From Phorcysia thermohydrogeniphila (GTDB lineage: Bacteria > Aquificota > Aquificia > Desulfurobacteriales > Desulfurobacteriaceae), in the NCBI RefSeq assembly GCF_004339575.1, contig NZ_SMFV01000001.1, positions 1 through 64,000 of the forward strand: DNA of 64,000 bases. Direction: 5' to 3'. Below, in pieces: positions 1-64,000 of this stretch (its first letter is position 1; every line of letters starts with the position of its first letter). Both the position numbers and the translations under genes were made by a program. The notes under the pieces are model-generated. The model was not told where the DNA came from and searched no databases. It worked only from the letters and a program-made list of their open reading frames with translations.

Positions 1-179
1 TTATTTAGCTCACACTCTAAGTTTCTGATTTTTCCTTCTCTTTTGAAGGTTTTGATCTTGCCGTTTACGATGATGGCAATTCCGGCAGAGTCGTAGCCTC
101 TATACTCAAGCCTTTTTAGTCCGTCTAGAATGATGTTTTTTGCATTATCTTTACCGATATAGCCTACAATACCGCACAT
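1..179 (-). CDS. glmS: glutamine-fructose-6-phosphate aminotransferase, N-terminal part (runs off the left edge)
   Basis: Only the first 59 codons are in the window. The protein starts [13 protein letters not shown] and continues with the stretch [16 protein letters not shown], both hallmarks of the class II glutamine amidotransferase domain of GlmS, with Cys2 as the nucleophile after removal of Met1. GlmS makes glucosamine-6-phosphate from fructose-6-phosphate and glutamine, the first step towards peptidoglycan and LPS amino sugars. It is divergent from mnmE, with about 50 bp between the two starts that must hold both promoters. The 3' end lies outside the window. Confidence 0.95.
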
Positions 180-232
180 AAGTCTAGGATTCTCCTTTAA
201 ATTTTGTGAAAGTATAGCACAGGGGGTAAGTT

Positions 233-1624
233 GTGAGAGATTACCTTTGTGAGGATACGATAGCTGCGATAGGGACTCCTATCGGCAGGGGTGCCATAGG
301 AATCGTCAGGATTTCCGGGAAGGACTCCCTCAGGATACTTCAGGAGATGTTCCGGACAAAATCCGGAGAGAGGAAGGAGCACTTTGATAGCAGAAAGATG
401 TATTACGGCGTTGTCGTTGATAGCTCTGGAGAGCCGATAGATGAGGTTCTTACCGTTTATATGAGAGCTCCAAAAACTTTCACGGGAGAGGACATCGTTG
501 AGATTCACAGCCACGGAGGTATAGTTGTTGTAAGGAAGATTTTAAGGGAAGTTTTAAGGCGGGGAGCTCGCCTTGCAGAGCCCGGCGAGTTTACAATGAG
601 AGCTTTCATTCACGGGAAAATAGACCTCGTTCAGGCGGAGGCTATAAACGAGCTCATCAACGCTACGAGCGAAGTGTCCGCTAAGGTCGCTCTAAAACAC
701 TTAGAAGGAGAGCTCTCCAAAAAAATTAAGCTTTTAAGGGACAAGCTCCTTGAGGCAAAGGCCTACATTGAGGCTGCTGTAGACTTCCCTGAGGAAGAGG
801 TTGAGATAATAGAATCTGGAGAGGTAAAGAGGAGAATTCAGGAAGTCCTAAACGGAATAGAGAAACTCCTTTCTACTTATAGAGATGGTCGCATTATTAA
901 GGAGGGAATAAAAGTTGCAATAGTTGGTAGGCCTAACGTTGGAAAGTCTTCGCTCCTTAACGCAATCCTTCAAGAAGAAAGGGCCATCGTTACCGAAGTT
1001 CCCGGCACTACGCGGGACATTATTGAGGAAACGGTAACTTTGGAAGGTGTTCCTATCAGGCTCATTGATACGGCGGGAATAAGGGAGTCTTCTGATGTAG
1101 TTGAAAGAATAGGAATAGAGAGAAGCCTTAGGAGCATTGAAAGAGCGGACGTAATTCTTTTCGTTATTGACGGCTCTTGCGGATTTACAGAGGAAGATTT
1201 AAAAGTTTCTGAGATGCTGAGAGGGAAGGAAAATGTCATTCTTGTCCTTAATAAGAAGGATTTGGGTCTTAAGGTGAAGTGTGGAGAGGTTTCGGATTGG
1301 AGGTGCGTTGAGATAAGTGCTAAAAGTGGGGAGGGAATTAAGGAGCTTGCTACTGAAATCGTTAACATGGTTCTTTTAGATCCTGAAACTGTTTTGAAGG
1401 GAGATGACGTTCTCATAACGAGTGAAAGGCACAGAGAGCTTTTAGAGAAAGCCCGAGATTCGCTCATAAAAGTCGTTAACAGCATTGAGGCAGGTTTTGA
1501 GTCTCCTGAGTTTCTCTCTATGGATATTGACGCAGCTTTAAATGCCCTTGGAGAGATAGTCGGTCAGGTGACAACGGAGGACATGCTTGATATAATCTTC
1601 TCCCGATTCTGTATAGGGAAGTAA
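233..1624 (+). CDS. mnmE: tRNA modification GTPase MnmE
   Basis: 463 aa, the normal length for MnmE, which with MnmG installs the (carboxymethyl)aminomethyl group on U34 of wobble tRNAs. The N-terminal folate-binding domain starts [22 protein letters not shown] domain is inserted in the helical part, with a P-loop GRPNVGKS at about residue 232 and a DTAG switch at about 279. The C-terminal FCIGK supplies the catalytic Cys motif CIGK. The start is GTG at 233, preceded by a purine-rich GGGGG site. The M23 peptidase gene follows one base after the stop, so they are probably co-transcribed. Confidence 0.96.
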
Positions 1625-1625
1625 G

Positions 1626-2576
1626 ATGGGGAAAAACAGGAATGACAGACTTCAGGTAATAGTCATTGAGGATGAACTCGCCAACAGGGTAAAGCGCTTT
1701 TTCATTTCAAAAAAGCTTATCGTTTTCTCTTTACTCTTCTCCGTTGTTTTCACCCTCAGTGTTACCGTATACGCCGTTTTCATAACCTACAAGTCCAACC
1801 GCTATTATTCCACTTCTACTAAGGAGCTCAAGGAGCTCCGCTCTAAAGTAGCTCAGCTTGAAAAGGAAAACGCTAACTTAAGGTCTCGTGTAGCTTCACT
1901 TGAGCAGGAGAAGGAAGAAACAATTGAAGAGCTTGCAAGGAGGATAGAGATAATAGACTCCATTATGAAAAGGGTAGGGATTGAAGTTTCTCAAACAGAG
2001 GGAGAGGGTGGACTTGCCCTTCCTCTTGATAAGCTACTGGAAAAAGAGAGCTCTGGAGTTAACTTTTCCGACGTCATTCCCGGTATTGACTACCTCATAG
2101 AGAACTTCAAGACAACTCCTCTTGGCTATCCAACTTACGGCAGGATAACCTCTGACTTTGGGCTCAGGCGTAATCCTGTCACGGGAAGACTTGAGTTTCA
2201 CTTGGGCGTTGATATAGCTGACAAGTGGGGGACACCGGTTAGAGCTCCAGCCGACGGCGTCGTTATAAAGGCGGGATGGTGTGGCCTTATGGGAAAGTGT
2301 CTTGAGATAAGGCACAACAGGGACATAGTAACCTACTACGGCCACTTGGCAAAGCTCCTTGTAAAAAAGGGTGATAGGGTAGAGAGGGGACAGATTATAG
2401 GCCTTATGGGGAACAGCGGAAGGAGTACGGGGCCACACTTGCACTACACTATAAAATTTAGAAACAGAATTATGAACCCCCACGACTTTATGGAGGTTCT
2501 TGCAAATGCTAAAGAGGAAAGAGTCAGAAAACATAGACGAAATCAAGAGCATCTTAGCCGAAGGTTTAAAAATTGA
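1626..2576 (+). CDS. M23 family metallopeptidase with TM and coiled coil
   Basis: 316 aa. A single N-terminal membrane segment (about residues 28-50) is followed by a coiled coil rich in Glu/Lys/Leu (about 62-110) and a C-terminal LytM/M23 domain. The zinc ligands are visible: H192-x3-D196 in FHLGVDIAD, and H271/H273 in TGPHLHYTI. The fold predicts a periplasmic, membrane-anchored peptidoglycan endopeptidase, or an activator of one, of the kind linked to cell division or cell shape. It overlaps the 5' end of a bactofilin gene, a common M23-bactofilin pairing in which the peptidase acts on cell shape together with the polymer. Confidence 0.9.
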   Translation: MGKNRNDRLQVIVIEDELANRVKRFFISKKLIVFSLLFSVVFTLSVTVYAVFITYKSNRYYSTSTKELKELRSKVAQLEKENANLRSRVASLEQEKEETIEELARRIEIIDSIMKRVGIEVSQTEGEGGLALPLDKLLEKESSGVNFSDVIPGIDYLIENFKTTPLGYPTYGRITSDFGLRRNPVTGRLEFHLGVDIADKWGTPVRAPADGVVIKAGWCGLMGKCLEIRHNRDIVTYYGHLAKLLVKKGDRVERGQIIGLMGNSGRSTGPHLHYTIKFRNRIMNPHDFMEVLANAKEERVRKHRRNQEHLSRRFKN

Positions 2577-2901
2577 GGGAAACATCTACGCCGAAGGGAA
2601 AATAAGGATAGACGGAGAGGTTACGGGCGACGTTAGGGGAAAGTTTGTAATCCTTGGACAGTCGTCAAAGATAAACGGTAACGTTTACGCAGAAGTTGTT
2701 GTAGCTATGGGGAACATTGAAGGTAACGTTGAGGCTAAGAAACTTGATGTAAAAGCTTCTGCAAAGATAAAGGGAGACGTTGTTGCAGAAAACTTTTCCG
2801 TTGAGCCGGGAGCAAGCCTTCACGGTTTAGTAAAGGTGGGGAGCTACAGGGAGTTTTCTGAAAATACCTTAGAGAGCTCTTCAGCAGGAACTAAGGAATA
2901 A
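2506..2901 (+). CDS. bactofilin (polymer-forming cytoskeletal protein)
   Basis: 131 aa from the ATG at 2506. A GGAGG at 2492-2496 is correctly spaced for this ATG, whereas a TTG at 2500 in the same frame would be too close. The core shows the short beta-helix repeats typical of bactofilins, with recurrent G-x-[VI]-x-G-[ND]-[VI] units (EGNIYAEGKIRIDGEVTGDV and onward). Bactofilins form nucleotide-independent filaments at the inner membrane. The gene overlaps the M23 peptidase by about 70 bp and its last 58 bp overlap the convergent bioW gene. Confidence 0.92.
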   Translation: MLKRKESENIDEIKSILAEGLKIEGNIYAEGKIRIDGEVTGDVRGKFVILGQSSKINGNVYAEVVVAMGNIEGNVEAKKLDVKASAKIKGDVVAENFSVEPGASLHGLVKVGSYREFSENTLESSSAGTKE

Positions 2902-3650
2902 GAACTTACCCTGTCAGCGAGAACGGGAATTTTCTCAAGGTACCTTATTAACTCATCTAAGGAGGTGCTTTCTCTAACGAAAATAGCTCTACCTCCTAAG
3001 GGAGAGCCCGCTTCTTTTATGTTTTTTATCCTAATGTAACCTACTCCCTTTAACGACAGGTAGCCTGTCGTGTAATCTGGGTCGTCTGAAACGCAGAGCT
3101 CTCCAAGGACAGCAGGATAGTTCAAAATCTTTGTTGAGAGCGTCAGGGCTTCCTTAAAGTTCTCGGTAAACCTTTCTCCTGTAAGCTCTCGGAGTTTCCT
3201 TTCTGCTTCTTTCGTTATGTCAAGGTAAGAGGCCCTTACTCCTCTGAATTTGTCCGGTTCAAGCCTTTTACCAGAGGGAACTTCAACAATCATCGCTCCT
3301 CTCATCGTTTTTCCGTCTGGGGCAGGTCCAGAAAGGAGCTCCCTGTAAACTCTAAGGCCAAGCTCTACTGGGATAGGAGAAAGAGAGAAGAGCTCCTTTA
3401 ATACTCTTTCAGCACTGTAGTTTCCCGTTACCTCAATGACGGGGAGTAAAGTAAGCCTTAAAGGCTCCTCAGAAAGAAGTTCAACTTTTAGGTTGATAAA
3501 GTCGGGTTTTCCTTTAGAGTGGTTGAGAGCTCTCCTTACAAGTTCTCCTGCAACTTTTTCAATTTCTTCTTCTCTGACTATCCTTTCTGCGCCGGAAATG
3601 TGGTGACCGGCAGCAGAGCTCCTCATCTTTACGCTATAGAGCTTCTCCAT
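2844..3650 (-). CDS. bioW: 6-carboxyhexanoate-CoA ligase (pimeloyl-CoA synthetase)
   Basis: 268 aa, close to the usual BioW length. BioW activates pimelate to pimeloyl-CoA, the acyl donor for BioF at the start of biotin ring assembly. Recognisable family features are the N-terminal YSVKMRSSAAGHHISGAERI, the ALNHSKGKPDFINLKVE stretch and the RGVRASYLDIT segment. It is the last gene of the leftward operon that begins with the symporter, and its start overlaps mscS by 17 bp. No other biotin gene is in the window, so its partners must lie elsewhere. Confidence 0.85.
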   Translation of the reverse strand: MEKLYSVKMRSSAAGHHISGAERIVREEEIEKVAGELVRRALNHSKGKPDFINLKVELLSEEPLRLTLLPVIEVTGNYSAERVLKELFSLSPIPVELGLRVYRELLSGPAPDGKTMRGAMIVEVPSGKRLEPDKFRGVRASYLDITKEAERKLRELTGERFTENFKEALTLSTKILNYPAVLGELCVSDDPDYTTGYLSLKGVGYIRIKNIKEAGSPLGGRAIFVRESTSLDELIRYLEKIPVLADRVSSYSLVPAEELSKVFSENSL

Positions 3651-4713
3651 CTCTCTCTAACTTAACTTCTAAGGGGGTTCTAAACCAAACATCGCTCTGA
3701 GGGAAGGGAATCTCTATACCGTTTTCTCTAAAGAGCTTTATTATCTTTTCGTGGAGAATGGACTTTATGCCAAAGGCAAGGTCTTTCTTCTCAACGTAGT
3801 ATATGAGCTTGAAAATTAGCGCGCTGTCTCCGAACTGGGTAAAATAAACAGCTGGTGGGGGATTTTTTAGAATACCTTCAACTCCCTCAGTTGCTAAAAG
3901 GAGGAGTTCCTTCACTTTCTCAATGTCTGAACCGTAGGCTACTCCTACTTCTACAAAGTCTTTAACTCTTGGGTCTGGGTAGAGTGAGTTTTCAATAATT
4001 CCTTCAGTGAGTTTAGAGTTTGGAATGGTTATTAGATTGTTTCCTGTAATAGTCAGTATTCTTGTCGTCCGCAGGCCTATGTCGTAAACGTAGCCTTCAA
4101 CGTCAATATCCTTTATGTAAACCCTGTCTCCTATGCGGAACTGCCGGTCGGTAACGAGCAGAACTCCAGAGATAAAGTTGCTTATCGTATCCTTTGCAGC
4201 TAAACCGACTGCTAAAGAGCCGACTCCAAGGGACGTTACTAAGGAAGTAACGTTAAATCCGAGCCTGTCAAGGATAGCGATGGCTGCTATCACAAAGACG
4301 AAGATTTTCATGAGTTTTGAAATCATAGAGTAGTAGGTATCTATTAACGGTGTCTCCGACGGGGAAACCTTTGCCTTCATTCCCTGTGAGAACTTCTCAA
4401 GGACGATGTCAAGAACCTTAGAGGCAACAAAGGAGAGTATGCATACGTAGAGGACGAAAAAGACGTTGTTTATGACCTCCGTTGTCTGAGCCGGCAGAGG
4501 GAGCTGAACTATGGCCAAGTTGAAAAATAGCAGGGCGAAAAAGTAGGAAACCCATACAGAGAGCCTTATGAGGAGCTTTTCGACTTTTGATAGTTTCTCA
4601 TCCCGCGAGAAAAACTTAAGTAGCAGCTTAGTTATAAACTTCTTTGACCAGAGGGAGAGTATGGAAAGGAGAACGAATAGCAGGACGAATGCATACTCAA
4701 ATTCGAACTTCAT
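3634..4713 (-). CDS. mscS: small-conductance mechanosensitive channel (MscS family)
   Basis: 359 aa with several N-terminal membrane helices, followed by the pore helix region SLGVGSLAVGLAAKDTISNF with its Ala/Gly-rich packing face, and the beta domain (QFRIGDRVYIKDIDVEGYV) of MscS channels. The C-terminal alpha/beta vestibule domain is complete. It is predicted to act as an osmotic safety valve in the inner membrane. It sits between dtd and bioW in a tight leftward operon. Confidence 0.93.
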   Translation of the reverse strand: MKFEFEYAFVLLFVLLSILSLWSKKFITKLLLKFFSRDEKLSKVEKLLIRLSVWVSYFFALLFFNLAIVQLPLPAQTTEVINNVFFVLYVCILSFVASKVLDIVLEKFSQGMKAKVSPSETPLIDTYYSMISKLMKIFVFVIAAIAILDRLGFNVTSLVTSLGVGSLAVGLAAKDTISNFISGVLLVTDRQFRIGDRVYIKDIDVEGYVYDIGLRTTRILTITGNNLITIPNSKLTEGIIENSLYPDPRVKDFVEVGVAYGSDIEKVKELLLLATEGVEGILKNPPPAVYFTQFGDSALIFKLIYYVEKKDLAFGIKSILHEKIIKLFRENGIEIPFPQSDVWFRTPLEVKLERDGEAL

Positions 4714-4722
4714 TGCGGCCTC

Positions 4723-5172
4723 TTAAGAAAAGTCTTTACTTGAGAGTATAAACGTTACTGGTCCATCGTTTACTATGTGAACCTTCATATCTGCTCCAAA
4801 TATGCCCGTCTTCACAGGGACGCCAAGTTCTCTACACTTTTCAACAAAGCGGTGGAACATCTGTTCTGCCTTTTCTGGGTCTTCGGATGATTGAAAGCTT
4901 GGTCTCCTTCCTTTCCTACAGTCAGCGGCCAAAGTGAAGTTCGGAACAACGAGGAGCTCCCCTCCTATCTCTTTCAGCGACAGGTTCATCTTCCCAGCAG
5001 AGTCCTCAAAAATCCTGAGGTTGACGATTTTGTCTGCCATCTTGTCTATGTAGGAATTTATGTCCCCTTTCTCAAAGCCCACGAGAGCAACGATTCCCTG
5101 TTTTATTTCCCCTACGGTTTCTCCTCCTACAACTACCTTACCGCTTAGGACTCTTTGAATTACCACTTTCAT
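4723..5172 (-). CDS. dtd: D-aminoacyl-tRNA deacylase
   Basis: 149 aa, full length for DTD, which hydrolyses D-aminoacyl-tRNAs (and Gly-tRNA-Ala) and so polices chirality in translation. The start MKVVIQRVLSGKVVV is family-typical. The substrate pocket motifs are seen as NFTLAADCRKGRRPSF and, near the C-terminus, NDGPVTFIL. It is encoded 9 bp from mscS and 3 bp from the marC-like gene. Confidence 0.95.
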   Translation of the reverse strand: MKVVIQRVLSGKVVVGGETVGEIKQGIVALVGFEKGDINSYIDKMADKIVNLRIFEDSAGKMNLSLKEIGGELLVVPNFTLAADCRKGRRPSFQSSEDPEKAEQMFHRFVEKCRELGVPVKTGIFGADMKVHIVNDGPVTFILSSKDFS

Positions 5173-5175
5173 CTT

Positions 5176-5799
5176 TTACCCCTGAGCCCACAAATGTTTT
5201 ACTCCGTCAACTATGAACTGAGAGCCGAGGGAGCCTACAAAGAGCCCGAATACCCTAACTGTAACGTTTATACCCGTAGGCCCCATTCTTTGAGCCAAGT
5301 AGGCTGCGTTTTTCAGGACAAAATATACAACAAGGGCTGTAATTGTCAGAGCTGCAAATAGCGAAGCTTCTTGGAAGACTCCGTGTGATTCCTCTTTGAA
5401 GATGAGGACGGTTGTAAAAGCCGCTGGACCAAAAAGGATTGGGATCCCAATTGGAATAACCGATATATCCTCCTTCTCGACGGCTGCATCCCTTTCTTCT
5501 TTTGTATGCTTAGTCTTTGGTGGATAGGCCTGAAGCATCTGAAAAGCCATGTGGAGAAGGATTAAACCGCCAAAAATCTTTATGCTGAAGATGTTTATTC
5601 CCATCAAGTTGAGGAGGGCGTCTCCTGCAAAGAAGGTAACGAGGGCAGCTATGAATACAGTGATGGAGCTCCTAAAAGCAACTTCCTCTATAGCTCGTTT
5701 TCCTTCAACTAAACCGGCGACAATTATGGCAGCAAATATGGGGTCAACAATAACGAGGATTGATATTAAGTACTTTAGGAACTCCACGTCCCACTCCAT
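5176..5799 (-). CDS. MarC family integral membrane protein
   Basis: 207 aa and very hydrophobic, with about six predicted helices and the MarC/UPF0056 signatures: VDPIFAAIIVAGL early in the chain, PIGIPILFGPAAFTTVL in the middle and GINVTVRVFGLFVGSLGSQF at the end. Its biochemical role is not established in any organism; despite the name, a multidrug efflux function has not been supported. Its start overlaps the end of the UbiA gene by 25 bp. Confidence 0.85.
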   Translation of the reverse strand: MEWDVEFLKYLISILVIVDPIFAAIIVAGLVEGKRAIEEVAFRSSITVFIAALVTFFAGDALLNLMGINIFSIKIFGGLILLHMAFQMLQAYPPKTKHTKEERDAAVEKEDISVIPIGIPILFGPAAFTTVLIFKEESHGVFQEASLFAALTITALVVYFVLKNAAYLAQRMGPTGINVTVRVFGLFVGSLGSQFIVDGVKHLWAQG

Positions 5800-6641
5800 A
5801 GGTAGTTAAGAAGAGTAAACGCAAAGATGGTTAGGCTGATGTAGCCGTTTAAGTTAAAGAATGCGTAGTTTATTTTAGTCCTATCGCGAGAAATGATGGC
5901 ATGCTCCTTAGCCATGAGAAAGGCTGAAATTGCTAGACCTATGTAGTAGGGTATTCCAAGTCCCTCACTTACTCCAACGTATATAAGTCCTAAAAGGGTT
6001 AAAACGTGGAAAACCTTCGAAAGGAGGAGTGCCTTTCTCTCTCCAAGGACTGCTGGGATTGAATAAAGACCTTCCTTCCTGTCAAACTCAACGTCCTGAA
6101 GTGCGTAAATGATGTCAAATCCTGCTACCCAGAGTCCCACGGAGGCAGACAGAATAAAGGCCGTTAAACTTACTCCTCCCGTTACTGCAACCCATGCTCC
6201 TAAGGGAGCAAGAGCTATTGCAATTCCGAGAACTATGTGGCACAGGTAGGTAAAGCGTTTTGTAAAGGAGTAGAGAACCAGAATAAAGATAGCAATAGGC
6301 GATAACTTAAGGGCTAAAGGGTTAAGTTTATAAGCTCCAAGGATCATAAGGGCGAAACCTACTACTGCAAGAGCTAAAGCCTCAGATTTTTTCACGATTC
6401 CCCTTGGAATGTGCCTGTTGGCTGTTCGTGGATTTTTGGCGTCAATTTCAGCGTCAATCAGCCTGTTTAGGCTCATAGCTGCTGTTCTTGCTCCGAATAG
6501 AGCTACAACAATCCAGAAAGTTTGGTAAGGGCTTGGAAAGCCGTGAGCAGCAATGAGTGCTGCTGTCAGCGCAAAGGGCAGGGCGAAGACCGTATGTTCA
6601 ACCTTTATCATTTCCATGTAGGTTTTGATTCTTTCAAGCAT
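5775..6641 (-). CDS. UbiA-family prenyltransferase, probably the menaquinone-pathway enzyme
   Basis: 288 aa and polytopic. The two aspartate-rich motifs of UbiA enzymes are intact: NRLIDAEIDAKNPRT at about residues 59-73, and a second around ALQDVEFDRKEG. These bind the prenyl diphosphate through magnesium. In an organism with MqnE-type futalosine enzymes (two such genes occur at 54072-56307) this is best read as MqnP, which prenylates the naphthoate intermediate of menaquinone. A 4-hydroxybenzoate or other aromatic substrate cannot be excluded from sequence alone. Confidence 0.88.
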   Translation of the reverse strand: MLERIKTYMEMIKVEHTVFALPFALTAALIAAHGFPSPYQTFWIVVALFGARTAAMSLNRLIDAEIDAKNPRTANRHIPRGIVKKSEALALAVVGFALMILGAYKLNPLALKLSPIAIFILVLYSFTKRFTYLCHIVLGIAIALAPLGAWVAVTGGVSLTAFILSASVGLWVAGFDIIYALQDVEFDRKEGLYSIPAVLGERKALLLSKVFHVLTLLGLIYVGVSEGLGIPYYIGLAISAFLMAKEHAIISRDRTKINYAFFNLNGYISLTIFAFTLLNYLWSGTWSS

Positions 6642-6650
6642 CTTTACACC

Positions 6651-7439
6651 TTAAATGAGCTTAATGCACTCGCCGATATGGTTAAATACGTAGTCTGGTC
6701 TCAGTTCGGGGGTAACTTCTTCTAAGATGGCTGTATCTTTGTACTTTCCGCTTAAGACGAACACGGTTTTAAATCCTGTGACCTTTTTTCCTTCGGCAAG
6801 GTCCGTAAATGGGTCGTCGCTTACCATGTAGACCTTTTGAGGATCACTTATTCCTAGAAGCTCAAAGGCTCTTTCAAAATACTCCTTTGAAGGTTTGCCA
6901 AAAGAAATTACTGGCTTGTTAGCAGCGTAGGAGAGTGCTGTAGCAATTGCTCCAACGCTTGGACCAACAAGACCGTCGGGATCTAAGATGAGCCTGTTCA
7001 TGTGGAATGAGAAGAGCTTTGCACCGTTAACGACAAGCGCAGAAGTTGCCGTTTTGAGTTTCCCGTAATTAATCTCTCTATCCCTTCCTACAACAACGGC
7101 ATCTACATTGTGGTCGTCCCTTACTTCAAAGCCTTCTTCTTTAAAGAATTCCTTTATCTTCTCAGTTCCCATAAAGTAGATAGATCTTACGCCTTCCCTC
7201 TTTAAGAAGTTGCTCGCTAGGAGGCTTGGTGAGAGGAGTTTTTTCTCGTTTACGTTGAAACCTTTCTCTCGGAGTATTTCTATTAGACGTCTCGGCTTTT
7301 CGGTTGAGTTGTTTGTAGCAACAATCCAAGGGATACCTCTTTCGTCAAGTATCTTTGTAAACTCAAGGGCTTCAGGTATTGGAGTGTAGCTTTTATCCTT
7401 TACAAGAGTTCCCTCAAGGTCAAGGAGAAACCCTACCAT
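6651..7439 (-). CDS. HAD-IIA family hydrolase (NagD/phosphoglycolate phosphatase-like)
   Basis: 262 aa. The HAD motifs are motif I DLEGTLV near the N-terminus, motif II TNNST, a conserved Lys in GKPSKEYF, and motif IV SDDPFTDL. The capped class IIA domain lies between motifs II and III. One oddity is that the second Asp of the usual DxDGT, the general acid/base, is replaced by Glu, so phosphatase activity may be altered. The substrate is not predictable. The gene overlaps the symporter by 20 bp. Confidence 0.82.
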   Translation of the reverse strand: MVGFLLDLEGTLVKDKSYTPIPEALEFTKILDERGIPWIVATNNSTEKPRRLIEILREKGFNVNEKKLLSPSLLASNFLKREGVRSIYFMGTEKIKEFFKEEGFEVRDDHNVDAVVVGRDREINYGKLKTATSALVVNGAKLFSFHMNRLILDPDGLVGPSVGAIATALSYAANKPVISFGKPSKEYFERAFELLGISDPQKVYMVSDDPFTDLAEGKKVTGFKTVFVLSGKYKDTAILEEVTPELRPDYVFNHIGECIKLI

Positions 7440-8643
7440 TTTTAACCTCCTCTAGTCCGTGGGAGATAACTGCAGCGCCAATTGTATCACCAAGAACGTT
7501 AACTGCCGTCCTACACCTGTCAAGGAACCAGTCAACAGCCAAAATGATACCTATTCCTTCTACCGGAATGCCGACGGACTGGAGAACTAAAACCATTGTA
7601 ACGAGTCCTGCTTCGGGAATTCCAGCAGCTCCAATTGCCGCAAGTGTGGCCGTTAAAAAGATAATAAGGTAGTGGGTAAGCTCAAGGTTGATTCCGTAGC
7701 TTTCGGCTATAAATATGACTGCGACGGCCTCGTAAAGTGCCGTCCCATCCATGTTTATAGTAGCTCCAAGAGGTAGGGTAAATTCTGCAACTGTCTTTTT
7801 AACGCCACTTCCAACAACTTCTTTAAGGGTAACCGGCAACGTGGCAGAAGAGGAAGCTGTTGCAAATGCCGTTATAAGGGCTTCTTTTACTTTTCCTATA
7901 TAAGCGTATGGATTTTTACGGATAAAGAAGTAGTAGATTGCAGGAAGAATTAGAAAGGCATGAATTCCCAAAGCTAAGAGGACGGTTAAAACATACTTGC
8001 CAAGAGAAATTAGAAGGGGAACTATTGCCTTTGCGCCACCAATAGAGGCTACCTTTGCAGCAATAAGGGAGAAGATTCCTAAGGGGGCAAAGTTGATAAT
8101 CCAGCCTGTTAGCTTTAGTATTGAAGCATCAAGCTCTGAGATGAGCTTGTGGAGGAGGGGCTTTTCTTCCCACTTGATGGACAGGACTGCAAGTGAAAAC
8201 AGCATCGTTGCAACTATGATTCCAAGAACGTTAAAGTCAACTAACGCTTTAAAGAGGTTTGGAGGTAGGAGGTTGGTAAGGAGCTCCTTTAAACTAAAGC
8301 TCATCTCCCTGTTAAATGAACTGTCTCCGTTGAGGGAAAAACCAACTCCCGGTTTTATCAGAATGACCGTTATTATTCCAATTGCCACAGCTATTGACGT
8401 TGTCATCGTGTAGTAGAGGAGAGCTCTCACTCCCACGCTTTTAAACTTCTCTATGGTTTTCATGTTTAAAATTGCGCTTGCTATTGAGACAATAATTAAA
8501 GGCAGAACGACCATTTTAAGGGCGTTTAGAAAGAGTTCTCCAATAAAGGCCGTCTTTAGAGAGAGCTCCGGCAAGAACCCTCCTGCTAAGAAACCCCCTA
8601 CTACTCCAAGAGCCATGTAGGTCAAAAACTTTCCCTTTCTCAC
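7420..8643 (-). CDS. dicarboxylate/amino acid:cation symporter (DAACS, GltP type)
   Basis: 407 aa, with the complete glutamate-transporter fold. The serine-rich hairpin HP1 appears as TASSSATLPVTLK, and the TM7 substrate/sodium motif as NMDGTALYEAVAVIF. HP2 lies in the AIGAAGIPEAGLVTM region. It imports acidic amino acids or C4-dicarboxylates with Na+ or H+. It is the first gene of the seven-gene leftward operon, and its promoter must lie in the 8644-8700 gap shared with the divergent array-1 promoter. Confidence 0.93.
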   Translation of the reverse strand: MRKGKFLTYMALGVVGGFLAGGFLPELSLKTAFIGELFLNALKMVVLPLIIVSIASAILNMKTIEKFKSVGVRALLYYTMTTSIAVAIGIITVILIKPGVGFSLNGDSSFNREMSFSLKELLTNLLPPNLFKALVDFNVLGIIVATMLFSLAVLSIKWEEKPLLHKLISELDASILKLTGWIINFAPLGIFSLIAAKVASIGGAKAIVPLLISLGKYVLTVLLALGIHAFLILPAIYYFFIRKNPYAYIGKVKEALITAFATASSSATLPVTLKEVVGSGVKKTVAEFTLPLGATINMDGTALYEAVAVIFIAESYGINLELTHYLIIFLTATLAAIGAAGIPEAGLVTMVLVLQSVGIPVEGIGIILAVDWFLDRCRTAVNVLGDTIGAAVISHGLEEVKNGRVSP

Positions 8644-8687
8644 TCTTTACCTCCGTAAGTCTAACTCTGTGAAATTTTACCTTGTGA

Positions 8688-8858
8688 TATAATTAAAAAA
8701 GTTAACTTTGGTCTTTGAAAGTTGAATAGGGCTAACGGGGCATAATTCAGCTTACTGAAACTTTTTGCTCTAATAGGCTCTTTTTCAAGGAGTTACAGAA
8801 TTTGATGGAAATCTCAAGTTCTGGAGATATTGATTTTCAATGTTTCCAATTTTTTGCT
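8688..8858 (+). promoter_or_regulatory. CRISPR leader 1 with its promoter
   Basis: An extended -10 (TGATATAAT, with TATAAT at 8688-8693) precedes a 150-bp leader running from 8709 to the first repeat. The leader starts TGGTCTTTGAAAGTTGAATA and ends TTTTTTGCT. It carries an imperfect palindrome, TTCAGCTTACTGAA, at 8746-8759. The same element precedes arrays 2, 3 and 4, which fixes the direction of transcription. Confidence 0.85.
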
Positions 8859-9039
8859 GTTGAAATGCCCGAAAAAGTGAGCGGGATTGCGACTTTGCTG
8901 GGTTAATCCAAAGTTCTTCAAACTCCCTTTTACTCTTGTTGAAATGCCCGAAAAAGTGAGCGGGATTGCGACGCCGGCCTTCGGGCTCCTAACCCTACTC
9001 TTCGCGCCTCAAGTTGAAATGCCCGAAAAAGTGCGGGAT
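8859..9039 (+). CRISPR. CRISPR array 1 (two intact repeats and one decayed terminal repeat)
   Basis: The 35-bp repeats are at 8859-8893 and 8938-8972. They begin GTTGAAATGCCCG and end with the 8-nt handle ATTGCGAC, with an inner CCCG/CGGG stem. A third, shortened copy starts at 9013 and breaks up after GAAAAAGTG. The spacers are 44 bp (8894-8937) and 40 bp (8973-9012), in the size range of type III arrays. A decayed last repeat at the leader-distal end confirms the orientation. Confidence 0.95.
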
Positions 9040-9046
9040 ATATTCT

Positions 9047-9106
9047 TCACAGGGAGAGTCTGAGAGGGGACAAAATTTCCTTCACCCTGTCAGATTTTTC
9101 TTTAGA
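9047..9106 (+). terminator. CRISPR trailer hairpin 1 / probable terminator
   Basis: The inner stem GAGGGGA (9064-9070) pairs with TTCCTTC (9077-9083). An outer ACAGGG / CCCTGT pair closes it and a T-rich run (GATTTTTCTTT) follows, so here the element looks like an intrinsic terminator. Related hairpins follow all four arrays in the window. Confidence 0.7.
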
Positions 9107-9174
9107 GACTCGTTATCCTAAAAGTGAAGGCTAAAGAACGATTGAAAGGTGATAAGTTGGGCTCTGACTGGAAG

Positions 9175-9450
9175 ATGAGAAAGTCCATCTTTGTGGTAAC
9201 TCCATCGGTTGTTATTAAAAAGGACGGAAACGCCCTCATTTTTGAGCTAAAGGGGAAGAGGGAAAGACTCCCAATTGGAGTAGTTGAGCACCTTTTCCTC
9301 TTTGTGGGAATTGAAATAACGACAAAAGCTTTAAGGTTTCTTCTTTCAAACGGACGCTATGTCTTTTACCTTAATTCTTTCGGAAAACTTGTTGATCTTT
9401 CTGTTCTTAAGCTTTTAACAAGTAACAACGGTTTAAGAGCTCTCCAATAA
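9175..9450 (+). CDS. Cas1 N-terminal domain only (truncated Cas1 or stand-alone domain)
   Basis: 91 aa from the ATG at 9175 (a GTG at 9124 in frame is an alternative). The chain reads like the beta-rich N-terminal domain of Cas1, with IFVVTPSVVIKKDGNALIFE, then LPIGVVEHLFLFVGIEITTKAL and FYLNSFGKLVDLSV. It stops just where the helical catalytic domain of Cas1 should begin, so the metal-binding Glu/His/Asp residues are absent and it cannot be an integrase. It is followed after 16 bp by the membrane-CARF gene. It is either a pseudogene remnant or a domain reused for another purpose; the intact ribosome-site spacing to the next gene does not decide this. Confidence 0.6.
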   Translation: MRKSIFVVTPSVVIKKDGNALIFELKGKRERLPIGVVEHLFLFVGIEITTKALRFLLSNGRYVFYLNSFGKLVDLSVLKLLTSNNGLRALQ

Positions 9451-9466
9451 TAAATGGGAGGAAACT

Positions 9467-10282
9467 GTGAGACTGCGGAGTTCTTTACACTTCCGTCAGG
9501 CTTTTATCTCCCAGTTTGGACTTCTATTTAAAGACTGGAGGACAACTGTTATAACGGGTTTTGTTCTCGTTCTTCTTTCTCTGATTGCCGGCTGGATTCC
9601 CGACGGTTTAACTGCCTTCCTTTTTGACGGGGAGAGGGAAAAAGGAATTAAGATGCTTGCCATTAGCTTGGGTCTTTTAGCTTTTCTTTTGCTTCTCGGC
9701 TGGTGGGTTTCAAAAAGGGGAAACTTTGACGTTAATGTTAAAAAGCCAGAAAAGAAAAAAGTTCTTGTTCTATTCTTAAGCCCAGTTAGAGGAAAAGAGG
9801 AGGACTTAACTTCTCTTGTTTCGGGAGAACTCTCCTTTAAGGCAGTTGACGGCTCACCTTTTAGAAATTGGGAGGTGCCCCTTAGGGCGATAGCCTATCA
9901 TGGTGAAAAGCTTGAAAGGTTGATAGTTCTAACTTCCCCTCAGAGCTCCAAGCAATTTGCTCTCTTTAAGAAGCTTGCTTCTTCTTTCTTTAAAGGGGAT
10001 TCCCGTCTTCTTTCCGTTTTGGAGAAAGCTCAGGAAGTCAAAATAAACGACTTTGAGGACATAGAGGAGGTTTTTGGAGCTCTTAACTCTATTTATCAAC
10101 GTCTTAGCGAGGATGGTTACAAAGATAGGGACGTAATAGTTGACGTTACAGGAGGACAGAAAACCGTTTCAATTGCCGGAGCTTTTATGACTCTTTATAG
10201 GGGAAGGGAATTTCAGTACATCTCTACCAACGACAAGGAGAACATCAAGTCCTACGACATTGAGTTTGTTCCAGAAGATTGA
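9467..10282 (+). CDS. membrane protein with C-terminal CARF-like domain (putative cyclic oligoadenylate receptor)
   Basis: 271 aa from a GTG at 9467, with GGGAGG just upstream. Two hydrophobic segments (about residues 27-47 and 62-82) are followed by a Rossmann-like domain from residue 97: first strand KVLVLFLSP, then LIVLTSPQSSKQF, and the motif DVIVDVTGGQKTVSIAGAF at about 222-240. This last motif matches the [DN]xTGGxK-type loop of CARF/Csm6-Csx1 proteins. No HEPN or nuclease motif is present. By analogy with the known CARF-membrane protein Cam1, it may depolarise the membrane when it binds cyclic oligoadenylate made by Csm1. The CARF call rests on motifs and context. Confidence 0.7.
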   Translation: MRLRSSLHFRQAFISQFGLLFKDWRTTVITGFVLVLLSLIAGWIPDGLTAFLFDGEREKGIKMLAISLGLLAFLLLLGWWVSKRGNFDVNVKKPEKKKVLVLFLSPVRGKEEDLTSLVSGELSFKAVDGSPFRNWEVPLRAIAYHGEKLERLIVLTSPQSSKQFALFKKLASSFFKGDSRLLSVLEKAQEVKINDFEDIEEVFGALNSIYQRLSEDGYKDRDVIVDVTGGQKTVSIAGAFMTLYRGREFQYISTNDKENIKSYDIEFVPED

Positions 10283-10289
10283 GATTCTG

Positions 10290-10454
10290 TATAATCTAAC
10301 TACATGGTCTTTGAAAACTGAATAGGGCAGAAGGGGCATAGTTCAGTATACTGAAACTTTTTGCTCGGAAGTGCTAATTTCCAATGAGTTATAGAGTTTG
10401 ATGGAAAACTTAAGTTCTGGAGACCTTGATTTCCAATACTTCCAATTTTTTGCT
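10290..10454 (+). promoter_or_regulatory. CRISPR leader 2 with its promoter
   Basis: A TATAAT at 10290-10295 lies 8 bp after the stop codon of the CARF gene. The 150-bp leader runs from 10305 to 10454. It contains a perfect palindrome, TTCAGTATACTGAA, at 10342-10355, and repeats the string TTTTTGCT in the middle and at its end. Confidence 0.85.
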
Positions 10455-10880
10455 GTTGAAATGCCCGAAAAAGTGGACGGGATTGCGACTAGTCATAGTA
10501 TTGTGGACGCTCCCTCTTTGGAAGGAGCTCCCAGGTTGAAATGCCCGAAAAAGTGGACGGGATTGCGACGGCTTGTAAACAATAATACACATATCGCCCT
10601 CCTTAAATTGGTTGAAATGCCCGAGAAAGTGAGCGGGATTGCGACTTGTCAGTATCTTCTGGTGTGTTGTTCTCCGCGTCGCACTTACTTGAAATGCCCC
10701 AAAAAGTGAAGGGGATTGCAATTGCATTCCTGCCTGAACAATGTAGTGCTTAGGCAGGTAAACAAGTTGAAATGCCCGAAAAAGTGAGCGGGATTGCGAC
10801 GTTAGGGACGAATATTGCCTTAGCCCCACGGGCTAATAACTCTTGGTTGAAATGCCCTAAAAAGTGAGAGGGGTCTGTTT
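10455..10880 (+). CRISPR. CRISPR array 2 (six repeats, last ones decaying)
   Basis: The repeats are at 10455-10489, 10535-10569, 10611-10645, 10688-10722 (degenerate, ending GCAAT), 10766-10800 and 10846-10880 (degenerate at its 3' half). The spacers are 45, 41, 42, 43 and 45 bp. The first two repeats carry GTGGACGGG where others have GTGAGCGGG. The fourth repeat is already degenerate while the fifth is perfect, so the array has been altered internally as well as at its end. This is the longest of the four arrays. Confidence 0.96.
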
Positions 10881-10926
10881 CTAAGGGAAGGAGTTTGAAG
10901 GAAGGGGAAAAAGAGAAGGTTTTATT

Positions 10927-11000
10927 TTCAAGGGGGGAGTTTGAGGGGGGATTCTGTCCCCCTCACTACCAAATGCACCAAAAAGTGAAGGGGATTGTCA
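10927..11000 (+). terminator. CRISPR trailer hairpin 2 plus a stray repeat remnant
   Basis: The stem GAGGGGGGA (10943-10951) pairs with TCCCCCTC (10957-10964). A further decayed repeat copy, AATGCACCAAAAAGTG to GGGGATTGTC, lies after the hairpin at 10971-11000, outside the array proper. The 10881-10926 stretch is purine-rich with no recognisable feature. Confidence 0.65.
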
Positions 11001-11055
11001 GATTTTTGTCCTTTATTTCGTTATTTTTAACTGAGAACCCAATTTAAGGGTAGAG

Positions 11056-11235
11056 ATGGACATACTGATTTACCTTCTCTTTGGCTTTTGGGGATGGTTC
11101 TGGTGGAAGTTTATTTTTAATGGAAGTGAAGAAGACGATGAAGAGCTCTACAACAGCTTTATGGAAGACAATGATGATGTATTTTCTTTCAAGAGTCTAT
11201 TTGAGAGCTCCGACGACGAAGATGATATATTCTAA
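11056..11235 (+). CDS. small membrane protein with acidic tail, unknown
   Basis: 59 aa from the ATG at 11056, with AAGGG just upstream. An N-terminal hydrophobic, Trp-rich segment (LLFGFWGWFWWKFIF) is followed by a strongly acidic tail with four clusters of Asp/Glu. It ends 5 bp before msrB in the same direction, so the two are probably one transcription unit. No family was recognised. It may be a small redox-repair accessory or simply a short membrane peptide. Confidence 0.55.
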   Translation: MDILIYLLFGFWGWFWWKFIFNGSEEDDEELYNSFMEDNDDVFSFKSLFESSDDEDDIF

Positions 11236-11240
11236 AAGGG

Positions 11241-11630
11241 ATGGAAATAAAGAAGTTTAACGACGAGCACCTGACAGAGTTTGAGAAGTGGGTGATTCTT
11301 AGAAAGGGAACTGAACCTCCCTTTACGGGTAAGTACTGGAATCACTTTGAAGAGGGGACTTACCACTGTAAAAGATGTGGAACTCCCCTCTTTAAAAGCG
11401 AGCATAAGTTCCTCTGCTACTCCGGCTGGCCTTCATTTGACGCCTGCATAGAGGGGACAGTTAGGGAAATCCCTGAAGAGTTTCCCGACGACCGGATAGA
11501 GATAGTTTGCGCCAACTGTGGAGCTCACCTTGGACACGTCTTCTACGGTGAAGGATTTACTGAAAAGAACAGAAGATACTGCGTTAATTCAGTTTCTCTC
11601 AAATTTGTTCCAAAGGAAAAAAGCAAGTAA
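11241..11630 (+). CDS. msrB: peptide-methionine (R)-S-oxide reductase
   Basis: 129 aa. MsrB reduces the R epimer of methionine sulfoxide in proteins. The two CxxC zinc pairs are present (CKRCGTPLF and CANCGAHLG), as is the catalytic Cys near the C-terminus in RYCVNSVSL. The opening EFEKWVILRKGTEPPFTGKY is family-typical. It sits between array 2 and the Calp operon and has no visible functional link with them. Confidence 0.96.
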   Translation: MEIKKFNDEHLTEFEKWVILRKGTEPPFTGKYWNHFEEGTYHCKRCGTPLFKSEHKFLCYSGWPSFDACIEGTVREIPEEFPDDRIEIVCANCGAHLGHVFYGEGFTEKNRRYCVNSVSLKFVPKEKSK

Positions 11631-11703
11631 GTTTTGCCAGTCTTCTAGCGATTTAGATAAAACGGATACGCTGACTCAACTGTCAAGATTACAGTCTGCT
11701 TGT

Positions 11704-13092
11704 TCAAACATTTTCTACCTCTCCCAGGTTGTAGACAGGCCTGTAGTCCTTTAAGGGTTTGAAGTAGCTCCATACAGTTACGTCCCAGTAGTTACCAACG
11801 GCCATTCCGAGGGCAAAAGCGATTGGGTTTGGGACGCTCATTACAAGGTGAAACTTTTTGTGGCCCTTAGCGTATATTCTGTTAAAGGCTTCGTAGATTT
11901 CTGCAACTACCTCTGCCCAGTCAAGGTCTAAGGGTAAGCTTCCCTTTAGCTCGGGGGCGTTAACGTAGAAAAAGTCTGCGTTAAACTTTTGAGAGAGCTC
12001 CTCTCCCTTACTCCTTGTCTCGTGGGAGGCAACCTGTAGGGCTATAACGGCCGTATCGCTTCCTCTTACTTCTTCCTCTACCTCAATAAAGGAGAGCTTC
12101 CTCTTCCTCCTCTTTATCCTCCTGCTGTCTTTCCTTAGGTCAATTACCCTGTGGTAGCTTCCGTTCTCAAAGTGATAAACGGCAACGGGCACTTTTCCGG
12201 TTCCGATAACAGCTCCAGCTCCCAAAGAGAAAGTGATCGGAGCTTTAAGTGCAACGTGGAGAGAAAGGTCAGGTAGGAACTCTTTTAGCTTTAAAACCTT
12301 CTCCCTTATCGGTAGAAAGAGCTCCCTCCAGTCTCTATCGTGGGGAAGGAAGGTTGGAAGTTCTACGATTAGTTTTTCTTCGTCTAAAAGACCTTTTAAA
12401 GGTTTAAAACCTACATTCTTGCAGAAGATTTCAAAATTTGGGATGTTTTCTTCCCTTTTTCCGGTGGCTATTAACAGGGGGATGTCCTTTTCTTCCTTAG
12501 AGAAGAACTCTTTTATCTCATGAATGTTCCCTTCGGCTATTAAGAACTTTCCTTCTTTCGTTGCAACCTCTTCCTTTTCTTTGGCGTTTTCGGCTTTAAA
12601 GTTCCCCTTAGGTAGGAGTTTGCCTGAAAGGATAACTCTCTTGGGGAGCTCCCCGTAAAGAAGGGCGTAGGCGAGGGGAGCTTGAAAGGACTCTCCAGAA
12701 AACTCCCTATTGTAGAAGAAACCGAACTCCTTTTGAGTGACTTCTTTTACTTGAGAGAGCTCTTCCTTAGGAGAGAATGTTTTATCGCTTAAAAAGGCCA
12801 AGGCTTTAATTAAAACTCCTTCCTTTTCATTAATGGCCGGAAAAGAGAACTTAACTGGAGGAGAAAGGGGTGTAATGTTAAAGAGCTCTTTAAAGATTTC
12901 TTTCACCTCCTCAAAGGAGAACCTTTCAAAGAGTCCTTCTACTGCTTTAAAGCTTACTTCAGGCCTTTTACATTTAACCGCCGTTGCGATTTCCTCTTTC
13001 TCAAGTTCAACTTCTCCCCTCTTCCAGCCTTCAAGGTAACTTAAGACTGTAGAAAACTTTTCCTTTTCAAGAAGTCTTAAAAGGTAGCTCAT
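11704..13092 (-). CDS. calpL: CalpL-like SAVED-Lon protease of the type III CRISPR system
   Basis: 462 aa. The C-terminal half looks like a SAVED cyclic-oligonucleotide sensor: DTAVIALQVAS, then FHLVMSVPNPIAFALGMAVG at about 414-433 and a final VTVWSYF. The middle resembles a Lon proteolytic domain, with FSGESFQAPLAYALLYG placing Ser135 as nucleophile, and ILSGKLLPKGNF followed by NAKEKEEVA placing Lys171 as the dyad lysine. In the characterised Sulfurihydrogenibium system, cA4 binding to SAVED makes CalpL oligomerise and cleave CalpT. It is the last gene of the leftward operon, 2 bp after calpT. The Lon assignment rests on motif spacing and on the neighbours. Confidence 0.85.
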   Translation of the reverse strand: MSYLLRLLEKEKFSTVLSYLEGWKRGEVELEKEEIATAVKCKRPEVSFKAVEGLFERFSFEEVKEIFKELFNITPLSPPVKFSFPAINEKEGVLIKALAFLSDKTFSPKEELSQVKEVTQKEFGFFYNREFSGESFQAPLAYALLYGELPKRVILSGKLLPKGNFKAENAKEKEEVATKEGKFLIAEGNIHEIKEFFSKEEKDIPLLIATGKREENIPNFEIFCKNVGFKPLKGLLDEEKLIVELPTFLPHDRDWRELFLPIREKVLKLKEFLPDLSLHVALKAPITFSLGAGAVIGTGKVPVAVYHFENGSYHRVIDLRKDSRRIKRRKRKLSFIEVEEEVRGSDTAVIALQVASHETRSKGEELSQKFNADFFYVNAPELKGSLPLDLDWAEVVAEIYEAFNRIYAKGHKKFHLVMSVPNPIAFALGMAVGNYWDVTVWSYFKPLKDYRPVYNLGEVENV

Positions 13093-13094
13093 AG

Positions 13095-13922
13095 TTACTC
13101 TCCTTCTTTTACCTTGAGAGTAAGGTGTTTAAGAGCTCTAAAAAGCTTTTCTGTGACAGAGAGAATTGTGATGTCTGAGAGCTTACCTACAAAGAGGGTG
13201 AACTCTTTTCCATTTATGGAGACTGAGAGTTTTCCGGTTTTACCTAAGAACTTTTCGTCAAGGAGGAGCTCCGCCTTCTTTTCTTCTGGGACGTAGATGA
13301 GCTTTCCAAATGGAAGGTTGACTACGTTTTGGGTTGCGTCTGCTGCTAAGAGGAGAGAGGAGAGCTCCTCAAGCTCTTCCCTTAAGGGCTTTACTATGAC
13401 GAGCCTTTCTTCCTCTTCATCTAAGGAGAGTAAAAGGGCTTCGTACAGCCACCTGTGGCGTTCAAACTCTATTCTTTTAAACTCCTTGTGAACCTCGTCT
13501 TCGTAGCCTCTTCCCCTTTTTTCCTCAGGGATTTCCCCCTCATCGGCAAGAACTGACTGGATTATCCTTAAATCTTCCTCTTTTATTTTCCCTCTTTCCT
13601 TAAGCTGAAAGAGAATTTCCTTTGGAACTTCCGTTGCCAAATCAAGCTGGGCAATCCAAGTGTCTCTTAGGGGATGCTCAAACTCCAGGATGTAGTCGTA
13701 ACGGGTAGCAAGCTCCCAAGAGAAAGAGAGGGGAACGACCTCTGCGAAATGCTCTTCAAGGTTTGCTACAAGCAGGAGAACCGGAGCTCCTTCATATTCT
13801 GTCTCGTAAACAAAGCCCTCTTTAATTTCCTCTGGAGCTTTTATACTGTAAACCTTCAATCTGTCCTCCCTTAGCATAGAAAGAGCTCTCTTATACTCTT
13901 CCAAGAAATCTTTAAGTTCCAC
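13095..13922 (-). CDS. calpT: CalpT-like anti-sigma protein
   Basis: 275 aa (about 32 kDa), the size reported for CalpT. The N-terminal part (about 20-105) reads like a MazF/PemK-type barrel: KEGFVYETEYEGAPVLLLV, then EVVPLSFSWELATRYD and TWIAQLDLATEVP. A small-residue loop LLLAADATQN lies near residue 190-199. A cut there would release a C-terminal piece of about 80 residues, matching the about 10-kDa fragment known for CalpT; the exact site is my inference. It lies between calpL and calpS and overlaps calpS by 11 bp. In the known system CalpT holds CalpS inactive until it is cleaved. Confidence 0.82.
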   Translation of the reverse strand: MELKDFLEEYKRALSMLREDRLKVYSIKAPEEIKEGFVYETEYEGAPVLLLVANLEEHFAEVVPLSFSWELATRYDYILEFEHPLRDTWIAQLDLATEVPKEILFQLKERGKIKEEDLRIIQSVLADEGEIPEEKRGRGYEDEVHKEFKRIEFERHRWLYEALLLSLDEEEERLVIVKPLREELEELSSLLLAADATQNVVNLPFGKLIYVPEEKKAELLLDEKFLGKTGKLSVSINGKEFTLFVGKLSDITILSVTEKLFRALKHLTLKVKEGE

Positions 13923-14541
13923 CTTTTGTCCTCCCTAAGTTAAAACGGTTCTTCTTTAAAAATTCTGACAGGAGGAGCTCTCCCAAAAGTCTAATTTCCT
14001 CCTCCGTTAAGTCATAGTCTTTGAGGAGTTCCCTTACCTTTGGCTTTAGCCTGCTCCAAGCTTTGTACTTTGCGTCCTGAGATTTTTCACTTAAGAAGGG
14101 GTTTTCGTCCTTTCTATAGAGAACTGAATGGAAGTAGTAGCATAGAGTCTCAAGCTCCCCTTTTGAGAGGACTTCCTTCAGTTTCTTAATCGCCTCCTTG
14201 ACGTTCAAAAGAGATACCGGAGAAAAGTTTTCTGCCTTTAGCGTTGAGAGGAAGTTGCTCTCTTCGGAGCTCTCAGAAAAGAGGACGGTCAGAGTGTTTT
14301 TTGAGCGAAAGAACTTATCAATGAGGGCGTTTTTCACCGTTAGTAGAAGGTAAGCGAAAGAGATTCGTTCAAGCTCCTTACAGAGTTTTTCCTTTCTTTC
14401 AAGGAGGACTAAGGCAACTTCTGACTCAAGCTCTTCGGTGGTCTCTACTACCGTTTTGAAGTTTTTAGAGAGAGCTCTGGCTATTTCCCTGCAAAGTTCT
14501 GCGATTTCCTTTTCTTTACAGAGTTTCTCTACTAAGCTCAT
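13912..14541 (-). CDS. calpS: CalpS-like ECF-type sigma factor
   Basis: 209 aa and highly helical and charged. A region-2-like segment AYLLLTVKNALIDKFFRSKN (about 84-103) and a region-4-like C-terminal part (KEVLSKGELETLCYYFHSVL, then AKYKAWSRLKPKVREL) support a divergent sigma-70/ECF protein. In the known Calp system the sigma factor is freed when CalpT is cleaved and redirects RNA polymerase. It overlaps the upstream unknown gene by 26 bp and calpT by 11 bp. The promoters it might recognise are not evident here. Confidence 0.75.
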   Translation of the reverse strand: MSLVEKLCKEKEIAELCREIARALSKNFKTVVETTEELESEVALVLLERKEKLCKELERISFAYLLLTVKNALIDKFFRSKNTLTVLFSESSEESNFLSTLKAENFSPVSLLNVKEAIKKLKEVLSKGELETLCYYFHSVLYRKDENPFLSEKSQDAKYKAWSRLKPKVRELLKDYDLTEEEIRLLGELLLSEFLKKNRFNLGRTKGGT

Positions 14542-14944
14542 TTTCTATCCTCTTTCTCAGTTCCTCTTTACATGTTGAGCAGAACTTAACGAGCTTTCTG
14601 TCCTCAAAAACCTGCTTGGGTAGTTTAAAAACTCTCTTTTTTCCCTTTCTGTAAATCCACACTTTCCTTTGCCAAACTTTAAACCCGTCGCATTCTTTCG
14701 GACAGAGGGAAAGGTCAACGCTTGATTCTTCTCTTTCCTTTGTGGTGAGAAAAATAACTCTAAATCTGGGAGTCTTTCCTAATTTCCCAAGAGTTATGCC
14801 CGGTCTTTTTGTTCTGTTGCTCTTTATGCCTAAGTCTATGTTTAAGGAGTGATGGGTTCTCTCTACGTCAAATTCCCAGAGGCAGGGTATCTCTTGGCAC
14901 AGCTTTTGTGCCTCTTTCCTTTTCCACTCCAAAAAGTTTGTCAA
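14516..14944 (-). CDS. unknown protein, first gene of the Calp operon
   Basis: 142 aa from a TTG at 14944, which has GGGAG at good spacing and lies downstream of a TATACT -10 (14994-14989). The open frame extends to 15091, but that longer version would run through the csm1 start and promoter region. The chain has four cysteines near the C-terminal half (CPKEC and CSTC), which could bind zinc, and the stretch HHSLNIDLGIKSNRTKRPGI. No family was recognised. Its 3' end overlaps calpS by 26 bp, so it is likely co-expressed with the sigma factor, anti-sigma and protease and may be a fourth part of that pathway. Confidence 0.6.
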   Translation of the reverse strand: MTNFLEWKRKEAQKLCQEIPCLWEFDVERTHHSLNIDLGIKSNRTKRPGITLGKLGKTPRFRVIFLTTKEREESSVDLSLCPKECDGFKVWQRKVWIYRKGKKRVFKLPKQVFEDRKLVKFCSTCKEELRKRIENELSRETL

Positions 14945-14981
14945 CTTCCCTCTCCCTGTCAGAAATTTTCCCTCTTTTCCG

Positions 14982-15044
14982 TTTATTAAGTATAGGAAAT
15001 CTTGAAAAGGAGGTTTTTGATAAAATTGGCTAAAAAAGGGGAGG
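14982..15044. promoter_or_regulatory. divergent promoter region of the Calp and csm operons
   Basis: On the plus strand an extended -10, TGATAAAAT at 15018-15026, precedes csm1 and its GGGGAGG site (15038-15044). On the minus strand TATACT (14994-14989) can serve the Calp operon. Neither has a good -35. The two operons therefore share about 100 bp and could be co-regulated. Confidence 0.55.
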
Positions 15045-15052
15045 AAAGTTTT

Positions 15053-17833
15053 ATGAAGCTTGAGGTTGTAACCCTTGGAGCTCTCCTCCACGACATCGGC
15101 AAGTTCTACCAGAGAGGGGTTAGTGAAGAGGAATTAAAAAAACGTAAAGAAGAAGCTAAAGGATTACGCCACGAGGACTTTTCTGAAGATTTTTTAAACG
15201 AAAACAAAAAGCTCCTGTCCTTCCTTTTAGGAGAGGAAATTTCGGAGGAAACTTTAAATTTCCTCAAAGCCGCCGCTCAGTGTCATCACCTTTCTAAGCG
15301 CGAGAACGGAAAATGGGTCAGAAAGGAACGCTGTTTTGAATTGTTGAAAAACGAGGAAATAGGTCGTTACATAAAGGTCATTGAGAAGGCCGATAATTTA
15401 AGTGCCGGTCTTGAAAGAGTTGAGGTAGAGAAGTCCGATTTCAGGAGTTACGGAGGTTTAATAGAGGAGGACGGTAAGGACTATAGAACCAAAACTCTAC
15501 TTCCGATATTCTGCCTTGTTAGGCCGGGAGAGAGAATAACGGATATTGAGGGAAAAGACAGGGCTTGGGGTTATAAGTTTAAGGTGCTTAATACAAAGAA
15601 TTGTTTTCCTGAAGAGCTCTCGCCCCGAAAGGAGAACTCCTACCCAGACGGAGACAGGCAAAGGGATTACAGGGAGCTCTGGAAGAGTTTTAAGAAAGAG
15701 CTTGAAGGGCTTCTCAAGTTGGAGGAGCTTAAGGGGGAAGGAGGAGTACTTGACTTTAACTTTAAGTACGAAGCCTTAAAATACCTATTGATTAAGTATA
15801 CGTGGTGTATTCCATCGTACACCTATGCATTTTCCAAAGGGAAAGTTCCCATATCCGATATCCCTCTTGCTGACCACCTTTTGACTACTGCGGCTATAGC
15901 TACAGCTCTGGCAAGGTATGAAGAGGATACCGGCTGGAAACATAAGGAAGAAAAGCAGAAGGAGAAATTTATTCTCATGAGCTTAGACTTTTCGGGGATT
16001 CAAAGCTTTGTCTTCCGTCCTCCAAAAGAGACGAGGAAGTGGGCGGCCAAAATCTTGAGGGCGCGTTCGTTCCTTGTATCCTTAGCTCTTGAGACGGTCG
16101 TTAGGAAGGTAATTGAGGAGTTTAAAGTAAACATTTCTTCCGTTCTCCTGAATGCCGCAGGTAAAGTCTGGCTTCTCCTACCGAACGTGGATGTTGAAAA
16201 AAGGCTGGAAAAAGTCCGCAAGAAGTTGAGGGAAGAGCTCCTCAAAGACCCCTTCTACGGAGAGGTCAAGATTAGGTTTGCCTACGTTACGATGAGCGAG
16301 GAGGACTTTAGCCTTAGAAAGTTTTCTGAGAAGATAGAGGAACTCCAAAAGAAAGAGGCCGAGGAGAAGTTTACCCTGTTTGATATTGAGAAGCTGAACA
16401 GACTCCACGATGAAAAGAAAAGTTTCAAGGACTACTACAAGAAACTTTCAGATGAGGAAGATAAAAAAAGGCCTTGCATCGTTTGCGGTGTTTCACCGAG
16501 AAAAACCGATAAGGGTTTGTGCAAACTCTGCGACAGACTGGTAAAGATAGGTAAAAAACTCCCGAACTCTCGCTATATGAGGGTATGGTTCTCACCGATA
16601 AAGTTGGAGCTCTCTCCCTTCCCGACCCTTATACCTGAAAAAAAGGAAGAGCTTCCAGAAAACTTTGAGATAGCCTTCTTTAAGAACAAGGAGGAGCTGA
16701 AGGAAAGTCTTGAAAAAGTTCCCCTAAGGGAAAACGAGGTCATCTACGCCTTTGAAGAGCTTAGTGAAGAATCCGAAAAGGACAGGATTGTCTTACCGGT
16801 GAAGTTCCTTGAGAACTACGTTCCGACTACTGAACTTGATTTAGAGGTGGAAAAGCTGAGGAAACAAGGAGAGAGTGATAAAGCGAAAGAGCTTGAGTAT
16901 TGTTACGATGAAGAAATAAGAAGTGAAGTCAAAGAGAACGGAGAACCCATTCCGAAGAACTTCTGCCACTTGGCTCACGAGGCAGAGAAGGGGCCTCCCT
17001 ACTTGGGAGTCCTAAAGGCCGACGTTGACAGGCTGGGATTCATCTTCTCTAAGGGGTTTGCTAAAGTTCCGAGAGATGGCGGAGACGACTATTCTTCCCT
17101 TTCTGTTTCAAGGGTCGTTGCTCTGAGCAGGATGCTTGACTTTTTCTTTAATGCAGTGGTCAAAGAGTTGGTGAAAAAGGAAGTAAAGGACCTCTACAGC
17201 GTCTTTGCCGGCGGGGATGACCTCTTCCTCATAGGGCCTTGGGACAAGGTAATTGAGTTTGAGACAAAGCTCAGGGAAGCGTTTGAGAAGTTTACTTGCT
17301 ACAACAAGCACTTTACCATCTCTGTAGGTATAGAGATAGTTAAGCCCACATTGCCGTTAACTCTCATTGCTGAACTCTCAGAGAGGGCTTTGGGCAGGGC
17401 GAAGAAGAAGAGGAATACTACCTGTATTTTCGGTAAGAGGGTCTTTTACGGAAAGGGAAGAGTTGCAACGCTTAAGGAGTTGGTAGATAAAGCTGACGAG
17501 CTTGAGAAACTCTTGGAAGATGACAAAGGGAGCTCCTTCCTTTACAAACTTTACTACTTGTCAAGGCTTGCAAACGGAGAGTTTGATGATGAGGGCAAGG
17601 AATGTAAAGAGGACAGGGCTAAAAAGATTAGTTTGGAACGCTTCCTCTGGAGGCCTCGCCTTCGTTACTTAGTCTGGCGGAAGTTTAAGGAAGAGAAAAG
17701 ATACGAGGTGCTTAGCACACTGGAGAAAATGATAAGAGAACTTGCCGAGGATGTTACAGAGTGTGAAAAAGACAAAAAGGACAACCTCTTTTACATACCC
17801 TTTGCAATAGCCGTTTATAGGAGGAGGAGATGA
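15053..17833 (+). CDS. csm1: Csm1/Cas10, type III-A signature subunit
   Basis: 926 aa from the ATG at 15053 (GGGGAGG 8 bp upstream); a TTG at 15002 lies upstream of the promoter and is rejected. The N-terminal HD nuclease motif is LGALLHDIGKFYQR with H13-D14. A zinc-binding pair CIVC (from residue 475) and CKLC follows. The palm polymerase motif FAGGDDLF has GGDD at 720-723. So both target-activated ssDNA cleavage and cyclic oligoadenylate synthesis should be possible. It is the first gene of the csm operon, overlaps csm2 by 4 bp, and is somewhat longer than typical Csm1. Confidence 0.97.
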   Translation: MKLEVVTLGALLHDIGKFYQRGVSEEELKKRKEEAKGLRHEDFSEDFLNENKKLLSFLLGEEISEETLNFLKAAAQCHHLSKRENGKWVRKERCFELLKNEEIGRYIKVIEKADNLSAGLERVEVEKSDFRSYGGLIEEDGKDYRTKTLLPIFCLVRPGERITDIEGKDRAWGYKFKVLNTKNCFPEELSPRKENSYPDGDRQRDYRELWKSFKKELEGLLKLEELKGEGGVLDFNFKYEALKYLLIKYTWCIPSYTYAFSKGKVPISDIPLADHLLTTAAIATALARYEEDTGWKHKEEKQKEKFILMSLDFSGIQSFVFRPPKETRKWAAKILRARSFLVSLALETVVRKVIEEFKVNISSVLLNAAGKVWLLLPNVDVEKRLEKVRKKLREELLKDPFYGEVKIRFAYVTMSEEDFSLRKFSEKIEELQKKEAEEKFTLFDIEKLNRLHDEKKSFKDYYKKLSDEEDKKRPCIVCGVSPRKTDKGLCKLCDRLVKIGKKLPNSRYMRVWFSPIKLELSPFPTLIPEKKEELPENFEIAFFKNKEELKESLEKVPLRENEVIYAFEELSEESEKDRIVLPVKFLENYVPTTELDLEVEKLRKQGESDKAKELEYCYDEEIRSEVKENGEPIPKNFCHLAHEAEKGPPYLGVLKADVDRLGFIFSKGFAKVPRDGGDDYSSLSVSRVVALSRMLDFFFNAVVKELVKKEVKDLYSVFAGGDDLFLIGPWDKVIEFETKLREAFEKFTCYNKHFTISVGIEIVKPTLPLTLIAELSERALGRAKKKRNTTCIFGKRVFYGKGRVATLKELVDKADELEKLLEDDKGSSFLYKLYYLSRLANGEFDDEGKECKEDRAKKISLERFLWRPRLRYLVWRKFKEEKRYEVLSTLEKMIRELAEDVTECEKDKKDNLFYIPFAIAVYRRRR

Positions 17834-18333
17834 ATAAAGAGATTCTGTGTCCTAACAGACCAGAAGATAGAGAAAAAATTTTCAAAGCGAGGAAAGAAAT
17901 AAAGGACACGGTTACCAATTTTATGGAGGGAAAAGCGCGTCCTGAGATTCTTCTTGAAACAATTGAGGAAATAGCAACTGTTGTTTCAGGGGAAGCTATT
18001 GATTGTAAGTTTCAAAAAGGTAAAGTAAAGCCTGTAAAGATTAGCTTTACAAAGATAAGAAAGTACTATGAGCAATATTTGGAGATATATGAAAGATGTC
18101 TTGCCGCAGGAAAAAGGGAATCGTTGGAAACGCTCTTGCTTAAGCTTTACATGATTAAAAGTTATTTGGCCTATGACAGAGCAAGGAAGAAAATAAATTC
18201 CACTTTTGAAGAGTTCTTAACGACGTTGATTACTAACGTAAACAGTGAAGAGGATTTAAAGAACGGCAAACTCTTGTTTGAGGCTTTTGTAGGTTTTATA
18301 AGAGGCATTTTAGAAACCACAAAAGAGGGTTAA
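17830..18333 (+). CDS. csm2: Csm2, small subunit
   Basis: 167 aa, all-helical and basic, with an ATGA overlap with csm1. The segment KPVKISFTKIRKYYEQYLEI, then LKLYMIKSYLAYDRARKKI, and the C-terminal LLFEAFVGFIRGIL match the helical Csm2 pattern, and the position between csm1 and csm3 is canonical. Csm2 lines the target strand in the effector complex. The gene is AT-richer than its neighbours and lacks the GAGCTC palindrome common elsewhere in the window. Confidence 0.88.
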   Translation: MNKEILCPNRPEDREKIFKARKEIKDTVTNFMEGKARPEILLETIEEIATVVSGEAIDCKFQKGKVKPVKISFTKIRKYYEQYLEIYERCLAAGKRESLETLLLKLYMIKSYLAYDRARKKINSTFEEFLTTLITNVNSEEDLKNGKLLFEAFVGFIRGILETTKEG

Positions 18334-18359
18334 GATAAAAGCTACATAGGGAGGGAGCG

Positions 18360-19157
18360 ATGAAAAAGCTTGCAGATATCCTTGAGATTAGGGGTACGAT
18401 TAAGCTTATCACTGGTCTCCATATCGGGGCTGGAAAAGATGAGGTCAAGATAGGAGGTATGGATAATCCAGTTATTAGAAATCCACTCAACGGTGAACCA
18501 TATATCCCCGGTTCTTCATTAAAGGGCAAGGTAAGAATGCTTTTAGAACTCTATTACGGTCTTTTTGAGCCTAACAAGGGAGATGTTTTCTCTTATGAAG
18601 TCTACAGAAAAATGAAGAAGGAGCTAAACAATGAAAGGATAAAAGTGGCAAAAAATCTCCTCAGACTTTTCGGAACTTCGGGTTCAGATTTTAAGGATTT
18701 TGAAAAACTTCCACCGGAAGAGAGAAGAGAAATAGAAGAAATAGCTTCTACAAGGATTTCTTTCTACGACCTAAAGCTTACCGAAGAATCGCGAAAAGAG
18801 TTAAGAGAAAGAATAGGTGGCCTTATGACGGAGGAGAAGACGGAGGTCAAGATAAACAGGATTACAGGGACATCGTTCGGAGGAGCTCTCACGAGCAAGG
18901 AAAGAATCCCCGCAGGAACAAAGTTTGAATTCAAGCTCTGCCTTAAGGTCTTTGAGGGAGATAACGAAGAGGAGCTCTTAGACCTCGTGAAGAAGGGTCT
19001 CAGGCTGTTGGAGCTTGACTCTTTGGGAGGGAGCGGTTCTCGCGGTTACGGAAAGGTAAAGTTCAGAAGTGAAAAGTACGGAGAAGGTAAACTGGAGTGT
19101 ATTTCTCACTTAAAGAAAAGAGAACCCTTTGCTCTTGACTTGTCTTCTGCCTTTTAA
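18360..19157 (+). CDS. csm3: Csm3, backbone RAMP and target-RNA nuclease
   Basis: 265 aa RAMP protein. KLITGLHIGAGKD is followed by GGMDNPVIRNPLNG, where D35 corresponds to the catalytic Asp that cuts target RNA every 6 nt in other Csm complexes. The next motif, PYIPGSSLKGKVRMLLE, and the C-terminal Gly-rich loop LGGSGSRGYGKVKF are classic for Csm3. Several copies would form the backbone filament of the complex. It is separated from csm2 by 26 bp with a GGGAGG site. Confidence 0.97.
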   Translation: MKKLADILEIRGTIKLITGLHIGAGKDEVKIGGMDNPVIRNPLNGEPYIPGSSLKGKVRMLLELYYGLFEPNKGDVFSYEVYRKMKKELNNERIKVAKNLLRLFGTSGSDFKDFEKLPPEERREIEEIASTRISFYDLKLTEESRKELRERIGGLMTEEKTEVKINRITGTSFGGALTSKERIPAGTKFEFKLCLKVFEGDNEEELLDLVKKGLRLLELDSLGGSGSRGYGKVKFRSEKYGEGKLECISHLKKREPFALDLSSAF

Positions 19158-19175
19158 AGGGGAGGAAGGCTCGTT

Positions 19176-20138
19176 ATGGGATACAAGAAGTTAAGGCTTT
19201 TGCTGAAATTTGAGACCAACTATGTTACACCTCTCATGGCAGATACGCTTTTTGGTGAGTTCTGCTGGGTTTACGGTTGGTTGAAAGGCGAGGATGAGTT
19301 AAAGAGGCTTTTGAGGGACGGGAAACCGATAGCCTTCTCTGACATTTTTCCTGAAGGGTACTTGCCCTTTCCGAAGTATCCTAAGGACCCCTTTTCCGTT
19401 TCTCCGGAAACTCCCGAAGAGTACGGCCGTTTTAAAAGGTTGAAGAAGAGGCGTTACTTGGAGAAGGAAATCTTTAAAGAGTGCATTGAGAAGGGAGGTT
19501 CTTTTGAAAGTATCCTTTGTTGTATAAGGGACAAAGTTTTAGAGGTTTTAAAGAAGGAGGAAGAGGAAGGAAAGAAAAAGGAGATTATTGCGACTGAGCC
19601 CTCCATCCACGTTTCAATAGACAGGATTAAGGGAACTGCGGCTGAGGGGAAGCTCTACCACCTTGAGGAAACCTTCACTGAAAAGGGGGAGCTGTACGTT
19701 CTTTACAAGGAGGAGCTCCTCAGTAAAGACGATATAAAAGAAATCTTTCAGATTCTCGGCTTGGTCGGTGTAGGAGCGAAAAAGTCGGCCGGCAAGGGAA
19801 AGTTCAGCGTAGAGGTCTCTGAAGGGTGGGACTTACCGGAAGTGAAAGAGAAAAACTGGTTCATATCCCTCTCTACGGGACTTCCGCGAGGAGATGAAGT
19901 AGAAGAGTACTACGCCGAGTTCTTTACGAAGTATCCCAAACACGGCAGAGAGGTTGCAATTCCGAGAGTCTTTAAGAACCCTGTAATCTTGGCCAAGCCG
20001 GGTTCTGTCTTTAAGATAAGCGAAGAAAGGAAACAGAACCCGGAGGAGCCCTACGGTGAGTTAAAGAGCGGAGTTTCTCCCCTTTCAGATAAAGGGCACA
20101 GGCACTCCTTCTTGATAGTTCCTCTTTTTGTGGGGTGA
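19176..20138 (+). CDS. csm4: Csm4, RAMP cap subunit
   Basis: 320 aa. It opens with a RAMP ferredoxin-like fold (LMADTLFGEFCWVYGWLKG), contains the family stretch PSIHVSIDRIKGTAAEGKLY, and has the Gly-rich loop region GLVGVGAKKSAGKGKFSV. Csm4 caps the crRNA 5' handle and contacts Cas10. It stops 4 bp before the csm5 start, within GGGGTGA that doubles as the ribosome site. Confidence 0.93.
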   Translation: MGYKKLRLLLKFETNYVTPLMADTLFGEFCWVYGWLKGEDELKRLLRDGKPIAFSDIFPEGYLPFPKYPKDPFSVSPETPEEYGRFKRLKKRRYLEKEIFKECIEKGGSFESILCCIRDKVLEVLKKEEEEGKKKEIIATEPSIHVSIDRIKGTAAEGKLYHLEETFTEKGELYVLYKEELLSKDDIKEIFQILGLVGVGAKKSAGKGKFSVEVSEGWDLPEVKEKNWFISLSTGLPRGDEVEEYYAEFFTKYPKHGREVAIPRVFKNPVILAKPGSVFKISEERKQNPEEPYGELKSGVSPLSDKGHRHSFLIVPLFVG

Positions 20139-20142
20139 AGTT

Positions 20143-21378
20143 ATGGAAAGGATGGCTCCTGTTACTTTTAGGTGTCGTTTAGAGGTTAAAACGCCCCTTT
20201 CTATTACGACCGGTGAGGAGTACACCTTCCTTGAGTATACGGTGAAAGGGAACAAGTTCTACCTAATTGATTTTGGGAGGTTTATCGGGAAGCTCAGGAA
20301 GGCCGGAAAGTTCAGGGAGTTCTTTGAGCTTATGAAGAACTTCACCGTTTACGATATTCCCCGCCTCCAGAGGTTTTTTATGGAGAACGTTGATGAGTCG
20401 GTTTCCTTGTTTGTCGGGGAGGTTGATGAAGATGCCGTTAAGTACTTCAGGAACAAGATGAGAAGCATGCAAAGGTTATCCCGCGAGGATAAGGAAACTT
20501 TTCAAAAAACGGTCTCCAAGTTTGTAGTAAAGAAAATTCACAGAAATCCTTTAACAAATCTTCCCTATATCCCCGGTTCAAGCATAAAAGGAGCAATCAG
20601 GACGGCACTTATTAACTATTTACTGGAAGAAGGATGTATAGACCGGGAAAAAGTTTTTGGTGAAATTGAGGAAGCTTTTAGAAAATATTTAAAGGACACG
20701 TGGCCTAAAAGCTATTCTAAGGACGAGCTTAAAGGGAAAAGAAAGGCTGTAGATAAACTTATGGAAGAGCTCAGTAAAGTTTTTAGTGGGGAATTGGACA
20801 GTTCTCTCAGGTGTGATGTTACTAAATACGAAAAGTTCTTTGAGAATAATGACTTCTCTAAGGACTTTTTCAGATTCGTCAAGGTTAGTGATTTCCGACC
20901 GATTTCGGATGTTGTTACTTCTATCGGAAGGATAAGGAGGCTGAAAAGAAAAGGCGGAGAAAGTAAATTTGGCCTAATGGAGTACATAAAGGAGGGAGCT
21001 TTTGAAGGGGAGGTAACGATTTATCCTTCATATATGAAAGCTTTCTTGAGCTTTCCTCTGGAGCTGACTCCGAGCCTCTTAATCAAGGCTCTCAGGAAAG
21101 AGTTCTCTAAGGTGTTTAATAAGGAGCATAAACTTTGGAAAGTATCGGCTTTTAAGGTTTCGCCGGCTTTCAGTGAGTACTACAGAAGTGAGGAGGGTAA
21201 GAACAAGGTTTCTTTTGTCAAGCTTGGATTTGGAGCAGGAGCTCTCTCTAAGACTTTTAGCGACGACGACATAAGGGTTGTTGGAAACGCCGTTACGGGA
21301 ATAAGGAACGTCCCTACCGAACTAACCCTTTTAGGAGGGAAACCCTTAGGCTGGTGCGTCTTAGAGGTGGTTGAGTAA
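20143..21378 (+). CDS. csm5: Csm5, RAMP end subunit
   Basis: 411 aa from the ATG at 20143 (a second ATG at 20152 is possible). The RAMP signature VKTPLSITTGEEYTFLEY is followed by the family motif NPLTNLPYIPGSSIKGAIRT at about 129-148 and a C-terminal GFGAGALSKTF loop. Csm5 sits at the 3' end of the crRNA and helps in its maturation. The stop TAA shares its last base with the ATG of cas6. The middle of the gene is poorer in the GAGCTC palindrome than its ends. Confidence 0.92.
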   Translation: MERMAPVTFRCRLEVKTPLSITTGEEYTFLEYTVKGNKFYLIDFGRFIGKLRKAGKFREFFELMKNFTVYDIPRLQRFFMENVDESVSLFVGEVDEDAVKYFRNKMRSMQRLSREDKETFQKTVSKFVVKKIHRNPLTNLPYIPGSSIKGAIRTALINYLLEEGCIDREKVFGEIEEAFRKYLKDTWPKSYSKDELKGKRKAVDKLMEELSKVFSGELDSSLRCDVTKYEKFFENNDFSKDFFRFVKVSDFRPISDVVTSIGRIRRLKRKGGESKFGLMEYIKEGAFEGEVTIYPSYMKAFLSFPLELTPSLLIKALRKEFSKVFNKEHKLWKVSAFKVSPAFSEYYRSEEGKNKVSFVKLGFGAGALSKTFSDDDIRVVGNAVTGIRNVPTELTLLGGKPLGWCVLEVVE

Positions 21379-22157
21379 TGCCGGTGAAACTTCTTTTAAA
21401 GTTCGGGCTTTCTTCTCCCGTTAAGGTTTCCTCTTTAAAACCTAAGGTAATTCACGGCATTTTCTTTTCCCTATTTCAGAAAAACAAGGAAGTCGGGGAG
21501 CTCCTCCACTCTCCCAGCTTAAAGCCTTTCACCCTCTTCTTCCCTGCCTACTTTAGAAAGCCGGAAGAGGAGGTTACCTCTTTCACCTTAGAGCTAAACC
21601 TTTTAAACAACGAGCTCTTTCCCGAAGTTGCGAGGGTTCTGTTTTTTGAGAAAGAGCTTGAGGTTTCTGTAAACGGAGTGAAGGCGGAGCTCCGCTCTTT
21701 AAAGCCCGTCCTCGTTGAAACCTACGAGGGGATGCTAAAGGGGAGCTCTCCAAAAAGGGACATAGTCTTAGACTTCTTAACGCCTACCTCCTTTAGAAAG
21801 AAGGATGCTGACCTTGTTCTTCCAGAGCCTTACCTTGTATTCAGGAACCTTTTAAGGCGCTGGAACGCCTTTTCTCCAATTAAGATTCCTCCGAGGGAGC
21901 TGATTTCTTTTGTGAAAGAAAACCTCTTTGTTTCCGGTTGCTGGATAAAGACAAAAAAGGTAGAAATAATGAATGAGGCAAAAATAACCGGCTTTATGGG
22001 TAGAGTTTACTTTTACGCTTTTAAGGAAGAGCCAGAAGCCCTAAAGGCGCTGAATGCCCTCTGTAGGTTCTCTGAGTTTTCCGGCGTTGGCAGGAAGACA
22101 ACTATGGGATTTGGAAAGGTTAGGTGGGAGAGGGAAAATGAAAGTTTTGAGGAGTGA
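21378..22157 (+). CDS. cas6: Cas6, CRISPR RNA processing endoribonuclease
   Basis: 259 aa with two ferredoxin-like halves and the C-terminal glycine-rich signature FSGVGRKTTMGFGKVRW that defines Cas6. An N-terminal His in KVIHGIFFSLF is a candidate for the catalytic residue. Cas6 cuts the repeat transcript and should leave the AUUGCGAC handle predicted from the arrays. It overlaps csm5 by 1 bp and the PLD-HerA gene by 20 bp, so all three appear translationally coupled. Confidence 0.95.
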   Translation: MPVKLLLKFGLSSPVKVSSLKPKVIHGIFFSLFQKNKEVGELLHSPSLKPFTLFFPAYFRKPEEEVTSFTLELNLLNNELFPEVARVLFFEKELEVSVNGVKAELRSLKPVLVETYEGMLKGSSPKRDIVLDFLTPTSFRKKDADLVLPEPYLVFRNLLRRWNAFSPIKIPPRELISFVKENLFVSGCWIKTKKVEIMNEAKITGFMGRVYFYAFKEEPEALKALNALCRFSEFSGVGRKTTMGFGKVRWERENESFEE

Positions 22158-24078
22158 TGAGATTTACGGTTGTATAGAGGGACTTATAAAAGAAGCAAAG
22201 GAATCTGTAAAGATTTCCTCTGCATGGCTAAGGGGAGGAATTGTTGAGGGGCTCTTAAACGGCCTTTCTTCTGGGGTTGAGCTTGAAGTTGTTTTAAGGG
22301 CGTCAGAACTCCAAGACCTTGTCATAACCGACGACAGAGTTTTTGAGAAGATAAGGGAAAAAGGGGGAATTATCTACCTTAACAGCAGGCTTCACGCAAA
22401 GTTTATAGTGATTGACGGGAAAAAGGCTGTTGTTGGCTCTGCAAACTTTACAGGGGCAGGTCTTTCAGATTACTCTCAGGGAAACATAGAGGCTGGCGTT
22501 TACTACGATGCCGACGACGACTCAGAGGAGCTGAGGAAGCTCGTAGAGTACTTTGAAAGGATAAAAGAAGACTCCTTTAGGTTTGACGACAGCCTTCTTG
22601 GGTTTGCAATAAACCCAGTAAAGTCTCGCTCCTTTGAGTTTGTTCTCCTTGAGCCAGATGTTGGAGAGCAGTCCTACGTAGAAGTTAGGAGCGAGGAGGG
22701 GATAGTTCTTGGAAGGGTTGTTAGCGTTTACTCCTACGATATGGGCTTCTTTGCCAATCCTTTTACTGCCGGAGAGTCGCCGGTTTTTGGCTCTATTGAT
22801 ACATTTAAAACCCTCTTTGCAGAGAGGAAAGGTAAGGACTGGAAAAAGGCAGCTGTGTGGTCCTACCTAAACGAAAACGGTAAAAAGGTAAAGATTGCCG
22901 TTGTTGACGTTGTTGGAGTTGTGAAGGACGGAAAGTTAGAAACTCCTTTAAAACCCTTTGATGTGGGAGCTCCCGTCTACTCTGCTTCCGAAAGAGCTCT
23001 AAAACTCCTAATGGAGAAGAACTTCTCTGGAAAAAAGATGAAATATCCTGTAAAGGTTGGAACTCTTGAAGGTAGCGATATTGAAGCTTTCGTAGACGCC
23101 GGAGAGGTTATAACTAAACACATGCTCGTCCTTGGGACGACAGGCTCAGGGAAGAGCTACTTTGTAAAGCTCTTTCTATCACGTTTTGTGAAAGAGACGG
23201 GAATTCAGATTTTCATCCTTGACCCTCACGGGGAGTACTTTGAGGATTTAAAGAGGTGGGGAGTTGAGGATATTGACCTCTTTCAACTTGAGGACACGAT
23301 TTTTCCGGTCTATCCGGAAGAGGTGGAGGAGCTTATAAAGAGTGCCGGCTATCCTGAGCTAATCAGCGGTAACAAAAATGAGGCAAGGAAAAACAGGGGA
23401 GTGATTTCAAAGTTCGTAAAGCCTGCATTCTCTACTACTTTGCTTAAAGAGAAAAGTTTGCTCTCTCTTTTAGATGAGTGTGAAAGCGTTAACGGTGTGA
23501 ACTTAGAGGAGGTGAAGGCGGAGCTCCTTACCCTCTTTGGAAGTACTGTCGGGAATCAGCCAGAAATCTGGGAAAAGCTTAAAGAGGGCTTAAACAGTAA
23601 AAGATCCGTGGTCATCTTTGACTTTTCTAAGATTACGACCCCAAAGAGTAGAGTTAACCTTGCAGGTTTTGTGATGCAGGAGCTCTTTTTACAGAACAAG
23701 GAAAGTAAAGAGGAGAGGCTCTTGGTTCTTGAGGAAGCTCACAGCTTTGCTCCTGAGTCAAGTTACGGAGACGTTTCTGCCGGTAAAGATAACCTCTCCC
23801 TCACTACGGCAAGGAAGATTGCCTCTGAGGGAAGGAAGTTTAACCTTGGGCTTTTAGTTATAACCCAGAGGCCGGCTCAGGTCAGTAAATACGTCCTCTC
23901 TCAGGCAAACACGCAGGTTATGTTTAGGACTATGAACTCTGCAGACCTTGATGCAATAATGAGCTACGTTGAGTTTACGAGGAGGGACATTGTGGAGCTC
24001 CTTCCCTCCTTCCAGACGGGAACGGCGGTTGTGAGTGGACTGGGAGCTCCGTTTCCCTTTGTGGTTAACGTTGAGTAG
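22138..24078 (+). CDS. PLD nuclease-HerA/DUF87 ATPase fusion in the csm operon
   Basis: 646 aa from the ATG at 22138, inside the 3' end of cas6. Residues 1-145 form a phospholipase-D-type nuclease domain with one HKD motif: H86, K88 and D93 in LHAKFIVIDG, then GSANFT at 100-105. Residues about 160-320 look like the barrel that precedes HerA ATPases. The ATPase follows, with Walker A GTTGSGKS (333-340), DPHGEY (362-367), Walker B LLVLEEAHSF and the motif NLGLLVITQRPAQVS. HerA ATPases are hexameric DNA translocases, so a DNA-translocating nuclease is expected. The 20-bp overlap with cas6 suggests co-expression with the CRISPR system; a housekeeping DNA-end function is the alternative. Confidence 0.88.
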   Translation: MKVLRSDEIYGCIEGLIKEAKESVKISSAWLRGGIVEGLLNGLSSGVELEVVLRASELQDLVITDDRVFEKIREKGGIIYLNSRLHAKFIVIDGKKAVVGSANFTGAGLSDYSQGNIEAGVYYDADDDSEELRKLVEYFERIKEDSFRFDDSLLGFAINPVKSRSFEFVLLEPDVGEQSYVEVRSEEGIVLGRVVSVYSYDMGFFANPFTAGESPVFGSIDTFKTLFAERKGKDWKKAAVWSYLNENGKKVKIAVVDVVGVVKDGKLETPLKPFDVGAPVYSASERALKLLMEKNFSGKKMKYPVKVGTLEGSDIEAFVDAGEVITKHMLVLGTTGSGKSYFVKLFLSRFVKETGIQIFILDPHGEYFEDLKRWGVEDIDLFQLEDTIFPVYPEEVEELIKSAGYPELISGNKNEARKNRGVISKFVKPAFSTTLLKEKSLLSLLDECESVNGVNLEEVKAELLTLFGSTVGNQPEIWEKLKEGLNSKRSVVIFDFSKITTPKSRVNLAGFVMQELFLQNKESKEERLLVLEEAHSFAPESSYGDVSAGKDNLSLTTARKIASEGRKFNLGLLVITQRPAQVSKYVLSQANTQVMFRTMNSADLDAIMSYVEFTRRDIVELLPSFQTGTAVVSGLGAPFPFVVNVE

Positions 24079-24097
24079 CCGAGGGTGTAAAATTTGA

Positions 24098-24125
24098 TTG
24101 TATATTCATACAAAACGCATATAAT
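24098..24125 (+). promoter_or_regulatory. speD promoter
   Basis: TTGTAT (24098-24103) and TATAAT (24120-24125) are 16 bp apart, giving a start near 24132 and a leader of about 70 nt. The leader holds two GAGGAGG sites and a small hairpin TATCT-aacttc-AGATA. Confidence 0.65.
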
Positions 24126-24200
24126 TGAACCCTGCAAATTTGGTGAGGAGGAGGCTGCGGCCTTGAGTGTTATCTAACTTCAGATAGAGGAGGAAGTAAA

Positions 24201-24590
24201 ATGGCAAAGACCCTCGGCGTTCACATCGTAGCTGACCTCTACGGGTGCGACCCAGAAATCCTCAAGTCTGCCGAGAAGATGGCAGAAATCTTTGAGGGGG
24301 CTGTAAAGCACGCAAACCTCAACAAACTCTCTTCCTACTACCACCAATTTCAACCCTTCGGAGCAACGGGGGTTGTTGTAATATCAGAATCCCACCTTTC
24401 ATTCCACACTTGGCCTGAGCACGGCTACGTTGCTATTGACGTTTATACGTGTGGAGACCATGAAAACGCCTTTAAGGCCTTTGACTATATAGTTGAAAAG
24501 CTCAACCCTGAAAGGATAGAAAAGGAAGTTCACTTTAGAGGAGTTGTTAACGAGGAGGAAGAGGTTACTTTCTGCGCTAGTGTCGGCTGA
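24201..24590 (+). CDS. speD: S-adenosylmethionine decarboxylase proenzyme
   Basis: 129 aa, the short prokaryotic class 1B form. The self-cleavage site is ISESHLSFHTWPEHGY, where Ser64 after Glu63 becomes the pyruvoyl group. It supplies decarboxylated AdoMet for spermidine and the longer polyamines common in thermophiles. It is monocistronic, with its own promoter and a strong downstream hairpin, and is convergent with the dksA-like gene. Confidence 0.96.
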   Translation: MAKTLGVHIVADLYGCDPEILKSAEKMAEIFEGAVKHANLNKLSSYYHQFQPFGATGVVVISESHLSFHTWPEHGYVAIDVYTCGDHENAFKAFDYIVEKLNPERIEKEVHFRGVVNEEEEVTFCASVG

Positions 24591-24600
24591 GTTTACTTAA

Positions 24601-24620
24601 AGGGGGAGAGTCCTCCCCCT
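24601..24620. terminator. bidirectional terminator hairpin between speD and the dksA-like gene
   Basis: AGGGGGAG (24601-24608) pairs perfectly with CTCCCCCT (24613-24620) across a 4-nt loop. It sits between two convergent stop codons and can serve both genes. Confidence 0.75.
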
Positions 24621-24624
24621 CTAA

Positions 24625-25017
24625 CTACTCCTCTTCGCCGAACTTCCTCTCATAGTTTTCCTGCTCAAGCTTGCACTTTATGCAGAGCTCCGCTACAGGA
24701 CGTAGCTTGAGCCTCTCGTATCCGATACACTCTCCACAGTTCTCGCAAATTCCGTAAGTTCCTTCCTCTATCTTCTGGAGGGCCTTTTCTACTTTCTTCA
24801 GGTACTTGGCTTCTCTGTCCCTGATTCTCATTTCAAAGGTTCTTAGTATCTCATCCGTTGACATGTCAACGATGTCTCCAACTTCCCTTTCGGCGTTGAG
24901 CTGTTCTTCAAGTCCCCTCTTTATGTCTTCAAGAACTTCCCTTTTTTTCTGTTCAAGAATTTCCTTTAGTTCTTTGAGCTGTTCAAGGGTGAGGCACCTG
25001 TTCCCCTTCATTATCAC
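24625..25017 (-). CDS. TraR/DksA-family C4 zinc finger protein
   Basis: 130 aa (the ATG at 25011 is an alternative start 2 codons in). A long N-terminal coiled coil (LEQLKELKEILEQKKREVLE onward) is followed by the zinc finger CENCGECIGYERLKL with the second pair CIKC, as in DksA/TraR proteins. These enter the RNA polymerase secondary channel and modulate rRNA and stress promoters with ppGpp. Whether this one works with ppGpp cannot be told from sequence. Confidence 0.9.
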   Translation of the reverse strand: MIMKGNRCLTLEQLKELKEILEQKKREVLEDIKRGLEEQLNAEREVGDIVDMSTDEILRTFEMRIRDREAKYLKKVEKALQKIEEGTYGICENCGECIGYERLKLRPVAELCIKCKLEQENYERKFGEEE

Positions 25018-25088
25018 CTCCTTCTTTTGCTGTGGGAAAAGTATCAGTAAACGTGTAAAATGTCAACGACAAAGAGGTGGAGGTTGCT

Positions 25089-26276
25089 ATGAAGCTGGCA
25101 GGAAGAGTTCTTGGGATGTCACCCTCTCCAACGATGGCCATCACTTCAAAGGCCAAGGAGATGAGGGCTAAAGGAATAGACGTTATCGGCTTTGGTGCTG
25201 GAGAGCCCGACTTTGATACTCCACAGCACGTTAAAGAGGCGGCTATAAAGGCGATAAATGAAGGTTTTACCAAGTACACACCTCCAGCTGGTATTCCGGA
25301 GCTCCGTGAGGCTGTTGCTGAAAAGCTACGGAAGGAAAACGGCATAGACTACGAGCCTTCTCAGGTTGTAATAACCGACGGTGCAAAGCAGGCTCTTTTT
25401 AGCCTGATGCTTTCCGTTATTGAAGAGGGAGACGAAGTAATCATTCCAGCTCCTTACTGGGTTACCTACCCAGAACAGGTAAAGTTTGCAGGTGGAAAAC
25501 CTGTCTTTGTGGAGACGAAAGAGGAGAACAACTTTTCTCTGACCTTAGAGGACATTGAGCCTGCCGTTACCGAGAAAACTAAAATGATAATTCTCTGCAC
25601 TCCAAACAACCCGACCGGCTCTGTTATTGATAGGGACGAGCTTGAGAGGATCGGCAAGTTCTGCGCTGAAAGGGGAATCCTTATAGCCTCCGACGAGTGT
25701 TACGAAAAGCTCACCTACGACGGCTTTAAGCATACGAGCATAGCCTCAATCTCTGAGGAGATTAAGAACGTTACAGTAACCATTAACGCCCTTTCAAAGG
25801 CCTTCTCAATGACAGGCTGGCGGGTTGGCTACGCTGCAGGGCCTAAGGAGATAATAGATGCAATGGTAAAGATTAACTCCCAGTCAATATCTAACGTAAA
25901 CTCAATAGCCCAGAAGGCAGCCGTTGCTGCTTTAAGAGGTCCACAGGACTTTTTAAATGAGTGGCTCTCTGCCTTTGATGAGAGACGCCGCTACATGGTT
26001 GAGAAGTTAAACGAGATTCCCGGCGTAAAGTGTCTACTTCCAAAGGGTGCTTTTTACGCCTTCCCCAACGTGAAGGAACTCTTAAAGATGGCAGGACTAA
26101 AGGACGACTTTGCTCTTGCTGATTACCTCCTTGAAAAGGCCAAGATTGCCGTTGTTCCGGGAACAGCCTTTGGCATGCCCGGGTATTTAAGGCTTTCCTA
26201 CGCTACTTCTATGGAGAACATAAAAGAAGGCCTCCGTAGGTTCCACGAGGCTGTAAAGGAGCTCCTAAATGGCTGA
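25089..26276 (+). CDS. class I pyridoxal-phosphate aminotransferase (aspartate aminotransferase type)
   Basis: 395 aa from the ATG at 25089, preceded by AGGTGGAGG. It has the family motifs GFGAGEPDFDTPQHV, NNPTGSV, SDECYEKLTYDG and the PLP-binding Lys in NALSKAFSMTGWRVGY, with a C-terminal Arg in YLRLSYATS. It probably transfers amino groups between aspartate or glutamate and oxo acids; subgroup Ib enzymes can also accept prephenate. It overlaps the next membrane protein gene by 8 bp. Confidence 0.93.
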   Translation: MKLAGRVLGMSPSPTMAITSKAKEMRAKGIDVIGFGAGEPDFDTPQHVKEAAIKAINEGFTKYTPPAGIPELREAVAEKLRKENGIDYEPSQVVITDGAKQALFSLMLSVIEEGDEVIIPAPYWVTYPEQVKFAGGKPVFVETKEENNFSLTLEDIEPAVTEKTKMIILCTPNNPTGSVIDRDELERIGKFCAERGILIASDECYEKLTYDGFKHTSIASISEEIKNVTVTINALSKAFSMTGWRVGYAAGPKEIIDAMVKINSQSISNVNSIAQKAAVAALRGPQDFLNEWLSAFDERRRYMVEKLNEIPGVKCLLPKGAFYAFPNVKELLKMAGLKDDFALADYLLEKAKIAVVPGTAFGMPGYLRLSYATSMENIKEGLRRFHEAVKELLNG

Positions 26277-26781
26277 GAAGGTTTTTAAAACGGATAAACT
26301 GACTTTCCTTAGTTACGGGTTGCTCGTTGTTGCCTACGCCCTCTTTTTTGGGTTACTCTTTGCAAGGACAGGGGGATTTTCCTTTAAGTCTGCCATACTG
26401 CTCCTTTTCATTCTCCCCGTCCTTGCTTACTTCTTTTTCCTGAGCAAGAAGAAGGTTGTTATTTCTGACAAAGGAATCAAAGTATTTGGTCTTACGGGAA
26501 GGAAAGAATTCTCATGGGAGGATATTCTTGAGGTTTCCCTCTCTCCCGGCAGAAAGTACTTTATCTTTATCGGCGACAAGAACGGAGAGCTGGCTGTTAT
26601 TGACGATTCAACGGAGAACTTTAAGGAGCTCCTAAGGGAGATAGGGAAGAGGATTTCAAGGGATAAACTTCCGGAAAACTACGAGAGCTTGATAGAGAAT
26701 TACAGACGTTCCTATACTTCGCCGGTTCTCATTCTCGTGGCTTCTGCTGTTCTCTTCTTTGTGATACTTAAAAGCTTGTAG
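26269..26781 (+). CDS. membrane protein with PH-like domain, unknown
   Basis: 170 aa. Two N-terminal membrane helices (about 14-33 and 38-56) form a hairpin, followed by a soluble beta-rich part starting KKVVISDKGIKVFGLTGRKEFSWEDILEVSLS, which resembles the bacterial PH-like domains found after such hairpins. One more hydrophobic segment closes the protein. The function is unknown. It overlaps the aminotransferase gene and lies 7 bp from polA. Confidence 0.7.
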   Translation: MAEKVFKTDKLTFLSYGLLVVAYALFFGLLFARTGGFSFKSAILLLFILPVLAYFFFLSKKKVVISDKGIKVFGLTGRKEFSWEDILEVSLSPGRKYFIFIGDKNGELAVIDDSTENFKELLREIGKRISRDKLPENYESLIENYRRSYTSPVLILVASAVLFFVILKSL

Positions 26782-26788
26782 GGAAGAG

Positions 26789-29302
26789 ATGACTGAAAAG
26801 AAGGTTTTCCTTTTTGACGGGACGAGCCTCGCCTACAGAGCTTTCTATGCCATAAAGGGGCTTTCTACCAGTAAGGGCTTCCCTACCAATGCTGTTTTCG
26901 GTTTTATCCGGATGTTCTTAAAGCTCTACAAGGATTTTAGACCGGAATACATTGCCGTTGCCTTTGATGTTGGCAGGAAAACCTTTAGAACAAAGCTCTT
27001 AAAAGAGTACAAGGCAAACAGGAAACCTACTCCTGACAACTTTAAGGTTCAGCTACCGTACATAAAGAAGTTCTTAAGGTGCTTTGGCGTTACTGTTCTT
27101 GAAAAAGAAGGTTACGAGGCTGACGATATCCTTGGAACGCTTTCAAAGAAGTTGTCTGCGGAAGGTTTGAAGGTTTTTATCGTTACTCCCGATAAGGATA
27201 TGAGACAGCTGATAGACGAAAACGTTACGGTTGTTGCCATTTCAAGTAAAACAGGAGAGAAGAAGGTTTACGACCTTGAAACTTTCAGGAGAGAATACGG
27301 GATAGAGCCTTCTCAGATTCCAGACCTTTTTGGACTCTGTGGAGACTCTATTGACAACATTCCGGGCGTTCCCGGGATAGGGGAGAAGGGAGCTCTAAAG
27401 CTCATTGCCGAGTACGGAAGCCTTGAGAACCTGTACGAAAACCTCCTCAGGTTAACGCCAAAAAGGAGAGAAACATTAAAAGAATTTAAAGAACAGGCTT
27501 TCTTGAGCCGTGAGCTTGCAAGGGTAAATACTGAAGTTCCGATAGAGGTTTCCTTAGAGGAGCTTAAACTCAAAGAGCCCGACGGTAAGTGTTTGGGAGA
27601 GCTCCTAAAAGAGCTTGAAATGAAAAGCACAGCTTCAGAGATTCAGAAGCTCTTCCCGGGACTTGAATTAGGAAGCATTTCCCAGCTTAAAAAGAGTAAG
27701 AGAATTTCCTTAGAGGAAATTAAGAAAAAAACGATAACTTTTGACCTCTTTTCTCAGCCGGAACTGGCTCTTGTTTACGGTGAAACTTTTGCCGTCGCTA
27801 CTATAGAAGGCTTCGCAGAAGTCTCGCCGAAGGAGCTCTTTAAGCTTTTACCACTTAAAGGGAAGATTTACACCTTTGATCTAAAATCCCTTTACCACCG
27901 CTTGGGAGAAGACTTAAGAAGGTATCCCTTCTTTGACCTTTCAATTGGTCAGTATCTCCTGAATCCACTCCTTAAGGGCTATTCTGCTCGTGACGTTCTT
28001 CAGGAAAGGCTTGGGGTAATTGGAATCAATGACCTTCGCGATTATTCCCATTACGCTATAAAGATTGGTAGAGAGATTCTTTCAGAGCTAAAGAGGGAGG
28101 GTCTTGAAAAGCTATATAGAGAAGTAGAACTCCCTCTTACCTACGTTCTTTACCGGATGGAAAAGAGGGGAGTTCTCTTTGACAGGGGATACTTAGAGTC
28201 CTTTGGCAGGGAGCTTGACGAGAAGGCTGAAAAGTTAAAAAGGGAGATATTTGAGATTGCCGGCGAGGAGTTTAACGTAAATTCAACAAAACAGCTTGCA
28301 AAAGTTCTCTTTGAGAAGCTGGGACTTAAACCTCTTAAGAAAACAAAGAGTGGCTACTCAACCGACGTTGAAACACTTACGGCCTTGGCCCTTGAAGGTC
28401 ACAAAATTGCAGAGCTCCTTCTTGAATACCGGAAGTTAACGAAACTCTCCAGCACCTTTGTTAAAGGTATCCTAAAGCATATGGACGAATCTGGGAGAGT
28501 TCACACAACGTTTATTCAGACCGGAACAGCAACCGGTAGGCTCTCTTCAGCAGAGCCGAACCTCCAGAACTTACCGGTTTCGGACGAGATATCAAAGAAA
28601 ATACGCCACGCCATAACTGCTCCAGAGGGCTACACCTTGGTCTGGGCTGACTACTCTCAGGTGGAGCTCCGTATCCTTGCCCACCTTTCTCAGGACGAAA
28701 ATCTCATAAAGGCCTACAGGGAAGGTAAGGACATACACACGGAGACTGCCAAGAGGCTCTTTAAGGTTTCTGAGGTTACAGAAGAGCTCCGCCGCGTTGC
28801 AAAAACGGTTAACTTTGGGATTATCTACGGTATGAGTCCCCACGGGCTTTCTGAGAGACTACGAATACCGGTAAAAGAGGCTGAAGAGTACATCAACCGC
28901 TACTTTGAGGAGTTCCCCGGAGTTAAGGAGTACATAGAGAGAACCTTAGAGGAGGCCTACAAGAAAGGCTACGTCAGAACTCTCTTTGGAAGGAAAAGGC
29001 CACTTCCGGAGCTCTCCTCTTCTAACCAGAACGTAAGGAGCTTTGGAGAGAGAGCAGCGGTAAATGCCACAATTCAAGGGACGGCTGCAGACATTATGAA
29101 AATGGCGATGGTAAAGCTCCACGACGAGCTTGAAAAACTTGGAGCTTATATGATACTTCAGGTTCACGACGAGATAGTCATAGAAGCTCCAGAGGAAAAG
29201 AAAGAGGAGGTTAAGGAGCTCTTAAAGGAGACTATGGAGAACGTCGTTAAGCTTTCCGTTTCCCTGACTGTAGAGGTCAGCTCTGGGAAGCACTGGAGCT
29301 GA
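26789..29302 (+). CDS. polA: DNA polymerase I
   Basis: 837 aa with the order 5'-3' exonuclease, central domain, polymerase. The 5' nuclease shows FDGTSLAYRAFYAI, then GYEADDILGT and GDSIDNIPGVPGIG. The polymerase motifs are A: WADYSQVELRILAHLS (D621), B: RRVAKTVNFGIIYGMS, and C: QVHDEIVIE (D794). The central domain has TFDLFSQPELALV where a proofreading DxE motif would be, so 3'-5' exonuclease activity is probably lost, as in Thermus Pol I. It is convergent with a NifX-like gene (26-bp overlap). Confidence 0.96.
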   Translation: MTEKKVFLFDGTSLAYRAFYAIKGLSTSKGFPTNAVFGFIRMFLKLYKDFRPEYIAVAFDVGRKTFRTKLLKEYKANRKPTPDNFKVQLPYIKKFLRCFGVTVLEKEGYEADDILGTLSKKLSAEGLKVFIVTPDKDMRQLIDENVTVVAISSKTGEKKVYDLETFRREYGIEPSQIPDLFGLCGDSIDNIPGVPGIGEKGALKLIAEYGSLENLYENLLRLTPKRRETLKEFKEQAFLSRELARVNTEVPIEVSLEELKLKEPDGKCLGELLKELEMKSTASEIQKLFPGLELGSISQLKKSKRISLEEIKKKTITFDLFSQPELALVYGETFAVATIEGFAEVSPKELFKLLPLKGKIYTFDLKSLYHRLGEDLRRYPFFDLSIGQYLLNPLLKGYSARDVLQERLGVIGINDLRDYSHYAIKIGREILSELKREGLEKLYREVELPLTYVLYRMEKRGVLFDRGYLESFGRELDEKAEKLKREIFEIAGEEFNVNSTKQLAKVLFEKLGLKPLKKTKSGYSTDVETLTALALEGHKIAELLLEYRKLTKLSSTFVKGILKHMDESGRVHTTFIQTGTATGRLSSAEPNLQNLPVSDEISKKIRHAITAPEGYTLVWADYSQVELRILAHLSQDENLIKAYREGKDIHTETAKRLFKVSEVTEELRRVAKTVNFGIIYGMSPHGLSERLRIPVKEAEEYINRYFEEFPGVKEYIERTLEEAYKKGYVRTLFGRKRPLPELSSSNQNVRSFGERAAVNATIQGTAADIMKMAMVKLHDELEKLGAYMILQVHDEIVIEAPEEKKEEVKELLKETMENVVKLSVSLTVEVSSGKHWS

Positions 29303-29609
29303 GGATTTTCCTCACAACCTCTTCAAGAGTTCCCGATACTCCAGTTTCCACCTCTATTCTGTAGTGCTCAAAGAGTATCCTGAGTCTTGTTCCCATTTCG
29401 CCTGTGACGATTTTCTTGACTCCTAAGGCGGAAAGCATTTCTGGGATGAGTCCGGGTTTTTTCTCCTTTGCTGGAACGTTTTCATAAACGTTTACCTCTG
29501 CCTCCTCTCCTTTTAGGCTGACGACTACAAAGTAGGGAGCTCTTTCAATCTCCTTTGCTACGGGGACGTTGAGTCCTGAGTCACTCTCAACCGGAATTGC
29601 CACTTTCAT
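29277..29609 (-). CDS. NifX/NifB-C-like iron-molybdenum cluster-binding domain protein
   Basis: 110 aa consisting of one ribonuclease-H-like NifX domain: MKVAIPVESDSGLNVPVAKE at the start, then a LGVKKIVTGEMGTRLR turn. Such small proteins bind or carry Fe-S/Mo clusters or are orphan members with unknown roles. No nif gene is nearby. It overlaps the end of polA on the opposite strand. Confidence 0.8.
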   Translation of the reverse strand: MKVAIPVESDSGLNVPVAKEIERAPYFVVVSLKGEEAEVNVYENVPAKEKKPGLIPEMLSALGVKKIVTGEMGTRLRILFEHYRIEVETGVSGTLEEVVRKILSSSASQS

Positions 29610-29673
29610 CTTTTACCTCTCTTGCTTTTGTTGTTCTAATTTTAACCGCAAATCTTTAACAGGGAGAGAAGTG

Positions 29674-30330
29674 ATGTTTAAACGGTGGCAGAATTTGGGT
29701 GAGATTCTTCCAGATTACTTAGAGAAGTTTGTAGAGGACTTTGGTAAAAAGGAAGAAGTCCTTCTTGAGATTGAGGAGTTCGCAAAGGAGAATAAAGTTC
29801 CGATACTCCTGCCCTCTGCAGCTTCATTTTTAAGGTTTCTTGTTTCCCTTTTAAGGCCCAAAAGAGTTCTTGAGATTGGAACGGGTATAGGTTATAGCAC
29901 CCTCAACATTTACTATGCCTACCCAGAGGCAGAGATTATTACCGTTGACTCAAACAAGAAGAGAGCTCTCATCGCTAAGGAGTTCTTTAAAAAGGCAGGG
30001 GCTAAAGTGGAGCTCCTTGAAAAAGACGCCTTTGACGTTATAAGGGACTTCCTCTCTCAAGGGAAGACCTTTGACCTTATTTTTATTGACTCTGTTAAGG
30101 CTGAATATCCTTTCTTTAACTATAAAGTTCAAGCTCTCCTTTCTGATGGTGGAGTTGCCGTTTTTGACAACGTTCTCTTTAGGGGTTACGTGGCAGGGAG
30201 GGAGTTTGATAAAAGGTATAGGAGAACGGTGGAGCTCCTAAAACTCTTCCTCTCCCAAGTAAAAGAGTATCCTGCTGTAAAAAACTACCTTTTCCCAGTA
30301 GGGGACGGTCTTTTAGTTGTGTTAAAATGA
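29674..30330 (+). CDS. O-methyltransferase (SAM-dependent, caffeoyl-CoA/catechol type)
   Basis: 218 aa from the ATG at 29674, with AGGGAGAG upstream. The Rossmann motif I is RVLEIGTGIGYSTLNI, followed by the acidic end of strand 2 in IITVDSNKKRA and a DLIFIDSVKAEYPFF metal/substrate motif near the active site, then the family's VAVFDNVLFRG. The substrate is unknown. The -10 box of CRISPR leader 3 overlaps its stop codon. Confidence 0.87.
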   Translation: MFKRWQNLGEILPDYLEKFVEDFGKKEEVLLEIEEFAKENKVPILLPSAASFLRFLVSLLRPKRVLEIGTGIGYSTLNIYYAYPEAEIITVDSNKKRALIAKEFFKKAGAKVELLEKDAFDVIRDFLSQGKTFDLIFIDSVKAEYPFFNYKVQALLSDGGVAVFDNVLFRGYVAGREFDKRYRRTVELLKLFLSQVKEYPAVKNYLFPVGDGLLVVLK

Positions 30331-30485
30331 AACAGATGTTCTTTGAAAGTTGAATAAGGTTAACGGGCAAAGTTCAGTAGGCTTAAACTTTTTGCTCGGC
30401 AAGCTTAGTTTTCAACAAGTTATAGAGTTTGATAGAAAACTCAAGTTCTGGGGAGCTTGATTTTCAATACTTCCAGATTTTTGCT
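30323..30485 (+). promoter_or_regulatory. CRISPR leader 3 with its promoter
   Basis: TAAAAT (30323-30328) overlaps the stop codon of the O-methyltransferase. The leader from about 30337 shares CTTTGAAAGTTGAATAAGG, the TTCAG-centred palindrome region (30373-30386) and the TTTTTGCTC string with the other three leaders. It is the most diverged of the four. Confidence 0.8.
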
Positions 30486-30599
30486 CTTGAAATGCCCGAA
30501 AAAGAGGACGGGATTGCGACCGCTATTCTGTATCTGTTCAAACCCACCTTCTCTATTTCTTTTAGTTGAAATGCCCGAAAAAGTAAACGGAATTTATCA
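30486..30599 (+). CRISPR. CRISPR array 3 (one spacer)
   Basis: The first repeat, 30486-30520, begins CTTGAAATG and has GAGGACGGG. The second, 30565-30599, keeps GTTGAAATGCCCGAAAAAGT but its 3' third is degraded. They are separated by one 44-bp spacer (30521-30564). On its own this would be below most detection thresholds; the leader and trailer make it certain. Confidence 0.9.
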
Positions 30600-30640
30600 G
30601 GGGGGGAGTCTCAGGGGGGATGATAATTCCCCCTTACTGT
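30597..30640 (+). terminator. CRISPR trailer hairpin 3
   Basis: AGGGGGGA (30613-30620) pairs with TTCCCCCT (30627-30634) across a 6-nt loop. It lies just upstream of the mod promoter and may insulate it from array transcription. Confidence 0.65.
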
Positions 30641-30642
30641 TG

Positions 30643-30648
30643 TATAAT
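30643..30648 (+). promoter_or_regulatory. mod operon promoter -10
   Basis: A consensus TATAAT lies 8 bp upstream of the first paired base of the riboswitch, so transcription should begin almost exactly at its P1 helix. No clear -35 is seen. Confidence 0.65.
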
Positions 30649-30655
30649 CCTTTCA

Positions 30656-30807
30656 CGGGTTCCGAGCCTGATTTCCTAAGGGCTTTAAGGCCTATGGAGT
30701 CAGGCCGATAGGGTGTGTCTGGAAACGGGCACGCCTCCCGGACTTGGAAAGGAACCCGAGCTTTAAGGGGTCAGTTCCGGTCCGGGGCTGACCCCTTAAG
30801 TATTTTT
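30656..30807 (+). promoter_or_regulatory. molybdenum cofactor (Moco) riboswitch with terminator expression platform
   Basis: P1 is CGGGTTCC (30656-30663) paired with GGAACCCG (30751-30758). Inside lie CGAGCCTG, the conserved GCCTCCC (from 30733) and TTGGAAAGGAA near the 3' side, which match what I recall of the Moco RNA motif. It is followed by a near-perfect long hairpin, AAGGGGTCAG (from 30765) with CTGACCCCTT, and a T-rich run, then the modA ribosome site. This arrangement implies transcription termination when Moco or its tungsten analogue is plentiful. A covariance-model search was not possible here. Confidence 0.75.
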
Positions 30808-30819
30808 AGGAGGAAAGCA

Positions 30820-31548
30820 GTGAGGGCTTTGTTCTTAGCTCTGTGGATTTTGCTCTTTTGGACTCTCCCCTCTAAGTCTGAGGAGCTCTTCGTTTCTTCA
30901 GCGATGGGAACTAAGGAGCTCGTTACTGCCATTGGAAAGGATTTTGAAAAGGAAAAGGGACACCTTGTCATATTCAACTTTGCCTCCTCCGGAAAGCTTG
31001 CAGGGCAGATAGAAAGGGGAGCAGATGTTGACGTTTACATATCTGCCTCACGTTTCTGGGCAAACTACTTAAAAGAAAAGGGGCTCTTAGAATCTGTTTC
31101 CCCTTTTGCAAAAACTGAGCTCGTTGTAGTTACGTATAGGAGCTCAAAGATTACCTCTTTACAGGAGGCCGAAAGGATTGCCCTTGGGGACAGGTTAGCT
31201 CCCGTTGGTAAGTATGCCATTCAAGCCCTTCAAAAACTCGGGCTCTACGATAAGCTAAGGGATAGGCTCGTTTACGCTCCAAACGTAAGACAGATAACAA
31301 TTTGGGTTACTACAAAGAACGCAGACGCAGGGATTATCTACTACTCAGATTACCTTAAGTTTAAGGACAGACTGAAACTTCTTGAAGTTCTCCCTGAAAC
31401 TTCCCACGACCCCATAAGGTTTTACGTCGGGATAGTTTCCTCTTCAAAGAAGAAGGAAGTTGCAGGGGAGTTTAAAGAATTTCTCCTGTCAGCTCCTTCA
31501 AGCACCTACAAAAGCTTTGGCTTTTCAAAGTGTGGAGAGAGGAATTAA
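30820..31548 (+). CDS. modA: molybdate ABC transporter, substrate-binding protein
   Basis: 242 aa from a GTG at 30820, with AGGAGG 6 bp upstream. A signal peptide (MRALFLALWILLFWTLPSKS) is followed by the ModA fold: FVSSAMGTKELVTAI, FNFASSGKLAGQIERGADVDVYIS, and a late NADAGIIYYSDYL. It captures molybdate or tungstate in the periplasm. It is first in the mod operon behind the riboswitch, and modB follows directly. Confidence 0.93.
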   Translation: MRALFLALWILLFWTLPSKSEELFVSSAMGTKELVTAIGKDFEKEKGHLVIFNFASSGKLAGQIERGADVDVYISASRFWANYLKEKGLLESVSPFAKTELVVVTYRSSKITSLQEAERIALGDRLAPVGKYAIQALQKLGLYDKLRDRLVYAPNVRQITIWVTTKNADAGIIYYSDYLKFKDRLKLLEVLPETSHDPIRFYVGIVSSSKKKEVAGEFKEFLLSAPSSTYKSFGFSKCGERN

Positions 31549-32217
31549 ATGCTTGACCCTCAATCCCTCTTCTCAATTAAGCTCTCTCTAAAGGTAGCAA
31601 CTCTTTCTGCACTTATAGTTTTCCTTACAGGTCTTCCCCTTTCATACCTCCTTGCACTAAAGAGGTTTCCCTTTAAGAACCTCCTTGACGCCCTCATTAC
31701 CCTTCCTCTCGTCTTTCCTCCAACTGTGACCGGTTACATTCTTCTGCTCCTCTTGGGGAAGGAAGGCTTTATCGGAAAGCTCATTTACAAGCTCTTTAAC
31801 ACGGGAGTTGTTTTTACTTGGTATGGAGCTGTTGTTGCAGCGTCGGTTGCTGCTTTCCCGATTTTTGTAAAGAGTGCGAGAGCGGCGATAGAGGCAGTTG
31901 ATAGTAACCTCATAAAGGTTTCCTACACCCTCGGCAAGGGAGAGCTCTCCACTTTCTTTAAGGTTATCCTTCCACTTGCAAAGAGGGGAATAGTTGCAGC
32001 CCTTGTTCTCTCCTTTGCGAGAGCTCTCGGCGAGTTTGGAGCTACCTTGATGCTTGCAGGGAACATTCCCTTTAGGACGAACACGATTCCCCTTGAAATA
32101 TACAGTGCCGTTTCAGGTGGAGACTTTGAAAGGGCAAACCTTTTAACGGCCATTACGGCTTCTATGTCTGTCGTCATTATCTACCTGATAAACAGGCTGA
32201 CGAGCTCTAAGGGGTAA
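31549..32217 (+). CDS. modB: molybdate ABC transporter, permease
   Basis: 222 aa with five to six membrane helices. LPLVFPPTVTGYILLLLLG and the EAA-loop region ALGEFGATLMLAGN are diagnostic for ModB. The ATG directly follows the modA stop. It pairs with ModC to form the inner-membrane channel. Confidence 0.95.
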   Translation: MLDPQSLFSIKLSLKVATLSALIVFLTGLPLSYLLALKRFPFKNLLDALITLPLVFPPTVTGYILLLLLGKEGFIGKLIYKLFNTGVVFTWYGAVVAASVAAFPIFVKSARAAIEAVDSNLIKVSYTLGKGELSTFFKVILPLAKRGIVAALVLSFARALGEFGATLMLAGNIPFRTNTIPLEIYSAVSGGDFERANLLTAITASMSVVIIYLINRLTSSKG

Positions 32218-32219
32218 AG

Positions 32220-33269
32220 GTGCTGGAGATTTCTGTTAAGAAGCGTTTTAAGGACTTCTGCTTAGACGTTGAGTTTTCGTGTAGGACAAGGATAACTGCC
32301 CTCTTTGCCCCTTCCGGTTCTGGGAAGAGCCTTACGCTTCAGACAATAGCAGGCCTTGTAGAGCCCGACGAGGGAAGGATAGAAGTTAACGGTAAGCTTT
32401 TCTTTGACTCTAAGAGGGGAGTTAACCTTCCACCCCAAAAGAGGAGAGTCGGTTACCTCTTTCAGGACTACGCCCTCTTTCCCCACATGACCGTAATTGA
32501 AAACGTTCGGTTTGGAAGTAAGGACGAAGAGCTCGTTGGAGAGCTCCTTAAGATTTTAGAGATAGAGGAGATAAAGGACAAGTTCCCCTCAGAAATTTCA
32601 GGTGGTCAAAAGCAGAGAGTCGCCCTTGCCAGAGCTCTCGCCACAAAGCCCCATGTTCTCCTCCTTGATGAGCCCTTTTCTGCCCTCCACAAGGAGTTAA
32701 AGCTCTCCCTCTACAGGGAGATAAAGAAGATTCAGGAGCTCTTTGGCATTCCGATTATCTTGGTAAGCCACGACATAGACGAGGTCTTTGAGCTTGCAGA
32801 CTTTATTGTTGTAATGGAAAAGGGTAGAGTCGTTCAGACGGGAGAGCCTTTTTCAGTTTTTATGAACCCCTTAAACCTTAAAGTAGCTAAACTTTTAGGA
32901 CACAGGAGCTTCCTAAAAGGAAGGGTTGTATCTGTCGGTAGCGACTACCTTGAGGTTAAGCTGAGGTCTGGAATAAAGCTAAAGTGCAGGAGGAGGGAAG
33001 GAGTAGCCGTAGGTGATGAGGTTTTTGTCTCTATACTTCCCTTTTCCCTTGCCCTTTCTCCTTCCTTAGAGTCAACAAAGCTTGTAGTTCTGGTAAGGAA
33101 AATCTCCAGTAGCAGGGAGTTTAAAAGGATAGAAGTAGAAATAGAGAGAGAGAGAGTGGAGCTCCTAATTCCCTCTTCCCTTTCCCCAAACTTTATAATG
33201 GAGGAGGGAAGAACTGCTACCATTTACCTATCTGCCGACTTTATTCCCGTTATAAAGGAGGGTTCATGA
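32220..33269 (+). CDS. modC: molybdate ABC transporter, ATPase
   Basis: 349 aa from a GTG at 32220. Walker A is APSGSGKS, the signature is SGGQKQR, and Walker B is [12 protein letters not shown], with [13 protein letters not shown] as the switch region. A C-terminal extension of about 120 residues contains a molybdate-binding TOBE-type domain ([18 protein letters not shown]). The last bases overlap the next gene. Confidence 0.95.
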
Positions 33270-34288
33270 AGAAGAAGGTAAAGGTTGAAGACGCTGTAGG
33301 GATGGTCCTCGTTCACGACATAACGGAGGTGGACTTAGACAGGAACTTTAAGGGAAGAGTTTTTAAGAAGGGGCACATAATTCGTCCTGAGGACGTTGAA
33401 AAGTTAAAGAGGCTTGGAAAGGACTACATATACGTTCTGGAGCTCTCTGAAGATGAGATTCACGAGAACGACGCTGCCGTAATGCTTGCAGAAGCCATTA
33501 TGGGGGAGAACACCTACAGGGACGAAGAGCCCGTTGAAGGGAAGATAAACATCTACTCCTCTGTCTTTGGCGTTGTGAAGATAGACGTTGAAAGACTTCT
33601 TAAAATCAACATGATAGGTGAACCTTCATGCCCGACGATTCACAATAACATGTACGTAAAGCCGGGAGATAAAATCGCTGCCGTTAGGATTATTTCACTG
33701 GTAGCTCCAAAAAAGCAGATAGAAGAAGCTGTAGAAATTGCCCGTGGGGGGATAATAAGGGTCGTTCCTTTCAAGGAGAAAACTGCAGGAATAATAATTA
33801 CCGGTAACGAGGTTTACTACGGAAGGATTAAGGATAAGTTCTACGAGCGTCTAAAGCCCAAGCTTGAGTTCTTTAAGTGTAGCGTAAAAGAAAAGGTTAT
33901 CCTCCCTGACGACAAGGAACTCATAAAGCAGAAGATTCTGGAGTTTGCCGATAAGTACGACGTTGTTGTTCTAACTGGTGGAACATCTGTTGACCCGGAT
34001 GACGTTACCTACTTGGCCGTAAAGGAAGCGGGAACTCAGAACTTTATAAGAGGCAACCCGATACAGCCCGGTAATATGCTCAGTATGGGGTGGCTAAATG
34101 GAAAGCCCATAATTGCCGTCCCGGCCGCAGCTCTCTTTTTCAAGGCAACCTCCTTTGACATCTGGCTTCCAAGGCTTTTAATAGGCGACGTAATTACAAG
34201 GGAAGAGGTCGCCATGAAGTCCCACGGAGGCCTGTGCCACAGCTGTCCTGTATGCGTATTCCCAATCTGTCCTTTCGGGAGACCGTGA
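33266..34288 (+). CDS. molybdopterin-binding (MoCF domain) protein with Cys-rich tail
   Basis: 340 aa. The MogA/MoeA-type molybdopterin-binding domain is clear ([33 protein letters not shown] and GNPIQPGNM), but the MoeA N-terminal domains are absent. An N-terminal part with [16 protein letters not shown] replaces them. The C-terminus ends in [16 protein letters not shown], giving four Cys that could bind iron or zinc. Members of this group often neighbour molybdoenzymes or moe genes; the exact role is not known. It overlaps moeA as TGATG. Confidence 0.82.
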
Positions 34289-35484
34289 TGAAGGTGAAGA
34301 GGGAAGAGGCAAAAAGGATAATACTTGAAGCGTGCAAAGAGAAATCTTTTGAGGTTGTAACCTTAGATGGGGCTTACGGGAGGGTTCTTGCGGAGGACGT
34401 TTACTCTCCGGTTGATGTACCCGGCGAGGATAAGTCGGCCATTGACGGCTACGCCTTTAACGCAGACTCTGTAAAGGAGCTCCCGGCAAGACTAAAAATC
34501 GTCGGCGAGACGGCTGCCGGAGATACCGAAAAGAAGAGGGTTAACCTTGGAGAGGCCGTCTTTGTTATGACTGGTGGAGTGATTCCTGAAGGGGCAAACG
34601 CTGCTGTAAGGATTGAGGATGTTTCTGTAGAGGGGGATTACGTAGTTGTTGACTTCCCGGTTGAGCCCGGAACACTTGTAAACTTTAAGGGGAGTGAGAT
34701 AAAAAAGGGTGAAAAAGTTCTTGAAAGGGGAGAGCTCCTTGACTACCGCAAAGTTGGTCTCCTTGCAAATATCGGCATTTACCGGCTGAAAGTTTATCAG
34801 AAGCCAAAAGTTGCTGTGATTGCTACCGGAAATGAAGTCCTTGAGCCTTACGAGCCTTACAGGCCGGGAACTGTGAGGAATTCCAACTACTACATACTAA
34901 AGGGTCTCCTTGAAAAGGAAGGAGCTGAAGTCGTCTATATGGGAGTTGTTGGAGATAGCCTTGAAGAAATGAAGGAGCTCTTTGAAGAAGCTGTAAGTTC
35001 AGGAGATTTGGTTGTTACAACCGGGGGAGTTTCAAAGGGAAGGTACGACTTTGTCAGGGATGTTGTGGAGTCTTTAGGTTTTGACGTAAAGTTTTCAATG
35101 ACCAACATCCGTCCGGGGAGACCCTTGGTTTTTGCAGTTAGGGGGGAAAAGCTCTTCTTTGGGCTTCCGGGCTACCCGGCTGCCATGTTTGTTAACGCCT
35201 TAGAGTTCCTTGTACCCGCTGTTAGGAAGCTCTCCGGCAGGAAAGAAGTAGAGAACCACTACCTTGTTGCTGTTGCGGCTGAACCACTAAAATCAAGGAA
35301 AGGGAGGGTTGACTTTATTCGTGTAAACTTTCTCGTAGAGGAAGGAACTCTAAAGGTAAAGAGTGCCGGCAGTCAGCAGACCTCAAACTTAAGAACAATG
35401 GCAATGTGTGATGGGCTGGCTATTGTAGGGGAAGAGAGAGGAACTGTTCAGGTGGGGGAAGTTGTTGAAGTGTTTAAGATTTAA
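34288..35484 (+). CDS. moeA: molybdopterin molybdenumtransferase
   Basis: 398 aa from the ATG at 34288. All four MoeA domains are present: the start KREEAKRIILEACKEK, the substrate loop VPGEDKSAIDGYAF, GNEVLEPYEPYRPGTVRNSN in the central domain, TTGGVSKGRYDFV and GLPGYPAAMFVNALEF. It inserts molybdate into adenylylated molybdopterin. It is the last gene of the mod operon and would be repressed with it by the riboswitch. Confidence 0.95.
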   Translation: MKVKREEAKRIILEACKEKSFEVVTLDGAYGRVLAEDVYSPVDVPGEDKSAIDGYAFNADSVKELPARLKIVGETAAGDTEKKRVNLGEAVFVMTGGVIPEGANAAVRIEDVSVEGDYVVVDFPVEPGTLVNFKGSEIKKGEKVLERGELLDYRKVGLLANIGIYRLKVYQKPKVAVIATGNEVLEPYEPYRPGTVRNSNYYILKGLLEKEGAEVVYMGVVGDSLEEMKELFEEAVSSGDLVVTTGGVSKGRYDFVRDVVESLGFDVKFSMTNIRPGRPLVFAVRGEKLFFGLPGYPAAMFVNALEFLVPAVRKLSGRKEVENHYLVAVAAEPLKSRKGRVDFIRVNFLVEEGTLKVKSAGSQQTSNLRTMAMCDGLAIVGEERGTVQVGEVVEVFKI

Positions 35485-35513
35485 AGATAAGGAATTTTCT
35501 ATCTTTTAAAAAC

Positions 35514-35543
35514 TTGACAAACGAATTTTTATTATTGTAATAT
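35514..35543 (+). promoter_or_regulatory. cytochrome operon promoter
   Basis: A consensus TTGACA (35514-35519) is followed after 18 bp by TAATAT (35538-35543). An AT-rich inverted repeat, AAAGATA/TATCTTT, at about 35483-35507 lies just upstream and may end the mod transcript. The start would be near 35550, 27 bp before the barrel gene. Confidence 0.7.
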
Positions 35544-35576
35544 CCATACTGCAGCCTTAGTGAGAGAGGGACGAGC

Positions 35577-36818
35577 GTGGGGATAAGAGAAGGGTTACTG
35601 GCGCTGTCGCTGGGGGCGGGATTAGTAGCATCCCAGTCATTAGCTGCGGTAAAAATTCCCAGCTATGAGGGAGAGGTAGAAACGCAAATAGAGATTAGAG
35701 AAGATGTCCGTAGTGACGATTCCATCCCTTTTGATACCTACTTAAAGATTGACCTTAAGGATCTAAAAGGTAATTCTGACCTCTACTTCTACGGAAAGCT
35801 CTGGAAGGACTTTGGGTACGGTGGCACTTGGGAGGCTGACCTATATCAGCTCTACTTAGATGTTCCTCTCAATCAAGGTGCAAAGCTTACAGTTGGAAGA
35901 CAGTTTATATCAGAAGGTTTTGAAACTTTCGTATCTGATGCCTTAAAGTTTGAGCAAAAGTTAGAAAACGGTTTCAGGTATACCTTCTACATAGGTAAAC
36001 CGAGGTTCTTTGAGCCAAACACGCCCGACGGAGACGACTTTTTAGCCGGTTTTAAGTTTGACTACAAGGGCTTCTTCTTAGGGTTTCAACACTTAAGGAA
36101 CGATGGGAGGCTCGTAAAAAGTTCAGTTTCCTTTGGAAACTACAGCTACGTGAGCGAGGAGTTCTCATACTACACAAGGTTTGAAGTTGATACGGCTCAC
36201 GGGGAGCTCTTAGAGGCCAACTTAGGGCTTAATTACTTCCCTACGAGAAAGCTCCGCCTTACTACCAGCGTAGAGTACGTTGACCCAACCTATACCTATG
36301 GAGATGGACTTTACAGGGGAGAGCCGATTTTCTACCTCTTCTCGCCGCAAGGGAGGGAGCTCCGCTTTACACAGAGCCTTTACTACGACGTTACGGATGA
36401 GTGGCAGCTCTTTGAGTCCTACACGGCCGTTGACCTTCAGCGGGAAGGAAAGGACAACGGACACCTTTTAAAGGTAGGACTTATCAGGGACAGGTGGTTT
36501 GAGGAAGGTTTAAGGTGGTACGGAGCTTTCCTCTATCAAAATAGCTGGACGGGCATCCTAAGGGGAGTGGAGCTTGGTTTTACAAAGTGGTTCTGTGAGA
36601 AGTTTACCTTGAGGGGAACGGCTGACATAGCCCGTTACGATAAACTCATCTACGGTAAACAGTGGGCCAACGCCTTCTACCTTAGGGGAACTTATCAGGT
36701 GGGAGAGTTCTCAAACTTAGAGCTTGGTGTTGACCTTAGGAAAAATGAGGACTTTGAGAGGGATACCCGTTTAATCCTTAGGTACAATTACCTCTTCTGG
36801 AGTGGAGATAGGAAATGA
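35577..36818 (+). CDS. outer-membrane beta-barrel (porin-like) protein
   Basis: 413 aa from a GTG at 35577. A signal peptide ends near SQSLAAV. The rest is a long run of amphipathic, aromatic-rich strands with tight turns (DLYFYGKLWKDF, YTFYIGKPRFF, LILRYNYLFWSG), ending in a short C-terminal strand, typical of an outer-membrane barrel. It heads an operon of multiheme cytochromes, so a role like the porin of porin-cytochrome electron conduits is plausible. No closer family was recognised. It overlaps the next gene by 4 bp. Confidence 0.75.
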   Translation: MGIREGLLALSLGAGLVASQSLAAVKIPSYEGEVETQIEIREDVRSDDSIPFDTYLKIDLKDLKGNSDLYFYGKLWKDFGYGGTWEADLYQLYLDVPLNQGAKLTVGRQFISEGFETFVSDALKFEQKLENGFRYTFYIGKPRFFEPNTPDGDDFLAGFKFDYKGFFLGFQHLRNDGRLVKSSVSFGNYSYVSEEFSYYTRFEVDTAHGELLEANLGLNYFPTRKLRLTTSVEYVDPTYTYGDGLYRGEPIFYLFSPQGRELRFTQSLYYDVTDEWQLFESYTAVDLQREGKDNGHLLKVGLIRDRWFEEGLRWYGAFLYQNSWTGILRGVELGFTKWFCEKFTLRGTADIARYDKLIYGKQWANAFYLRGTYQVGEFSNLELGVDLRKNEDFERDTRLILRYNYLFWSGDRK

Positions 36819-37423
36819 GAAGTTTTGTTTTCGGCCTTTTAAGTCTGTTTTTGGCTGTTTCCCTCTTTTCCTGCGGAAAAGAGGGGAAGGTTGACTACAA
36901 GAGGGAGCTTGGGGCTGTAGCAAAGTTCCACCACAGGGACCATAAAGCCTTCATTGACGAGCACGGCTGTATTCCTTGCCACAAGATGAACGTTGAGATG
37001 AAGTGGGCCGATATAGAGGCTGCCGAAAAGGGTTCAAAGAAGCTCATAATGCCGTCAAAAGTTACCTGTCACTACTGCCACAACAACCCTGAAAAGACCC
37101 CGGCTCCAAACGCTCCGACAAAGTGCTACATCTGCCACTTTAACATGAAGGAGATAGAGCCGGCAGACCACAAAACCGGAAACTGGTTGAAAGACCACAG
37201 GTTTGCCTACTACGGCGAACCTAAAAGGTGCGACGAGTGCCACAGGCAGAGGTTCTGTATAGACTGTCACTCTCGCCGTGACGTGATAAAGCACAAGGTT
37301 CACCCAAGGAACTATGAATACACCCACAGCATAGAGGCAGCGGCCGACCCTGCCAAGTGTAGCAGGTGTCACCGCGTAGGTTTCTGTATGGAATGTCACA
37401 CAAAGGGGACTTGGGCAAGATGA
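36815..37423 (+). CDS. heptaheme c-type cytochrome, probable lipoprotein
   Basis: 202 aa. The N-terminal signal ends in LFSC, a lipobox, so the mature protein is probably membrane-anchored in the periplasm. Seven CXXCH motifs are visible: CIPCH, CHYCH, CYICH, CDECH, CIDCH, CSRCH and CMECH. Numerous extra His (HHRDHK, HRFAYYGE, HSIEAA) can be distal haem ligands. It starts as ATGA over the barrel gene's stop and may pass electrons between inner-membrane and outer-membrane partners. Confidence 0.88.
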   Translation: MRSFVFGLLSLFLAVSLFSCGKEGKVDYKRELGAVAKFHHRDHKAFIDEHGCIPCHKMNVEMKWADIEAAEKGSKKLIMPSKVTCHYCHNNPEKTPAPNAPTKCYICHFNMKEIEPADHKTGNWLKDHRFAYYGEPKRCDECHRQRFCIDCHSRRDVIKHKVHPRNYEYTHSIEAAADPAKCSRCHRVGFCMECHTKGTWAR

Positions 37424-38289
37424 GGAAGGGAATAGTTTTAGTTGGATTCTTGGTCTTTACAGCTGGAGAGGTTCTTGCTGCTACCTGTGGAGGAAAAGGT
37501 TATACGGGAACGGAGAATACTTACTGTCTAAGGTGTCACTCTGGGTGCCCTACCCTTCACGTTGTCAGCGAGGTGAAGGTTAAAGAAACAGAGTGCCTGA
37601 GGGTGCCTTCTGATTTCCCCCTTAAAGACGGCAGGATGGTCTGCACGACGTGCCACGATATGACTTCTAAAGGAAAGGACTTTTTAAGGGCTAAGAAGAG
37701 GCTTTTAAAGAGGTTTGACTTCTGTTTCCAGTGTCACAATCCAGACTGCTACAGGCAGTTTAATCCCCATAAGACCATAGCTTCTGAGCTAACTTGGGAA
37801 GAAAAGAAAAAGGCGTGCATTTATTGTCACGGAGTAGGAGCAACCTTAGACGCTTACAAGGCCTGTGTTGGCTGTCATACTAAAACTCCCCACGTAGGAG
37901 CTCCAGAACACCTCTTTGCCTCTAAGGAAAAGGTCAGGAAGCTCGTAGAAGGAAAAGAGGGAGTTTTAAATATAACCTCTATGAAGGAACTTAAGCCGAA
38001 GGTAGATGAAAGCGTTTTAAGAGAGAGGAAACCGAAGGTTATTTTAGTAAACGGAAAAATAGAGTGTATTACCTGCCACAATCCCCACCCGCAGATAGCT
38101 TTTGCAGCTCCACCTATGGATAGAGAGTGGGCGGAAGTTGCTAAGAGAGACCTTGATTACAGGCTTAAGAAAATGAAAGAGAAGCTTGAAGGCTTTGAGC
38201 TTAAGACAGAAGAAGTTGAGCTAATGAGTAGGGAGCTTACGGGAGGTAAGCTCTGTCAGGTCTGTCATTCCATTAACTCGCTGAAGTAG
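37420..38289 (+). CDS. heptaheme c-type cytochrome, periplasmic
   Basis: 289 aa from the ATG at 37420, overlapping the previous stop. A signal peptide ends at GEVLAAT. Seven CXXCH motifs are visible: CLRCH, CTTCH, CFQCH, CIYCH, CVGCH, CITCH and CQVCH. A haem-free stretch of about 80 residues (roughly 165-225) separates the fifth and sixth haem. The function is inferred only as periplasmic electron transfer. It lies 10 bp from the next cytochrome gene. Confidence 0.88.
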   Translation: MRKGIVLVGFLVFTAGEVLAATCGGKGYTGTENTYCLRCHSGCPTLHVVSEVKVKETECLRVPSDFPLKDGRMVCTTCHDMTSKGKDFLRAKKRLLKRFDFCFQCHNPDCYRQFNPHKTIASELTWEEKKKACIYCHGVGATLDAYKACVGCHTKTPHVGAPEHLFASKEKVRKLVEGKEGVLNITSMKELKPKVDESVLRERKPKVILVNGKIECITCHNPHPQIAFAAPPMDREWAEVAKRDLDYRLKKMKEKLEGFELKTEEVELMSRELTGGKLCQVCHSINSLK

Positions 38290-38299
38290 GGGGTAAAGA

Positions 38300-39394
38300 G
38301 TGAGAGCCTTGGTTCTTGGAGTAGTAGGAGCTCTGGCGCTTTCAGGGACGGCCTTGGGAGTTGGTATAAGCGATGATGGGTGTTTAAAGTGCCATAGGCT
38401 AAGGGGTTTATCTGTTGTAGATAGCAACAATAGGATAAAGGACTGCAGTATTAACGGAGCTCTCTACGCCCACTCCATCCACAGGAACGTGGGGTGTAGC
38501 GAGTGTCACGACAAGATAGAGCAGTATCCCCACAGGCCGGAAAACACGCAGGCCAACTGTGCAAACAAGTGTCACGTGGCCGACCCTTCAACGAAGAAGC
38601 CATTTTCCCACGAGAGAATCTTTGAAACTTGGAAAGAAAGCGTTCACGGGAAAAACTACGAGAAAGCTCCAGAGCTCTACCCAAGCTGTAGTTACTGCCA
38701 CGCTAACGAGCTCCTTGTGGACGTAGAAAAGTTTGAAGCTCTCAAAGGAAGCTTTAGCAGGTGCTCCCTGTGTCACGAGAATAAGGACTGGCTCAAGGAC
38801 AGGCTCTCCCACGTTGCAAGCAGGGAGCCCATTCCTCTCATAAAGAACGGCTTTGTCCACCAGTTTGTTAAGACAAGGCGAGACGGCTGGGAAATTGTGG
38901 AGCTCTGCGCAAGCTGTCACGAAGACAGAGAAAAGATGGAAAAGGCCTTAAAAGTTGAAGGGATAGAGGACGAGTTTGAAAAGGAAAGAGTTCTTACGGC
39001 CGTTGAGTCATACAAGGTAACCATGCACTCAAAGATGCTCTACCTTGATAGGGAGGATAACAGAGCTCCCGACTGCTTAGACTGCCATACCAACAAGGAT
39101 GGCAACTTCCACGACATATTCCACAAAGATGACCCCCGCTCTTCAATAAACGTGAAAAACATAGAGCTAACCTGTGGAAGGTCCACAGAGTGCCATCCTT
39201 TAGCTCCTATAAAAGACATGAAAAACTTTGCCACTACGAAATGGGTTCACATGCATCCTATTCCTGATTCTTTAGGTCAGAAAATAGTGAAAATCATAGA
39301 AGAGTTTATGTTCTGGCTCACGACGGGAACGCTCCTCTTTGCTGTGACGATTGTAGGACTTGACCTTCTTAAAAACTTGAGGAGGAAACACTAA
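38300..39394 (+). CDS. multiheme cytochrome c with C-terminal membrane anchor (up to eight haems)
   Basis: 364 aa from a GTG. There are six canonical sites (CLKCH, CSECH, CSYCH, CSLCH, CASCH and CLDCH) plus two expanded sites, CANKCH (CX3CH) and CGRSTECH (CX5CH), that may also bind haem. A C-terminal helix (about 332-356) anchors it to the inner membrane, ending KNLRRKH. With the cytochrome b gene that follows (overlap TAATG) it resembles the CbcA-CbcB type quinol-oxidising bc module of metal-reducing bacteria. This is an inference from architecture. Confidence 0.8.
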   Translation: MRALVLGVVGALALSGTALGVGISDDGCLKCHRLRGLSVVDSNNRIKDCSINGALYAHSIHRNVGCSECHDKIEQYPHRPENTQANCANKCHVADPSTKKPFSHERIFETWKESVHGKNYEKAPELYPSCSYCHANELLVDVEKFEALKGSFSRCSLCHENKDWLKDRLSHVASREPIPLIKNGFVHQFVKTRRDGWEIVELCASCHEDREKMEKALKVEGIEDEFEKERVLTAVESYKVTMHSKMLYLDREDNRAPDCLDCHTNKDGNFHDIFHKDDPRSSINVKNIELTCGRSTECHPLAPIKDMKNFATTKWVHMHPIPDSLGQKIVKIIEEFMFWLTTGTLLFAVTIVGLDLLKNLRRKH

Positions 39395-40326
39395 TGGGAC
39401 TCTGGGAGGCCTTCAAGAAGAGGTTTAGGATTAGACCCGAGCAGGACAAGCTTTTGATAGTTGACGGCGAAAAGATAATGATACAGAAGTTCACCCTCTT
39501 TCAAAGGCTCTTGCACGTGGGAATGTTTTCAACCTTCATATGGCAGATACTCTCAGGTTATCCCCTAAAGTTCTACAACACAGAGTGGGCCCAAGTAATG
39601 ATAAAGCTGCTCGGTGGCATTCCGGGCGAGATGACCATTCACAGGATATCTGGATTCATAATGTTCTCTGACTTTATGCTTACCGTCCTTTACATAATAC
39701 TCATACTGATAGCCAACTGGGACTTAGCCAAGAAGGATTTCTTTGGTTACTTCAAGATTGTTCCGGGACCGACGGATATTACGTTCGTTCACTACATCAA
39801 GTACCTCTTAGGACTTAGGAAAGTTCCTCCGGACTGGGACGAGTACATCTGGGTTGACAAGTTTGACTTCTGGGGTGTTGGATGGGGTATGTTTGCAATC
39901 GGTATTACCGGTTGGATGCTGTGGCTTCCTGAGGTCTTTACCGGTTACCTTGGACTACCTCCTGAAACTATTCAAATTGCCTACCTCATGCACTCAGACG
40001 AGGCAGTCTTGGCCCTTGGATGGATTGCCCTTGTCCACATGTACATCGTTCACTACGGACCTAACAAATTCCCTATGGACTGGATATGGCTCTCTGGAAC
40101 GGCTTCAGAAATTGAGTGGATAGAGGAGAGGCCGAGAAGTTACAGGAGAATAATAAAGGCCGTAGCAGAGAACGAACCCCACCTCCTTGAAAAGTACCCG
40201 TTCTTAAAGGAGCGCTACGAGTTTGTCCTTGAAGTGGAGAAACTGCCCGAGGAGGAGATGATAAAGAGGATGCACGAGTACGCTCACCATCTCCTTGAAA
40301 AGGAAGTTGAAGGGAGGACTGCGTAA
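39394..40326 (+). CDS. cytochrome b subunit (formate dehydrogenase gamma/CbcB-like)
   Basis: 310 aa with about four membrane helices and His pairs positioned for two b haems: FQRLLHVGMFS, TIHRISGFIMF, IAYLMHSDEAVLAL and LVHMYIVHYGPNKFPMDW. The last stretch matches the HMYxVHxGPxxFP signature of this cytochrome b group. It should oxidise menaquinol and hand electrons to the adjacent membrane-anchored multiheme cytochrome. A long charged C-terminal tail faces the cytoplasm. Confidence 0.85.
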   Translation: MGLWEAFKKRFRIRPEQDKLLIVDGEKIMIQKFTLFQRLLHVGMFSTFIWQILSGYPLKFYNTEWAQVMIKLLGGIPGEMTIHRISGFIMFSDFMLTVLYIILILIANWDLAKKDFFGYFKIVPGPTDITFVHYIKYLLGLRKVPPDWDEYIWVDKFDFWGVGWGMFAIGITGWMLWLPEVFTGYLGLPPETIQIAYLMHSDEAVLALGWIALVHMYIVHYGPNKFPMDWIWLSGTASEIEWIEERPRSYRRIIKAVAENEPHLLEKYPFLKERYEFVLEVEKLPEEEMIKRMHEYAHHLLEKEVEGRTA

Positions 40327-41039
40327 TGAAGAAGTTTCTGGTGCTTGCGTTTCTAATAACGGGCGGTGTAGCCGTAGCAGGCAGTAACCCACTCCTAACA
40401 GCTCCAGCTACAGACTCAAAGAAGTGGGAAGAAAAGTTGAAAGAGTTTGAAAGGCCAGAACTTCCAAAGGAAGAAGGCTATCCCAAGCCTTTCCACTCTC
40501 CAAACAGCTATGAGTACGCTTTAAATGACGTTTGTTCTGCTTGTCACACCTTTGCTGCCCACAAAAAGGACGAAAAGTACGCACCCTTTTACAACGCCCA
40601 TGGAACTTTCTTGAGCTGCAATACCTGCCACTTCGTTAAAGAGGGCGTAACCTACAGGTGGGGAGAGATTGAAGGTGGCAAGGTTGTCCTTAAAGAAAGT
40701 GGAGACTTCTATGGCTTAGAGTACGTTCGCTTAGGAAACAGAGTGGTTCTTTCAGGCGAGGATAGTAAGGCAAAAATCCTTCCGGTTCTAAACGGAGAGC
40801 CTGTAGAGCTCCCTCTTAAAGGCAATGAAGGACTCTTGGACGATCCTGCTGCTGTTGCGAGGATGCACAACGCCTTAACAGAGCCCTTAAAGTGTGACGA
40901 CTGCCACAGGGAGAGCGGAAGGCTTGACTTTAGAGCTCTCGGCTTTAGCGAGGAAAGGGTAAGGGACCTTGAACACAACGAAGTCCTTGAAGGACTTAAA
41001 AAGTACGAAACCCTCCACTTTCCAAAATTCATCTGGTAG
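40326..41039 (+). CDS. triheme c-type cytochrome
   Basis: 237 aa with a signal peptide ending at VAVAGS. Three CXXCH motifs are visible: CSACH, CNTCH and CDDCH. A beta-rich, haem-free region of about 80 residues lies between the second and third. It probably belongs to the same electron path as the neighbouring cytochromes. The stop of the cytochrome b gene overlaps its ATG. Confidence 0.82.
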   Translation: MKKFLVLAFLITGGVAVAGSNPLLTAPATDSKKWEEKLKEFERPELPKEEGYPKPFHSPNSYEYALNDVCSACHTFAAHKKDEKYAPFYNAHGTFLSCNTCHFVKEGVTYRWGEIEGGKVVLKESGDFYGLEYVRLGNRVVLSGEDSKAKILPVLNGEPVELPLKGNEGLLDDPAAVARMHNALTEPLKCDDCHRESGRLDFRALGFSEERVRDLEHNEVLEGLKKYETLHFPKFIW

Positions 41040-41051
41040 AGGTAGAGGAAG

Positions 41052-41852
41052 ATGAGACTTCTCTTGGCCGTGCTCCTTTCACTGCTTTCTTTAGCCGGAG
41101 CTCTTGCAGAGGAGATAAAGGGAGACTGGAAGTTCCCTTCCGATATAGCCGTTGACGGCGAGAAGCTCTTTGTGGTTGACGGACTCAACGACCGCATAGC
41201 CGTTTACGACCTTTACGGTGAGCACATCGGGGACATAAAAGTAAAAGCTCCCTTTGGAATTTACGCTGAGAAAGGGCTCCTCTACGTTACGAGCCAGAAG
41301 GGCAAGCTCTACGTAATGGACGAGTATGGAAATGTTGAGAAGGAGCTTGAGCTTGAAGGAAGGCCGATAGACGTTGTTAGGTTTGGCGACAAGCTCTTCG
41401 TAACGAACGGAGAGACCAACACAATTGACGTTTACAGCTTGGACGGGGAACTCTTAGAGAGAATTGGAGGAAAAGGTTCTGCGCCGGGACAGTTTGTGGG
41501 GGTCTTCCTTGCTGACAGGTCAAAGGACCTCCTCTTTGTTGTGGACTCCATCAACGCAAGGATTCAGGAGTTTAACTTTAACGGGAAGCTTATAGACTCT
41601 TTTGGAAACTTTGGCGTTGAAGAAGGGAAACTCTTTAGACCTAAGGGGGTTGCCTACTGTAACGGAGTAGTTGTTGTCTCTGACTGCATTACGGGAGTTG
41701 TTCAGACCTTTAACCTTCATGGAGGTTTCTTGGACGTCGTTGCTGAAGACCTTTACTACCCGACTGCTTTAGCCTGTAGTGGAGATGAACTTTTCGTCCT
41801 TGAACCGTTGAAGGGGAAAGTTTCCATATTCAGGATTCAAGGGGTAAGGTAA
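41052..41852 (+). CDS. secreted NHL-repeat beta-propeller protein
   Basis: 266 aa with a signal peptide (LLSLAGALAEE). Six-fold repeats of the type FPSDIAVDGEKLFVVDGLNDRI / DVYSLDGELLERIGG form a beta-propeller. NHL or WD-type propellers are frequent in outer-surface electron-transfer operons, where they may scaffold cytochromes. The start has AGGTAGAGGAAG upstream, and the stop overlaps the 24-haem gene (TAATG). Confidence 0.85.
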   Translation: MRLLLAVLLSLLSLAGALAEEIKGDWKFPSDIAVDGEKLFVVDGLNDRIAVYDLYGEHIGDIKVKAPFGIYAEKGLLYVTSQKGKLYVMDEYGNVEKELELEGRPIDVVRFGDKLFVTNGETNTIDVYSLDGELLERIGGKGSAPGQFVGVFLADRSKDLLFVVDSINARIQEFNFNGKLIDSFGNFGVEEGKLFRPKGVAYCNGVVVVSDCITGVVQTFNLHGGFLDVVAEDLYYPTALACSGDELFVLEPLKGKVSIFRIQGVR

Positions 41853-44494
41853 TGAGGAAAACCTTAGCAATTCTTTTGACCGTTCTGGTTCTTCCGGGAG
41901 TTTCAGAGGCAAAGCTCAAGAAGAGTATGAAAAAAGAGTGTTTGGTCTGCCACGAGAACTGGTTGCTTGAGACAAAGGTGGAATCTCCGAAACTTTTAAG
42001 CAATAGGTCCTTAAAGGCTGCAGATAAGCTTATGTGCCTTTCCTGTCACGATGGTTCCCTTGCTGACGATAGGGAAACTTTCCTCGGCTTTGGTCACTTT
42101 TCCCACCCGGTAGACAAAGAAGTACCTAAGGACTTTAAGTTGCCGAAAGGCTTCCCAACTAAGGACGGAAAGCTCTACTGTGGAACTTGTCACACTCCCC
42201 ACACTGAAACCGGTAGCGAGAAGAAACTTGACTACACCTTCATGAGGAAGCCGAACGTAAACTCTGCCCTCTGTATGGAATGCCACAAAGCGAACGCCGA
42301 GCACGGAATGAACCATCCCATTTTAGAGGATACTGCTGATAAGCTCAGCGATGAGCTAATAGAGAAAATTTCCCTTCTTGGTGGAAGGGTTACTGAGAGT
42401 GGGGAGCTCCAGTGTGAATCCTGCCACTCCCCTCATAAGGGAAAAGCCAAGAAAGCTCTGTTAAAGCCGGTTGACAGATCACAGCTTTGTATCGTCTGCC
42501 ATACCGATAGGCTTAACTCTGAAGAGCATAAAGATTACAGAAATCACCCAATTCACAAAGACTTCCCCGAAGAGGCAGAGATAGCCCTATTTGAAGAGAA
42601 GAAGGCTATTACAAAATCTGTTGAGTGTATGACCTGCCACAAGGTTCACAAGGAGGAGAACAAACACCTCCTCGTGGCGAAAGAGGAAAAGCTCTGTTCC
42701 TCCTGCCACGTTGAGGAGGGTAAAGTTAGCTCTACAAAACACAATATCGCTGGTAACTCCTGTAAAAGCTGTCACACTCCTCATAAAGCAAAGGGTCCAA
42801 AGCTCTGGAGCAGGGAAATTCCAGAAGACGCCTATGACTACGCTTCAATCATAGAGGTCAAGGGTAAGAGTGATATCCTTTGTCTTTCCTGCCACTATAC
42901 CGGGAACAAGATAGAAGGCAAGGAAGTTGTAACCGTTGGAACGCTTACACACCCGACGGGCAAGAGCTTAAAAGAGAAGGTTAATCTACCCCTCCCCAAC
43001 AAAAAACTTGCCTGTGTTACCTGCCATGACCCTCACCACGCTTACGACGACGGTAAAGAGAGTAAGTTCTTGAGGAAGGAAAGGCTTTCCCTCTGCTACA
43101 CGTGCCATAAATCTCAGACTAAGGTGAAAGAGGGAGCACACGGAGAGATAGACAAGAAGAGGTGGAAGAAGGGAGACTGTTTTGCCTGCCACAACGTTCA
43201 CAACGCCAAGGACGGTTACCTTTCAAGGGTAGTTTACGGTGAAATATCCCCTATGGAACCTGCGGTTGACGGTTTCTGCTTAGCTTGCCACGACCCTGAA
43301 GGTATGGCTGAGCATAAGGTTAAAGAGTCTATCTACAACGAACACCCTGTTGGAGTAAAGAACCCAACGAATAAACTGCCCGGCAAGAAAATTGCCTGCG
43401 TTACCTGCCACGAGCCCCACTCCCACGAGGAGGAGCTCCTCAGAATTCCCGTAAAAGGAGATTCTGCTCTTTGCCTGACTTGCCATACAGATAAGAACCT
43501 TAAAGGAACTTCCCACGATTTACTTCACAACCCGGAAGTTAAGCTCTCAGAGGAAGAAAGGAAGGAACTCCTTAAAGGTGGAGCCTGCTCTGCCTGTCAT
43601 ACTCCTCACAATCCGGCGTACAAGGTTCTCTGGTCAAGGAAGCTTGGAAAAGGTAGAACTATAAACGAGAGGATGTGTAACTCTTGCCACTCTGAGGGTG
43701 GGTTGGCTGCCGATAAGACGATAGGAAAACATACCCACCCATTCGGTAGGGAAGTTACAGAGAAGAACCTTAAGATGATTAAGAATTCCAGACTTCCGCT
43801 CATAAGCCAGATGACAGGCCATCCGGCCAAGCGGGGTGAGTCCGGTGTCCTTGACTGTGCAACTTGCCACGAGCCCCACAACGGTGCCGACAAGAAGAGA
43901 CTTACGAGGTACACAGTTGAAGGAGATAGCTCTCTCTGTACAGCCTGCCACACCAGCGAAGCGGCGGTTGTCGGTACAGACCACGATATGCGCGTTGTGG
44001 GTAAGAAGTTAAAGGGTGGCGTCTGCTCTGCATGCCACGTTCCCCACAACGCAAAAAATGAGCTTCTCTGGGCTAAGGAGGTTAAGAGAGTCTCCGGTAA
44101 CAGAATGTCTGACTACTGCCTCTCCTGCCACACTAAGGGAGGACTTGGAGAGAGCAAGGTTATCAAGTACTACTACCATCCATCTAAGGACGTTAAGGTT
44201 AAAAACCTTGACAGGCCGGGAAGGGAAGGCGACTGGCCTCTCTTTACGAAGGATGGCAAGAAGGTAAGTGTCGGTGGAGAGATTGTCTGCGAGACTTGCC
44301 ATAATCCACACGTCTGGAGTAAAGACGGAGGAGCTCCCCATAAACCTGTTGAGGGTAACGTCCTTAACAGCTTCCTGAGGAATAGAACCTTAAAGGGTAG
44401 CATCTGCGTTGACTGTCATGGACTTGACGCCCTTTACAGGTATAAATTCTTCCATACTAAGAAAGTTCACCAAGAAACCCCCTCTTACAAGTAG
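41852..44494 (+). CDS. 24-haem c-type cytochrome
   Basis: 880 aa with a signal peptide ending near VSEAK. I count 24 CXXCH motifs spread over the whole chain, most in units of [CX2CH]-x-PH (CGTCHTPH, CESCHSPH, CVTCHDPH, CSACHTPH and others), and the second His is a likely ligand. The repetition suggests growth by tandem duplication of a doubled-CXXCH domain. A haem wire this long suits transport across the periplasm or outer membrane to an extracellular acceptor. The final acceptor cannot be read from sequence. It is followed after 13 bp by two tiny membrane genes. Confidence 0.92.
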   Translation: MRKTLAILLTVLVLPGVSEAKLKKSMKKECLVCHENWLLETKVESPKLLSNRSLKAADKLMCLSCHDGSLADDRETFLGFGHFSHPVDKEVPKDFKLPKGFPTKDGKLYCGTCHTPHTETGSEKKLDYTFMRKPNVNSALCMECHKANAEHGMNHPILEDTADKLSDELIEKISLLGGRVTESGELQCESCHSPHKGKAKKALLKPVDRSQLCIVCHTDRLNSEEHKDYRNHPIHKDFPEEAEIALFEEKKAITKSVECMTCHKVHKEENKHLLVAKEEKLCSSCHVEEGKVSSTKHNIAGNSCKSCHTPHKAKGPKLWSREIPEDAYDYASIIEVKGKSDILCLSCHYTGNKIEGKEVVTVGTLTHPTGKSLKEKVNLPLPNKKLACVTCHDPHHAYDDGKESKFLRKERLSLCYTCHKSQTKVKEGAHGEIDKKRWKKGDCFACHNVHNAKDGYLSRVVYGEISPMEPAVDGFCLACHDPEGMAEHKVKESIYNEHPVGVKNPTNKLPGKKIACVTCHEPHSHEEELLRIPVKGDSALCLTCHTDKNLKGTSHDLLHNPEVKLSEEERKELLKGGACSACHTPHNPAYKVLWSRKLGKGRTINERMCNSCHSEGGLAADKTIGKHTHPFGREVTEKNLKMIKNSRLPLISQMTGHPAKRGESGVLDCATCHEPHNGADKKRLTRYTVEGDSSLCTACHTSEAAVVGTDHDMRVVGKKLKGGVCSACHVPHNAKNELLWAKEVKRVSGNRMSDYCLSCHTKGGLGESKVIKYYYHPSKDVKVKNLDRPGREGDWPLFTKDGKKVSVGGEIVCETCHNPHVWSKDGGAPHKPVEGNVLNSFLRNRTLKGSICVDCHGLDALYRYKFFHTKKVHQETPSYK

Positions 44495-44507
44495 CGGAGG
44501 TTAGAAA

Positions 44508-44657
44508 ATGGCAAGGGAAGTAAGCTCTAAGGATATAGAAAGGGAAGCTTTAATAGTTCTAATAGCTGCCCTTTCCATACTCCTCCTTCCTATCTTGGGA
44601 GTTTGGTTTGTAAAGTTCGTCCACTGGTACTCCAACTCAATATTTATGTGGCTATGA
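44508..44657 (+). CDS. small single-TM protein at the end of the cytochrome operon
   Basis: 49 aa from the ATG at 44508, with CGGAGG 6 bp upstream. An acidic/basic N-terminus (MAREVSSKDIEREA) precedes one strong membrane helix (LIVLIAALSILLLPILGVWF) and a short tail with Trp. It is in line with the cytochrome genes and 13 bp after the 24-haem stop. The size and layout recall small subunits of respiratory membrane complexes. Confidence 0.65.
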   Translation: MAREVSSKDIEREALIVLIAALSILLLPILGVWFVKFVHWYSNSIFMWL

Positions 44658-44667
44658 GGAGGAAGGC

Positions 44668-44802
44668 GTGGGAAGAGCTCTAAGGAATATATTCTTCTTC
44701 AGGAAGTGGATAGCCTCTGTTGAGCTTATCCTCTACATCTTTATGTTCCTAACCCTTATAATGACTGCCTACAACCACCTCTTTGGTGGAGGTCACCACT
44801 AA
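44668..44802 (+). CDS. second small single-TM protein of the cytochrome operon
   Basis: 44 aa from a GTG at 44668, with GAGGAGGAAGG just upstream. One hydrophobic helix (SVELILYIFMFLTLIMTAY) ends in a Gly/His tail (GGGHH). It begins 10 bp after the previous small gene and ends 3 bp before the deaminase gene. No family was recognised. Confidence 0.6.
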   Translation: MGRALRNIFFFRKWIASVELILYIFMFLTLIMTAYNHLFGGGHH

Positions 44803-44805
44803 GGA

Positions 44806-45258
44806 ATGCCGAGGCCCTCTTGGGACGAGTACTTTATGTCCATTGCTGAAATGGTCTCAACCCGTTCTACGTGCCTTAGGAGGAAGGTAGGGGCTGTTCT
44901 CGTTAAGGATAAGAGGATAATCTCAACTGGCTACAACGGTCCTCCTTCTGGGCTTAAACACCCAGAGGAGGTTGGTTGTCTCAGGGAAAAACTTGGAATT
45001 CCCAGCGGCGAGAGGCACGAGCTCTGCCGTGGCCTTCACGCTGAGCAGAACGCAATCATTCAGGCGGCCCTCCACGGCGTTTCAACAAAGGGAGCAGTCC
45101 TTTACTGTACCCACTGTCCTTGCTCCCTGTGCGTTAAGATGCTCATAAACGCAGGAATAACGAAGGTGATATACAAGGAAGGCTATCCCGACTGGCTTGC
45201 AAAGGAAATCGCAAAAGAGGCCAACCTGCCGCTCATCCAGTATCAAAAAGAACTTTAA
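44806..45258 (+). CDS. deoxycytidylate (dCMP) deaminase, ComEB type
   Basis: 150 aa. The zinc site is HAEQNAII plus CTHCPCSLC, the HAE...PCxxC pattern of cytidine-type deaminases. [21 protein letters not shown] and [20 protein letters not shown] are characteristic of the dCMP deaminase subgroup. It provides dUMP for thymidylate synthesis. Although it directly follows the cytochrome operon, the functional link is probably none. Confidence 0.93.
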
Positions 45259-45305
45259 GCTTTTTTGGGCTACCTGTGGTAAAATTCGGCTGAGGGCCGC
45301 CAAGG

Positions 45306-46274
45306 ATGAAGATAAACTACCTTAGAGTTTCCGTTACCGACAGGTGCAACTTCAGGTGCCGTTACTGCGTTCCAGAAGGAACGAAGGAGTTCATCCCCCA
45401 CAGCGAAATCCTGAGGTATGAAGAGATAGCCGAAATAGTAGGCATTTTCTATGAATTTGGAGTTAACTCTGTAAGGTTAACCGGAGGAGAGCCTTTAGTA
45501 AGGAGAGGTTTAGAGAACCTTATCCTGCAGATAAAAGAGAGAGGAATAGGAGAAGTCTCACTTACTACAAACGGTTTTTTGCTTTCTGAGAAAGCAAAAC
45601 TTCTTAAGTCCTGCGGCCTTGATAGAGTAAACATCAGTATTGATACCCTTGACCCTGAAAAGTTTGCCTACATAACGGGAACAAAGAATAAAGGAGCTCT
45701 CTCTAAGGTCATAGAAGGGCTTGAAACTTCCTTAGAGGCCGGGCTAACGCCCGTTAAGGTAAATACCGTTCTGATAAGAGGGTTTAACGATTCAGAAGTA
45801 GAGGACTTCATTCGCTTTTCTGAAAATTACGAGGTTGAGGTTCGCTTTATAGAGCTCATGCCGGTTGGTGGAGAGTTCTTTACCAAGGAAAACTTTATAC
45901 CGGCTTCAGAGATTAAGAGGTTCATAGAGGAAAGGTTTGGGAAGCTCATTCCGGTTAAGACCCGCAAGAAAGGGCCGGCAAAATCCTTTAGAATAGAAGG
46001 AACGCAGGCAGTTGTAGGCTTTATTTCGTCTGTTAGCGAGCATTTCTGTAACTCCTGTAACCGTTTAAGGCTGACTTCAGACGGTAAACTCCGCCTGTGT
46101 CTGATGAAAGACAGGGAGATTGACTTAAAGTCTATTCTTCGCTCCCCTGTCTATAGCAGGGAACTCCTCAAGAAGGTTATTTTAGAGGCACTTGTAGAAA
46201 AGCGTAGCGTTAACGGCATTGAAGCTTTAAGAAGTTTGGGGTGTCATAGAAAAATGTTCACAATTGGAGGTTAG
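45306..46274 (+). CDS. moaA: GTP 3',8-cyclase
   Basis: 322 aa. The radical SAM cluster motif is CNFRCRYC near residue 14, with LTGGEPLVR following. The C-terminal second cluster is in FCNSCNRLRLTSDGKLRLC. It performs the first step of molybdenum cofactor synthesis. The usual C-terminal GG is present (FTIGG). A TAAAAT box at about 45279 may be its promoter. Confidence 0.96.
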   Translation: MKINYLRVSVTDRCNFRCRYCVPEGTKEFIPHSEILRYEEIAEIVGIFYEFGVNSVRLTGGEPLVRRGLENLILQIKERGIGEVSLTTNGFLLSEKAKLLKSCGLDRVNISIDTLDPEKFAYITGTKNKGALSKVIEGLETSLEAGLTPVKVNTVLIRGFNDSEVEDFIRFSENYEVEVRFIELMPVGGEFFTKENFIPASEIKRFIEERFGKLIPVKTRKKGPAKSFRIEGTQAVVGFISSVSEHFCNSCNRLRLTSDGKLRLCLMKDREIDLKSILRSPVYSRELLKKVILEALVEKRSVNGIEALRSLGCHRKMFTIGG

Positions 46275-46541
46275 ATGACCGTCTCAGAAGTGGCTTTAAG
46301 CGTTATAGCTGTCTGTATGGTTCTAATAACCATTGGAACTATCGTCATTTCTGTAGCTCTTTATAGGCTTCTTAAAAAACTTGAAGAAAGTGTAGATACC
46401 GTAAACAACCAGCTTAGGCCTGCCGTTCTGGAGCTAAAAAAGACCGTCCTCAACGTAACTGAGGCTTTTCAAATAGTAGAAGGATTTGTATCTTCGGTTA
46501 GAAAGTTTAGAAGGAAGAAAGATAAGAAGGAAGAAAAGTGA
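46275..46541 (+). CDS. DUF948-like small membrane protein
   Basis: 88 aa. One N-terminal helix (VALSVIAVCMVLITIGTIVIS) is followed by a helical, coiled-coil-like region (KKLEESVDTVNNQLRPAVLEL) and a lysine-rich end. This is the DUF948 pattern, of unknown role at the membrane. It starts directly after the moaA stop. Confidence 0.75.
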   Translation: MTVSEVALSVIAVCMVLITIGTIVISVALYRLLKKLEESVDTVNNQLRPAVLELKKTVLNVTEAFQIVEGFVSSVRKFRRKKDKKEEK

Positions 46542-46607
46542 ACTCTTGCTGGAAATCCTTTTAACGTTGGACTACTTTTAAAGTAAGAACACAGAAAGGA
46601 GGAAACG

Positions 46608-46907
46608 ATGAAGAGGACCTCTTTTATGTTTTTACTTGGTACAGTTGTCGGTGCTGTAACGGCCTACCTTGCAACGGCAAGGGGGGAGGAGATTCTGAAG
46701 AAGCTTGAGGAGCTCCAAGAGCAAATCAAGGAGAGTGACCTCCCCGAAAGGGCAAGAAACTTGGTAAAAGAGATTTCTGAGTCCGTAACTCAGCTCATTA
46801 CTACCGGCGAGAAGGAAATGAGCGAGGAGGAGAAGAAGAGTATCTTAGAGGAGGTTGAAGCGAAAATAAAGAAGCTTGAGGAAGCCATACAGCAGAAGGC
46901 GGAGTAG
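46608..46907 (+). CDS. YtxH-like small membrane protein
   Basis: 99 aa. A short N-terminal helix (FMFLLGTVVGAVTAYLATAR) is followed by a long amphipathic helix rich in Glu/Lys (KKLEELQEQIKESDLPERAR onward). This recalls YtxH-type proteins, often encoded beside DUF948 genes as here. GGAGG lies 6 bp upstream. The stop abuts murE. Confidence 0.7.
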   Translation: MKRTSFMFLLGTVVGAVTAYLATARGEEILKKLEELQEQIKESDLPERARNLVKEISESVTQLITTGEKEMSEEEKKSILEEVEAKIKKLEEAIQQKAE

Positions 46908-48350
46908 GTGAGGCTTAACTGTCTCTTAAAAAGTGCGGGTCTTCCTCCTTTAAAGAAGGAACTTGAAGTAACCCACGTTACCGATGACTCACGAGAAGTT
47001 AAGCCCGGCTCTCTCTTCTTTGCCTTACGGGGATTTAAAACCGATGGGAACCTATTTATCCCCGAAGCCGTAAAGAGGGGAGCTGTAGCTGTAGTAACCG
47101 ACAGCAGGGATTCCTTAGAAAAATATAAGAGCTTAGGCGTTCCTTTAATCTTTTCACAGGACCTCAGGAGAGACTTGGCCTTAATAGTTTCCCGTTTTTA
47201 CGGAGACCCTTCATCATCCATAAAAGTAATTGGCGTTACGGGGACTAACGGAAAAACGACTACGGCCTACATTCTCTACCACCTTTTAAACCGTTTGGGG
47301 AAGAAGACCGCAATAATAGGGACGGTTGAGTACGGACTCCCCGGAAAGACTATTCCAGCAGAAAGAACAACTCCCTCTCCTACTACTTTCTTCCGCCTTC
47401 TTAAAGAGTTTAAAGAAAATGGGGCGGACTTCGTAGTCTGTGAAGTTTCCTCTCACGGTTTAAAGCTCCACAGGGTAACCGGAACAAAGTTTAAGGGAGC
47501 GGTCTTTACAAACCTTTCTCCTGAACACCTTGACTTCCACAAGAACCTTTGGGACTACTTCCTTTCAAAAGAAAAGCTCTTTTTTATGACAAGGGACGTA
47601 GGAGTTGTAAACGGCGACGATAAATTTGGAAAACTCTTGCTTGGCCTTAGAGGAATTTTCCCCTGTAAGCTTTCAAGTTTTGGAAAGAAAGGAGAGTTCA
47701 GAATTGAGAGGGTGGAAAACTTAGAGGAAGGCCTCCTTGTTATTTTAAAGCTTGGTAGAGAGACTTACCCAATAAAGACCTCTTTAAGGGGTTTCTTTAA
47801 CGCCTACAACGTAGCTGCGGCCTTTTCTCTCCTTGTAGAGCTTGGCTTTTCTCCAAGGGAGCTCTTAGGCCTCTTTGACGGAATTTCAGTTCCCGGCAGG
47901 ATGGAGGAGGTAGTGAAGAACGTCTTTGTTGACTACGCTCACACTCCAGACGCTTTAGAGAAAGTTTTAAGAGCTCTAAGAGAGCTTAAAAGAGGAAGGC
48001 TCATAGTTGTCTTTGGCTGTGGAGGGGACAGGGATAGAGAAAAGCGTCCACTAATGGGCAGTATAGCCGAAAAACTTGCCGACTTTATCATTTTGACTAA
48101 CGACAACCCAAGAAGCGAAGACCCGGAGCAGATAGTAAATGAAATCCTCTCAGGTATAAGGGAAAGGAGTAAGGTGGAGGTCATCTTTGATAGAAGGTTG
48201 GCCATAGAGAGGGGATTAAAACTGAAAAAGGAGGAAGACATTCTCTTAATAGCCGGAAAAGGTCACGAAACCTATCAGGAAGTTGGGAGCAAAAAGTATC
48301 TTTTTGACGACAGGGAAGTGGTGAGGGAGCTCTCCCGTTTGATACAATAA
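46908..48350 (+). CDS. murE: UDP-N-acetylmuramoyl-tripeptide synthetase
   Basis: 480 aa from a GTG at 46908. The ATP loop is GVTGTNGKTTTAY, with a HLDFHKN motif and DYAHTPDAL in the central and C-terminal domains. The C-terminal DNPRSEDPE carries the DNPR motif that selects meso-diaminopimelate. It adds the third residue of the peptidoglycan stem peptide. The -10 of CRISPR leader 4 overlaps its stop codon, and murF lies beyond the array. Confidence 0.96.
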   Translation: MRLNCLLKSAGLPPLKKELEVTHVTDDSREVKPGSLFFALRGFKTDGNLFIPEAVKRGAVAVVTDSRDSLEKYKSLGVPLIFSQDLRRDLALIVSRFYGDPSSSIKVIGVTGTNGKTTTAYILYHLLNRLGKKTAIIGTVEYGLPGKTIPAERTTPSPTTFFRLLKEFKENGADFVVCEVSSHGLKLHRVTGTKFKGAVFTNLSPEHLDFHKNLWDYFLSKEKLFFMTRDVGVVNGDDKFGKLLLGLRGIFPCKLSSFGKKGEFRIERVENLEEGLLVILKLGRETYPIKTSLRGFFNAYNVAAAFSLLVELGFSPRELLGLFDGISVPGRMEEVVKNVFVDYAHTPDALEKVLRALRELKRGRLIVVFGCGGDRDREKRPLMGSIAEKLADFIILTNDNPRSEDPEQIVNEILSGIRERSKVEVIFDRRLAIERGLKLKKEEDILLIAGKGHETYQEVGSKKYLFDDREVVRELSRLIQ

Positions 48351-48507
48351 GAAAAGATGGCCTTTGAAATCTGAATAAGGCTAACGGGGCAGAGTTAAGT
48401 TTACTGAAACTTTTTGCTCTAAATAGCGAATTTCCAGCGAGTTATAGAATTTGATAGAAATCTTAAATTCTGGAGACTTTGGTTTTCAATACTTCCAGAT
48501 TTTTGCT
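48343..48507 (+). promoter_or_regulatory. CRISPR leader 4 with its promoter
   Basis: TACAAT (48343-48348) overlaps the murE stop. The 150-bp leader runs from TGGCCTTTGAAA (48358) to TTTTTGCT at 48507. The palindrome copy TTAAGTTTACTGAA is at 48395-48408. Confidence 0.82.
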
Positions 48508-48709
48508 GTTGAAATGCCCGAAAAAGTGAGCGGGATTGCGACTAACATCCATCTGCCATCTCATCGATTATCCAATACGTATATTCTGTTGAAATGCCTG
48601 AAATGCCCTAAAAAGTGGAAGGGATTGCGACTATTCCCGTAAAGCAACTTATGAGGTAGAGAATAACTAGTAAAGTTGAAATGCCCTTAAAAGTGGAAGG
48701 GATTAGGGT
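48508..48709 (+). CRISPR. CRISPR array 4 (two spacers), between murE and murF
   Basis: The repeats are at 48508-48542 (perfect), 48588-48631 (44 bp, because GAAATGCCT/C is duplicated in tandem near its start) and 48675-48709 (decayed 3' end, GGGATTAGGG). The spacers are 45 bp (48543-48587) and 43 bp (48632-48674). Confidence 0.94.
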
Positions 48710-48720
48710 AGGTTTGTTTA

Positions 48721-48760
48721 ATCAAGGAGGGAGCTTGAGGGGGATGAAATCCTCCTCACG
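48721..48760 (+). terminator. CRISPR trailer hairpin 4
   Basis: GAGGGGGA (48737-48744) pairs with TCCTCCTC (48750-48757) with one G-T wobble. The flanking AAGGAGGGAGCTTGAG is shared with trailers 2 and 3. It lies about 70 bp before the murF start. Confidence 0.65.
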
Positions 48761-48828
48761 TTTTGTCTCTTGTAGTTTCTAATCTTTGGGTTAAATTTCT
48801 TTTTAAGTTTTTTCTCTGGGGAGCTCCC

Positions 48829-50142
48829 TTGAAGGCAGAAGATTTAGCAAAGATAACAGAAGGACGGTTAAGGGGAGAAAAAAACATTTCCGTTTCCTCC
48901 TTTGAGTTTGACACGAGGGAAGGGGTATCTGAAGCTCTCTTCATTCCTCTAAAAGGAAAAAGGGACGGCCACGATTTTATAGAGGATGCTTTTTTAAAAG
49001 GAGCTCTCGGAACCCTAACGGAAATACCTGTAGAAGTTCCAGAAGGAAAGTTTTCTATAGAAGTTGAAGACACCTTTTTGGCCTTTAAGAAAATTGCCCA
49101 GTTTAAGAGAGAAAACTTTTCTAAAACCCTTGTAGCCGTAACAGGAAGCGTAGGAAAAACGACGACAAAGGAGCTCCTTTTCCACCTCTTTTCAGACCGT
49201 TTTAAGACCTATAAAAACAAAAAGAGTTTCAACAACATGTTGGGGGTTGTCTATACCCTTTCAAACCTTCCGAGAGAAACAGAAGTTTACATTCAGGAGC
49301 TTGGAACGAACGCTCCGGGAGAAATTGGCGAGCTTACAGCTTTTGTAAAGCCCGATATATCCATCGTTACCGCTGTAGAAAGAGCCCATACAGAAGGTTT
49401 GAAAGATTTTGACACTATACTCAAAGAGAAAATGTCCATTACGGAAGATGTTCCTGCGGCCGTTGTCCCTTACGCTTTTAGGGAATTCTCAAAGTCTTTT
49501 GAAACTGTTACCTTTGGAAGAGAAGGCGATGTAAGGGTCGTTGACCTTAAGTTTTTCCCCGATAGAACACTTTTCTCCCTTGAGTTTTTCGGAAAAAGGC
49601 TTTCCTTTGAATCTCCCATTCCGGGTTATTCCCTCGTTAACGCCGCTGCAGTTGCCGTGGCTGTAGCTCTCATTCTTGGCGTTGATGTTGCGGACTTTCC
49701 GGAAAGGTTAAAGTCTTTCCAACCTCCTGAGATGAGGCTCTGCATAGAGAGGTTAAAGGGAGTAGTTCTTATAAACGACGCCTATAACGCTAATCCCCGT
49801 TCAATGGAGAACGCCATCCACGTTCTATCCTTGCAGCCCACGACTAAGGTAGCTGTTTTGGGAGATATGGCAGAACTTGGGGAGATTTCGCGTGAGGAGC
49901 ACAGAAAGCTCGGAGAGCTTTTAAATAGAGCCGGTGTTACAGAGCTTGTTGCCTTTGGAGAGGAGATAGGAAGAGCTCTGGAGACCTTTAAAGGTAAGTC
50001 CTTTTACTTTACAATCAGAGAAGAATTTATTAATTTTATTAATAACTACGATTTTTCTGGAAAAGCAGTCCTTGTAAAGGGTTCAAGGAAGAACAGGCTT
50101 GAAGAAGTGGTCAAAATAATAAGGCAGAGGTATGGAAGTTGA
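48829..50142 (+). CDS. murF: UDP-N-acetylmuramoyl-tripeptide-D-Ala-D-Ala ligase
   Basis: 437 aa from a TTG at 48829, with GGGGAG upstream; the open frame continues to 48763, but that start would lie beside the CRISPR trailer and lacks a ribosome site. The ATP loop is AVTGSVGKTTTKELL, with QELGTNAPGEIGEL and NDAYNANPRSMENAI as family motifs. It adds D-Ala-D-Ala to the UDP-MurNAc-tripeptide. It overlaps ddl by 4 bp. Confidence 0.94.
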   Translation: MKAEDLAKITEGRLRGEKNISVSSFEFDTREGVSEALFIPLKGKRDGHDFIEDAFLKGALGTLTEIPVEVPEGKFSIEVEDTFLAFKKIAQFKRENFSKTLVAVTGSVGKTTTKELLFHLFSDRFKTYKNKKSFNNMLGVVYTLSNLPRETEVYIQELGTNAPGEIGELTAFVKPDISIVTAVERAHTEGLKDFDTILKEKMSITEDVPAAVVPYAFREFSKSFETVTFGREGDVRVVDLKFFPDRTLFSLEFFGKRLSFESPIPGYSLVNAAAVAVAVALILGVDVADFPERLKSFQPPEMRLCIERLKGVVLINDAYNANPRSMENAIHVLSLQPTTKVAVLGDMAELGEISREEHRKLGELLNRAGVTELVAFGEEIGRALETFKGKSFYFTIREEFINFINNYDFSGKAVLVKGSRKNRLEEVVKIIRQRYGS

Positions 50143-51014
50143 AAGTAGCGGTAGTTTACGGAGGTCCTTCCCCTGAGGCCGATGTGTCAAGGAAAAGTGC
50201 AGCCGGCGTTATTTCTGCGCTAAAGGAAAAAGGTTACGAGGTTTTTCCTCTTGAGCTTAACGATTCCTTCATTAAAAAGTTAGAGGAAATAAAGCCCGAC
50301 AAAGTCTTTTTAGTTCTTCACGGCTGTCCCGGTGAGGATGGAACGGTTCAAGGTTTACTTGAGGTAATGGGCTTTGACTACACGGGTTGTAATACCCAAA
50401 CGAGCGCTATCTGTATGGATAAGGACATAACGAAGAGGGTTCTTAAAACCTACGGGATACCTGTTCCTGCCGGAGAGACCTACTTTAGCGAGGAGGAGGT
50501 GGAGCTTCTTGAGCTCCCTTGCGTCGTTAAGCCGGCAAGGACGGGCTCAAGCGTTGGCATAAACGTTGCAAGAACAGAGGAAGAGTTCTGGAAGGCTGTA
50601 AAGGAGGCCTTCCGCTACGATAGTAAGATACTCGTTGAGGAGTATATAGAAGGTAGAGAGCTGACAGTTGGAGTCTTAAACGGGAGAGCTCTCCCCCCTG
50701 TAGAGATAATTACTGAGGGTGGTTTTTACGATTATGAGGCCAAGTATGTGAGCTCTAAAACCCAGTATGTAGTGCCAGCTCCCCTCCCTGAGAGGATAAG
50801 CAAGAAGTTACAGAGGATTTCTGAGAAGGTTTACAAAATCTTAGAGTGTCATGGAGCGGTAAGGGTAGATTTTCGCCTTGATGAGCGGGGAGCTCCCTAC
50901 CTTTTGGAAGTAAACACGATTCCCGGAATGACAGAAAGAAGCCTACTCCCAAAGGCCGCTCAGTCAGCCGGGATAGAGTTCCCTGAACTGATAGAGAGGA
51001 TACTTAAAGGATGA
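50139..51014 (+). CDS. ddl: D-alanine-D-alanine ligase
   Basis: 291 aa from a TTG at 50139 that overlaps the murF stop. The ATP-grasp features are VVYGGPSPEADVSRKSA, then LVLHGCPGEDGTVQGLLE, VKPARTGSSVGINVA and the C-terminal LLEVNTIPGMTERSLLPKAA. It supplies the dipeptide for MurF, encoded just upstream. The ftsQ start overlaps its stop. Confidence 0.96.
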   Translation: MKVAVVYGGPSPEADVSRKSAAGVISALKEKGYEVFPLELNDSFIKKLEEIKPDKVFLVLHGCPGEDGTVQGLLEVMGFDYTGCNTQTSAICMDKDITKRVLKTYGIPVPAGETYFSEEEVELLELPCVVKPARTGSSVGINVARTEEEFWKAVKEAFRYDSKILVEEYIEGRELTVGVLNGRALPPVEIITEGGFYDYEAKYVSSKTQYVVPAPLPERISKKLQRISEKVYKILECHGAVRVDFRLDERGAPYLLEVNTIPGMTERSLLPKAAQSAGIEFPELIERILKG

Positions 51015-51742
51015 AAAAGCTTGCTGTTTTTGTTCTTTTTTTGGCTCTCCTTGGAGTGGCCGTTTACGGTTACGTTACGGCGCCCCAGACTGTGAATCAG
51101 GTGGAGCTTGAAATAGAGAAGGAAACGGGAAACTGGAAACCTAAAATAAGCCAGTTTGTCTTTACTCTTGTAAAGCCGGGGGAGAGGTTAGAGTTAGAGG
51201 AACTTGAGTACCTAAAGGAGAAGTTAGAGTCACTTCCGTGGGTTGATAGATGTTCAGTTTCGCTCCTTAATGGAGTTCTAAGAATAAAAGTCTGGGAAGT
51301 TACTCCAGCTTTTGCTATTTTTTTTGCGGGTAGTACGTACATAATGAGTAACAAGGGCTTTGTTTTAGATAAGGTTGCTGGTTTTAAAAATTTTTCTCCA
51401 ATTTACTATTACAAAGGAAAAACTTCACCGTTTACTGTTGATGGAGAGTTTGTTAAAATCAAGAACATAATTAGAACAGAAATAGAGTTAGCTAAAAAAC
51501 GTCTGGGAGCCTTTAGTGGCTTTCAGGAAAAGCCGGAAATAGTTCTAACAGATACTGGAGTGAATTTAATTTTCAAAAAGCAGAAGGTTATCGTCTACCT
51601 TGATAATAGCGAAAACGCTTGGAGTAATTTCGTTAAGTTTGATAGACTTGCTAATAGGCTCCCAGCGGGTGTTTACGACTTTCGCTTCTTTGATATGCTT
51701 GTAAGGGGGAGGAACGAAAAATGCTTGAACAGAAAATCTTGA
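51011..51742 (+). CDS. ftsQ: FtsQ-like division protein
   Basis: 243 aa. One N-terminal helix (LAVFVLFLALLGVAVYGYV) is followed by a POTRA-like segment (LVKPGERLELEELEYLKEKL, then LPWVDRCSVSLLNGVLRIKVWEVTPAF), typical of FtsQ/DivIB. Position between ddl and ftsA is the classical dcw order, which supports the call because the sequence is weakly conserved. It ends 22 bp inside ftsA. Confidence 0.85.
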   Translation: MKKLAVFVLFLALLGVAVYGYVTAPQTVNQVELEIEKETGNWKPKISQFVFTLVKPGERLELEELEYLKEKLESLPWVDRCSVSLLNGVLRIKVWEVTPAFAIFFAGSTYIMSNKGFVLDKVAGFKNFSPIYYYKGKTSPFTVDGEFVKIKNIIRTEIELAKKRLGAFSGFQEKPEIVLTDTGVNLIFKKQKVIVYLDNSENAWSNFVKFDRLANRLPAGVYDFRFFDMLVRGRNEKCLNRKS

Positions 51743-52962
51743 CCATAGATTTAGGAACTTCGGCGATAAGGGTGGCTCTTTCTGTTGTACATTCCGGAAA
51801 CAAGAGAACAATAACTATGACAACTGCTCCGTCAAGGGGGATAAGAGGCGGGAACATAGTTAACTTCCAGTCGGCCAAGGACTCCCTCAACTCCGCCCTC
51901 AATAAGTTGAAGGTGGAATCCTCTGTAACCGTTCCGCCTGAGGCCTACGTTCTCATTACAGGAGCTCACACGATTAGCTACGCCGTTGAGTCAAAGATAA
52001 CCTTTGCTGGGATACAGACAATCTCCTATAGCGACGTGAACGAGGTTAAAAACAAAGCTAAGAGGGAGCTCCTTAAAAAACTAAGACAGGCAGCAAGTCA
52101 CTTTGAGATAATCCACATGATTCCTCAGGAGTTTATCGTAGAAAACCTTACCGGTATACAAAATCCGATTGGGCACAACGGCCGCGAGCTGACGATGAGA
52201 GCTTTCGTAATTTTGGCCTCAAAGTCTTCAATGAAAACCATAGAGTCCCTTTTAAAGGAGGTCGGTCTTAGGCTAAAGGGGGTCGTTCTCCAGTCTTTTG
52301 CTGCCTCCCACGGAATTAGGGATGAGAAGACCTACCTCAACAACAACCTCCTTATTTATATGGGTGCTGGGAATACCGAGTACTTTTACTTTAGAGAAGA
52401 TAAGCCAGTGTTCTTAAGGCACGTTCCCTTTGGTAGTGAGGACATAATAGAGAACTTGGTTCACCAGCTAAAGATTAGCAGGAAAGAGGCCGAAAAGCTC
52501 TTCTTAGAACACGGTAGCGCCTACGCCTTTAAGGTGAACAAGGAAGAAATCATTGACGTCAACTACGGTATGTATACGCGGAAAGTGCCCAAAATACTAA
52601 TATCTGCCCTCATTCACGCCCAGCTAAAAAAGCTCTTTAAGGACATTAAGGATGATTTGAAGAACGAAGACCCTACCTTTGTTTCAAACCTTAACGCAGT
52701 TTACCTGACGGGTGGATTGGCAAAGCTGAAGGATATAGATTTTCTTGCTGGAAAGATACTAAAGGCGCCGGCCATAGTGGCAGAAACGCAGGATGAGGTT
52801 ATGAAAGATACTCTCTACTCTCCCCTTGTAGGGACTACCAACTTTGTTATGTCTTTAAAGAGCCGAAAGCGTATAGTGGACATAAAAGAGGACCTTACGA
52901 AGGACTACTCAAGGAAAGGCCTATTTGCAGGTATATGGCGTTTTATAACTGACCTTATTTAG
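51721..52962 (+). CDS. ftsA: cell division protein FtsA
   Basis: 413 aa. The actin-like fold begins [17 protein letters not shown], with a [12 protein letters not shown] phosphate loop and [14 protein letters not shown]. The C-terminus ends in the amphipathic membrane-targeting helix [15 protein letters not shown]. It tethers FtsZ to the inner membrane. The ftsZ gene follows after 8 bp. Confidence 0.95.
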
Positions 52963-52970
52963 GAGGAGCC

Positions 52971-54059
52971 ATGTTTGACATTGCCGATGACATCTTTCAG
53001 GGTCCAGTCATTAAGGTTATCGGCGTTGGCGGAGGCGGTGGAAACGCTGTAGCGAGAATGTACGAGAAGGGTATAGAGGGAGTTGAGTTTATAGCTATTA
53101 ATACAGACGCTCAGGTCCTTACAAAGCTTCCCGTTCCTATAAAGGTTCAGATAGGAGAAAAGTTAACTAAGGGACTTGGAGCCGGTGGAAAGCCAGAAAT
53201 TGGAGAACAGGCGGCTCTGGAAGATGAGCCGAAGATAAGGGAGGTTCTTGAGAACTCCGATATGGTTTTCATAACTGCCGGAATGGGGGGCGGGACTGGA
53301 ACTGGTGCTGCTCCAATTGTTGCAAAGATAGCTAAGGATATGGGAATCCTTACCGTTGGCGTTGTAACAAGGCCCTTTGACTTTGAAGGGAGAAAGAGGC
53401 ACGAGTTTGCAGAAGCCGGCATAAGGAGGCTAAAGGAGTTCGTTGACACTTTAATGGTTGTTCCAAATCAGAAACTCCTAACTGTAGCTCCAAAGGACAT
53501 GAGCATCCTTAACGCCTTTAAGCTTGCAGATAACGTTCTCTATCAGGCGGTAAGGGGAATTACGGAAGTAATCACAAAGCCGGGACTTATTAACCTTGAC
53601 TTTGCTGACGTTAAGACCGTTATGCACAGCGGCGGTTACGCCCTCATCGGTATAGGAGAGGCAAGCGGAGAGGATAGAGCTCTAACGGCGGCCAGAAAGG
53701 CCATTGACAACCCTCTCTTAGAAAACGTTCAAGTTGAAGGTGCAAGCAGGATACTTGTCAACATTACTGGAGGGCCCGACCTTACCCTTGACGAGGCTTA
53801 CGCTGCTGCCGGCCTTATAAAGGAAAGGGCAAAGAGGGACGATACAAACTTCTTCTTTGGCGTAAACGTTAGCGAGGAGCTTGAAGGCTCTATTGAGGTT
53901 ACAGTAATTGCTACCGGCTTTGATGAAAAAGGAAGACCACTTACGGGCTTTTCAAGGCAACCTTCCTTTACAGATGCTCCCTTCCAGACAAGGGAAACTG
54001 TTGAGACCCTCAACATAGACATAGAAAAGCTCCTTGAACAGCTTAAGGAGGAAGAGTAA
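52971..54059 (+). CDS. ftsZ: cell division protein FtsZ
   Basis: 362 aa. The tubulin signature [12 protein letters not shown] and the N-terminal [16 protein letters not shown] are intact. The T7 loop region [11 protein letters not shown] is also present. The C-terminal tail is short and ends in [13 protein letters not shown] in place of a canonical conserved peptide. It is the last classical dcw gene; the first MqnE paralogue follows after 12 bp. Confidence 0.98.
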
Positions 54060-54071
54060 GAGGAAAGATTT

Positions 54072-55184
54072 ATGGAACTAGCGCTAAATGAGCTCTTGGA
54101 GTGGAAACTTGTAGAGGATAAAAGCCTTATACCTATTGCCGAAAAGGTTCTTTCTGGTGAAAGGCTTTCCTTTGAGGACGGCGTTAAACTATTTGAAACT
54201 GGGGATATACTAACCTTAGGAAGGCTTGCAGACTACGTAAATAAAAAGAAAAACGGCAATTTAGTTTACTTTGTAGTTAACAGGCACGTAAACCTTACAA
54301 ATATCTGTGTTGGCTCGTGCAAGTTCTGTGCCTTCAGGAAAAGGAAAGGAGAGGATGGAGCGTACGCCCTAAGTGTTGAGGAGGTTCTTAGGAAAATAGA
54401 GGAGTTTGAAGGAGTTTCAGAAATTCACATAGTTAGTGGACTTCATCCTGACTGGGACTACAGCTACTACGTGAACCTCATTAAGGAAATCAAGGAAAAC
54501 TTTCCCCACGTTCACGTTCAAGCCTTTACAGCGGAAGAAGTTGACTACCTGTGCAGGATTTCCGGCAAATCTGTGGAAGAAGTTCTCATGGACTTAATAG
54601 AGGCCGGTCTTGGCTCTCTTCCCGGTGGTGGGGCAGAAATCTTTAACGAGAAGCTTAGAGAAAAGCTCTGCCCTGAAAAACTTTCTGCAGAGAGGTACCT
54701 TGAAATTCACAAAACTGCCCACAGGCTTGGTCTTAAGACAAACGCCTCTATCCTCTACGGCCACGTGGAGACTTATTCAGATAGGGTTGATCACCTTTTA
54801 AGGCTCAGAGAACTTCAGGACGAAACAGGAGGCTTTCAGGCCTTTATCTCCTTTGCCTACCATCCTTTAAATACTGAGCTTGGAGGGAACTTTACAACGG
54901 GCTTTGACGACTTAAAGATGCTTGCCGTTGCAAGGCTTCTCCTTGATAACTTCCGCCATATAAGGGCCTTCTGGATAATGCTTGGTGAAAAGCTTGCCCA
55001 AGTTTCTCTTCACTTTGGGGTTAACGACCTTGACGGGACTGTCGTTGAGGAGTCCATAACCCGCTCTGCCGGCGCTAAAGAGGGCTCCTTTATGCCAAAG
55101 GAAAGGCTTATAAGGCTCATAAAGGAGTCGGGTAAAATTCCGGTAGAGAGGGACACTGTCTACAACGTTCTGAGGGTCTACTGA
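54072..55184 (+). CDS. MqnE-like radical SAM enzyme, divergent paralogue
   Basis: 370 aa. The radical SAM cluster CVGSCKFCAF is followed by HIVSGLHPDWDYSYYV, VQAFTAEEVDYL and LGSLPGGGAEIF, the aminofutalosine synthase pattern. Compared with the neighbour, conserved stretches are altered: FISFAYHPLNT for FIPLAFHPLNT, and VSLHFGVNDLDGTV for VALQFGADDIDGTV. It may be a second MqnE, a specialised relative, or an MqnC-like partner, although the AFTAEE motif argues for MqnE type. Confidence 0.78.
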   Translation: MELALNELLEWKLVEDKSLIPIAEKVLSGERLSFEDGVKLFETGDILTLGRLADYVNKKKNGNLVYFVVNRHVNLTNICVGSCKFCAFRKRKGEDGAYALSVEEVLRKIEEFEGVSEIHIVSGLHPDWDYSYYVNLIKEIKENFPHVHVQAFTAEEVDYLCRISGKSVEEVLMDLIEAGLGSLPGGGAEIFNEKLREKLCPEKLSAERYLEIHKTAHRLGLKTNASILYGHVETYSDRVDHLLRLRELQDETGGFQAFISFAYHPLNTELGGNFTTGFDDLKMLAVARLLLDNFRHIRAFWIMLGEKLAQVSLHFGVNDLDGTVVEESITRSAGAKEGSFMPKERLIRLIKESGKIPVERDTVYNVLRVY

Positions 55185-55191
55185 GGTAGGA

Positions 55192-56307
55192 ATGGAGGAG
55201 CTGATACTTTCTCTGGTAAAGGACAGAAAGCTCTTAAGTATCGCGGAAAAGGTTCTCTCGGGAGAGAGGCTTTCATTTGAGGAGGGGCTTACCCTTTTTG
55301 AATCTTCGGAGCTCCCCGTTCTTGGACTTTTAGCAAACTACGTAGCAGAGAAGAAGAACGGTAAATTCGCCTACTTTAACGTTAACGTCCATATAACACC
55401 TACGAACATATGCGTAGGAACGTGTAAGTTCTGCGCCTTTAGGAAGAAAAAAGGTGAAAGTGGCGCTTACGAGCTTACCGTTAAAGAAGTTATTGAAAAA
55501 CTAAAAAGGTACAGTGAAGAGGTTTCAGGCTTAACAGAGGTTCACATAGTTGGAGGGCTTCACCCTGACTGGAGCTACGAGCAGTTCATTGGGATTGTTA
55601 GGACTGTGAAGGAAGAGTTTCCGGAGCTCCACATCAAAGCTTACACTGCAGAGGAGATTAAGTATATAGCCAAAAAGGGAAACAAAAGTATCGCTGACAC
55701 TCTTATAGACTTGATAGAGGCAGGTTTGGGGTCACTTCCGGGGGGTGGTGGAGAGATTTTCTCTGAAAGCGTGAGAAAGGAGATATGTCCCGACAAGATA
55801 ACTGGTGATGAGTACCTTGAGATTCATAAAACAGCTCACAGGTTGGGGCTCAAGACAAACGCAACAATGCTCTTTGGCCATGTAGAGTCCTACGTTGACA
55901 GAGTAGACCACCTCTTAAGGCTGAGGGAAGCTCAGGACGAGACGGGAGGTTTCCAGACCTTCATTCCTCTTGCCTTCCACCCTCTAAATACGGAAATACC
56001 GGGGGCAACCTATACTACGGGAGTTGATGAGCTTAAGACTATTGCTGTTTCCCGTCTAATTCTTGACAACTTCCCTCACATAAAGGCCTACTGGGTAATG
56101 CTTGGAGAAAAAATCGCTCAGGTTGCCCTTCAGTTTGGAGCTGACGACATTGATGGGACTGTGAGGGAGGAAGATATAACTCAGGCGGCTGGCGCTAAGG
56201 CTGGAGAGTTCTTACCAAAGAGCAGGCTCATAAAGCTTATAAAGGAGGCTGGCAAAGTACCTGTAGAGAGGGATACCCTTTACAACGTTCTCAAGATTTA
56301 CTCCTAA
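55192..56307 (+). CDS. mqnE: aminodeoxyfutalosine synthase
   Basis: 371 aa. The cluster is CVGTCKFCAF. IHVSGL-type loops, IKAYTAEEIKYIA, GLGSLPGGGGEIF, TNATMLFGHVESYVDRVDHL and IKAYWVMLGEKIAQVALQFG agree closely with MqnE. It combines 3-enolpyruvylbenzoate-derived precursor and SAM to form aminofutalosine in the alternative menaquinone pathway. It lies 7 bp after its paralogue, with no other mqn gene adjacent. Confidence 0.88.
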   Translation: MEELILSLVKDRKLLSIAEKVLSGERLSFEEGLTLFESSELPVLGLLANYVAEKKNGKFAYFNVNVHITPTNICVGTCKFCAFRKKKGESGAYELTVKEVIEKLKRYSEEVSGLTEVHIVGGLHPDWSYEQFIGIVRTVKEEFPELHIKAYTAEEIKYIAKKGNKSIADTLIDLIEAGLGSLPGGGGEIFSESVRKEICPDKITGDEYLEIHKTAHRLGLKTNATMLFGHVESYVDRVDHLLRLREAQDETGGFQTFIPLAFHPLNTEIPGATYTTGVDELKTIAVSRLILDNFPHIKAYWVMLGEKIAQVALQFGADDIDGTVREEDITQAAGAKAGEFLPKSRLIKLIKEAGKVPVERDTLYNVLKIYS

Positions 56308-56321
56308 CAAAGTATGGTTGT

Positions 56322-56330
56322 TGGTATAAT
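56322..56330 (+). promoter_or_regulatory. extended -10 promoter before the epimerase-like gene
   Basis: TGGTATAAT is an extended -10 box in the 66-bp gap after mqnE. It likely starts the transcript that includes the epimerase-like gene and ppsA. Confidence 0.65.
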
Positions 56331-56373
56331 CCACTTATACGGGAAATTTTTTTCGTCTGCTATGGTTTAGGTT

Positions 56374-57177
56374 ATGGGGTTAAGTGAGGGAAAAGAAAAA
56401 AGAGGGGCTATAAGTAAAATCCTGATAACTGGGGCATCGGGTTTTATAGCTTCTCACCTTATAAAGGCATTACCACAGGAAAACCTTATACTCCTTTCAA
56501 GGAGTGAAAAGCTAAAAACAAAATACCCGAAGGCAACTTTTGTTCAGTTCTCTGAAGAAAAAATTGGAGAGTTGGTTGTTGATTCTAAGCCAGACGTAAT
56601 TGTTAACTTAATCGGAATTCTTGTGGAAAAAGGAAACAATACCTACGAAAAAGTTCACTTTGAGCTTACAAAACGGCTTGTTGAAGCTGCAAAGAGAGTA
56701 AACCTTAGAAAGTTTATCCATATATCTGCTTTAGGTGTTAGACCTAACAGTAGAAGTAGATACCATCAAAGTAAGTGGAAAGCAGAGGAGTTCATTAGGA
56801 GCTCCGGCGTTCCTTACGCTATCTTTCGGCCCTCTATCGTTTTGGGGGAGGAACAGAAGCTCTATGAGGATTTGCGTTTCTTTTCTCGCTTTACTCCTAT
56901 AATTCCTGCCCCTAAGATGAAAGTTCAGCCGGTTAGCGTGGAGAAGGTGGTGGATTCAGTAAGGAAGGCTATTTACGGGGACGTTACGGGAACTTTTGAA
57001 CTTTGCGGTGAGAAGGTTATGTCCATGAAAGAACTCTTTGAACTTGTTCTTTCAGAACTCGGGATTAAAAGGCTTGTTGTAGAAGTTCCAAAGGTATTCT
57101 TCTTGCCCGCTGCCCTTGTTGGTATTGGCCTTACTTTTGACCAGTACTTAATGATGGAGGATAACATTTGCCGATAA
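56374..57177 (+). CDS. NAD(P)-binding SDR, complex I NDUFA9-like
   Basis: 267 aa. The Rossmann motif is ITGASGFIASHLIKAL, and a serine/tyrosine region (ISALGVRPNSRSRYHQSKWKAEE) follows the atypical-SDR layout of NDUFA9-like proteins. PYAIFRPSIVLG and KVQPVSVEKVVDSV are also in place. Such proteins stabilise complex I or act on quinone or sugar substrates; which applies here is open. No strong ribosome site precedes the ATG. Confidence 0.78.
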   Translation: MGLSEGKEKRGAISKILITGASGFIASHLIKALPQENLILLSRSEKLKTKYPKATFVQFSEEKIGELVVDSKPDVIVNLIGILVEKGNNTYEKVHFELTKRLVEAAKRVNLRKFIHISALGVRPNSRSRYHQSKWKAEEFIRSSGVPYAIFRPSIVLGEEQKLYEDLRFFSRFTPIIPAPKMKVQPVSVEKVVDSVRKAIYGDVTGTFELCGEKVMSMKELFELVLSELGIKRLVVEVPKVFFLPAALVGIGLTFDQYLMMEDNICR

Positions 57178-57195
57178 AGAAAAAAGGGGGAAGGT

Positions 57196-59646
57196 ATGGA
57201 AAGGGAAAAGCTTGTCGTCTGGCTTGATGAAGTTGGCATTGAGGACGTTCCTCTTGTAGGCGGTAAAAATGCTTCCTTAGGGGAGATGATAAAGGCTCTT
57301 TCCCCTAAGGGGGTGCATATACCGGAAGGTTTTGTCGTTACTTCCGCCGCTTATCGGTACTTCTTGGAATACAACAACCTTGAAGAAAAGATAAAGGAGA
57401 TTTTAAAAGGACTCAACGTAAATGACGTTAACGACCTTCAAAGGAGAGGAGAAAAAATTAGAGAGCTTATAAGGAGCGGTGACTTCCCCGAGGATTTAGA
57501 GAAGATGATTGAAACTTACTATAGGGAGCTCTCTAAGAAGTTTGGCCTTGAGACCGTTGACGTTGCCGTAAGGTCATCGGCAACTGCAGAGGACCTGCCA
57601 GATGCTTCTTTTGCCGGCCAGCAAGATACATTCCTTAACGTAAGGGGTGTTGATAGCCTGCTTAATGCAGTTAAGAAGTGCTTTGCTTCTCTCTTTACCG
57701 ATAGAGCAATCTCCTACAGGGAGACTTTTGGATTTGACCACTTTCAGGTCGCCCTGTCCGTTGGAATTCAGAAAATGGTCAGGTCTGACCTTGCAGCTGC
57801 TGGGGTAGGTTTCTCAATAGACACAGAGAGCGGTTTCAGGGATGTGGTCTTGATTACCGGCTCTTACGGGCTTGGAGAAATGGTGGTAAGGGGAGCTGTC
57901 GTTCCCGACGAGTGGGTCGTTTTTAAGCCTACCCTTGCCAAGGGCTATAAAGCGATAATTGAGAAGAGGCTTGGAGATAAGCAGTTAAAGATGATTTACG
58001 GCGATAGTGAGAAGAAGCCGGTAAAGGTAGTTTCTGTTCCCCTCAAGGATAGGGATAGGTTCTGTCTTACCGACGAAGAGGTTCTAACCCTTGCCAACTG
58101 GATAGTTGAGATAGAGAAGTACTACTCTGAGAAGAACGGTCGCTGGACTCCTATGGACGTTGAGTGGGCGAAGGATGGAACCACAGGTAAACTCTACATC
58201 GTTCAGGCGCGTCCTGAGACCGTTCACTCCCAGAAAGACTTTAACAAGATAACCGTTTACAGGATTACAGAACCTCCAGAGGAGAGACAGAGGAAACTTC
58301 TTGTTTCTGGAATAGCCGTTGGAAGGAAGGTTGCTGAAGGTAAGGTGAAAATCCTGATGTCCTTAGAAGAAGCTGAGAGGTTTGAGGAGGGAGATATCCT
58401 TGTAACCGACATGACCGACCCAGACTGGGAACCTATAATGAAAAAGGCCTCTGCGATAGTTACAAATAGAGGAGGAAGAACCTGCCACGCAGCAATTGTA
58501 GCAAGGGAGCTTGGAGTTCCTGCCATAGTTGGAGCTGGCAACGCTACAGAAGTATTGAAGGAAGGACAGAGCGTAACTGTATCCTGTGCTGAGGGTAGTA
58601 CGGGCTACGTTTATGACGGAAAGGTGTCCTACGAGGTTGAGGAGGTAGACCTTGCAGAGCTCCCCATGCCCAAAACCCCAATCATGTTCAACATTGCAAC
58701 TCCCGAAGGAGCTTTTGACCTTTCCTTCTTACCCAATGCCGGCGTAGGTCTTGCAAGGGAGGAGTTTATCATAAACAACTACATAGGAATCCACCCGAAC
58801 GCCCTGATAAGGTTTGAGGAGATAAAGGAGTTAGACCCAGAGCTTGCTGAGGAGATAGAGAGGAGAACGAAAGGCTACGAGGATAAGAAGCAGTTCTACA
58901 TTGATAGGCTTTCCTACGGAATAGCGAGGATTGCTGCAGCTTTCTATCCAAAGCCTGTAGTCGTTAGGTTTTCCGACTTTAAGTCCAACGAGTACGCAAA
59001 CCTCCTTGGTGGTAAGTACTTTGAGCCTAAGGAAGAGAATCCAATGCTCGGCTGGAGGGGAGCTGCCCGTTACTACTCGGATAACTTTAAGGAGGCCTTT
59101 GGCCTTGAATGTCTTGCCATAAGGAAAGTAAGGGAGGAGATGGGACTTGACAACGTGATTGTGATGATACCTTTCTGTCGTACTCCCGAAGAGGGAAGGA
59201 GAGTTCTTGAAGTTATGAAGGAGTACGGTCTTGAGAGAGGAAAGAACGGCCTTCAGGTCTACGTCATGTGTGAGCTCCCGTCTAACGTGATTCTTGCCGA
59301 CCAGTTTGCAGAAATCTTTGACGGTTTCTCCATAGGTTCTAACGACCTTACTCAGCTAACCCTTGGAGTTGATAGGGACTCAGGCCTTGTTGCCCACATC
59401 TACGATGAGAGGAACGAGGCCGTTAAGAGAATGGTTTCTATGGCAATAGATGCTGCTAAAAGGCACGGAAGGAAGGTTGGTATATGTGGTCAAGCCCCTT
59501 CAGACCATCCAGACTTTGCCCAGTTCTTGGTGGAGAAAGGAATAGACACAATTTCCATAAACCCCGACTCTATCCTTGAGGTGATAAGAGCTCTCTATGA
59601 GATTGAGAGGAAACTTGGAATTTACGAAGAAGAAACTGTATACTAA
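57196..59646 (+). CDS. ppsA: phosphoenolpyruvate synthase
   Basis: 816 aa, full length. The N-terminal ATP-grasp domain has LVGGKNASLGEMI and RSSATAEDLPDASFAGQQDT. The swivelling His domain carries the catalytic His in GGRTCHAAIVARELGVPAIV. The C-terminal PEP domain has GSNDLTQLTLGVDRDSG and GICGQAPSDHPDF. It converts pyruvate and ATP to PEP, the entry to gluconeogenesis in an autotroph. The sugar genes pgi, galT-like and ROK kinase follow. Confidence 0.96.
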   Translation: MEREKLVVWLDEVGIEDVPLVGGKNASLGEMIKALSPKGVHIPEGFVVTSAAYRYFLEYNNLEEKIKEILKGLNVNDVNDLQRRGEKIRELIRSGDFPEDLEKMIETYYRELSKKFGLETVDVAVRSSATAEDLPDASFAGQQDTFLNVRGVDSLLNAVKKCFASLFTDRAISYRETFGFDHFQVALSVGIQKMVRSDLAAAGVGFSIDTESGFRDVVLITGSYGLGEMVVRGAVVPDEWVVFKPTLAKGYKAIIEKRLGDKQLKMIYGDSEKKPVKVVSVPLKDRDRFCLTDEEVLTLANWIVEIEKYYSEKNGRWTPMDVEWAKDGTTGKLYIVQARPETVHSQKDFNKITVYRITEPPEERQRKLLVSGIAVGRKVAEGKVKILMSLEEAERFEEGDILVTDMTDPDWEPIMKKASAIVTNRGGRTCHAAIVARELGVPAIVGAGNATEVLKEGQSVTVSCAEGSTGYVYDGKVSYEVEEVDLAELPMPKTPIMFNIATPEGAFDLSFLPNAGVGLAREEFIINNYIGIHPNALIRFEEIKELDPELAEEIERRTKGYEDKKQFYIDRLSYGIARIAAAFYPKPVVVRFSDFKSNEYANLLGGKYFEPKEENPMLGWRGAARYYSDNFKEAFGLECLAIRKVREEMGLDNVIVMIPFCRTPEEGRRVLEVMKEYGLERGKNGLQVYVMCELPSNVILADQFAEIFDGFSIGSNDLTQLTLGVDRDSGLVAHIYDERNEAVKRMVSMAIDAAKRHGRKVGICGQAPSDHPDFAQFLVEKGIDTISINPDSILEVIRALYEIERKLGIYEEETVY

Positions 59647-59681
59647 CGCCTACAGCCTGATTCTTAGGGAGAGTTACTTAT

Positions 59682-60881
59682 ATGGGCGTAGGCGTCTCTT
59701 TTGATTTTGCTGGGTACACCAAGGAACATATTGAGGAAGTGGTAGAGAAGGAAGAGCTTCCTCTACTTATAAATCCGAAGGATATGCCTTTTATACGCTT
59801 TGTAGGGGAAGAGGAGCTCTTAGAAATAGAGAGAACGGCTGAGAAATTGAGGGAGTATTTCTCAACCCTTGTAGTTGTTGGAATGGGAGGGTCTTCACTT
59901 GGAAGTATGGCCCTTCATGATGCTTTATGTTATAAGGCGAAAAGGGAGCTCCTCTTCCTTGATAACGTTGACCCTTTACTGATTTCAAGAACCTTGAAAA
60001 AGTTAGATCTTGGAAAGACGCTCTTTGTCTTTGTTAGTAAGTCTGGAAGAACCCTTGAAACTGTAGCTATACTAAATGTCGTCTTGGAAAAGTTAAGGAA
60101 TGAAGTTCCCAACTTTGAAAAACACTTGCTCTTCATTGGGGATTTAGGTAAGAGCTTTGAAAGGCTTGCAAGTAGAGTTGGTTCTCCTTTTCTTCCCGTT
60201 CCAGAGGAGGTAGGAGGCCGTTTTTCTGTCTTTACCTCTGTGGCACTTTTTCCGGCAGCTTTTGTAGGATACGATATTAGAACTTTTATAGGGGGAGCTC
60301 AAAGAGCTGTAAAAGAGGCAGAAGTAGGTCTAAAGCTGGGAGCGTGTAAATTTCTCCACTACCTTGAAGGTAGGATAAACTCTGTTCTGGTACCTTATTC
60401 AAATTATCTGAGGGAATTTACAGAATGGTACGCTCAACTGTGGGGAGAATCCTTAGGTAAGGATGGGAAAGGACAAACTCCTGTGAAGGCTATAGGGACA
60501 CCTTCTCGTCATAGCGTTTTTCAGCTCTTTATGGATGGTCCAGACGATAAGGTCTATCAGTTCTTTCTAATAAAGAGGTATCCGGAAGATCTTGTACTTC
60601 CGAGAAAGACAGAGATTCTACCGTTCTTGGCGGGTAAAAGGCTCTCTGAGGTAATGGAAGCAGAGTTTAAGGGAGCTCTTCGTGCTTTAAGGGAAAGAGG
60701 AAGACCATTGATAGTTTTTGAAATTCCTGAGCTCTCAGAGTTTGAGCTTGGTTACCTGTTTATGACCTACATGATTGCCACCGTTGGGATGGCAAGGCTA
60801 ATGAAGGTGAATCCATACGGTCAGCCGGCCGTTGAAATCGGTAAGAAGTTTGCCTTAGAGGAACTAAGGAAGGGTGAGTAA
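59682..60881 (+). CDS. pgi: glucose-6-phosphate isomerase
   Basis: 399 aa, shorter than the E. coli type. The SIS phosphosugar-binding motifs are VVGMGGSSLGSMALHD and FVSKSGRTLETVAIL, with SVFTSVALFPAAFVGYD and the C-terminal NPYGQPAVEIGKKFA, which matches Pgi signatures. It interconverts glucose-6-P and fructose-6-P. It overlaps the galT-like gene by 8 bp. Confidence 0.92.
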   Translation: MGVGVSFDFAGYTKEHIEEVVEKEELPLLINPKDMPFIRFVGEEELLEIERTAEKLREYFSTLVVVGMGGSSLGSMALHDALCYKAKRELLFLDNVDPLLISRTLKKLDLGKTLFVFVSKSGRTLETVAILNVVLEKLRNEVPNFEKHLLFIGDLGKSFERLASRVGSPFLPVPEEVGGRFSVFTSVALFPAAFVGYDIRTFIGGAQRAVKEAEVGLKLGACKFLHYLEGRINSVLVPYSNYLREFTEWYAQLWGESLGKDGKGQTPVKAIGTPSRHSVFQLFMDGPDDKVYQFFLIKRYPEDLVLPRKTEILPFLAGKRLSEVMEAEFKGALRALRERGRPLIVFEIPELSEFELGYLFMTYMIATVGMARLMKVNPYGQPAVEIGKKFALEELRKGE

Positions 60882-61878
60882 AGGTAGGTCGGAGATAAGG
60901 TATAACTACCTCCTTGATACTTGGGTAATTGTAGCTCCAGAGAGACAGAACCGTCCCCACGACTTTTCTCAGAGCTCTCAGTCTGAAAACGTAGACCCAT
61001 CAAGGTGCCCTTTTGAGCCTAAGGCCCTTTCTCAGGAGGTATTTGCCCTTAGGGAGGAGGGGGCTAAACCGGATGAGTGGAGAGTTAAAGTAATTCCGAA
61101 TAAGTATCCTGTCCTTAGAAAGGAGACTTTACCCCTTGAGAAAGGGGAAGACTTTTATTCGGCCATTGAAGGCTTTGGAGTTCACGAGGTTGTTATAGAT
61201 ACTCCCGACCACTTTAAGCGTGTAAGCGATTTTTCTATAGGAGAACTGAAAGACCTTCTCTCTGTTTACAGAGAGAGGATGAGGGAGCTCTATTCGGATA
61301 GGAGGGTCAAGTACGTTCTCGTCTTTAAGAATTACAAGAGGGAGGCCGGAGCGAGTATCTTTCATCCCCACTCGCAAATGATTGCTTTACCTCTTGTGCC
61401 GACGGCTATAAGGAAGGTTATTGAGCAGAGCAGGAAGTACTATCTGAAAGTTGGAAGGTGTTACCTGTGTGATGAGTTAAGTTTTGAGCTTAAGGAAAGG
61501 AAGAGGGTAGTTTACGAGAATACCTCCTTTGCCGTTTACTGTCCCTTTTACTCTCTTTTTCCCTTTGAGCTGAGGGTAATGCCAAAGTTTCACTCTTGCG
61601 ATTTTTCTAAGCTTAACGATGAACACCTTGAAGGGCTTGCCGATGCTCTTTTAAAAGCCTTAAAAAAACTTTACAGGGCTCTTGATGACCCTCCCTACAA
61701 CCTCTACATCCATTCCTCTCCTCCTCTCTTTCCCCAGTCGGAACTCTTTTTCCACTGGTATATAGAAATAGTTCCGAGGCTAACGGTTCAGGGGGGACTG
61801 GAGCTTGGCAGTGGTTTTTACGTGAACCCCGTACCTCCTGAAAGGGCTGCGACTACTCTCTCAGAGGTAAAGCTTTGA
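60874..61878 (+). CDS. galT: galactose-1-phosphate uridylyltransferase-like protein
   Basis: 334 aa from a GTG. The HIT-type active site is SIFHPHSQMIALPLVP (HPHSQ with the nucleophilic His). RYNYLLDTWVIVAPERQNRP, RVKVIPNKYPVL and FHWYIEIVPRL fit the GalT family. The N-terminal zinc motif reads CPFEP, so it lacks the second Cys of the usual CPFC. Some such proteins are hexose-1-phosphate adenylyltransferases, so the nucleotide used is not certain. It overlaps the ROK gene by 4 bp. Confidence 0.85.
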   Translation: MSKGRSEIRYNYLLDTWVIVAPERQNRPHDFSQSSQSENVDPSRCPFEPKALSQEVFALREEGAKPDEWRVKVIPNKYPVLRKETLPLEKGEDFYSAIEGFGVHEVVIDTPDHFKRVSDFSIGELKDLLSVYRERMRELYSDRRVKYVLVFKNYKREAGASIFHPHSQMIALPLVPTAIRKVIEQSRKYYLKVGRCYLCDELSFELKERKRVVYENTSFAVYCPFYSLFPFELRVMPKFHSCDFSKLNDEHLEGLADALLKALKKLYRALDDPPYNLYIHSSPPLFPQSELFFHWYIEIVPRLTVQGGLELGSGFYVNPVPPERAATTLSEVKL

Positions 61879-62762
61879 GGCTTGGCTTTGATATCGGAGG
61901 AACTTTTATAAAACTTTTTGACGGTAGGAGAGTAGAGAAGGTAAAGACTCCAAGGAGTGTTGAAGGAATAGTCAGCATAATAGCTAAAAAGGTGCAGAAG
62001 GCTCGTGCTGGTAGAGTTGGAGTGGCCGTTGCTGGATTGGTAGATATCCGTGAAGGTGTCGTAACGGAGTCTCCGAACCTGTCCTTTCTAAACGGTACTC
62101 CCTTGAAGTTCCTCCTTGAAAAGGAGCTCCACGTTCCCGTCCTCACCGTTAACGACGCTACTGCCGCTGCCTACGCAGAGTACTTCCGTGGAGCCGGAAG
62201 GGGGAGCTCACTTCTTGTTTGTTTAACGATTGGAACGGGTCTTGGAGGTGGTGCTGTTTTAAAGGGGGAGCTCCTTCTGGGCACTTCAGGGGCTGCAATG
62301 GAGGTTGGCCACACGGTTGTAGAGAAGGATGGCTGGCCGTGTCGCTGTGGTAGGCGAGGCTGTCTTGAAGCTTACGTTTCTTCCTACGGCCTTGAAAAGC
62401 TCTATCTCTCTAAATCTGGAAGAAAACTACCCTCCCATGAGGTAATCCAGCGGGCGTTACTTGGAGAGCCTGAGGCAAAACAGGCCGTTGGGAAGATGGT
62501 AGAGTACCTCTCTGTTGGAGTTATGAACTTAGTTCACATTTTTAACCCGGACGTTGTTGTCCTTGCTGGGGGTATTCCCTCAAACTACCCTGAGATTGTG
62601 GATATGACGGAAAGGCTTGTAAGGGAAAAGGCTTTTCCTCTTACATTAAAAGAACTTACCATTAAGCTGGCAGAGCTTGGAGAGTTTAGCGGAGCTATAG
62701 GAGCTTGGATGTTATCTGACAACCTCCCAGACAGCAATTCCCGTAGCGACAGAAACGTTTAG
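61875..62762 (+). CDS. ROK family sugar kinase (glucokinase-like)
   Basis: 295 aa from a TTG at 61875. The ATP motif is LGFDIGGTFIKLF, the catalytic Asp is in TVNDATAAAYAE, and the ROK zinc site is CRCGRRGCLEAY. GTGLGGGAVLKGELLLG is typical. It probably phosphorylates glucose, feeding the adjacent pgi product. Its last 51 bp overlap the convergent rlmB gene. Confidence 0.92.
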   Translation: MRLGFDIGGTFIKLFDGRRVEKVKTPRSVEGIVSIIAKKVQKARAGRVGVAVAGLVDIREGVVTESPNLSFLNGTPLKFLLEKELHVPVLTVNDATAAAYAEYFRGAGRGSSLLVCLTIGTGLGGGAVLKGELLLGTSGAAMEVGHTVVEKDGWPCRCGRRGCLEAYVSSYGLEKLYLSKSGRKLPSHEVIQRALLGEPEAKQAVGKMVEYLSVGVMNLVHIFNPDVVVLAGGIPSNYPEIVDMTERLVREKAFPLTLKELTIKLAELGEFSGAIGAWMLSDNLPDSNSRSDRNV

Positions 62763-63413
62763 TGAAGGAGTTTTCCCAGAAAGGGGTATTGTTGCTATTT
62801 CGTCAGAAAGTTCTAAGAGCTTCCCGCTAATTCCCCTACCTTCTGACCCAAGGATGAGGGCTAAGGGTTTTTTAAATGCTACCTTCCTTATGTCCTTTCC
62901 ACCTGTTTCAACGGCGTAAATCTTTCCTCCTAAGGACCTGAACTTAATTAGCGAAGCCGTTAGGTCGGGAACTCTTGACACCTTAAGGTGTAGTATCGCG
63001 CCGGAGGAGGCCTTTACTGCTACCTCGTTGATGGGAGCTGAGCCTTTTGTTGGCAGGAGAAGACCTGTCCCTCCAAAGGATTCTACAGTTCTCGCTACCG
63101 TTCCAAGGTTTTGGGGCTCTGTAATTCCGTCTAAGACTACAAAGAAAGATTTCTTCTTTACTGTGAGCTTAAACAGCTCTTCATCGCTAAGGTAGCTAAT
63201 AGGTGAGAGGATTGCTACTATCCCTTGGTGTTTTGTAGTTCCTGTTAGCTTTTCAAGCTGTTTTTTCTTTGTCCACTGAAACCTGATGTTCCTTTTTTCA
63301 AGGAGCTCCAAAAACTCAGGCTCAAAAAACTTCCCGTACTGAAGGTAAACCTTCTCAATAGCCTTTCTCGACTTTACTGCCTCCTCAACGGCGTTTCTGC
63401 CCCAGATTACCAA
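62712..63413 (-). CDS. rlmB: TrmH/SpoU-family RNA 2'-O-methyltransferase (RlmB type)
   Basis: 233 aa. An N-terminal RNA-binding domain begins VIWGRNAVEEAVKS. The SPOUT knot has DGITEPQNLGTVARTVESFG, LALILGSEGRGIS and IPLSGKTPSLNVSVATGIAV. It most likely methylates 23S rRNA G2251 or a related site. The upstream queH-like gene ends 3 bp from its start. Confidence 0.9.
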   Translation of the reverse strand: MVIWGRNAVEEAVKSRKAIEKVYLQYGKFFEPEFLELLEKRNIRFQWTKKKQLEKLTGTTKHQGIVAILSPISYLSDEELFKLTVKKKSFFVVLDGITEPQNLGTVARTVESFGGTGLLLPTKGSAPINEVAVKASSGAILHLKVSRVPDLTASLIKFRSLGGKIYAVETGGKDIRKVAFKKPLALILGSEGRGISGKLLELSDEIATIPLSGKTPSLNVSVATGIAVWEVVR

Positions 63414-63416
63414 CGC

Positions 63417-64000
63417 TTACTCCTTCTTGAAAAACTCTGAAACCCTTTCGGCCTCTTTGAGTACTTGGTTTATAACCCAGTCGGCTTTTACTGTCTTCTT
63501 TGGACAGTACCTTTCCTTTTCAGAGTAAAGACACCCACAGTACTGCTGACGGTAGAGCTTGTAACTTTTAGAAATTTCAATACCTTCTGACCAGCCTTCT
63601 CTAAAGTCTATGTCCAAGAACTTTACTCCGAACTTTCTTGAAGCGTTCTCTGCTAAGGGTAGCATCAGCTCTCGCTTTTGGTACTTGCTGTAAAAGAGGG
63701 TAGAGGTAAAGTAGTCAAACTTTCCCTTCTTTGCAACGGCAGCGGCCATCTCAAGCCTCATGGAGTAGCAGATTTGACACCTAACGGGCTTTTCCTCTCT
63801 GAAGGCAACTTCTCTGAACCACTTTTCCGGCTCGTAGGTTTCAAAGTAAATGACTTTTATGTTCTCTAACTTTTCAAGCTCTTTTACGGTGGCCATACGC
63901 TTAACGAACTCTGTGCAGGGGTGGATGTTGGGGTTATACCATAACCCTACGACCTCAAAACCTTTTTCTTTCAGAACTTTCAAGGGGTAGCAGGCACAGG
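63417..64000 (-). CDS. queH: epoxyqueuosine reductase QueH, partial (5' end beyond the window)
   Basis: The open frame runs to the right edge, reading CACYPLKVLKEKGFEVVG at its visible start, so the N-terminus with the first Cys is outside. The QueH/DUF208 hallmarks are WYNPNIHPCTEF, RCQICYSMRLEMAA, FTSTLFYSKYQKRE and YRQQYCGCLYSE, in which the Cys ligand an iron-sulfur cluster. It does the last step of queuosine synthesis in tRNA. An internal TTG at 63983 is not taken as the start. Confidence 0.93.
   Translation of the reverse strand, partial: CACYPLKVLKEKGFEVVGLWYNPNIHPCTEFVKRMATVKELEKLENIKVIYFETYEPEKWFREVAFREEKPVRCQICYSMRLEMAAAVAKKGKFDYFTSTLFYSKYQKRELMLPLAENASRKFGVKFLDIDFREGWSEGIEISKSYKLYRQQYCGCLYSEKERYCPKKTVKADWVINQVLKEAERVSEFFKKE

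Follow-up and report, generated by a model that had tools for sequence, protein, structure and literature searches.

A conserved ten-gene multihaem operon of Desulfurobacteriaceae as a candidate route for electron export across the cell envelope

The closest described system is the pcc gene cluster of Group III reported by Shi, Fredrickson and Zachara in 2014 in Thermovibrio ammonificans (Theam_0871) and Desulfurobacterium thermolithotrophum (Dester_0351), for which the accessible portions of that paper suggest a role in extracellular sulfur reduction (PMC4245776). In the same portions, Group III comprises members from Thermovibrio, Desulfurobacterium and Denitrovibrio, and the two named proteins, which share 79% identity, each carry six CX2CH and two CX3-5CH motifs (PMC4245776). 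A 19-gene multihaem cluster, DEFDS_0741-60, the third gene of which is given as a cytochrome b561 in the excerpts available, has been reported from Deferribacter (PMC13186404, PMC6896113).

The window, that is, the whole 64,000-nucleotide stretch of Phorcysia thermohydrogeniphila DNA analysed here, contains an operon of ten genes, designated A to J (35577-44802; Table 1), in which the gaps from A to H are short or overlapping. The eight proteins named in the original prediction were all found at their positions; the terminal small membrane-protein genes I and J, which are conserved and lie 3' of H within the span it had delimited, were omitted from it. The start of C was taken as the ATG at 37420, the open reading frame tool having placed it at a GTG at 37366. 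Upstream of A lies the best promoter-like site of the region, in a scan whose number of sites equalled the shuffled expectation and was thus at chance level. Mo-cofactor genes adjoin the operon in the window, with a molybdenum (Moco) riboswitch upstream, the only element that Rfam returned. The cytochrome c maturation protein ResB is present, and the PF22678 profile had no match in the organism's own genome.

Table 1. Genes and promoter-like site of the operon, in window coordinates
Feature	Coordinates	Strand	Basis
Promoter-like site TTGACA-N18-TAATAT before A	35514..35543	+	10/12 match, region's best
A: predicted outer-membrane beta-barrel, 413 aa, no haem	35577..36818	+	AlphaFold2, Foldseek
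B: 7-haem lipoprotein cytochrome c, 202 aa	36815..37423	+	7 CXXCH, lipobox-like ...LFSC
C: 7-haem periplasmic cytochrome c	37420..38289	+	7 CXXCH, signal peptide, lipobox absent
D: membrane-anchored octahaem cytochrome c	38300..39394	+	6 CX2CH + CX3CH + CX5CH, C-terminal TM helix
E: b-type cytochrome, Ni_hydr_CYTB/b561 family, candidate menaquinol oxidase	39394..40326	+	PF01292, His conservation
F: 3-haem cytochrome c, 237 aa	40326..41039	+	3 CXXCH
G: exported NHL-type beta-propeller, 266 aa, no haem	41052..41852	+	PF17170, PF01436, signal peptide
H: 24-haem exported cytochrome c, 880 aa, candidate haem wire	41852..44494	+	24 CXXCH, Paired_CXXCH_1
I: 49 aa, one hydrophobic helix	44508..44657	+	tblastn, coding-like alignment pattern
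J: 44 aa, one hydrophobic helix	44668..44802	+	tblastn

The genomes of T. ammonificans and D. thermolithotrophum both carry A-H, and their D proteins are 79.8% identical with the same six plus two motifs, which identifies the locus, by orthology, with the published Group III pcc cluster; A, B and C are present in both genomes, and relatives of A and B occur in Denitrovibrio. Of the elements of such clusters in the sense of Shi et al., a porin-like barrel gene and a nearby gene for a periplasmic multihaem c-type cytochrome are represented by A and C; most such clusters also encode an outer-membrane c-type cytochrome, for which B, with its lipobox-like cysteine, is a candidate. The original prediction compared the operon with porin-cytochrome modules as similar in concept; its statement that the proteins are different does not hold, since orthologues have been published as pcc Group III (PMC4245776). 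The 24-haem H, the propeller G, the small genes I and J and a D-H cassette shared across phyla do not appear in the accessible text of that paper, in which outer-membrane cytochromes have 1-15 typical motifs (PMC4245776). Searches with HMMs showed that Deferribacter desulfuricans has a C-like gene followed by D-E-F-G-H in order, with the published b561 in the position of E, and our comparison suggests that the gene labelled 'formate dehydrogenase' in this cluster really encodes a cytochrome b. The Deferribacter cluster differs in that its H has 28 haems, other proteins lie downstream and the stretches examined held no match to A or B. With OmbB-OmaB-OmcB and MtrCAB the locus shares, in concept, the combination of a barrel with periplasmic and outer-membrane cytochromes, but the barrel of A is predicted to have 22 strands and, in the case of MtrCAB, the MtrA/DmsE decahaem family TIGR03508 was not reached (best score, of H, 144.1 bits against a cut-off of 192.2). 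Cbc-type quinol dehydrogenases of Geobacter (CbcL, CbcBA, Cbc5) pair a membrane multihaem c-type cytochrome with a cytochrome b, an arrangement that D and E share. We also weighed the ExtH-S cluster of Geobacter and set it aside, as the available descriptions give it a Rieske protein together with a cytochrome b of the bc type.

Recounting bore out the 47 CXXCH motifs and two expanded motifs given in the original prediction: B has 7, C 7, D 6, F 3 and H 24, and D has in addition a CX3CH at residue 87 and a CX5CH at residue 292, while 1000 shuffles of the five cytochromes averaged 0.37 CXXCH and never gave more than 3. The expanded motifs are not due to chance, because they are kept in 20 of the 20 orthologues compared, down to 51% identity. 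Every full-length orthologue of B (16 of 16), C, D and F has the same number of motifs (7, 7, 6+2 and 3, respectively), and most orthologues of H have 24, the exceptions being 27 in L032, 28 in L034 and 13 in L041. Besides its 24 CXXCH, H contains 24 further invariant histidines (18-row alignment), F has three in addition to its three motifs, and E has six invariant histidines; two of the seven haems of C are without an invariant distal histidine. A conserved extra histidine is available for every haem of H, D and F, which are thus bis-His capable, and this favours conduction over catalysis. To judge from the ligands, these three proteins show no sign of a catalytic haem, which argues against the soluble reductase role that the original prediction had named as one of two observations that would count against it.

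The other such observation, a non-barrel fold of the first protein, is at odds with the predicted structure of A: the AlphaFold2 model, built from 16 orthologues, is the 22-stranded barrel (pLDDT 73, pTM 0.62), and the best 50 matches listed by Foldseek against the PDB were all outer-membrane barrels (best E 3.7e-9). No Pfam or NCBIfam family matched A, and sequence searches of the PDB with profiles of A, D and E returned no match. A signal peptide and a lipobox-like cysteine make B a putative outer-membrane cytochrome, and C (Paired_CXXCH_1, 2.5e-12) is presumed periplasmic from a signal peptide without lipobox; D ends in a hydrophobic helix. E belongs to the b561/Ni-hydrogenase cytochrome b superfamily (PF01292, 47.9 bits against a cut-off of 30.1), and two other models stayed below their cut-offs, namely formate dehydrogenase gamma TIGR01583 (27.2 against 115.85 bits) and, for F, the NapC/NirT (CymA) quinol dehydrogenase family PF03264 (21.9 against 24.1 bits). 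G has a signal peptide and exceeds the cut-offs of PF17170 (40.7 bits) and PF01436 (30.9 bits). H has a signal peptide, no anchor and a Paired_CXXCH_1 score of 210.7 bits; its AlphaFold2 model (21-row alignment, pLDDT 57, pTM 0.44) is unreliable and too poor to reveal a wire. Its sequence gave four weak PDB matches at E <= 0.001, one of them doubtful; one is a 'putative multiheme cytochrome c' (9yuq), and none of the four is named OmcS, OmcE or OmcZ.

The operon is standard in Desulfurobacteriaceae, contrary to the expectation that such a path would not be part of the usual metabolism of the family: E was found in 21 of 22 family genomes, in one of two genomes of the sister family and in 0 of 112 other genomes of the phylum, and D and F each in 20 of the 22. 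A directly precedes B in 14 of 14 complete loci examined. In G121, a 98% complete assembly from the genus of D. thermolithotrophum, A, D, E and F were not found. The four genomes of the genus designated g4 are without A, and three g4 loci and the sister-family locus keep D-H with neither A nor C at the locus, which means that crossing of the outer membrane is not universal and that D-H might reach no further than the periplasm in such genomes. One cytochrome of g4 resembled OmcS on visual inspection but had no match among solved structures. I has a tblastn match in all 18 loci with sequence beyond H (identity 81-92% in most of the family, 53-57% in g4 and 37% in L041) and a coding-like pattern in a 12-locus alignment; J matches at E <= 1.3e-13 in 12 loci and weakly (0.001-0.03) in three g4 loci, and was not found by tblastn in L027, L034 and L041. 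Both are candidate small membrane subunits, probably of a D-E complex.

The order D-E-F-G-H is kept in Desulfurobacteriales, Deferribacterota and other phyla; L130 and L131, where D/E-like genes have another arrangement, were left out of this cassette count. In other phyla E and F are fused in L122, and L124 and L127 each have a fusion with the order D-E-F, which indicates that the three act together. On sequence grounds, D-H (octahaem, cytochrome b, trihaem, propeller and wire) is a portable cassette and the outer-membrane front A-C is exchangeable and separable from it. In Denitrovibrio the relatives of A and B adjoin each other (barrel, hhalign 97.1%, E 6.9e-11; B, HMM 1e-35). Genomes G408 and G401 we take to be Denitrovibrio acetiphilus and Deferribacter desulfuricans, and G245 presumably belongs to Deferribacterota. 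A tblastn search of plasmids with E gave no match. Neither the separability of D-H and A-C nor the sharing with Deferribacterota was recognised in the original prediction. As far as the accessible parts of the open-access literature reach, we found no previous description of D-H as one cross-phylum cassette, which may thus be new here.

We consider it reasonably probable that A-J constitute a trans-envelope electron-export route from inner-membrane menaquinol to the outside of the cell, with elemental sulfur or polysulfide the most likely acceptor in Desulfurobacteriaceae. The direction of flow, the docking order and the acceptor we infer as follows. E would take electrons from menaquinol and pass them to the membrane-anchored octahaem D and the trihaem F, the three functioning as a single quinol:cytochrome c complex. 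From there the exported wire H, for which the propeller G would serve as holder or dock, would carry the electrons onward, and the outer membrane would be crossed by way of the barrel A together with the lipoprotein B and with C, placed within or under the barrel. The path from quinol to the surface that was originally proposed would survive, as a barrel, lipoprotein and periplasmic cytochromes, an octahaem protein with cytochrome b and a bis-His-capable 24-haem protein fit it better than a soluble reductase.

According to the available parts of the physiological and cluster literature (PMC12724263, PMC5441870, PMC3570795, PMC3368423, PMC5877670, PMC13186404, PMC6896113, PMC8860800, PMC11434368), T. 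ammonificans uses nitrate and elemental sulfur but not thiosulfate or sulfite, D. thermolithotrophum uses elemental sulfur, thiosulfate, sulfite and polysulfide but neither nitrate nor nitrite, and the sulfur-reduction route of Desulfurobacteriaceae is termed unclear or unknown. Elemental sulfur is a candidate acceptor because it is common to these two carriers of A-H; for nitrate, the genome of the window has a separate operon, which includes a quinol dehydrogenase of the NapC/NrfH-like type. The cassette is not bound to sulfur, since the cluster also occurs, split into two parts, in Deferribacter thermophilus, which in the accessible sources uses no sulfur species; other solids, Fe(III) for example, may be its acceptors in Deferribacterota.

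That the route is a general one for extracellular electron transfer, delivering to metal oxides or to conductive minerals of the chimney (Fe(III), Mn(IV), electrodes) and using elemental sulfur as a side substrate, is a possibility to be taken seriously, although we would not bet on it. The D-H cassette is part of Deferribacter clusters that have been linked to the reduction of Fe(III), Deferribacter autotrophicus is described, in the excerpts available, as reducing Fe(III), and so are Geobacter Pcc complexes (PMC4245776); yet Deferribacter desulfuricans, which has the cluster, is described as non-iron-reducing in the parts of the literature at hand, where we also found no Fe(III) growth of Desulfurobacteriaceae, a weak argument as few tests may exist.

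That H and C store electrons or feed a periplasmic enzyme, A being an unrelated porin, seems unlikely. Such a role would suit the loci without A in the sister family and g4, the signal peptide of H without an anchor, and the Mo-cofactor genes and riboswitch beside the operon, but it sits poorly with the A-B adjacency of all 14 complete loci examined and the recurrence of the barrel-B pair in Deferribacterota. Moreover, no molybdopterin oxidoreductase that could be fed was found in g4, D being present in G124-G127 without a match to such an enzyme, and the stretches around the cluster of G123 and G128 held none of the Mo genes searched. As one genus keeps the cassette without A and without molybdopterin oxidoreductase, supplying Nap or Psr cannot be its sole purpose, and the molybdenum-enzyme linkage suggested by the neighbouring genes was rejected as a requirement.

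The hosts are autotrophs living in conductive chimneys, which counts in favour of an inward path by which sulfide minerals, partner cells or Fe(II) would supply the quinone pool, and the bis-His-capable haems of H, D and F would make the chain reversible in principle; we nevertheless regard electron uptake as improbable, as H2 serves as donor through the hosts' own hydrogenases in the sources available and the cytochrome b with octahaem resembles, by annotation only, quinol-oxidising modules. Detoxification or reduction of nitrite or hydroxylamine by the multihaem proteins is very improbable: F and H are weakly similar to NrfB and octahaem families, but all such matches fall far below the curated cut-offs, an HAO-like octahaem protein and Nap genes lie in another operon, and D. 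thermolithotrophum, as noted, uses neither nitrate nor nitrite.

Returning to the export reading, we suggest, tentatively and short of an even chance, that D-E-F represents an unnamed family of quinol:multihaem-cytochrome oxidoreductases, with members in Desulfurobacteriales, Deferribacterota and no fewer than two further lineages, sometimes as one fused protein, and followed by a propeller and a haem wire with interchangeable outer-membrane fronts; in Desulfurobacteriaceae it might be the missing route to elemental sulfur, by which the solid would be respired outside the cell without any molybdoenzyme. Seen as one cassette, D-H joins clusters that had been described separately. Natural controls are available in the genus that lacks molybdopterin oxidoreductases and in the genome that lacks the operon, and the question of sulfur reduction in this family gains a single target in a conserved operon that combines a defined quinol module with an outer-membrane front.

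Ten genes on the forward strand make up the operon (table), and the original prediction of eight genes, A–H, was confirmed in full, as were its 47 CXXCH motifs, for which shuffled sequences give an expectation of 0.37 and a maximum of 3 (n = 1000). The two small genes, I and J, show a conserved coding pattern in an alignment of 12 loci; among the 18 loci having sequence past H, I is present in all and J is clear in 12. A non-barrel fold of the first protein had been named as a finding that would speak against a route to the cell surface; A was instead predicted by AlphaFold2 (16 orthologues) to form 22 strands (pLDDT 73, pTM 0.62), and the 50 Foldseek matches listed for this model are outer-membrane barrels. 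Potential haem ligands were counted as invariant histidines beyond the motifs in 16 to 21 orthologues per protein. H has 24 for 24 haems, D 9 for 8, F 3 for 3 and B 8 for 7, so that bis-histidine ligation is possible for every haem of these four proteins; C has 5 for 7. For H, D, F and B, these sequence-based counts favour electron conduction over catalysis. Elsewhere in the window, a riboswitch precedes a run of genes, read by eye as modABC-moeA-moeA, that extends up to the operon, and CRISPR-like repeats lie near a putative type III Cas gene set.

Features of the operon, its surroundings and compared loci
Feature	Position	Description
Operon A–J	35577-44802	
A		barrel
B		7-haem lipoprotein
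C		7-haem protein
D		membrane octahaem protein; six CX2CH, one CX3CH, one CX5CH
E		cytochrome b
F		3-haem protein
G		propeller
H		24-haem protein
I		49 aa, one hydrophobic helix, after H
J		44 aa, one hydrophobic helix, after H
Riboswitch	30648-30770	molybdenum/tungsten cofactor; Rfam RF01055, 78 bits
CRISPR-like repeats	8845-9055; 10441-10880	two groups, ~76-80 bases apart
ORF in Cas-like set (by eye)	15002-17833	GGDD-motif protein
ORF beside presumed Cas genes	22054-24078	resembles PLD nuclease fused to HerA-type ATPase (by eye)
Molybdoenzyme locus, same genome	L149 2371-7090 (G000:C5)	TtrB-TtrA-like fusion, 1168 aa; then haemless protein, 399 aa
Cytochrome loci	L097 6105-11867 (G126); L098 7761-13505 (G124)	5-, 8- and 6-haem proteins, PPIC-type PPIase
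H-like proteins	L099 9220-10263 (G122); L100 216-1244 (G135)	10 haems, ~345 aa; L099 directly 3' of moeA-like gene
D. desulfuricans third gene	L142 9505-10401	passes cytochrome b561 model

Shi et al. 2014 (PMC4245776) describe a single porin-cytochrome (pcc) cluster in D. thermolithotrophum and another in T. ammonificans, and propose extracellular S0 reduction for them. In their account the two membrane cytochromes, Dester_0351 and Theam_0871, share 79% identity, and each has six motifs of the CX2CH type and two of the CX3-5CH type. The D proteins of the same pair (genomes G123 and G132) are 79.8% identical and have the same motifs; the operon is therefore an orthologue of the published cluster, belongs to Group III, and is real and ordinary for its family. 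The view that it is no standard part of Desulfurobacteriaceae metabolism thus does not hold, since E occurs in 21 of 22 family genomes. It was also found in one of two genomes of the sister family, making 22 of the 136 phylum genomes searched, with no match in the remaining 112; the E proteins of Desulfurobacteriales form one fully supported group, with long-branch warnings. D (missed in G131 and G121) and F (missed in G127 and G121) are each present in 20 of the 22, and A in 16. The G121 assembly, 98% complete, lacks A, D, E and F, possibly through an assembly gap, and A is absent from all four genomes of one genus (G124–G127). Twenty stretches were fetched around E: 14 have A–H complete, contig ends truncate two others (L036, L042), three from the genus without A have a 2-haem lipoprotein followed by D–H, and the sister-family locus (L041) has D–H, with 13 haems in H. 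The same genus has a separate cytochrome locus (L097, L098), which could be a replacement outer front or a filament locus. In a metagenome assembly (G122, locus L037), E is 71% identical to the window's E, against 87–92% in most of the family, and the C-terminal helix of D is also divergent; the two look to have been swapped as one.

A D profile gave 54 matches in 391 genomes, and ten neighbourhoods were fetched among the strongest matches outside the phylum (G328, slightly stronger than the last taken, was left out). Seven contain the D–H cassette: unfused in four (L123, L125, L126, L128), with E-F as one protein in L122 and D-E-F as one in L124 and L127, the fusions and their order being confirmed by domain positions. 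Of the remaining three, L129 carries F-G-H; L130 and L131 show a different arrangement. A search with F matched 29 of the 391 genomes, of which eight lie outside Desulfurobacteriales; the cassette thus has a scattered rather than a general distribution. In the phylum of G245, presumably Deferribacterota, 19 of 50 genomes have F, and we take D. desulfuricans and Denitrovibrio to be among them. In Denitrovibrio, H is followed by a relative of the A barrel (hhalign 97.1%) and by a 7-haem relative of B (1e-35). The D. desulfuricans genome has the order C-like-D-E-F-G-H, with 28 haems in H, and fits the Deferribacter 19-gene cluster as presented in PMC13186404 and PMC6896113. The former labels the third gene formate dehydrogenase for three species; in D. 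desulfuricans this gene occupies the place of E and, by position, is the cytochrome b, so that the formate-coupled reading of Fe(III) reduction may rest on a label. D–H would represent a conserved quinol-to-wire cassette, of which we found no earlier description in the open-access literature searched.

Supplying a Nap or Psr/Phs enzyme cannot be the sole role of the cassette, because the genus without A, with no molybdopterin oxidoreductase match in any of its four genomes, keeps D in all four and D–H in the three loci fetched; G123 has only one such match. In the window's genome the nitrate operon is separate, with its own NapC/NrfH-like protein, and the haemless protein after the TtrB-TtrA-like enzyme (L149) is possibly a porin. 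Published physiology gives nitrate and S0 as acceptors of T. ammonificans (thiosulfate and sulfite not used) and S0, thiosulfate, sulfite and polysulfide as those of D. thermolithotrophum (nitrate and nitrite not used); both have A–H, and S0 is their common acceptor. D. thermophilus is reported to have the cluster yet to use no sulfur species, which counts against a fixed sulfur role. Since S0 is common to these A–H hosts, the cassette persists where molybdopterin oxidoreductases were not found, and the nitrate operon is separate, our best guess for the acceptor in Desulfurobacteriaceae is elemental sulfur or polysulfide, followed by Fe(III) and other solids.
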